From the IMG/VR virus record IMGVR_UViG_3300046467_001246, positions 1 through 27,327 of that record: DNA of 27,327 bases; one strand, 5' to 3'. The notes beneath the pieces were generated by a model that was not told the DNA's origin, searched no databases, and saw nothing but the letters and a program-made list of their open reading frames with translations. The translations under genes were made by a program, and so were the position numbers. Source of the DNA: a virus. This document shows positions 1 to 27,327 of this stretch, in pieces (positions within the stretch are counted from its first letter, which is position 1; each line of letters starts with the position of its first letter).

Positions 1-1188
1 ATGGGCCAAAGGATAGTAGCAAAGAACGGACACAATCAAACGAAAAAGGAAATCCACCTCATAAATGGGAGCATGATTATGTATGGAGGCCTTGGGGTGA
101 CTCCAGAAGATCAAGATAGAATCAAATCTCTAGAAATTGGGTGGTTTGGAGTAGATGAAGCATCTGAGGCTCCAGTTAAGGTAGTGAATATGTTGAAGGC
201 TAGATTAAGACTTAAATTACCTAATGGAACTTTTCCTAAGTATTTTGGAATGTACGCATCGAACCCTGAGCCTGGTTGGTTAAAGGATGAATTTGTTACT
301 CCACATGTGCTAGGTTCTCCAAGAGAAGATCATATTTTTGTGCAGGCATTAATAAGAGACAATCCTTGGCTGCCTCCTGAGTACTTAGCTGAACTACAGA
401 GAGATAATCCTCCTGCATGGGTAAAGAGGTATGTTAATGGATCATGGGATGCGGTGGAGGGTCAGGTCTGGCCGGATTTTGATAGAGATATTCATGTCTA
501 TCCTAATGAAACTAGTGATTTTGATATACAATTTCCTAATACTCCTGGGCTTAAACCGTTTGGCGGTTTGGATCATGGACAAACTAATCCGACCGCTTTT
601 CTTGCTGCCTACACTGACAGTGATGGGAATATCTTTGTGTTTGATGAATACTACTCAAAAGGCTTAGTTTCCAGCCATTGTAGTTCCCTATCAGAACGTT
701 TTGAAATTGGGGACTTTGACTATATAGAAGCTGATCCATCTATGATGGCAAAAACCCGTGAGAAAAACGGGATGCCATGGAGTATATTTGAGGAGTATGA
801 TGAATATGGAATATCACTTAGTCCAGCAAATAATTCTAAAGAAGCCGGATGGAATCGTGTCGGAGAATATCTACGAGTCGACCCAGAGCATATCCACCCG
901 ATTACTGGAGAGAAAGGAAGTCCTAGACTTTTCTTCTCTGCCAGGTGTAGACACTTACTTACCGAAATACCTGAATATATCTGGAAGAGATTGGCTGATG
1001 AGAACTCTAACCCAAAGGAAGAAGCTAGGAAGTTGAATGATCATGCTTGTGATGCTTTGAGATACTTAATAATGTCCTTACCTTCACCTTATGAAAGAGC
1101 AAAGGAAGATGAAGCTCCTCCTGGTTCTTTTAATTTCATAATGAGGAATAGGAGAGGGAGCAAGAAAAGAGGGATGATTTTAAATTGA
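1..1188 (+). CDS. terL: Terminase large subunit (5'-truncated by window)
   Basis: This is the ATPase/nuclease motor that packages phage DNA into the procapsid. The visible 395 residues carry a Walker B segment with the catalytic acid pair (WFGVDEASE, residues 48-56, D52/E53). The C-terminal RNase H-like nuclease follows, with three acidic motifs: GGLDHG (D191), YIEADPS (D245) and NDHACDALRY (D347). No Walker A P-loop is present, so the ATG at base 1 is an internal Met and the true start lies upstream of the window. The C-terminal tail is basic (MRNRRGSKKRG). The stop overlaps the next gene by four bases (TTGA). Identification as TerL is firm; the packaging type (cos or headful) cannot be told from this fragment. 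Confidence 0.93.
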   Translation: MGQRIVAKNGHNQTKKEIHLINGSMIMYGGLGVTPEDQDRIKSLEIGWFGVDEASEAPVKVVNMLKARLRLKLPNGTFPKYFGMYASNPEPGWLKDEFVTPHVLGSPREDHIFVQALIRDNPWLPPEYLAELQRDNPPAWVKRYVNGSWDAVEGQVWPDFDRDIHVYPNETSDFDIQFPNTPGLKPFGGLDHGQTNPTAFLAAYTDSDGNIFVFDEYYSKGLVSSHCSSLSERFEIGDFDYIEADPSMMAKTREKNGMPWSIFEEYDEYGISLSPANNSKEAGWNRVGEYLRVDPEHIHPITGEKGSPRLFFSARCRHLLTEIPEYIWKRLADENSNPKEEARKLNDHACDALRYLIMSLPSPYERAKEDEAPPGSFNFIMRNRRGSKKRGMILN

Positions 1189-1505
1189 GCAGACGGTCTG
1201 ATGCTATTAAAATACTCATGACGATCTTTAGGCGGTTTAAAGGTAAGAATGAGGATGCTAGGCGATTTAATAGAGGCAGACGTTCCATGTTTAGATTTAA
1301 AAGACGCGATGATGAAAACTTAGAGGTAATGAGCCGTAGGGATACTAATCGTATCTTTATGGATGTGGATGAACGAAGAGAAGCTGATCAATACGTAAAA
1401 CATTCAAAACTTAGAGCTAAAAAGCTAAAACCTACTAAGGATCTCCGTAAAGGCAAGCGTGACCGGAGACAACGTAATGAACCTATAGGATTCTCGAGGA
1501 ATTAA
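1185..1505 (+). CDS. Very basic small protein between terminase and portal
   Basis: This 106-aa protein is extremely rich in Arg and Lys along its whole length, with runs such as RRFNRGRR and RKGKRDRRQRN, and has few hydrophobic residues. I recognise no family. The composition suggests a nucleic-acid-binding or disordered protein, and the position suggests packaging or head assembly; both are inference. The start is taken as TTG at 1185, which overlaps the terminase stop in a TTGA junction. An in-frame ATG at 1218 is the alternative but has no visible Shine-Dalgarno. The stop overlaps the portal start as TAATG, consistent with translational coupling. Confidence 0.7.
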   Translation: MSRRSDAIKILMTIFRRFKGKNEDARRFNRGRRSMFRFKRRDDENLEVMSRRDTNRIFMDVDERREADQYVKHSKLRAKKLKPTKDLRKGKRDRRQRNEPIGFSRN

Positions 1506-3502
1506 TGGCTAGAAAAGATAAAGACGCTAGTAATAAGGATGAACTTTATAGAGTCTGGTTAGCTAAGATTCAGATGGCCAAGGATTGGCATGAGGAGAAT
1601 AAGGGTAAGGAGATGAAGGAGTACCGCTTAGCCTATGAAGGTCATCAGTGGGCAGAGGAAGATAAGGCTAAGTACAATAATGAGATAGTTGATAATATGG
1701 TCTATATGGTAGTATCAACTTTAGGCCCAGCTATTGGGATGTCCCGTCCTGAAACCTTTGTTAAACCTTTAACCTCTAAAGTAGTAGTCAATGGCCAGCC
1801 TGTAGATCCTTCTATAGCTGCTGCTAGATTAAAGGTCTTAATTGATTACCTTTGGCAGAAACTTGACCTTGAAGTTGAGTTTATGAAAGCTATTGATGAT
1901 TCCCTTATTGCTCATGACGGGTGCTTCTATACAGGTTATGATATGGAAGTGTTTGAAACTGAAACTGATGAAGGGTTTAAGGTGGATTTGATTGAATCTG
2001 AGAATCTTGTATGTGAGAGGATTGATTCTGATTTTATCTTAGTCGATCCAATGAACATGGATCCTGATCTTAAGAAAGCCCGATGGATTGCTATTAAGTG
2101 GCAGAGACAGCTTTCTGAGGTTAAAGAAGATGCAAGGTTTAAGAATACTAAAGATCTCCAGCCAAATGGAACTGTTGTTTTCGATAAGGTTACCCAGAGG
2201 ATTAGGTTTACTATTGGAAATATGGAATCGGGCCAACCTGCTTCTAAGCCTAAAGAAAGATGGGCTGAAGCTGTCGAAGGGTATGATATTTGGGATAAGA
2301 AAAATCAACGTCTTTATACCTTAGTCTTAACTCATGATAAGTTTTTACGGGAGGATGGGGAGTGGCCTTTAGAGTACAATGGGAATGGTTTTCCAATTGA
2401 CTTTCTTTGGTATAACTACAATCCAATCAAAGGTCATGCTTTAGCTGATACTGGTTTATATATGAGTAAACAGAAGGCTTTGAATTTCTTAGAATCCCTC
2501 CAAATAGACCATGCAGATGTTCAATCAAATGTTAAGCTTTTATTAGATAAGAAGAAATTACCTCCTGGGCAGGATGTTGAGAAATGGGCTACTGGGCCAG
2601 CTTGGTCTTGGTTGTATACAAAGGGGGATACTTCAACCGCTGCTACTTTATTAAGTACAGCTCCAGGAGCTGGTGAACTACACGCTGTTATTCAGACATT
2701 GAAACGGGATATCTTAGCTCAGGTTGGAGTTGACCAATTTATGGTTGGGAATGCAGAGAAATTAGAAACAGCTGCAGAAGCTAATAAAATATCCCAAGGA
2801 TCAACTGCTAAACATAGTTTTAGGGCACGAGCTGTTGAAAGGTTTGAATCTAAAGTATTAACTAAACTTGCTAAAGTAGCCCAACAGGTTAGTGAAGAGA
2901 CAGAGATTCCCCTTGATCCTTCACAGTTCTCAGACTTAGCTATTAATAATCCAGACTTGCTTAAAACTGGGAGGTCTCAGGAAGTGGCTGGTGGAGAAGT
3001 TCAAGAGAAATTACCTTTTATGAAGATAGATCAAGATCTACTCTCTGGGGATTTCCTATTTGAAATCAAAGTAGGTTCAACTGGTCATACTAATGAGAGT
3101 ACTGAGAGACAAGATGCTATGGCATTGGGGGGTATGGCTCAACAGAATCCTTTAATTAACAAAGTTGAATTGACTAAGATATTACTTGAAAAGTTTGGAT
3201 TCTCACATTTGATGCCGAGGTTGTTAAGAGATCCTCAAGAGGTTGCGAAGGAGCAGCAACAACAGATGCAACAACGTATGCAAATGCAAATGGCTGAACC
3301 TCAATTGAAGACACAAACTGACCTCCAGAAAACTCAAGCTAAGAACCAAACAGCTGAGAGGGTTGCACAGATTAAAGCTGGAACGGATACTCAGGATGCT
3401 AGTGTTAAAGCTGATTCTGACCAGAAGACTAGGGATAATAACCTAGTAATGAAAGTTCTTGAGTTAGCTAGGAATAAAGATAAGAATGGTGGTAGTAAAT
3501 AA
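1505..3502 (+). CDS. Portal protein
   Basis: This is the dodecameric head vertex ring through which DNA enters and leaves. The 665-aa length, the position directly after terminase, and the sequence style fit P22/SU10-like podovirus portals. The N-terminus is charged and helical (AKDWHEENKGKEMKEYR). A region near NEIVDNMVYMVVSTLGPAIG follows, then a beta-rich wing, and a long C-terminal Gln-rich helical tail (QQQQMQQRMQMQMAEPQLK, from about residue 583). Such a C-terminal barrel or coiled coil is known for P22-type portals. The start ATG overlaps the previous stop (TAATG), and the stop overlaps the zinc-ribbon gene start in the same way. Assignment rests on size, order and composition rather than a catalytic motif. 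Confidence 0.85.
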   Translation: MARKDKDASNKDELYRVWLAKIQMAKDWHEENKGKEMKEYRLAYEGHQWAEEDKAKYNNEIVDNMVYMVVSTLGPAIGMSRPETFVKPLTSKVVVNGQPVDPSIAAARLKVLIDYLWQKLDLEVEFMKAIDDSLIAHDGCFYTGYDMEVFETETDEGFKVDLIESENLVCERIDSDFILVDPMNMDPDLKKARWIAIKWQRQLSEVKEDARFKNTKDLQPNGTVVFDKVTQRIRFTIGNMESGQPASKPKERWAEAVEGYDIWDKKNQRLYTLVLTHDKFLREDGEWPLEYNGNGFPIDFLWYNYNPIKGHALADTGLYMSKQKALNFLESLQIDHADVQSNVKLLLDKKKLPPGQDVEKWATGPAWSWLYTKGDTSTAATLLSTAPGAGELHAVIQTLKRDILAQVGVDQFMVGNAEKLETAAEANKISQGSTAKHSFRARAVERFESKVLTKLAKVAQQVSEETEIPLDPSQFSDLAINNPDLLKTGRSQEVAGGEVQEKLPFMKIDQDLLSGDFLFEIKVGSTGHTNESTERQDAMALGGMAQQNPLINKVELTKILLEKFGFSHLMPRLLRDPQEVAKEQQQQMQQRMQMQMAEPQLKTQTDLQKTQAKNQTAERVAQIKAGTDTQDASVKADSDQKTRDNNLVMKVLELARNKDKNGGSK

Positions 3503-3831
3503 TGCCAATCTATGACCTAAAGTGTCCTAAATGTAAATATGAATGGGAAGCATTTACTTCTGTGTCTAATAAGGATAAATCTAATTGCTTACTCTGTGGA
3601 ACATTCGGTATTACCTTAATAACATGTAAATCAGCCCCTGAAGTCTATGGTTATTATAACCCAGGCTTAGGAGCATACATATCTAGTAAAAAAGCAGAAA
3701 GTTTAATCAAGAAGGAAAAGAATCTGGAGGAACTTTCTCCATATGAAACCATCTCGACAACTCACTTAATTACAAGGGAGAACGAGAAAAAACGAAGACT
3801 AGCGAACGATTATCTCGAAAACGCTAAGTAG
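3502..3831 (+). CDS. Zinc-ribbon protein (FmdB-like N-terminus)
   Basis: A 109-aa protein beginning MPIYDLKCPKC, with two Cys pairs, CPKC (residues 8-11) and CLLC (residues 29-32). The spacing fits a treble-clef/zinc-ribbon knuckle like the FmdB family of putative regulatory proteins. The C-terminal half is charged and helical with no recognisable domain (KKAESLIKKEKNLEEL, RENEKKRRLANDYLENAK). It lies between portal and scaffold with a TAATG overlap to the portal. Small zinc ribbons in this position occur in other podovirus-like genomes, but their function is not established. It may be a virion or assembly factor, or a nucleic-acid-binding protein. Confidence 0.8.
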   Translation: MPIYDLKCPKCKYEWEAFTSVSNKDKSNCLLCGTFGITLITCKSAPEVYGYYNPGLGAYISSKKAESLIKKEKNLEELSPYETISTTHLITRENEKKRRLANDYLENAK

Positions 3832-3842
3832 AAAGGATTAAC

Positions 3843-4751
3843 ATGGCAAATGAAGAAGATGTAAATTCAGAACCCAAAACTGCTGCAAGAGCCTCTAATT
3901 TAATCATGGAAGATGACGACGAGTTCGGAAGTCCTGATGATTTCGGAAAAGACGTCATGGATGAGGAAGATGAGGGAGAACTGGATGAAGGAGAAGACGA
4001 GGAAGAACTTTATGATGAAGAATCCTCAGAGGACGAATTTAGTCCAGAGTCTAAGTCTTATCGAGAAATGCAATCAATGTATTCCAAGACTCAGAGCAAG
4101 GCTTCCGAGCTGGAAGGGAATTTACAGGAGATGGAGGACCGTCTCGCACCCCTAGGAGGTCTCGATAAGGTTGTAGAGGCATTGTCCTATATACAAACAG
4201 ATCCAGAATTTCGTTCATTAGCAATGAAGAAGGCGGGACAGACTATACCTGGTATTGATGAGTCTAAACTTACCGGAGATCAAAAGGAAGCTCTTGATTT
4301 AGTTAAGCAGACTGTTCATTCTGAACTTCGTGGTGAACTACAAAAGCTAATGAAATACAAAATTGATCCTCTCTCTGATCAGGTCCGTCAGGGCAACTTG
4401 GATACTATCGCAGATGACCTGCTTACTAATTATGGGGAGCAGTTTACTGATCAGTTGGAAACGATTGAACAGTTAGCAAAAAGCCTTCCTAAGGAGCAGC
4501 TGGATAATCCTACTTACCAAGTTATGGAAGATTTGTTTCATAAATCTTTACGAGAGGACGGGAAAGCTGAGAATTATTACCTCAATGAGTACCAAGCTAA
4601 GACTAATAGGAAAAGAAGCAAGTCAACGGGATCTCCAGCTGGTGGTCAGATGGAGCCAAATCAGCCCTCGTTTAATAAGCCGAAAACTATGTTCGATGCT
4701 ATGAAGATCGCGGATAGAAAAGCGGCTTTCCGTGGGCGTAACCGTAAATAG
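3843..4751 (+). CDS. Capsid scaffolding protein
   Basis: A 302-aa, strongly acidic protein that would act as the internal scaffold for procapsid assembly. Residues about 22-65 are dominated by Asp and Glu (EEDEGELDEGEDEEELYDEE), followed by a predicted coiled coil (KTQSKASELEGNLQEMEDR). The C-terminus turns basic (NRKRSKSTG and DRKAAFRGRNRK), as in P22-type scaffolds, where a basic C-terminal helix pair binds the coat protein. It sits immediately before the coat gene with a good ribosome site (AAGGA, 6 bases before ATG). No protease domain is visible. Confidence 0.82.
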   Translation: MANEEDVNSEPKTAARASNLIMEDDDEFGSPDDFGKDVMDEEDEGELDEGEDEEELYDEESSEDEFSPESKSYREMQSMYSKTQSKASELEGNLQEMEDRLAPLGGLDKVVEALSYIQTDPEFRSLAMKKAGQTIPGIDESKLTGDQKEALDLVKQTVHSELRGELQKLMKYKIDPLSDQVRQGNLDTIADDLLTNYGEQFTDQLETIEQLAKSLPKEQLDNPTYQVMEDLFHKSLREDGKAENYYLNEYQAKTNRKRSKSTGSPAGGQMEPNQPSFNKPKTMFDAMKIADRKAAFRGRNRK

Positions 4752-4761
4752 GAGTAGTTAA

Positions 4762-5748
4762 ATGGCAGATTTTCGTACAGAGTCACGTACTTATAATGCC
4801 TTACTCACGACTACTTTGCAAGAGTATATACCAACTCTTCAAGATAATATTTTCATTGAAGAGCCACTGTTGTCATGGATGAATGGGAAGCTTGGGAAGG
4901 CTACAGGGCGGGATGGTTCCGCTAAACGAGTCCTCTCAGGTGGTGAATCTATCCTAGAGCCAATTTTGTATGAAGCTAATAGTACAATAAATTCATACTC
5001 TGGTGCCGAGGCTATTGACACCACGCTTCAAGATGGTATGACAAATGCGAAGTATAGTTGGTCTCAGTATTCGGGTACTGTGGGAATCACAGGGCTTGAA
5101 AAGAGATCTAATCGTGGTAAGCATGCTTTGATTAACCTATTAGGATCGAAGACTACGCAACTTGAAAGTTCTCTCTCCGAAAGGTTAAGTACTGATCTGT
5201 GGGCAAGTACAGTAGGGAATGGTGGTAAGAACATCAATGGTATGCCGTTGCATGTTTCTAATTCACTGTCCTCTGGTGGACTAAGCGTTTCAGACATCGG
5301 TGCAACTTGGTTGTCCCCTGTTACAGACACTATTACTTTTTCAAGTGCTGGTGTAACGAAGATGGATAATATGTATAACCAACTTCGTATCCAAGGGGGC
5401 TTTCCGAGAGTTATATTCACCACACCGACTGTCTATGAACTGTATAATGCAGATCAGCAGTCACAGAAACGGTATACAAATACCATGGTAATGGATGCTG
5501 GATTTTTAAATGTTACCTTTAATGAAGTTCCGGTAATATTTGATAATCGTTGTACGTCTGGAGCTATGTATTTCTTGGATCCTAGACATGTGAAGTGGGT
5601 TGTCCACTCTGAAGCTGATTTCACAATGGATGCTGCTGGATTCCAAACCCCAATCGGTCAGGATGTTAGTATGACTAAGATTCTATTCATGGGGCAAACA
5701 ACGACGAATAACCGACGCCGACTTGGTTATTTGACATCCATTACTTAA
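4762..5748 (+). CDS. Major capsid protein
   Basis: A 328-aa protein with the features of an HK97-fold coat. It has an N-terminal arm (YNALLTTTLQEYIPTLQDNIF), an E-loop-like stretch (LEPILYEANSTINSYSGAEAI) and an axial-domain-like C-terminus ending PIGQDVSMTKILFMGQTTTNN. It follows the scaffold gene after 10 bases, with GGAG 8 bases before the ATG, and precedes a small decoration-like gene. This is the expected order for a podovirus-like head module. I assign it from order, length and sequence style; no diagnostic catalytic residues exist for this family. Confidence 0.88.
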   Translation: MADFRTESRTYNALLTTTLQEYIPTLQDNIFIEEPLLSWMNGKLGKATGRDGSAKRVLSGGESILEPILYEANSTINSYSGAEAIDTTLQDGMTNAKYSWSQYSGTVGITGLEKRSNRGKHALINLLGSKTTQLESSLSERLSTDLWASTVGNGGKNINGMPLHVSNSLSSGGLSVSDIGATWLSPVTDTITFSSAGVTKMDNMYNQLRIQGGFPRVIFTTPTVYELYNADQQSQKRYTNTMVMDAGFLNVTFNEVPVIFDNRCTSGAMYFLDPRHVKWVVHSEADFTMDAAGFQTPIGQDVSMTKILFMGQTTTNNRRRLGYLTSIT

Positions 5749-5764
5749 GAAAGGAGGATGACTC

Positions 5765-6259
5765 ATGGCTTTTAAACAAGTTGATACTATAATTCATGGA
5801 ACTCAAAAGTTCGCTGATACTAGTACTTCTCAAGAACATCCTCTGGGGCATATCGTACAGGCATGGGACTCAACTTACCTGACAGGTACTTTTATCTACC
5901 TGAAAGGTGTGGCTTCTACAGTTGTTGGAAGTTGGGTTACTTATGCTGCTGACGATTATACCACTGCTCTTCTAGTTGCTAATGCTGTTGGACCTGTAGC
6001 TGTAGCCATGTCCATTAATGTAGCTAGTCAGTATGGATGGTATCAGATTGATGGTAAAGCTGTTGGTAAGGTTTTATCTGGTTTTGCTGATAATGGCAAT
6101 GTTTATGGAACGGCTACTGCGGGTTCTATAGACGATGCTATTGTTGCTGGGGATAGAGTGCAACATGCCAAGGGTGCTTCAGCCATTGGTACTCCATCTT
6201 CTGGTCTAGCTGAAATGGAGATTCACAGACCATTTGTGAATAATGCTTTAGCTGATTAA
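5765..6259 (+). CDS. Probable head decoration or stabilisation protein
   Basis: A 164-aa protein rich in small residues and short beta strands (TGTFIYLKGVASTVVGSWV, ALLVANAVGPVAVAMS, GDRVQHAKGASAIGTPSSG). It starts 16 bases after the coat gene and has one of the strongest ribosome sites in the window (AAGGAGG, 7 bases before ATG), so a high expression level is inferred. In many phages a small beta-rich gene right after the coat encodes a capsid cement protein. No specific family is recognised with certainty. The transcript seems to end just after it at the hairpin 6267-6300. Confidence 0.65.
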   Translation: MAFKQVDTIIHGTQKFADTSTSQEHPLGHIVQAWDSTYLTGTFIYLKGVASTVVGSWVTYAADDYTTALLVANAVGPVAVAMSINVASQYGWYQIDGKAVGKVLSGFADNGNVYGTATAGSIDDAIVAGDRVQHAKGASAIGTPSSGLAEMEIHRPFVNNALAD

Positions 6260-6266
6260 CCTTCGT

Positions 6267-6300
6267 AAGTTCCTCTCCTTAGAGATAGGGAGGGGAGCTT
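6267..6300 (+). terminator. Terminator-like hairpin after the capsid operon
   Basis: Bases 6267-6278 (aagttcctctcc) pair with 6289-6300 in a 12-bp stem containing two G-T wobbles, around a 10-base loop. It starts eight bases after the decoration gene stop. Only a weak AT-rich tract (gcattaattt) follows rather than a clean T run, so termination may be partial. A partial terminator would leave the capsid genes more highly expressed than the downstream tail genes. Confidence 0.6.
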
Positions 6301-6323
6301 GCATTAATTTAAGGATTTAGACA

Positions 6324-6647
6324 ATGGCATCATGGGCTGAGCTTTTGGGTGGAAGTGGTGGACAGGCAGAGGCAGGAACTACTTACGGGCGTTCTGGAGG
6401 GGAGGGTCCACAGATAGGGATGAGAGGTGGAGATCCTCAAGGTCAAGGCGGGTATTTAGCCCAGTTACTGAGAAAGATGAAAGCGAATCGAGGAGATTTC
6501 ATCCAAGCTACTAAAGATAATGCTGGCGCAGGGAGCTTAAGTGGAGCTATTGGTGGTGGTGGAAGAGCACGAGGAGGGATTGTTAGTAATACTCCAGGAA
6601 TTGTTCAATTATTAAGTTTACTAGCCAATAGGAATAGACAATTCTAA
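6324..6647 (+). CDS. Gly-rich small protein of unknown function
   Basis: A 107-aa protein with a very high Gly content (LLGGSGGQAEAGTTYG, GAIGGGGRARGG) and short hydrophobic helices near the C-terminus (IVQLLSLLAN). AAGGA lies about 10 bases before the ATG. No family is recognised. The position between capsid and tail modules suggests a minor virion or assembly protein, but that is inference from context only. It is the first gene after the terminator-like hairpin. Confidence 0.6.
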   Translation: MASWAELLGGSGGQAEAGTTYGRSGGEGPQIGMRGGDPQGQGGYLAQLLRKMKANRGDFIQATKDNAGAGSLSGAIGGGGRARGGIVSNTPGIVQLLSLLANRNRQF

Positions 6648-6804
6648 CCCCCGGTGATGACTTGAGACGCGTAGATGGAATAGCTCATGGACTCCGGCAC
6701 TCCAGCTCTAAGTTTTATACTTTCGTCTTGAGATCAACCGTGTCGTGGCTGAGGGATATGGTTAGAGTGATGGTTAATCCTTCCTCTAACCGTATCTCGG
6801 GGGT
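6647..6804 (+). ncRNA. Candidate structured RNA in an otherwise gene-poor gap
   Basis: The 216 bases between 6648 and 6863 hold no convincing gene but fold well. Hairpin P3 pairs 6755-6767 with 6784-6796: 13 bp with one T-G wobble and a 16-base loop. A second helix pairs 6661-6669 with 6724-6732 (9 bp, two wobbles) and contains an inner stem (agc/gct plus tgga/tcca, 6682-6707). A closing 7-bp GC-rich helix pairs acccccg (6647-6653) with cgggggt (6798-6804). P3 abuts this closing helix, giving a three-way junction. P3 is unlikely to be chance; the 7-bp helix alone could be. It could be a leader, a small RNA or merely a processing hairpin. It is not a tRNA: there is no T-arm. Confidence 0.35.
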
Positions 6805-6874
6805 ATTGGAAGAAATTAGAAATATGGTAAATGATTCAATCACTTACCACATAAAGGGGATGTATGCCAGTTAA
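6662..6874 (+). CDS. Doubtful 70-aa open frame overlapping the RNA candidate
   Basis: A TTG-initiated frame of 70 codons fills the gap before the next gene and overlaps its start by 11 bases. There is no Shine-Dalgarno before the TTG. The product (LRHSSSKFYTFVLRSTVSW and onward) has no recognisable domain. An internal ATG at 6758, with GAGGG two bases upstream, would give only 38 residues. The same bases form the hairpins described for the RNA candidate. I list it because the gap is otherwise empty, but I think it is more likely non-coding. Confidence 0.2.
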   Translation: MRRVDGIAHGLRHSSSKFYTFVLRSTVSWLRDMVRVMVNPSSNRISGVLEEIRNMVNDSITYHIKGMYAS

Positions 6875-7739
6875 TCTAAACGAAAACAGCATGCAACAAT
6901 TTCAAAATTTACCAGCTCATATTCAACAAAGAATAGCTGATCAGTCTGCAATGGATCGAACTGGTCAATATGGTGGTGTATTTCCAGCATCCCAAGCTGA
7001 ACAAGCCGCTGATAGGTTTAGGTCTATGACCTTTGATGATGCAATGTATGGTGGTATGGATGCGGCTTTGACTGTACTTGGTGGGGCAGAAAAAGCATTT
7101 AGCCCAATACAAACTTTATTTCCTGACATAAGTCGACCAAGAGATGAGTTTTATGGAATGAGTCCTGAAGAAACACAACAAGGATTAGATTCCCATGCGG
7201 CTAGTTATTATGATATGGTTGGGCGTGTTCCTGATGAGACAGTAGATAGGTTCGATGCTGTTACTAATCCATTAACCTTAGACAGAGCTAATTATCCCCA
7301 ACAGGGGGGTCCTGATCCTGATAGTTTTAACGCCTTTATGAGAGCCTTTGGGAGCCAAGTAGAAACTCCTATTAACTTAGGAATGGATGCACTTATACTT
7401 AAAGGGCTTATGAAGGGGAGGCCTATAAAGAGTTTACTGGCGACTGTTAGAAAAAAGATGGAGAAAATGAAATCTAAGTATGCAAAAAAACCAGATGCTA
7501 AGATGGAACTATCTTTATCTCCACCAAAAAGGTCACAAGAGGTTGGAATTATAGATCCATTTAAAGATAAAAAGGAAATGGCTGCGTTGAGACAAAGGTT
7601 AGCAGAAGCAGAACGTAGACAAATTGCTTCAAAGCAACAAGAGAGAACTGGATATATGCCTGCGTCTCATCGAAGAAATAGAGATAGACAACAGAAACAG
7701 ATTGACGATCTTCGGAGATTGACAGATGGCCAAGACTAG
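6864..7739 (+). CDS. Unrecognised 291-aa phage protein
   Basis: The N-terminal half is Gln-, Gly- and Pro-containing and appears loosely ordered (MQQFQNLPAHIQQRIADQSA, SPEETQQGLDSHAASYYDMV). A short hydrophobic segment (INLGMDALILKGLMKG, about residues 171-186) precedes a long basic, helical C-terminus (VRKKMEKMKSKYAKK, KKEMAALRQRLAEAERRQ) that looks like a coiled coil. The ribosome site AAGGGGA lies just before ATG 6864. The stop overlaps the adaptor gene by 14 bases. No family is recognised. Small helical proteins in this place may be minor head or ejection proteins, which is only a guess from position. Confidence 0.65.
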   Translation: MPVNLNENSMQQFQNLPAHIQQRIADQSAMDRTGQYGGVFPASQAEQAADRFRSMTFDDAMYGGMDAALTVLGGAEKAFSPIQTLFPDISRPRDEFYGMSPEETQQGLDSHAASYYDMVGRVPDETVDRFDAVTNPLTLDRANYPQQGGPDPDSFNAFMRAFGSQVETPINLGMDALILKGLMKGRPIKSLLATVRKKMEKMKSKYAKKPDAKMELSLSPPKRSQEVGIIDPFKDKKEMAALRQRLAEAERRQIASKQQERTGYMPASHRRNRDRQQKQIDDLRRLTDGQD

Positions 7740-8706
7740 TTTTTTAGATCTGACAAATAAAGTTTTAAGGTATATTAATCAAGCTGAGGTAGCTACGGTT
7801 GTTTCTCCTACCGGGCATGCAGCTATTGTAACTGATAAGATTAATGAAGCTCTTAATACTGTTTACACTAAAACAAATTGGTATTCGTTATACACAGAGC
7901 GAAAATTTAGGACATCACAAAATGTTACTATTTCGGTAGATGATTATACTTCAACTTCCGATACAATAACCTTTACCCGTAATGGTACGACTACGGTAGT
8001 AACTGAAGGGGTAGATTGGACAAATGCGACTGATAACGATACATCAGCTACGGCTTTGGCAGCTGCAATTGTTACTTCGTTTGGCACCACTGTCGTGGAA
8101 ACTGAAGTCAGTAATGAAAATATTATCGTTAGGAACAGGGCTGAAGATGATGTTGGGTTTACTGTTATTGCTACTTCTGATTCTGCTGTATATACGGTAG
8201 CTTTAGCGAATAATCCTTTGTATGATATGGCTTCTGACTTTGGGAGATCAGTGGCGTTATTAGATTCAACAGGGAATACAGCTTTGGTTGAGGTATCCCC
8301 AATGGCTATATCACATGTAGACCCAGATGATTCCCAATCGGGTAATCCATCTTCCTATGCAGCTTTTGGGAATCAGTTCAGACTATACCCGACGCCATCT
8401 GCAACTTTGACAATTTTTGATAGATATTTCAAGATCCCTGCTACTTTAACAGCAAATGATGATACCATTGATTTACCTTTAGAATGTGAGGCTCTTATTT
8501 TAAAATTCGTAGAAAGTGAGATGGCTTTTTATAGCAACGCTTCAATTAAAGGATCTACCTTACTAGCTCATTATAAATTAATGTTGGATGATGCTATAGA
8601 GATGAATGAATACATATTAAGCAAACAGAATAATATACCCTCTAGGAGAGTTGGTACTGTATATCCAATGATACCTGTGATGTTTCCTTCAGGATACCCG
8701 AGATAA
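7726..8706 (+). CDS. Head-tail adaptor (SU10-type), with inserted beta domain
   Basis: A 326-aa protein whose outer parts match the adaptor that docks under the portal in SU10-like podoviruses. It has a helical N-terminus (FLDLTNKVLRYINQAE, INEALNTVYTKTNWYSLYTE) and the typical FRLYPTPS strand (residues 218-225). Then comes YFKIPATLTANDDTIDLP and the helix ECEALILKFVESEMAFYSN. Residues about 78-170 form an extra Thr/Val-rich beta module (DTITFTRNGTTTVVTEGVDW and ALAAAIVTSFG) of the type seen appended to phage tail proteins. It overlaps the previous gene by 14 bases and is followed after 3 bases by the nozzle-like gene, as expected for a short-tail assembly line. Confidence 0.72.
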   Translation: MAKTSFLDLTNKVLRYINQAEVATVVSPTGHAAIVTDKINEALNTVYTKTNWYSLYTERKFRTSQNVTISVDDYTSTSDTITFTRNGTTTVVTEGVDWTNATDNDTSATALAAAIVTSFGTTVVETEVSNENIIVRNRAEDDVGFTVIATSDSAVYTVALANNPLYDMASDFGRSVALLDSTGNTALVEVSPMAISHVDPDDSQSGNPSSYAAFGNQFRLYPTPSATLTIFDRYFKIPATLTANDDTIDLPLECEALILKFVESEMAFYSNASIKGSTLLAHYKLMLDDAIEMNEYILSKQNNIPSRRVGTVYPMIPVMFPSGYPR

Positions 8707-8709
8707 GTT

Positions 8710-10299
8710 ATGCCAGTCGAAGCTGATGCAACTGCTTTACATGTATATAAAATGCCAAAGTTAGGTGTTAATTTATATGTAGAAAAGTCTGAAATTAATA
8801 AAGAGGAGGCTGTTAAGACTACGAATATGTTCTGGCGGGATGGGATGCAGAAGAGGAAAGGCTATGCGAAGTTTGAGACTGATCAAGTTCAGAGTTCTAA
8901 GAAAGTTACTTCAGTTCACAGATTTTACTATGGTACGTCTTCTAGACAGACCTTAGCAGCAGCTGGGACTGCCATAAGATATCATGATGGGTCTACTTGG
9001 CAAGATGCTTATACTAGTTTAACTGATGGTGCTCAAGTATTAATGGAGACTTGGGGAGCAACCGATAAAGTTTATGTAGCAAATGGGAATGAAGCTCCAA
9101 AGTCATGGTCTGGGAGTTCTTTAGCTGCTTTAACTGGTCTTACTTCGGCCGTGTCGCAGTTTTTAGCGTATCAAGATAGGCTTTTGTATTTATCAGCTGC
9201 TGCTCCTGGAGAACTTGGGTGGTCAAATTCATTTGTAGATGATGCTTGGAGCAGTGGATCTACTACTGGAGTAAGACCAGATTCTAACCTACATGGGATG
9301 GTTATTCATGCTGCCCAAGTTAGTGATGCAGGATTAAAGGCTAAAGTTTTACTGGCTGGTGCAAATGGGATGTATTTGTTTAGTGGGAATGATTTAAGAA
9401 CGCCTGCAACGACTGGGGATTATAAGATAGAATCTTTAGCTACTAGATATGGATGTAATGCTCCTTTAACGATGCAATGGACACCTGCAGGTACAATATA
9501 TCTTGGGACAGATAAGATGGTTTATATACTTCCATTTGAGTCATTAACTCCAGTTCCAGTAGGCCATAAAATAACAGCCGAAGGGAATCAGAAAGAGGAT
9601 GGTTTAGAGTCGATTCCAGCTGGGCAATTAGCTAATGCTTCTGCGGTCTATCATGATGGGTTTTACAAACTTTCTATAGCTGCAACTGGAGGAACTACCA
9701 ATTCAAGACAATGGTGGCTTGATATTCCGAGATTAAAGAGAGATGATAACAGATATTGGGGACCTTGGTATGGGCCGATGAAGGGGATGAACTTTCATGG
9801 ACAGACTGTATTATCCGGTCCTGGGGATAGTGGAGAGTGGTATGCGGGAGAGAGTAGTAATACAACTGGAGGATTTGTGTATGAAGCTAGCCAGAGTGGG
9901 ACATTCTCTGATTCAGGAACAGCTATGGATATAGAACTCCAAACTTTTTACAATCCTTTGTCGGTAGCTACACTTAATAAAGTCTTACATCACCTTGAGT
10001 TTGAGTTATTGTCAACATCAGGAAGTTATAATATTGATTACTTTGACACAATTCAGAAAATAAAAAATGGTGATATTTTAGCTCTAGTAGATGATACTGT
10101 TTCATGGGGAGCTGAATCATGGGGAAGTTTTAAATGGCAAGCTACTGGACCATCTAGAGTGAGATTAGGGATAGATCCGGCTATTCATACTAAGTATTTA
10201 TCAGTATTGGTTAAATTTACAAGTTCGACTGATGTGAGAATTTATAAGATTATGGCAGAAGAACTTCAACAATATGATCCTTTGGGGGTGATAGAATGA
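8710..10299 (+). CDS. Tail nozzle / tubular protein (beta-propeller-like)
   Basis: A 529-aa, beta-rich protein that would form the distal tube of a short tail. The N-terminus (LGVNLYVEKSEINKEEAVKT, then DGMQKRKGYAKFETD) has the usual form of T7 gp12/P22 gp10-like nozzle proteins. Several repeats of the type KVYVANGNEAPKSW, FLAYQDRLLYLSAAAPGELG and KVLLAGANGMYLFSGNDL look like blades of a beta-propeller. The gene follows the adaptor directly and overlaps the next gene by four bases (ATGA). The assignment is structural by analogy and order. Confidence 0.72.
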   Translation: MPVEADATALHVYKMPKLGVNLYVEKSEINKEEAVKTTNMFWRDGMQKRKGYAKFETDQVQSSKKVTSVHRFYYGTSSRQTLAAAGTAIRYHDGSTWQDAYTSLTDGAQVLMETWGATDKVYVANGNEAPKSWSGSSLAALTGLTSAVSQFLAYQDRLLYLSAAAPGELGWSNSFVDDAWSSGSTTGVRPDSNLHGMVIHAAQVSDAGLKAKVLLAGANGMYLFSGNDLRTPATTGDYKIESLATRYGCNAPLTMQWTPAGTIYLGTDKMVYILPFESLTPVPVGHKITAEGNQKEDGLESIPAGQLANASAVYHDGFYKLSIAATGGTTNSRQWWLDIPRLKRDDNRYWGPWYGPMKGMNFHGQTVLSGPGDSGEWYAGESSNTTGGFVYEASQSGTFSDSGTAMDIELQTFYNPLSVATLNKVLHHLEFELLSTSGSYNIDYFDTIQKIKNGDILALVDDTVSWGAESWGSFKWQATGPSRVRLGIDPAIHTKYLSVLVKFTSSTDVRIYKIMAEELQQYDPLGVIE

Positions 10300-10652
10300 C
10301 GGAGGTAACTAGAGTTGGTTTAAGTAGTTCAAATGATGGAGAGATGGTAGTTGTAGTGGCAACAGCAACAGTTGGGACTACTATACATACAGCGACTACT
10401 CAGACCTCGACATCTAGATATGATGAAGTTTGGCTATTTGCTTCTAATAGTCATTCAGTTGCAGTTGATTTAACAATTGAAATTGATATTGCAAATTCTT
10501 CAACTTCGAAGTTTAAAGTTAGTATTCCAAAAGATGATGGATTGTTTGTTGTTTTACCTGGAGTATCAATCCATAATGGAAAATTAATAACCGCTTTTGC
10601 TTCTGTTGCTAGTGTTATTAATGTAGTTGGTTATGTGGAGCAGCATATATAA
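10296..10652 (+). CDS. Small beta-rich virion-like protein (copy 1)
   Basis: A 118-aa protein made mostly of beta strands (EMVVVVATATVGTTIHTAT, DEVWLFASNSHSVAVDLTIE) ending VINVVGYVEQHI. No domain is recognised. It resembles the 109-aa protein at 11051-11380 in length, beta pattern and C-terminal signature (VVGYVEQHI versus VVSYLDQTL), so the two may be distant paralogues. It overlaps the nozzle gene by four bases and the next gene by one base (TAATG). Its place between nozzle and fibres suggests a tail accessory or fibre-attachment role, which is inference. Confidence 0.65.
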   Translation: MTEVTRVGLSSSNDGEMVVVVATATVGTTIHTATTQTSTSRYDEVWLFASNSHSVAVDLTIEIDIANSSTSKFKVSIPKDDGLFVVLPGVSIHNGKLITAFASVASVINVVGYVEQHI

Positions 10653-11041
10653 TGTCTATTCGAAATAATTATAGAGGACATAATTACTTACGTATTGGGG
10701 AGAAGATTACTCAGAGGGTTATTAGACAAGATAATTTTAATATTATTTCTGTATCTGGACAATCTGATATTATTGCAACGTCTGGAGCGGCTTTGACTCT
10801 TGTTAATGCAGATGGAATTGTTATTACAACTAATGCTTCTACTGATACTTTAACCTTTACGCCAGATTCTGCTTCTGCTACCGAAAAAGGTATAATTGAA
10901 TTAGCAACAGATGCAGAAACATTAACGGGGACTGATACAACTAGGGCTGTAACACCGGCTAATTTAGCGGCCAAATTCGCCGAGGTAACATGGACTCCAT
11001 CTACCACAAGCACAGGCAAAGCATTAGTCATGGGATTTTAG
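10652..11041 (+). CDS. Short tail-fibre-like protein
   Basis: A 129-aa protein with a basic N-terminus (NNYRGHNYLRIGEKITQRV) and a beta-rich middle (GAALTLVNADGIVITTNAST). It then carries a classical tail-fibre repeat (EKGIIELATDAETLTGTDT, then RAVTPANLAAKF), which also occurs in fibre 3 (EGLVEIATQAEVNTGTDTS, then RSITPATLDGF). It ends shortly after that motif without a receptor-binding tip. It is therefore either a short adaptor that links fibres to the tail or a truncated fibre. Its start overlaps the previous stop as TAATG. Confidence 0.72.
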   Translation: MSIRNNYRGHNYLRIGEKITQRVIRQDNFNIISVSGQSDIIATSGAALTLVNADGIVITTNASTDTLTFTPDSASATEKGIIELATDAETLTGTDTTRAVTPANLAAKFAEVTWTPSTTSTGKALVMGF

Positions 11042-11050
11042 GAGAAAATT

Positions 11051-11380
11051 ATGGCAAGCGAATTATTAAAAGTATCACGCAACATTGCAGTAACCAATAG
11101 TGAAAGAGTTCTTATTGATGGAGTAAGTGGACATACTTACGTAATTCTTTCAATTTTGTTTTGCGAAACGGCAGGAGCTGCAGAAACATTTGACCTTTAT
11201 ATCGATAATGATGGGAGTGGAACAGATATTGAGATTTATTCCGATCAAGCACTAGGTGCTAATGAAACTTTTGAGCATACAACTAAATTTGTTATTGGAG
11301 GGACAGATCATCTATGTGCAGCAACGGCTAATTCTGCCGATGTGGATGTTGTGGTCAGTTATTTAGATCAAACATTATAA
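11051..11380 (+). CDS. Small beta-rich virion-like protein (copy 2)
   Basis: A 109-aa beta-sandwich-like protein (GHTYVILSILFCETAGAAET, FDLYIDNDGSGTDIEIYSD) with AGGAG 6 bases before the ATG. The C-terminus (VDVVVSYLDQTL) echoes that of the 118-aa protein two genes upstream. Similar short proteins with an IxxGxTxxxxSI-like pattern occur near fibre genes of many phages, but I cannot name a family. A role in tail or fibre attachment is inferred from position. Confidence 0.65.
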   Translation: MASELLKVSRNIAVTNSERVLIDGVSGHTYVILSILFCETAGAAETFDLYIDNDGSGTDIEIYSDQALGANETFEHTTKFVIGGTDHLCAATANSADVDVVVSYLDQTL

Positions 11381-11400
11381 AATTAGAAGGAATATAAGAT

Positions 11401-12738
11401 ATGAGTGGAATAGTTAATAAAAATGCTGGTAGGGGTTCAGGAACAATTGGAACTATTACAACTGACCTTAGTGGTGACAGTTCACCCCAACTTGGTGGAT
11501 TTTTGGATGCGAATGGAAACTATATTCAAATGCAAAAAGGCGGAGATATATCTTCTGCTTCTCCTACTGTTATAGATACGGATGGTGACTTCTTTGCGGT
11601 GACCGGGACAACAAATTTCAGTGCTTTTACGGTAGCGGCTGACCGTCATTTCTTTCTGGAATTTGGAGGGGCATTGACGATGACCCACGGTAATGGAACG
11701 CTTGATCTGCCTGGCGCAGCAAATATTACGACTGCGGCCTCCGATGTTGGTGAATTTATATCTACTGCATCCAATGTAGTCACCTGCGTAAACTATACTA
11801 AAAGAGATGGCACAGCAATAATTGGTGGTTTGACTAATCGAGCTGTTAATTCTATGACAGGAGATGGGTCAGACACTACTTTATCTTTATCTCAATCACC
11901 GGGTTCAGTAAATAATATAAATGCTTTTGTTGATGGTGTATCACAAATTCCAGGAACTGATTTTACTCTAGATGGGAGTACATTAACGTGGACAACGGCC
12001 CCTGCTCTAGGAACTAAAGCAGTTGCTGTCTCAGGTGCTTTGAGTGATATAGGAACGCCTTCAGATGGGACGGTAACTCTCGCTAAGATGGCTGTTAATA
12101 GTGTTGATAGCGACCAATATGTAGATGGAAGTATTGATGCTGCCCATTTGTCAGCTAATTCTATTGATAGCGATTCTTATGTTGACGCGAGTATCGACCT
12201 TGCCCATATCGCTACTAATCAAATTGATGAAACTTTATTGAAAGATGCTTTCGTTGCAGATTTTACAGATGCTACTGTAACAGCCTCAGATTATTTCCTT
12301 CACGGAGATGCAACCGATAGTGGCAATACAAAGAAGGATTCTATACAGGGGATTTTGGACTTGGCTGGTGGTGGTCTTACATCCAAGATGATTGGAGCTA
12401 CATACGACCTTTCAACAACGGGCGACTTTGCTGTTACTGGTGTAGGCTTTGTTCCAACCTGTGTGATTTTATTTATTAACAAAGATAGTGACCCTGCGGC
12501 TTCTTGGGGATTCACTAGCTCCACTATAACAGACGATGGCAACGTGCATAACTTCCACAACTCTACCGCAGAGAGGTTTAACACAGGTGGTACACTTTCA
12601 GATATATACACAGCCGCAAGTAACAACTCGACTTTGATAGTCAAATCCTATGATGCGGATGGAGCTACATTCACAAAAGCTAAACCAGCGGGTTCACCTA
12701 CTGGGACTGGCTACTGTAAATTCTTATTTATGAAATAG
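11401..12738 (+). CDS. Tail fibre 1 (receptor-binding)
   Basis: A 445-aa fibre-like protein with four parts. A short N-terminal anchor (residues 1-46, GIVNKNAGRGSGTIGTITTD) is followed by the shared beta module (about 47-140, GGDISSASPTVIDTDGDFF ... CVNYTKRDGTAI). A repetitive shaft (about 225-320) carries repeats such as NSVDSDQYVDGSIDAAHL and NSIDSDSYVDASIDLAHI, then GDATDSGNTKKDSIQGILDL. The C-terminal tip (about 327-445) reads GATYDLSTTGDFAVTGVGF ... GTGYCKFLFMK and is probably the host-contacting domain. The shared module recurs in the next two fibres. Base usage becomes visibly richer in C from around 12380, suggesting the tip was exchanged. Confidence 0.78.
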   Translation: MSGIVNKNAGRGSGTIGTITTDLSGDSSPQLGGFLDANGNYIQMQKGGDISSASPTVIDTDGDFFAVTGTTNFSAFTVAADRHFFLEFGGALTMTHGNGTLDLPGAANITTAASDVGEFISTASNVVTCVNYTKRDGTAIIGGLTNRAVNSMTGDGSDTTLSLSQSPGSVNNINAFVDGVSQIPGTDFTLDGSTLTWTTAPALGTKAVAVSGALSDIGTPSDGTVTLAKMAVNSVDSDQYVDGSIDAAHLSANSIDSDSYVDASIDLAHIATNQIDETLLKDAFVADFTDATVTASDYFLHGDATDSGNTKKDSIQGILDLAGGGLTSKMIGATYDLSTTGDFAVTGVGFVPTCVILFINKDSDPAASWGFTSSTITDDGNVHNFHNSTAERFNTGGTLSDIYTAASNNSTLIVKSYDADGATFTKAKPAGSPTGTGYCKFLFMK

Positions 12739-12745
12739 GGGAACA

Positions 12746-13090
12746 ATGAGATATTGCAAACAAATTTCAACCGGGAAATTATTAGAAAGCCAAGGCGGTG
12801 GCAACCCTGACAATCCTGAACATCTAGAGTGTTTAAAGCGGAATGCTATTTCCTCTGGTATCCCCGCAAACGATATTGAGGTGTTTTATGGTGATGATGC
12901 TGACCTTACCCAAATGGTAATTGATTCACGTTCTTCAATTGACCAATGGAAAATAGATATAAAAGAAACGGACTCTGGTATGCCCCGGCACATGGAAGAC
13001 TTAATAACCAACAACGCATCCTTGGTCATCCCGGCAGAGATGAAGAAACGCTATGATGATAAAATTAAAGTTAGAGGAGAACGCCCATGA
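12746..13090 (+). CDS. Putative fibre-associated small protein 1
   Basis: A 114-aa hydrophilic protein. Its last 36 residues (from MPRHMEDLITNNASLVIPAE at residue 79) are closely similar, without gaps, to the C-terminus of the 84-aa protein at 13971-14225 (23 of 36 identical by eye). The N-terminal part (MRYCKQISTGKLLESQGGGN) differs. Small proteins carrying a W..., MPR.xED-like tail are common just behind phage fibre genes and may be assembly chaperones; that role is inference. The stop overlaps the start of fibre 2 as ATGA. Confidence 0.68.
   Translation: MRYCKQISTGKLLESQGGGNPDNPEHLECLKRNAISSGIPANDIEVFYGDDADLTQMVIDSRSSIDQWKIDIKETDSGMPRHMEDLITNNASLVIPAEMKKRYDDKIKVRGERP
12980..13090 (+). repeat. 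Direct repeat, copy A (left of fibre 2)
   Basis: These 111 bases encode the last 36 codons plus stop of the small protein. They align gap-free with 14115-14225. The first two thirds are nearly identical, including a perfect 19-base match (13019-13037 with 14154-14172); the last third has diverged. Both copies end in ATGA, which starts the next gene. Confidence 0.85.
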
Positions 13091-13956
13091 GTGTGACTAA
13101 AGTAACAGGAATGATGCAGACCTCCACAAAGGGTGGTGATATACCTAGCGCATCCCCTACCGTGATTGATACCGATGGTGACTACTTTGATGTGACGGGA
13201 ACCACCAACTTTGCGGCTTTCACTGTTGTCGCAGGACGTAGGTTTACCATACAGTTTGACGGTGCTTTGACCATGACCCATCATGCTACCACCTTGGATT
13301 TACCGGGTGGGGCCAATATTACGACTGCCGCTGGAGATGTTGCAGAGTTCTTTGCGACAGGGACGAATACGGTTCAATGTGTGAACTATACTAAGGCTGA
13401 TGGGACTGCGGTTGTAGCGGCGGCTGGTGGTGCTTGGACTTACATTTCTACCGTTACTGCCGCTGGTGCTTCCACTGTTTCCTTCTCAGGCCTTGCCACT
13501 TCTACCTATGATGTCTTTGCTTGCTTCTTTTCTAACGTATACCCAAGTGCTGACAATGATTTGTTATTGCGTATGGAAGAAGCTGGTGGGCCATCAGTTG
13601 ATTCAGGGACAAACTATTATGGCTTTACTAGCGGTGGGAATAATAATGCTGCCACACTTGTCGGCTTGAACACGCTAGGGGGAAGTTCTTGGAAATTAAC
13701 AGCGACAACTGTTGATGGAGCCTCTACGGGAACAACCGATGGGGTTATCTACTTTTCCCAAATGCAGAAAACCAGTAAACGTCCTGCTGTTTGGGGAACA
13801 ATGAAATACACAGGGAACGGGACAGAAATGGGTGTTATGACATTTGGTGGTAGTAACGTAGCGGCAGACTCAGACGGATATAGTGGCTTCCAGTTTTTGC
13901 CTGGAGGCGGGACTTTCACAGGAACATTCAGGCTATATGGTTTAGCTAAGAGCTAA
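13087..13956 (+). CDS. Tail fibre 2 (receptor-binding)
   Basis: A 289-aa fibre-like protein. After only 15 residues comes the shared module (about 16-110, GGDIPSASPTVIDTDGDYF ... CVNYTKADGTAVV), followed directly by a tip domain. The tip begins WTYISTVTAAGASTVSFSGL, includes VYPSADNDLLLRMEEAGGP, and ends GTFTGTFRLYGLAKS. This tip pattern recurs in receptor-binding ends of many phage fibres. There is no long shaft and almost no N-terminal anchor, so it may trimerise onto another fibre or be an alternative tip carrier. It is bracketed by the 111-base direct repeats and has a GAGGAG site 7 bases before its ATG. Confidence 0.77.
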   Translation: MSVTKVTGMMQTSTKGGDIPSASPTVIDTDGDYFDVTGTTNFAAFTVVAGRRFTIQFDGALTMTHHATTLDLPGGANITTAAGDVAEFFATGTNTVQCVNYTKADGTAVVAAAGGAWTYISTVTAAGASTVSFSGLATSTYDVFACFFSNVYPSADNDLLLRMEEAGGPSVDSGTNYYGFTSGGNNNAATLVGLNTLGGSSWKLTATTVDGASTGTTDGVIYFSQMQKTSKRPAVWGTMKYTGNGTEMGVMTFGGSNVAADSDGYSGFQFLPGGGTFTGTFRLYGLAKS

Positions 13957-13970
13957 AGGATAAAAATAAA

Positions 13971-14225
13971 ATGGCAAGACATCATGCAACACCGCAAGGG
14001 AACATTCCCTTCACCGCTCAAGAAGAATCAGACAGGGACGCAGAGGAAGTGGTATGGGCCAATGCAAAACCTATGGAAAACTGGAAGTCATCCATGCAAG
14101 GAACTGACTCCCAAATGCCCCGCCCCATGGAAGACTTGATTACCAGCAACGACTCCTTGGTCATCCCGGCAGTAATGAGGGAACGCTATGACGAAAAGGT
14201 GGCGTTAAGGGCGACTAAACCATGA
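13971..14225 (+). CDS. Putative fibre-associated small protein 2
   Basis: An 84-aa hydrophilic protein whose C-terminus (MPRPMEDLITSNDSLVIPAV and onward) duplicates that of the 114-aa protein behind fibre 1. The N-terminal part (ARHHATPQGNIPFTAQEESD, VVWANAKPMENW) is different. The Trp followed by a charged linker and MPR..ED motif is typical of small phage proteins next to fibres, possibly assembly factors. AAGGA lies upstream of the ATG, and the stop overlaps the lipoprotein-like gene start as ATGA. Confidence 0.68.
   Translation: MARHHATPQGNIPFTAQEESDRDAEEVVWANAKPMENWKSSMQGTDSQMPRPMEDLITSNDSLVIPAVMRERYDEKVALRATKP
14115..14225 (+). repeat. Direct repeat, copy B (right of fibre 2)
   Basis: Second copy of the 111-base repeat found at 12980-13090; it encodes the corresponding 36 C-terminal codons of the 84-aa protein. 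The two copies lie in the same orientation 1135 bases apart and flank the whole fibre 2 gene. Confidence 0.85.
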
Positions 14226-14377
14226 CACGACTACTTTTAATTATTATAATGGCAACTCAATTGGGGTGCGCTGTTGTTCTAGAAACTGCGGTTGGGAGCT
14301 TTATCGGAGGCTTGGCGGTTGAAGTGGTGAAGGACAAACTTGATGAAGCCAAAAAAGATGAGGCACCTCAACCATAA
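14222..14377 (+). CDS. Small lipoprotein-like membrane peptide (51 aa)
   Basis: This 51-residue frame starts at ATG 14222 in an ATGA overlap with the previous gene. It reads MTRLLLIIIMATQLGCAVVL, then a Gly-containing hydrophobic stretch (TAVGSFIGGLAVEVV), then a charged tail ending DEAPQP. The Arg plus hydrophobic start followed by LGC looks like a signal peptidase II lipobox, although the -3 residue is Gln, which is not ideal. It could be an outer-membrane lipoprotein, for example an o-spanin-like protein, or a small pore-forming peptide. It is followed by a TAATG overlap to the next small gene. Confidence 0.6.
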   Translation: MTRLLLIIIMATQLGCAVVLETAVGSFIGGLAVEVVKDKLDEAKKDEAPQP

Positions 14378-14532
14378 TGTCTAGCATTACAGAAATAACG
14401 CTTCAACTTATTTATAAAAAATTGGACGAAATCCTTGCCGCCATTATACGGCAAGAGAAGCCTATCACGCAGGAACAATTTAACTCTGCAATGAAAGAAG
14501 TAATAGAGTTAGTTAATAAGAAGAAATCATAA
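14377..14532 (+). CDS. 51-aa helical peptide of unknown function
   Basis: The frame starts at ATG 14377 in a TAATG overlap and encodes 51 residues (MSSITEITLQLIYKKLDEIL ... EVIELVNKKKS). It is predicted to be two amphipathic helices with no signal or membrane segment. No family is recognised. The tight coupling on both sides argues that it is expressed as part of the micro-cassette 14222-14872. Confidence 0.55.
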   Translation: MSSITEITLQLIYKKLDEILAAIIRQEKPITQEQFNSAMKEVIELVNKKKS

Positions 14533-14533
14533 T

Positions 14534-14872
14534 GTGGAAAGAGCGAATGAAATTTCAGGAATTATTGAAACCCTTGGGATTCCAGTTGCAGTTGCGCTGG
14601 CTTTTGGGGCAGGTGGTTGGTGGTTAATCAGATATATTCTAACCTCTATTGTCGCAAAAATCACCGAGGCACAAACACAAACTGAGGATGACATTCGTGA
14701 TTTAAAAACAATAGTTATTGGATTGATAGATAAAACAAGTAGTGCACAAAATGACCTGATCCGTTTAGACACAATGATTCGGGTTAGGTATGGATTGCCC
14801 CCAGATGAACCCCGTATAGGTAGGGCATCTGAACCTGGGAAGAGGGCTAGTAATAGAACAGGTAAAAAATGA
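14534..14872 (+). CDS. Single-membrane-segment protein with coiled-coil tail
   Basis: A 112-aa protein with one hydrophobic segment near the N-terminus (about residues 12-35, GIPVAVALAFGAGGWWLIRY), a heptad-like helix (ITEAQTQTEDDIRDLKTIVI, then GLIDKTSSAQNDLIRLDTMI) and a basic disordered C-terminus. The topology fits an inner-membrane protein such as a holin-like or i-spanin-like protein. The start is taken as GTG 14534, two bases after the previous stop. An ATG at 14532 in a TAATG junction is in another frame and would stop after 31 codons. The call as a lysis-type membrane protein is tentative. Confidence 0.6.
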   Translation: MERANEISGIIETLGIPVAVALAFGAGGWWLIRYILTSIVAKITEAQTQTEDDIRDLKTIVIGLIDKTSSAQNDLIRLDTMIRVRYGLPPDEPRIGRASEPGKRASNRTGKK

Positions 14873-14903
14873 TTTTCTTATCATATTAGAAGGAGAATAA
14901 ATA

Positions 14904-16514
14904 ATGTCAGAGCTAGGATCAGGGAGTGGTACTTCATATCCAGCTTCCCTAGATGTAGATAATTCTGTCGAAGTTGATTCGTCGACAACCGCAAGGGCTG
15001 ATGTTCCGAATGATTTAGCTGCGGCTATTATAGCTGTTCAAAATGAATTAGGAACAGACCCGGCTGGGTCTTTAACGAATGTTAAAACTTTTTTACAGAC
15101 AGAGCATTCTACGAATGGAACTCATGGAGATTTGACAGTTGGAAGTTTGACCTTATCTAAGAGCCTCAGATTAAAACAAGGAGCTGATGTAGCTTCTGCT
15201 TCTGATCTTGCTATTGATATAGATGGGAATCTCTTTGATGTTACTGGGACTACCACTATTAACACAATGAGGACTAAAGGAATTGGGACTTCGGTTGTTC
15301 TTCAATTTGATGGGGCTTGCCAGTTGACTCATAATGCTACTAATTTTTTCATTCCTGGGAAGGCAAATTATACGACCGCAGCAGGGGATGTGTTTATGTT
15401 TTATGAGTATGCTTCTGCGGATTGGAGATGTACAGGGTATGCTTTAGCAAGTGGTAGGGCTATTATAGCATCCGCTGGAGCTTCATCTGCTACAACAAGC
15501 GCAGAGGGGTTAGTAGAAATAGCTACTCAGGCTGAAGTTAATACTGGGACTGATACTTCTAGATCTATAACTCCTGCAACTTTAGATGGATTTGTTAATG
15601 GTAAAACTGATACAGCTGTAACAGCTGCTGATTCAATCGTGTTCGCTGATGCGACAGATAGCAATAAAGCTAAAAAAGACACAGTTCAGGGAATTATAGA
15701 TCTACTTAGCTCATCTATTGCTCAAGGAGACCTAAAAACAACTACTGGGGATTTGACTACTACAGCAACACATCTTCATACAACTGGGGCGGGAGGAGAG
15801 TATGGATTTTGGCCTACAGTTAAAACTGCTATTGGATTTCAAAGTCATCATATTGTAGCTTCTCTACTAAATCAAACAGCTACATCTACCTATGCGTCCA
15901 TTTACAATGAGCCTGGAACAAGTTTTATTCAAAATTTTGATATGGGTGTTTCTAATGTTGATACTCTAACTGTAAGACATAGGTATGTTCAAGCGTCTCC
16001 TCCTTATAATATAGGAGATGGGGAATGTCACTCTTTTATATTTTTGTTAGTTGAAAATAATAGTGGAAATATTTTAGGTGGATATCATGCACCTGATCCT
16101 GTATGGGCTAATAATGGGCCTACTTGTATACATCCAGAGTATAAACGAAATGGAAAAAGTTATCGAAATAAGAAAATAATAGATAAATCTAAATCTTTTG
16201 AGGATCCTAGCAGGTTTACTTTTGTTGAACAGGAAATAACTAATGAGTTTAAGAACTCAGATATGGATTTAATTCCTCATCCTTGGGGTGGAAATGATTT
16301 AAGTGATAAGTCTATTATTTTAATTGATCCTTGTGATTCGATAGTAAGACAAGCAGAATTAATGAAGGAATCTGGGGAGGAAGCATTAGATGAACTATTC
16401 CATAAGGATTATATTAGATTTGGAAATGAACATATTATTGGGAGATGTACCCCTTGTAATCATGGGATAGATGAGGTAATGGTAGTTAAACCTACATGGA
16501 AGAATAGTCAATAA
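14904..16514 (+). CDS. Tail fibre 3 with large C-terminal domain
   Basis: A 536-aa fibre-like protein. Residues 1-90 form an N-terminal part with RADVPNDLAAAIIAVQNELG. Residues about 92-190 are the shared module (GADVASASDLAIDIDGNLFD ... ASGRAII). Then come the fibre repeat EGLVEIATQAEVNTGTDTS and a shaft segment (ATDSNKAKKDTVQGIIDLL) that matches fibre 1. From about residue 295 a different domain follows (GAGGEYGFWPTVKTAIGFQS, RYVQASPPYNIGDGE, YHAPDPVWANNGPTCIHPEY). It ends in a charged, Cys-containing region (IDPCDS, GRCTPCNHG). The C-terminal 240 residues are not assigned to a known enzyme. A strong ribosome site (AAGGAG) precedes the ATG. Confidence 0.75.
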   Translation: MSELGSGSGTSYPASLDVDNSVEVDSSTTARADVPNDLAAAIIAVQNELGTDPAGSLTNVKTFLQTEHSTNGTHGDLTVGSLTLSKSLRLKQGADVASASDLAIDIDGNLFDVTGTTTINTMRTKGIGTSVVLQFDGACQLTHNATNFFIPGKANYTTAAGDVFMFYEYASADWRCTGYALASGRAIIASAGASSATTSAEGLVEIATQAEVNTGTDTSRSITPATLDGFVNGKTDTAVTAADSIVFADATDSNKAKKDTVQGIIDLLSSSIAQGDLKTTTGDLTTTATHLHTTGAGGEYGFWPTVKTAIGFQSHHIVASLLNQTATSTYASIYNEPGTSFIQNFDMGVSNVDTLTVRHRYVQASPPYNIGDGECHSFIFLLVENNSGNILGGYHAPDPVWANNGPTCIHPEYKRNGKSYRNKKIIDKSKSFEDPSRFTFVEQEITNEFKNSDMDLIPHPWGGNDLSDKSIILIDPCDSIVRQAELMKESGEEALDELFHKDYIRFGNEHIIGRCTPCNHGIDEVMVVKPTWKNSQ

Positions 16515-16526
16515 AGGATACATAAA

Positions 16527-17411
16527 ATGGGATTTTTTGCAGAAACCTCAAGCACAGATGCAGATTCAATACTTCAATCTGGATTCGGTAATTTATTTGG
16601 AGGCCCAGAGAGGGCTAAAGGATTAACCGAGGATTTATTAGGTATAGGTCAGACTAGATTAGCTGATACGTTAGACCCTTTTCAAATTCCCGAGACAACT
16701 CCAGGGTTTGACTTTAATTCTTTCTTATCCAGTTCTAAGTTTGGTCAGCCTTTGTATAATGAGTTGATTAATCCTGAGTTTGCACCACAGACAGCAAGTG
16801 AGCAGTCTTTGATTAATGAGCTTATTTCTCAGATGCAAGGTCAGACAGCTGTGAGAGGACTAGATCCAACATTTGCTTCGATAGCTGAGACTATTGCTCC
16901 TCAGTTGGTTGGTTTAAGACAACAAAGACTTGGTAATTTGCAGGGTGCTTTTGGTGGGGAGTTGGAAGGAGTATTAGGTGGGAGAGGCCAAGACATCGGT
17001 GAAAGGGGAGCTGATATTGCAGCTGGTCTTACTGGTCGTGGGCAAGACATAGATTTTAGGTCAGATCAGGTTGCTCAGGCTGCTAATATACTTACTTCGG
17101 TGCTTGGACTTGATAGGCTGGATACAGTTGTGGGCGGTGGTGCTTCAGAGTCGGAAGGTAATGTTAGTGCTGGGATATTAGGTGCAGCTGCTTCTGCTGC
17201 TGCTCTCTTTAGTGACAGACGATTAAAAGAGAATATAATTAAGGTAGGGCAATTAGCTAATGGCTTATTTGTGTATTCCTTTAACTATCTCTGGGATAAA
17301 TCTCCGGTTATAGGGGTCATGGCTGACGAGGTAAGGAAAGTACTACCTCATGCAGTGTATGTACATTCATCTGGTTATGATATGGTTGATTATGGAGAGG
17401 TATTAACATAA
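16527..17411 (+). CDS. Probable internal virion protein with C-terminal S74-like segment
   Basis: A 294-aa protein. The first 200 residues are helical and Gly/Gln/Leu-rich, with an internal GRGQDI repeat (152-157 and 171-175), as in ejection or minor head proteins. A short hydrophobic Ala-rich stretch (AGILGAAASAAALF) leads into a C-terminal segment with the hallmarks of the intramolecular chaperone of endosialidase (peptidase S74): FSDRRLKENIIKVGQLANG, then IGVMADEVRKVLPHAV and GYDMVDYGEVLT. The family's Ser and Lys, spaced five apart, correspond to S229 and K234. The segment (about 66 residues) is shorter than most S74 domains. The stop overlaps the next start (TAATG). Confidence 0.72.
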   Translation: MGFFAETSSTDADSILQSGFGNLFGGPERAKGLTEDLLGIGQTRLADTLDPFQIPETTPGFDFNSFLSSSKFGQPLYNELINPEFAPQTASEQSLINELISQMQGQTAVRGLDPTFASIAETIAPQLVGLRQQRLGNLQGAFGGELEGVLGGRGQDIGERGADIAAGLTGRGQDIDFRSDQVAQAANILTSVLGLDRLDTVVGGGASESEGNVSAGILGAAASAAALFSDRRLKENIIKVGQLANGLFVYSFNYLWDKSPVIGVMADEVRKVLPHAVYVHSSGYDMVDYGEVLT

Positions 17412-18895
17412 TGGGAACACCAATTACAGTTTTTAAGCCCTCTAGTAGGGTCCTTAGAGCCGCTGGAGGGAGTAGGAGTTCTGGTGGATTTGGTAGCGGA
17501 GGTGCATCAGGATATGATGCTTTTATAAATGCTATAACACAGATAAGGGAAGATCGGAATAATACTGAAATTTTACTCAAGCATGGGCATGATAAAGAGA
17601 TAGTAGATAATATGTCCTCTGCGCAAAAAGCTACGACAGTAGCTGATTATGCAAGCGATGCTGTAGAGAGAGATAAGATAAAGAAGGCGGATGAGTTGAC
17701 TGGGAAATCTACTCAACACTTCCTTGATAACATTGCTGGGTTTAATCAGGCTGAAATGGCGAAGAAGCCAATCGAGGCTCTTGGTGACTTATTCGCCCCT
17801 AATCGGTTAGGTAGGGTAGGTAGACCAGATATTAGACCTCGTGATGTTACAGATATGACAGATGTTACTCCTCAGGCTCATTGGGGACCTGGGTATGGAG
17901 AACCAGGTCAACCACCAATTGGTATTGATTTAGAGAAGGAAACAGTTCCTCGTGGGCCATCTATTCCCAAATTTGATCGTATATCAAAAGATGCTATATC
18001 TCCACCGCCTGATTATACTCTAACTCGAAAGAACATCCTTCAAGCTTTAGCTAAACAACCTGGATCTTTAGTAGAACCAATAGATCAGAGTGCTGTACTT
18101 CTAAAGGCAATGGATCAAGCCTATAGACTTGATGCTGAGGCAAGTAAAGAAAGAGTTATAGCTAGCAAGCCTACTCATACTTCTGCTGCCACTGGGAGAG
18201 GAACCATAAGAGGATTCACTGATCCAACGACAGATGAGTTTATTGAGTCTTTTAGAAGAGATCGGCAAGGGAAGAAAGTACCTGTCTTAGTTCCTCCAAC
18301 TGAAACAATCACTACAACTAATCTTAAAAAAGCTACTTCAAAATCTCTTGACTTTCATCAAGGGAATATTGATAAAAATGTTCAATTATTAAGAGATTAC
18401 ACAGTTCTATCAAAAGGATTTACCCATAATATGTTTAGAGATATTGATAGACTTAAACAATGGGCTATTAAAAATTTGGATGGAACAATAATTAGTCCAA
18501 ATTATAAGAAGTTTCCTAAGACTCCAGAAGGTAGGAAGTTTGCAAAGACTTTAGTATTTATGCAGAAGGTTAGAGTTCTATTTAACAGGAACAGAAAACA
18601 TGATACTGGAGTTGCGTTTAGTCCAAAGGAACTTGAAGAATTAAATAAGACACATTTAAATGTAGTTGATTATGGGCCTTTGCATATTGAAGCTACCATA
18701 GAAGGTAAGAAGTTTGACATAAACGGAGAGTTAGATTTAGACCAAAACTTTATGAAGAATTTTACTAGTGATAAATCTTTGTATGAATTAAATGTACTAC
18801 AAAGAAAGTATGCTCAGGATGTGAAGCCATTTAATCCAGCTCCAAGTAAAACCGCAAAAGAAGCGATTAAGAAATTCAATAACTCTAACTACTAG
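17411..18895 (+). CDS. Unrecognised 494-aa protein, likely virion/ejection
   Basis: A largely hydrophilic, basic protein. The N-terminus is Gly/Ser-rich (AAGGSRSSGGFGSGGASGYD). A helical stretch follows (INAITQIREDRNNTEILLKH), then a Pro-rich middle (RPDIRPRDVTDMTDVTPQAH, SIPKFDRISKDAISPPPDYT) and a helical C-terminal half. No membrane segment, no catalytic motif and no recognised family. It lies between the S74-tailed protein and the 717-aa protein; three consecutive genes of this sort in podovirus genomes usually encode proteins ejected with the DNA. That role is inferred from order alone. Confidence 0.68.
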   Translation: MGTPITVFKPSSRVLRAAGGSRSSGGFGSGGASGYDAFINAITQIREDRNNTEILLKHGHDKEIVDNMSSAQKATTVADYASDAVERDKIKKADELTGKSTQHFLDNIAGFNQAEMAKKPIEALGDLFAPNRLGRVGRPDIRPRDVTDMTDVTPQAHWGPGYGEPGQPPIGIDLEKETVPRGPSIPKFDRISKDAISPPPDYTLTRKNILQALAKQPGSLVEPIDQSAVLLKAMDQAYRLDAEASKERVIASKPTHTSAATGRGTIRGFTDPTTDEFIESFRRDRQGKKVPVLVPPTETITTTNLKKATSKSLDFHQGNIDKNVQLLRDYTVLSKGFTHNMFRDIDRLKQWAIKNLDGTIISPNYKKFPKTPEGRKFAKTLVFMQKVRVLFNRNRKHDTGVAFSPKELEELNKTHLNVVDYGPLHIEATIEGKKFDINGELDLDQNFMKNFTSDKSLYELNVLQRKYAQDVKPFNPAPSKTAKEAIKKFNNSNY

Positions 18896-18905
18896 GCAAT
18901 TAGAT

Positions 18906-21059
18906 ATGGCAGAAGCTACTAAAGTAGATATGGCAAAAGTTAAAAGAATGAGGGCTCTCCAGAGAAAAGGTATGTTACCTAAAGATGGAGTCCAAATGTT
19001 AAATGATCTTGAAGAGCATGGCTTGATTGATGATAGAACAATCACTGAAAAAATATCCGGTCAGTTTAGAGGTAATGTTGGTAGAGAGAATATCAAGGAT
19101 GTAGGTGGGATAGCAACAGATGCAGCAGCTGCTTATGGTGGACATGAGGCTATGCGTAGGGGGACGGAGCCTAGACTTGAGAGGGGAAGGGCTAAAGGGG
19201 TTGGTGGGATAAAAGGATGGATGCTTAATAAAGGCGCAGCTGGTCTGGCTGCTATGTTATCTGATCGTCAGCTTAATCAAGGATTAATCCATGGAGTTCC
19301 TCCTGAAGAGAGGTCTGATCTACAGACAGGGTTGTCAGGGGCTGTTGAGGTTGTTGTTCCTCCAGTTATGAGGGCAACAGGTAAAGTGCTTCAAGGGGCT
19401 GGAGGAGTAGCAAGTGATATACTTCAACCACTTACTACGAGAGTTGGAGATTCTAAGATTGGTAATTTCTTCCGCCAGTTGATAGGGAAAGCTGATCCAC
19501 GAAATCCTGATTTCTCTGTCGAGGCTGGGAATGTTATAGAAGAACAAGCTAGGAAGATTAGAACAGGAGAAAGACCTTCTGGAGATATTAGTGGTGCATC
19601 ACTTAAACACATTGAATCTGGTAAATTAGCTACTAGAGTAGCGACCGAATTTAATCAACTTACCGTTGAATTAGCGGATGGTATTTCTAGTGCTTCACTC
19701 TTTGCAAGTAAACCTGCCCAAGCTATTGCTAGAGCTGGGCAAGAGATGCTTGAGTCAGTAGTACATGATTTTGTCTCTAGGTTTACTACAAACATGAGTC
19801 CTAAACAGTTATCAGTATTCATAGGTAATGCTGTCAAGAAGGAAATCAAATATGCTACAAGATTGAGAGAGTATAAATTCTTAGCATTAGATATTAAAGG
19901 TAGAGGGATTGAAGGATTTAGGGGAGTTGATTTGTCTGGCCCGATAGGAGGAAAAGGTATTTATACCTTTAGGGAAGCCGTTGAACATATGGATGGCGCC
20001 GATCCTAAGACCCAAGTTAAAATCCTAAAACAGATTAAAAAAGCTGCTAATGAGATTGATTCAGGTAAGCCTACTGAGATTATGCAATCTGCAGATGATT
20101 TACTTGCTGAGTTCGTGGAGACGCATGGAGCTGCTACCCCAACAAAGAAGTTTATTGAGAGTCAGATTACAGAGTCGGCTAATACTTTAGTAGAGAAAGC
20201 TATAGCTTTCAATGCTAAGAATGCTGAGTTAATTAACAACACAGCGATTAGAAATATAGCTAATGCGAAGCCGGAAGTATTACTTGGTAGGTTATTTCAA
20301 GATGGTAAATCTGATACCCTTAGAGCTGTAATGAAATTGAAAGATCAGAAGGGGAACCTAGTCTTAAATGAAAATCATAGAAATGGGATAAGAGCAGCTT
20401 GGTTAGGGACTGTTGGTGGGACTAATCAATTTGGAAAGAGTGGAATATTAACTAGAGCTAGTGAAATAACGGATGCATACCCAGGAGTATATGTATTAAA
20501 GGGAGCTTTACTGGAGAGAGTTCTTAATGATGCTGAAGGTAGGATGGGGAAGGCTGTAGGAGATGCTTTATTTCCGGGAGCACTTGGGGGGTTTAGCGAG
20601 TTGAGAAAATTCGCTAAATTTCTACAGTCTCAACAGAAGAACCCTGGGGGTGTTGGTGCTATAGCTTTTGTGCTTGGTGCTCCTAGTGCTATGAGAGAGG
20701 TAGTTAATGTTGGTGCATTGACGATAGCTGGTTTTGTCGCTGGTGGGGAGTTGCCAGGACATAATTTAACTACTTATATGACAGTTACTGGAGCTGGGCT
20801 TTTGTTATTCAGTCCTAAGGGAATGGCAGCTTTCTTAGCCAATCCTAAAACTCGTGATGCTTTATTGAATGGTATTAAAAAGAACTCAAATAGAGGAGTG
20901 GATCATTTAGCTAAGTATATGCAGTCGGCTACCGCTCAAGCATTAGCTAAATCATTCGGTGCTACATATGTTTCAAATGAAGAAACAGCTGAGTTAACTG
21001 ATATTAAATTTCAAGGTGGGGGCTCAGCTAGAATCGGTGGGGCGGAGACTCCTTTATAA
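18906..21059 (+). CDS. Large internal virion-like protein (717 aa)
   Basis: The largest + strand product, mostly helical. The N-terminal part carries KVKRMRALQRKGMLPKDG; a Gly/Ala-rich part follows (IATDAAAAYGGHEAMRRG) and a long helical middle. Residues about 582-645 hold hydrophobic Gly/Ala-rich stretches (VGAIAFVLGAPSAMREVVN, VGALTIAGFVAGG, VTGAGLLLFSPKGMAAFL) that could insert in a membrane. No lysozyme, transglycosylase or protease motif was found. By position and composition it may be an ejection protein that helps DNA cross the cell envelope. The stop overlaps the next start (TAATG). Confidence 0.68.
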   Translation: MAEATKVDMAKVKRMRALQRKGMLPKDGVQMLNDLEEHGLIDDRTITEKISGQFRGNVGRENIKDVGGIATDAAAAYGGHEAMRRGTEPRLERGRAKGVGGIKGWMLNKGAAGLAAMLSDRQLNQGLIHGVPPEERSDLQTGLSGAVEVVVPPVMRATGKVLQGAGGVASDILQPLTTRVGDSKIGNFFRQLIGKADPRNPDFSVEAGNVIEEQARKIRTGERPSGDISGASLKHIESGKLATRVATEFNQLTVELADGISSASLFASKPAQAIARAGQEMLESVVHDFVSRFTTNMSPKQLSVFIGNAVKKEIKYATRLREYKFLALDIKGRGIEGFRGVDLSGPIGGKGIYTFREAVEHMDGADPKTQVKILKQIKKAANEIDSGKPTEIMQSADDLLAEFVETHGAATPTKKFIESQITESANTLVEKAIAFNAKNAELINNTAIRNIANAKPEVLLGRLFQDGKSDTLRAVMKLKDQKGNLVLNENHRNGIRAAWLGTVGGTNQFGKSGILTRASEITDAYPGVYVLKGALLERVLNDAEGRMGKAVGDALFPGALGGFSELRKFAKFLQSQQKNPGGVGAIAFVLGAPSAMREVVNVGALTIAGFVAGGELPGHNLTTYMTVTGAGLLLFSPKGMAAFLANPKTRDALLNGIKKNSNRGVDHLAKYMQSATAQALAKSFGATYVSNEETAELTDIKFQGGGSARIGGAETPL

Positions 21060-21355
21060 TGGATCAAAAAGACGAACTTATTCACAAATACATCCCTTTT
21101 AAGAAAGAGCATAAGAAAACAGTTGTAGCTATTCCTACTTTTGTCTTTGTTGTTATTGGATTCTTGTTCTCTATTAACTGGTTACCATGGGAGACAGCTA
21201 GTGCCGCTGAGGATAAATATAAGTTAATGCTTAAAATGAAGACTCACGATTCAGACTGGTATACTAAGCTAGAAGTGAGATTAGCAAAGATAGAAACATC
21301 TCTTACTAGTATCAATTCAAATGTAGAGAGATTATTAGATCGGCGTGAGCGGTAG
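21059..21355 (+). CDS. Small membrane protein with coiled-coil tail
   Basis: A 98-aa protein with a basic N-terminus (IHKYIPFKKEHKK), one strong membrane segment (about residues 22-42, VVAIPTFVFVVIGFLFSINW) and a charged helical C-terminus (LEVRLAKIETSLTSINSNVE). The arrangement resembles small phage membrane proteins of lysis clusters. It starts in a TAATG overlap with the 717-aa gene and is followed by 62 bases without a gene, in which I found no convincing promoter or terminator. A lysis role is plausible but not shown. Confidence 0.65.
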   Translation: MDQKDELIHKYIPFKKEHKKTVVAIPTFVFVVIGFLFSINWLPWETASAAEDKYKLMLKMKTHDSDWYTKLEVRLAKIETSLTSINSNVERLLDRRER

Positions 21356-21417
21356 TAATAGAAATGTGGGAAGTGATCTTTTAACTTACCATATATTATC
21401 AATGTTTTTGGAGAAAT

Positions 21418-21642
21418 ATGATGATTAAGAATGTTGTGATGTTTGTAGATAAATTTGCGCCTGGATATAAAACTCATATTGGATTTATAGTTATGATAGG
21501 AATGGCTGCTTGTCAATTCGTAACAGGACATGGATGGATTGGGTCAGCTCCAGTTGCATTCTCTCAAGAGGATTGGATGATGGCGGGGACGATGACAGGG
21601 TGGTTCTGGAAAATGAATGTAGATAAGAAGATAAAGAAATAA
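21418..21642 (+). CDS. Putative holin
   Basis: A 74-aa protein with one clear hydrophobic helix (about residues 20-38, HIGFIVMIGMAACQFVTGHG) and a second, weaker one (EDWMMAGTMTGWFW), ending in a basic tail (MNVDKKIKK). Small size, two membrane-compatible segments, the charged C-terminus and a place directly before the spanin pair are typical of holins. GGAG lies 4 bases before the first ATG and 7 before the second (21421), so the second Met may be the real start. The stop overlaps the i-spanin start (TAATG). Holin families are diverse, so this rests on topology and context. Confidence 0.55.
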   Translation: MMIKNVVMFVDKFAPGYKTHIGFIVMIGMAACQFVTGHGWIGSAPVAFSQEDWMMAGTMTGWFWKMNVDKKIKK

Positions 21643-21914
21643 TGGGGATTTCATCTACTTTGGTGCTCTTAGCAGTTGTAGGGAGTATGGCTATTGGAGC
21701 GTTTTTATATATTAGAAAGTTATCTATAGATGCTAACATGGCTAAGGAGCTTATTGAGAAAAATAAGCAACTGCAAGAGCGCCATAAGAAACTTGACAAA
21801 CTAGAGGAAGATAAAGATGCGATCTTGGAAGAACTTCGTGATGTTGAGTCTGGTAGTACTAGTTATAAACGTATCTTGTCAGACCTTAAAAACAGATGGC
21901 CTGGTACTGATTAA
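21642..21914 (+). CDS. i-spanin (Rz-like)
   Basis: A 90-aa protein with an N-terminal signal-anchor (about residues 5-25, STLVLLAVVGSMAIGAFLYI) followed by a long charged helix with coiled-coil character (KELIEKNKQLQERHKKLDKL, EEDKDAILEELRDVE). This is the layout of the inner-membrane spanin, which links to the outer-membrane spanin and fuses the two membranes at the end of lysis. The decisive evidence is genetic: a lipoprotein gene begins inside this one in another frame, as in lambda Rz/Rz1. Confidence 0.75.
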   Translation: MGISSTLVLLAVVGSMAIGAFLYIRKLSIDANMAKELIEKNKQLQERHKKLDKLEEDKDAILEELRDVESGSTSYKRILSDLKNRWPGTD

Positions 21915-22080
21915 ACGCCCAGGTCTCCCGAAGTTTATGCTTCAGGAGAAATGGGGAGATGGATTAACCTGTCCGTGTGATACTATATGTTTAAACGATC
22001 AACAACATATAGAATTAATGAAGTTTTTGATTGAAGTTGATTTTGCCTTTAAGAAGTACGAGGTACAGATCGAAAATTAA
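21817..22080 (+). CDS. o-spanin (Rz1-like lipoprotein), overlapping Rz
   Basis: An 87-aa protein that starts at ATG 21817 within the i-spanin gene in the +1 frame and shares 98 bases with it. The N-terminus is a signal peptide (MRSWKNFVMLSLVVLVINVS) followed by Cys21. VSC acts as the lipobox, with an atypical Asn at -3. The mature part carries KRPGLPKF and three further cysteines (C52, C54, C58), possibly forming disulphides in the periplasm. The overlap with a coiled-coil membrane protein is the classical Rz/Rz1 arrangement and implies a Gram-negative host. Its 3' end overlaps the opposing Lys-rich gene by 32 bases. Confidence 0.72.
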   Translation: MRSWKNFVMLSLVVLVINVSCQTLKTDGLVLIKRPGLPKFMLQEKWGDGLTCPCDTICLNDQQHIELMKFLIEVDFAFKKYEVQIEN

Positions 22081-22351
22081 TAAATAAATTAGCTCTCTTT
22101 TTTTGTTGTCCTTGTTTTCTCTTTTTATTTTTCTTTAATCCTCCTGATGGGTGTCTAGATTCTCCTAGAGGATAACCCTCCATAGCTTTCTCTTTTTCTT
22201 TTAGTTGTTCTTTTGGAGAAATTTTCTTTATAAGATCTCCATTTTTCCCATATACTTTACACTCTTCTATTTTGTCTATATGAGTATTAGCATTAAAAAA
22301 ATTGCTTGGGCTATCTACTTCTTCACCTAAACCAAGTATTTTCTTAGTCAT
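22049..22351 (-). CDS. Lys-rich 100-aa protein, last gene of the replication operon
   Basis: A hydrophilic protein beginning MTKKILGLGEEVDSPSNFF, with a strongly basic C-terminal third (GGLKKNKKRKQGQQKKRA). No family is recognised; the basic tail suggests nucleic acid binding. The start has AGGAG 5 bases upstream and overlaps the stop of the DUF3987-like gene by 8 bases, so it belongs to that operon. It ends convergently inside the 3' end of the o-spanin gene. Confidence 0.6.
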   Translation of the reverse strand: MTKKILGLGEEVDSPSNFFNANTHIDKIEECKVYGKNGDLIKKISPKEQLKEKEKAMEGYPLGESRHPSGGLKKNKKRKQGQQKKRANLFINFRSVPRTS

Positions 22352-23567
22352 GTTTCTCCTTTAGATTATAAAGTAACCCTTTAACTCCTTTACATGTAAC
22401 AACTTCAACATCCCCTTGTTCGGCTAGGGTATTAATAACTTCCTTAAACTCTGTTGCGTTTAGATAGTGAGAATTTCTTTTAAGTAATAAAGAATGCTTA
22501 ACTGGTAAGTTACCTTTATTTTGTTCTCTTATTAAGTACCCTAAGATCCTATCGATATCCTTACTCGACTTGCTAAACGCAGTTCCCCTGAAGGCGAGGT
22601 GCATAAGTCTCTCAGCTTTGTTAAGTAATCGCAGCGCAATTCTAATGTGGGTAGCTTGGATCTTGAGATTTCCGTTGCATACTCCATCATCACCTGCCGA
22701 GATACAGGTTGCAATTTTAAGCACGTGATCTCCTTTCCTGCCATAGTAACCTCTAAGTCGTAAATCAGTTCCTTCTGTTCTATGATTATACCATCTTGAG
22801 TACTCATCTCTAGCCTCCGTTGTAATTTTAAAAGCTCCATTTAAGTTATTGATTCGTATTAGATCTCCCACCAACTCGGTTCTGAGGGCGATTTCCTCAA
22901 GGCTAAGTTCTGGCCAAGGATTTGAGAGTCGAGGTTCTTCTGCAACAACGAAAACAACACGGCCTGTAAATCCTCCCTCGACCGTGTCCCCAGGAAGGTT
23001 CGTAGACATCCAGTCAAGAGTTGTGGCTCCAACCAAATTGATGCACACGTTCGACATATGAAACTCTCCCGATGCTTTTGTTTTGTAGTCAGCAGAGCTT
23101 GGGCACTCGTAAAATGAAGTAAGCAGAGGGATGATTCCCGAGTGGAACGCACTCGCTCCAAGGAATGTAGCCAGCTCAGGAACGAAAATGGTAATAGCGT
23201 TGTCCAATTTATGTTCCTTCTCTCCTCTTGATAATTCAACACATAATTTCTCCGCGGTCATTTTATCTCTATTAATGGTAGCAACTTGAGCGGTTTGAAG
23301 TATGTCGGAAATTGCGACTCCTATTGCGGTCGACTTCCGACAAAATGCTGATTCAGCTACTAAGATAATATACTGGTTTGGGTAGAGTGTATAAAATCCT
23401 CTATTAATCCAAACCTTTCTTTGTAAAGTACACGATAAAGCTGCAAGGGCTGACCAGATGTGGAAAGAAGAAGGGGATTCCATTTGATCTGTGTATTTCA
23501 GATATTTATAAATCCAATTCTTTGAATCCAACTGTTCAAGCCCTTCGGCCCGAAAGTCGGTATTCAT
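22344..23567 (-). CDS. DUF3987-like P-loop ATPase (replication helicase/primase-type)
   Basis: A 407-aa protein with the layout of DUF3987-family phage and mobile-element ATPases. An N-terminal helical region (WSALAALSCTLQRKVWINRG) leads to a non-standard P-loop AESAFCRKST (residues 71-80), in which Arg stands before the Lys as is usual in that family. A Walker B-like strand follows (ITIFVPELATFL, 125-136), then a sensor strand (INLVGATTLDWM), and an arginine-finger-like GGFTGRVVFV (198-207). The C-terminal 90 residues look like a winged helix (KDIDRILGYLIREQNKGN, NATEFKEVINTLAEQGDVEV). It directly follows the polymerase gene (TAATG overlap; GGAGG site), which supports a replication helicase or initiator role. 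Confidence 0.7.
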   Translation of the reverse strand: MNTDFRAEGLEQLDSKNWIYKYLKYTDQMESPSSFHIWSALAALSCTLQRKVWINRGFYTLYPNQYIILVAESAFCRKSTAIGVAISDILQTAQVATINRDKMTAEKLCVELSRGEKEHKLDNAITIFVPELATFLGASAFHSGIIPLLTSFYECPSSADYKTKASGEFHMSNVCINLVGATTLDWMSTNLPGDTVEGGFTGRVVFVVAEEPRLSNPWPELSLEEIALRTELVGDLIRINNLNGAFKITTEARDEYSRWYNHRTEGTDLRLRGYYGRKGDHVLKIATCISAGDDGVCNGNLKIQATHIRIALRLLNKAERLMHLAFRGTAFSKSSKDIDRILGYLIREQNKGNLPVKHSLLLKRNSHYLNATEFKEVINTLAEQGDVEVVTCKGVKGLLYNLKEKHD

Positions 23568-25915
23568 TAATCCTCCATTTTCCAGTTCTGTCCGATGTCT
23601 ATGTCTATTGGGATAACTAGCTCTCTCCCATGTATGTAAATTGGATGGGAGAGTTCTTCCTCTACTACTTTCCTTACTAAATCTCTGTATTTCAAAGGAT
23701 ATTGAATGACTAATTCATCGTGGCACTGGATAAGAATGTCACAACTAGAAGGGAGCCTGTTCCAGATTCGAACACCTCCGAGGTTGATATGATCGCAAGC
23801 TGTCCCCTGGGGAACATTTGCGTACGCAGACTTGAATAGGTCTCCCTTTCGATCTTGTTCTTCTTTCCAATTAGGCCATCTATCATAAAAAACACGCCGT
23901 CGTCCATGAGGTGTAGTAAGGGTTCTAGATTGTCTGAGCTCATCTATAATCTCCTGATGCCATTTGTTAAGGTTGAACATATTATAGTATCGATCGAGAA
24001 AGGTCTGGGCTTCTCGTTCTGATATCTCCATCGTCTGGGATAACTTCCGAGCTGATATTCTATAGTTAGAGGCATGCCCGCCAGTCTTACCACGCACTCG
24101 CTCGAAAGTCCCTTTGCCACATTGTTCATAAGGTTTTCCATATATCATAGCTCCTACCATTGAATGAATATCTTTACCATCTTCAAATGTTTTGATCATT
24201 ATTGGGTCTTGGGAGAGATAGGCGACAAGCCTGCTCTCGACCTGGCTAAGATCCACTTTAAGGAGTTCGCATCCGTCATCGGCGATAAAGACATCTCGTA
24301 TCCGTTTGGGGATGTTTTGGAGCTGTAACCCTGTACGTCTGATATTTTCCGTTGATGATAACCGCCCTGTTTCAGCGCCTGTAATCCGAAATGAAGCTCG
24401 ACATCGACCATCGTCATCCCAGAACTGTTTAAGATATGTACTGAGAAGTTTTTTAAGTCGTCTGACTTCGAGAATAAGTGGGAATACTGGGTTAGGATAG
24501 AGTTTATTAAGTTTTGTAAGTGCATCATCGTCGACGGTTTTTGAGGTTTTTTTGTTTCCATATTTGTCTTTAGCTCCTAGTTTAAATTGTGGTGGATAAC
24601 CGAGTTTATCATAAAGTAAAAAAGCTACTTGTTTTGGGGAGTTGACGTTGACTCCATCTGATCCAACTTCAACTGCAAGAGCCGTTTCTGCTTTACTAAG
24701 ATCCCGTTCAGTTGTATCTCTGTATTCCTTAATTCTAGCAATGTCAACTCTAATCCCTTTATGAGATGCCCTCCACAAAAGTCGTCCAAGTGGCATTTGG
24801 AAGCCATGGAGGAAATTGTGGAGGTTAATCTCTTTGAGCCTTGCCTCAAGGTACTCATAGATCTCAAAAGTGACTGTACAGTCTTTACAGTTGTAGGTGT
24901 AGAGAGCTGACGGTTCATAATCTGCCTCCTTTGCGTCATCTTTATAATATGGTTCATTCGTGTATATAGACGTTTGAACCGCTAGGGCTTTTCTTATTTC
25001 AGGTAGGTATAGGTGAGATGCGATCATTGTATCCATATAAACAGGATAAATCTCACCTACAAAAGGAAAGAGGACTTCCATCTCGAAGTCCATGTTTTGG
25101 ATTATTTTTTTAATACTTTTATCTGTAAGGATACTTCGAATCCTGTCCCAGAGTATACATTCTTGAGAAAAAGACCAGATAGCAGAGCCTTTTTCGATAA
25201 AAGGTATGCAACCCGCGAAGTTAGCTGAGTCAGCAAAACCAACACACTTAATAAAATTTGCACCACGATCCGTCTCGATGTCCAAAGCCACGGCAGTTGC
25301 TTGCTGAAAGCGCTCCAGGAGCAATAGGCACTCGTCAAAGGTCGGGTTGATTTTGAATTCTCTTTTCGGGATTGATTTGAAGTTATCATTTAAAGCCTCC
25401 TTCTTGATTTTATCAAAGTCGAATAAACATAAAGCTGAACTCCTATACATCCTCATTACATAAGCTGGATGGAAAGTAGGTATTACTTTGATGTCTCCAA
25501 TAAGGGGGATGGAGTGGATGATACTTCCCCTCCATTTACTAATACCATGAAGGCCGGTGACCGCTTCGAAGGCAGTCTCTCCTAGAGGAACTATAACATT
25601 TGGCTTTAAAGAACTAAGCTCCTCTCTTAATTCCTTCATGGATTCAGATAAGGAACAACCTATTTCTTCTAATCTACTAAGTTTATTATCAGGCGGTCTA
25701 AACTTTACAACATTAGTAATATAACAATCAGACCTATCTATCCCAGCTTGTTTAAGGAGTTGAGTAAGGAGATGGCCGCTTGAACCGGTAAAAGGTATTC
25801 CAGTTTCATTTTCTTCCTTTCCTGGCGCTTCCCCGACTAGGACTACTTTTGCGTTTCGTGGGCCGATTGGATTTACTCGTTTTGGCTTTTGGCGGGTTAT
25901 CGGTATTAGTGTCAT
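23567..25915 (-). CDS. UDG / 3'-5' exonuclease / family A DNA polymerase fusion
   Basis: Residue numbers count from the upstream ATG at 25924. Residues 25-180 are a uracil-DNA glycosylase of the family 4/5 type: VGEAPGKEE (30-38), PFTGSSG (44-50), TNVVKFRPP (70-78) and FHPAYVMR (151-158). Residues 205-360 are a DnaQ-like exonuclease with ALDIETD (D215, E217), IQNMDFE (D279) and YNCKD (Y344, D348). Residues 375-785 are a Pol I-like polymerase: LLKVDLSQVESR (motif A, D558), RVRGKTGGHASNY (motif B, R609, K613, Y621) and CHDE (motif C, 734-737). The start is set at the fourth codon (ATG 25915), with AAGGA 9 bases upstream; the first ATG (25924) abuts that site with no spacer. It is the probable replicative polymerase. 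Confidence 0.93.
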   Translation of the reverse strand: MTLIPITRQKPKRVNPIGPRNAKVVLVGEAPGKEENETGIPFTGSSGHLLTQLLKQAGIDRSDCYITNVVKFRPPDNKLSRLEEIGCSLSESMKELREELSSLKPNVIVPLGETAFEAVTGLHGISKWRGSIIHSIPLIGDIKVIPTFHPAYVMRMYRSSALCLFDFDKIKKEALNDNFKSIPKREFKINPTFDECLLLLERFQQATAVALDIETDRGANFIKCVGFADSANFAGCIPFIEKGSAIWSFSQECILWDRIRSILTDKSIKKIIQNMDFEMEVLFPFVGEIYPVYMDTMIASHLYLPEIRKALAVQTSIYTNEPYYKDDAKEADYEPSALYTYNCKDCTVTFEIYEYLEARLKEINLHNFLHGFQMPLGRLLWRASHKGIRVDIARIKEYRDTTERDLSKAETALAVEVGSDGVNVNSPKQVAFLLYDKLGYPPQFKLGAKDKYGNKKTSKTVDDDALTKLNKLYPNPVFPLILEVRRLKKLLSTYLKQFWDDDGRCRASFRITGAETGRLSSTENIRRTGLQLQNIPKRIRDVFIADDGCELLKVDLSQVESRLVAYLSQDPIMIKTFEDGKDIHSMVGAMIYGKPYEQCGKGTFERVRGKTGGHASNYRISARKLSQTMEISEREAQTFLDRYYNMFNLNKWHQEIIDELRQSRTLTTPHGRRRVFYDRWPNWKEEQDRKGDLFKSAYANVPQGTACDHINLGGVRIWNRLPSSCDILIQCHDELVIQYPLKYRDLVRKVVEEELSHPIYIHGRELVIPIDIDIGQNWKMED

Positions 25916-26126
25916 CTTGAGCATTCCTTTCCTTTTTAGTTTCAGCTTTCTGTTTCTTTTCGGACTCCCGCTTTCCAGCCCTTAACTGCTCAACAAAATT
26001 ATGGAAGACATTTCGAAAGATGTGGGATAGGTCTCCATGGGATTGACAGAGGTTTTCTTCTATATAATTAACATCATCCCATAGTAACATCATAGAGATA
26101 TGCTTTAAGCGTTTAGTACTCGTCAT
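25806..26126 (-). CDS. Ribbon-helix-helix-like small basic protein
   Basis: About 106 aa. The N-terminal part reads RLKHISMMLLWDDVNYIEEN followed by GDLSHIFRNVFHNFVEQLRA. This is a strand then two helices, in the manner of ribbon-helix-helix DNA-binding proteins. The C-terminal half is a low-complexity tail rich in Lys, Arg, Ser and Pro (TKRKSSPSRGSARKGRK). The second ATG (26126), 6 bases after AAGGA, is preferred over the first (26129). The last 119 bases lie inside the polymerase gene in another frame when that gene is read from 25924. It may be a transcription regulator or replication accessory protein; the fold call is tentative. Confidence 0.55.
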   Translation of the reverse strand: MTSTKRLKHISMMLLWDDVNYIEENLCQSHGDLSHIFRNVFHNFVEQLRAGKRESEKKQKAETKKERNAQDDTNTDNPPKAKTSKSNRPTKRKSSPSRGSARKGRK

Positions 26127-26152
26127 CATATATCCTTTCTAAAGATAAATAG

Positions 26153-26485
26153 TCAATTAGTATTTGATTTAAGAATTTTAAGTATATCATTTAAGTTTTG
26201 AGAAAGTTTAAAGATTTCATCATTTTGACTTTCTATAGAGTTTATTATTTCTTTCGTGGCTTCGGTTATTTCATTTGAGAGATCGTCTATTTTAGTATGA
26301 ATAAAATCTATTCCAGAATCACTTTGTTCTAATGTAGCTTTCATATCAGTTAGGCTTTCAGATATTTCTTCGTCTTTTTCTCCAGACTGACAAACCCAAT
26401 CATCTTGATCAAATTTAAATATATCAAGTATTTTGTCTATCTTCTTCTGCATCTGTTCGTACTGTGTCAGATTCATTGCTTCCAT
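26153..26485 (-). CDS. Coiled-coil protein of unknown function
   Basis: A 110-aa acidic, Ile/Asp/Glu-rich protein with long heptad-like stretches (YEQMQKKIDKILDIFKF, GIDFIHTKIDDLSNEITEAT, KEIINSIESQNDEIFKLSQN), likely an elongated coiled coil. The start is set at ATG 26485 because GGAGG lies 5 bases upstream. The ATG at 26497, which would add four residues, overlaps that ribosome site. Its 5' part overlaps the end of the methyltransferase gene. No family is recognised. Confidence 0.6.
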   Translation of the reverse strand: MEAMNLTQYEQMQKKIDKILDIFKFDQDDWVCQSGEKDEEISESLTDMKATLEQSDSGIDFIHTKIDDLSNEITEATKEIINSIESQNDEIFKLSQNLNDILKILKSNTN

Positions 26486-27327
26486 CAGAGCCTCCATTAT
26501 AGATTTTATATTTAGCTATAGTATGCCAACTTTCTACTTTTTCAATTCCTATAATTTTCCTTCCCATTCTTCTAGCTACAGCCAAAGAGACTCCTGAACC
26601 AAGAAAAGGATCAAGAACGGTAGCCCCAGGCATAGAAGAAAGATCAAGCAGTCTCTCATAAAGTTCTTCCGGCTTCTCAGCAGGGTGTAGTTTTTCAGAA
26701 CCTTTATAATTATGATGGAAAGTTGAATTAGAAGGAGAGTTAAGTTCATTCCCAAGTTTAGAATCCAACTTTCCTTTCCAACAGAAAAAGAAAGGTTCAT
26801 AATTAACTGTAAATCTTTCATAAGGTCGCGGATTTTCGTTTGAAGGCTTGACCCAGAGAAGAGGGTTGGCTGCGTATTTGCCATATTCTTTCTCCCATTT
26901 CCAATTAGTTTCTAGCATTATTGATATTCTAGTATAGTTAGAAAGAGCAAAAAACATATACATATGACCGCCAGGTTTGAGAATACGAAAGAGTTGTGGG
27001 ATCGTGTCTTCTAATAACGAGATGACCGCATTGAGTTCGTCATAGAAATCTCCATAAGTTGTTTCATATCCTAAGTTTCTAGCGTTTTCATCAAACTTCA
27101 CACCAAAAGGTGGATCGCATAGTATAAGGTCGATAGAATCAGAAGGAATATTAGGAAGGATATCGATAGAATCCCCAAGGATGACTTCTTCAGACGGAAT
27201 GGTGGGAGAAGCAAGGATCTCAGATTGGATTCGTCTGACTTCCTTCGCCCTCCTCGCCCGTGTTTTCGCCTGACCTTTGTTCTTTGCTTTACCAATTGAA
27301 GGGTCATTTTGTATCTCCTTAGCTAAG
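26424..27327 (-). CDS. DNA methyltransferase, beta-class N4-C/N6-A (5' end beyond window)
   Basis: The open frame runs to the window edge, giving at least 300 residues. An in-frame GTG at 27101 is not the true start, because the catalytic motif IV, SIDLILCDPPFG (DPPF at 27105-27116), lies upstream of it. No ATG, GTG or TTG occurs in frame between it and the edge, so the start is outside the window. Motif IV comes first; then IPQLFRILKPGGHMYMFFA and HPAEKPEELYERLL; the SAM-binding motif I, VLDPFLGSGVSLAVARR, comes last. This order defines the beta class of amino-methyltransferases. There is no partner nuclease in view, so it is probably an orphan phage enzyme protecting against host restriction. 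Confidence 0.87.
   Translation of the reverse strand, partial: LAKEIQNDPSIGKAKNKGQAKTRARRAKEVRRIQSEILASPTIPSEEVILGDSIDILPNIPSDSIDLILCDPPFGVKFDENARNLGYETTYGDFYDELNAVISLLEDTIPQLFRILKPGGHMYMFFALSNYTRISIMLETNWKWEKEYGKYAANPLLWVKPSNENPRPYERFTVNYEPFFFCWKGKLDSKLGNELNSPSNSTFHHNYKGSEKLHPAEKPEELYERLLDLSSMPGATVLDPFLGSGVSLAVARRMGRKIIGIEKVESWHTIAKYKIYNGGSDGSNESDTVRTDAEEDRQNT

Follow-up and report, generated by a model that had tools for sequence, protein, structure and literature searches.

A repeat flanking a viral tail-fibre gene as the probable common half of two fibre chaperones

The fibre region and its two repeats

The window, by which we mean the whole stretch of DNA that was analysed, is a 27,327-base virus record that carries a terminase gene and a P22-type portal (1505-3502). 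An annotated phage collection held no record resembling its portal, its 529-aa protein or its fibre region (DNA level), and the near relatives of the window are uncultured virus contigs only. No relatives were found through the 494-aa protein of the right arm or, in genome contigs, through the 529-aa protein. The genes and repeats of the fibre region are the following.

11051-11380, + strand: g109b, left neighbour of the cassettes, common to the virus contigs L060 (74% aa) and L054 (64% aa)
11401-12738, + strand: fibre 1 (FIB1), 445 aa, with the shared module at aa 37-145 and a C-domain of its own at about aa 319-445
11535-11749, + strand: shared fibre-module repeat, fibre 1 copy, 67% over 218 columns with 13128-13342
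12746-13090, + strand: SM1, 114 aa, probable fibre chaperone; N-half unlike that of SM2, C-half (aa 65-114) shared
12980-13090, + strand: left copy of the 111-base repeat, the end of SM1; core 12963-13062
13087-13956, + strand: fibre 2 (FIB2), 289 aa, with the shared module at aa 6-114 and a C-domain at aa 110-289
13128-13342, + strand: shared fibre-module repeat, fibre 2 copy, paired with 11535-11749
13971-14225, + strand: SM2, 84 aa, probable fibre chaperone; N-half aa 1-35, C-half aa 35-84, the latter shared with SM1
14115-14225, + strand: right copy of the 111-base repeat, the end of SM2; core 14098-14197
14534-14872, + strand: g112, right neighbour, common to L002 and L013-L020 (66-81% aa)
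15175-15253, + strand: third shared-module copy, within fibre 3 (14904-16514), 71% nt

A preliminary description of this DNA had reported a gap-free repeat of 111 bases around fibre 2, with a perfect 19-base match, formed by the last 36 codons and the stop of the small genes on either side, and this is borne out. The two copies align without a gap over 37 codons including the stop, with 81 of the 111 positions identical (73%) and a longest exact run of 19 bases. As the runner-up among 111-base matches in the window scores only 47 (maximum on the other strand 48; mean 28.4, s.d. 4.6), the match lies far from chance. The solid core is the best local alignment, in which 12963-13062 and 14098-14197 agree at 81 of 100 positions; of the last 28 bases only 11 match, six of them within the common CCATGA, so the length first given takes in a poor tail. 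Both copies do close in the ATGA of the following gene, as had been noted: 13087-13090 starts fibre 2, and 14222-14225 starts a 51-aa lipoprotein-like gene. The same residue stands in 24 of the 37 codons (stop included), and across the whole C-half of the small genes 28 of 50 residues are identical and 48% of third positions differ. Read from these differences, the repeat is an old coding homology and not a fresh duplication, namely the C-half common to two paralogous small genes, SM1 and SM2. The window also contains 25 inverted-repeat pairs, all imperfect (70-81%), and none of them convincingly brackets the fibre genes.

Both genes upstream of the small genes can be recognized as tail fibres by fibre-type sequence or fold. 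FIB1 matches the PHROG tail fiber protein phrog_18673 over aa 159-244 (E=1.8e-11), and the C-domain of FIB2 is modelled as a confident beta-sandwich. That C-domain also matches a profile of the fibre C-domains of other phages, built without the window, at E=7.3e-25; its nearest BFVD models are mostly uncharacterised viral proteins, one being named Tail fiber protein (E=1e-12). No convincing relatives were found for the C-domain of FIB1 or for the N-half of SM1. Receptor binding by the fibres is presumed.

The fibres share a second, longer repeat that the preliminary description lacked, a module of about 105 residues which the profile finds in fibres 1, 2 and 3 (FIB1, E=1.7e-56; FIB3, E=4.6e-56 over aa 84-192), FIB1 and FIB2 being 64% identical over 116 residues. 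The same module lies close to the end of another fibre (aa 311-417) in the virus contig L002, and it is therefore a portable building block that need not be the part attached to the tail. A role as the tail-attachment domain, which we had considered, is unsupported given that position.

A little further downstream, 16527-17411 encodes a fibre-like protein that carries an intramolecular chaperone of its own, Peptidase_S74 (PF13884, E=2e-8), and this phage apparently relies on built-in as well as separate chaperones for its fibres.

Small genes and the fibres that precede them

What kind of proteins are SM1 and SM2? Against Pfam and PHROG, SM2 gave no match and SM1 none of relevance, and both fall below the cut-off of Phage_tail_APC (PF16778) and of the PHROG tail fiber assembly families. 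Yet of ten small genes tested at the same position, seven match PF16778 through their C-half, together with PHROG tail fiber assembly families; the N-half is of the SM2 type or related to it in six of the seven and of another kind in one (L025). A comparison of the SM C-half with the APC C-half gave an hhalign probability of 0.3%, from a weak profile of two SM rows, which falls short of homology. Nor were relatives of the SM C-half confirmed in viral and genome contig searches with A1 and A2, with a degenerate MPRxMED DNA pattern, or by tblastn against phages and plasmids. The N-half of SM2 matches an N-half profile built without the window at E=1.4e-14. The model of SM2 is modest (pTM 0.44) and consists of an N-terminal beta-hairpin with helices and a helical C-half; it has no solved relative by fold, and a PDB fold search gave no match at E <= 0.001 for either fibre 2 or SM2. 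SM2 is a small gene directly after a fibre, with an N-half specific to that fibre. SM1 and SM2 thus probably work like fibre assembly chaperones while standing outside the formal family; their chaperone activity, and oligomerisation by their C-half, are what we infer.

The similarity between the two cassettes is crossed. When the fibres were compared, none of 500 shuffles reached the real score in the shared module, whereas 156 of 500 did so in the C-parts; for the small genes the figures were 374 of 500 in the N-halves and 0 of 500 in the C-halves. The outer parts of the cassettes (fibre front and small-gene back) therefore agree, and the middle, made up of fibre back and small-gene front, differs. 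A further locus (L026) has the same anatomy: consecutive small genes there have unlike N-halves, share 147 bases at 82% and enclose a fibre. The idea that a genome always has C-halves of one kind proved false, as L027, L034 and L051 mix types.

The differing middle parts have relatives elsewhere, and they occur together. The C-domain of FIB2 resembles a fibre at positions 2258-3211 of another contig (L014), and the N-half of SM2 resembles that of the small gene next to it, but the C-halves of these two small genes differ. A scan with both fibre C-domains (FIB2 and L014) yielded 38 loci. In the loci examined, an N-half profile from which the window and L014 had been left out matched 35 ORFs, all of them directly downstream of a FIB2-type fibre (33 by script, and two, in L027 and L028, by inspection, an over-long start call having hidden the adjacency); SM2 was among them and SM1 was not. 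With adjacent pairs counted once per small-gene sequence, in loci of other marine phages picked by the fibre, the SM2-type N-half was present in 29 of 40 small genes after FIB2-type fibres and in 0 of 67 after other genes (Fisher p=2e-17). Without the eight profile seeds among the 29, the counts are 21/32 and 0/67 (p=8e-14). Another kind of small gene follows the remaining 11 of the 40 FIB2-type fibres.

We also ran the test in reverse, starting from the small gene of L043: a search with it drew 12 named phages, each with a small gene of the same C-half type (the APC C-half). The N-half and the fibre C-domain were both present in four phages and both absent in eight (p=0.002); the query contained both halves, so that the set is not free of choice, and in the three strong cases the match extended along the entire gene. 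The four are HTVC019P, HTVC010P, HTVC034P and, weakly, HTVC035P, and p=0.006 if the last is left out. Among these genes with a common C-half, the fibre C-domain goes with the N-half, and several unlike C-halves were found behind the same N-half. At the level of sequence, then, the FIB2-type C-domain is tracked by the SM2-type N-half, a result that belongs to the pair of fibre 2 and SM2 only.

Origin of the repeat and exchange at the fibre site

We consider it likely that the locus holds two tandem cassettes, each of a tail fibre and its cognate chaperone, and that the 111-base repeat is the fibre-independent half of that chaperone. Each cassette would consist of a tail fibre and then its own small intermolecular fibre chaperone, the N-half of which would recognise the C-terminal domain of the fibre encoded directly before it. 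The helical C-half would have a fibre-independent job, most likely that of oligomerising the chaperone to start fibre folding. On this arrangement the cassettes would have in common a fibre module at their left end and a chaperone C-half at their right end, and the fibre C-domain and chaperone N-half would tend to travel as one piece, with a new tip arriving together with a fitting chaperone half. The 111-base repeat would then be the conserved chaperone C-half in two paralogues.

The repeat could also be a mere by-product of an ancient tandem duplication of a fibre and a small gene, the halves of which diverged at different rates with no need for exchange. Both repeats are indeed old (third positions differ at 0.66 in the fibre module and 0.48 in the small genes), and the shared pieces stand in the same order in both cassettes. 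However, no residual similarity is left in the fibre C-parts or in the small-gene N-halves, and relatives of the SM2 N-half and the fibre 2 C-domain are paired in unrelated phages. Together these observations point to replacement rather than drift, and we regard duplication by itself as a somewhat unlikely account.

The preliminary description had proposed instead that fibre 2 is an exchangeable cassette, in which recombination between the repeat copies removes or inserts the fibre with one small gene. Its first element, exchange at the site, is upheld by the content of relatives. In L002, which is 76% identical in the 529-aa protein, both flanks are shared (g118, 80% aa; g112, 66% aa), and between them lie a different fibre, proteins of 109 and 183 aa, a glycine-rich fibre-like protein, a tryptophan halogenase and a 122-aa small gene. 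L060 and L054 have g109b and then three fibre ORFs with one small gene, g109b being all that they have in common with the window, and more distant phages with g112 carry several units of fibre and small gene. A single fixed two-unit layout in all relatives, which would have spoken against the proposal, was looked for and is contradicted by L002, L060 and L054. Judged by gene content, the fibre site is variable and exchangeable. As a side observation, the halogenase gene in the fibre region of this near relative (L002:6160-7749) matches PF04820 at E=1e-111.

The second element, the route through the 111-base repeat, is plausible, and we think it unlikely to be the explanation of the locus as active exchange. 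The copies around fibre 2 are direct and in frame, as expected of a direct-repeat cassette, and both close in ATGA. Relatives vary in content at the site, but no near relative spans the repeat region, and no junction of a deletion or a swap came to light. Because of its 73% identity and a longest exact run of 19 bases, the repeat is a weak recombination substrate, and the fibre-module repeat, at an offset of 1593, is a competing recombination arm. Among unchanged residues, synonymous differences amount to 9/24 in the small-gene repeat and 41/67 in the fibre module; the lower proportion in the former is not significant (p=0.057), and recent gene conversion between the small-gene copies is suggestive at most. 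Deletion or swapping through the repeat stays plausible; the repeat could supply the homology for a loss, a gain or a swap, though above all it marks a module boundary.

Finally, the small proteins might be virion parts (fibre-tip adhesins or collar pieces) and not chaperones that leave the fibre, since Mu Tfa remains at the tip of the fibre (PMC10579305, PMC9608196) and sequence alone cannot separate a tip subunit from a chaperone, but this seems quite improbable, as their position, their size and the C-half family of their relatives fit assembly chaperones and the Pam3 chaperone was not found in virions (PMC9608196).

Relation to known fibre chaperones and other genes of the window

Two tandem cassettes of fibre and cognate chaperone, the reading that we prefer, resemble several known systems. 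In Pam3 gp25, and by comparison Mu Tfa, a variable N-domain binds the fibre and a conserved helical C-domain trimerises, so the variable-N, conserved-C build of fibre chaperones is already known (PMC9608196). Like these proteins and PF16778, SM1 and SM2 are small genes after a fibre with a variable N-half (paired with the fibre in SM2 and presumably in SM1) and a conserved helical C-half; unlike them, they have no family match, and no alignment links their C-half to the APC type. The pelagiphages HTVC019P, HTVC010P and HTVC034P, like the window, have a fibre with a FIB2-type C-domain and then a small gene with an SM2-type N-half. However, they carry three ORFs of about 205 aa before one small gene, the C-half of which is of the Phage_tail_APC type, and they have no repeat of the SM C-half.

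That fibre and chaperone modules are common to different phages is also known, and the Alteromonas phages A5, V22 and P24 resemble the window in that a fibre and its cognate chaperone occur together in distantly related phages (PMC10579305, PMC7289586). Those phages share the whole fibre-chaperone pair, whereas in the window the probable boundary lies inside the chaperone gene. What is new here is evidence from sequence comparison that a fibre C-domain and a chaperone N-half travel together, with the boundary apparently inside the chaperone gene. It is possible, and we propose it only tentatively, that marine tail-fibre chaperones in general are two-part adaptors, with an N-half that travels with the fibre tip, an interchangeable C-half and exchange that breaks inside the chaperone gene, the C-half of SM1 and SM2 being an undescribed chaperone-core family. 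If the chaperone N-half does match the fibre tip, the tip family of an unknown marine fibre could be read from the small gene behind it, and natural variants would reveal the joining points of functional fibres. Furthermore, the sequence rule that couples a fibre C-domain to the N-half of the next gene could trace the exchange of host recognition in uncultured phages.

Several other features of the window deserve mention. On the minus strand, 23567-25924 encodes a DNA polymerase A with a fused N-terminal uracil DNA glycosylase domain (PF00476 and PF03167), and 26424-27101 a DNA methylase (PF01555, E=2.4e-27). Relatives appear to be mosaic outside the fibre region too: against window positions 5700-9576, identity steps sharply from 72% to 90% at 6645 in L012 and from 76% to 95% between 6313 and 7726 in L003. 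Just before g112, the 51-aa lipoprotein-like gene (14222-14377) has a counterpart in the same place at L014:7859-8005; the two are alike beyond shuffles (0/500), and these short genes are possibly related to lysis.
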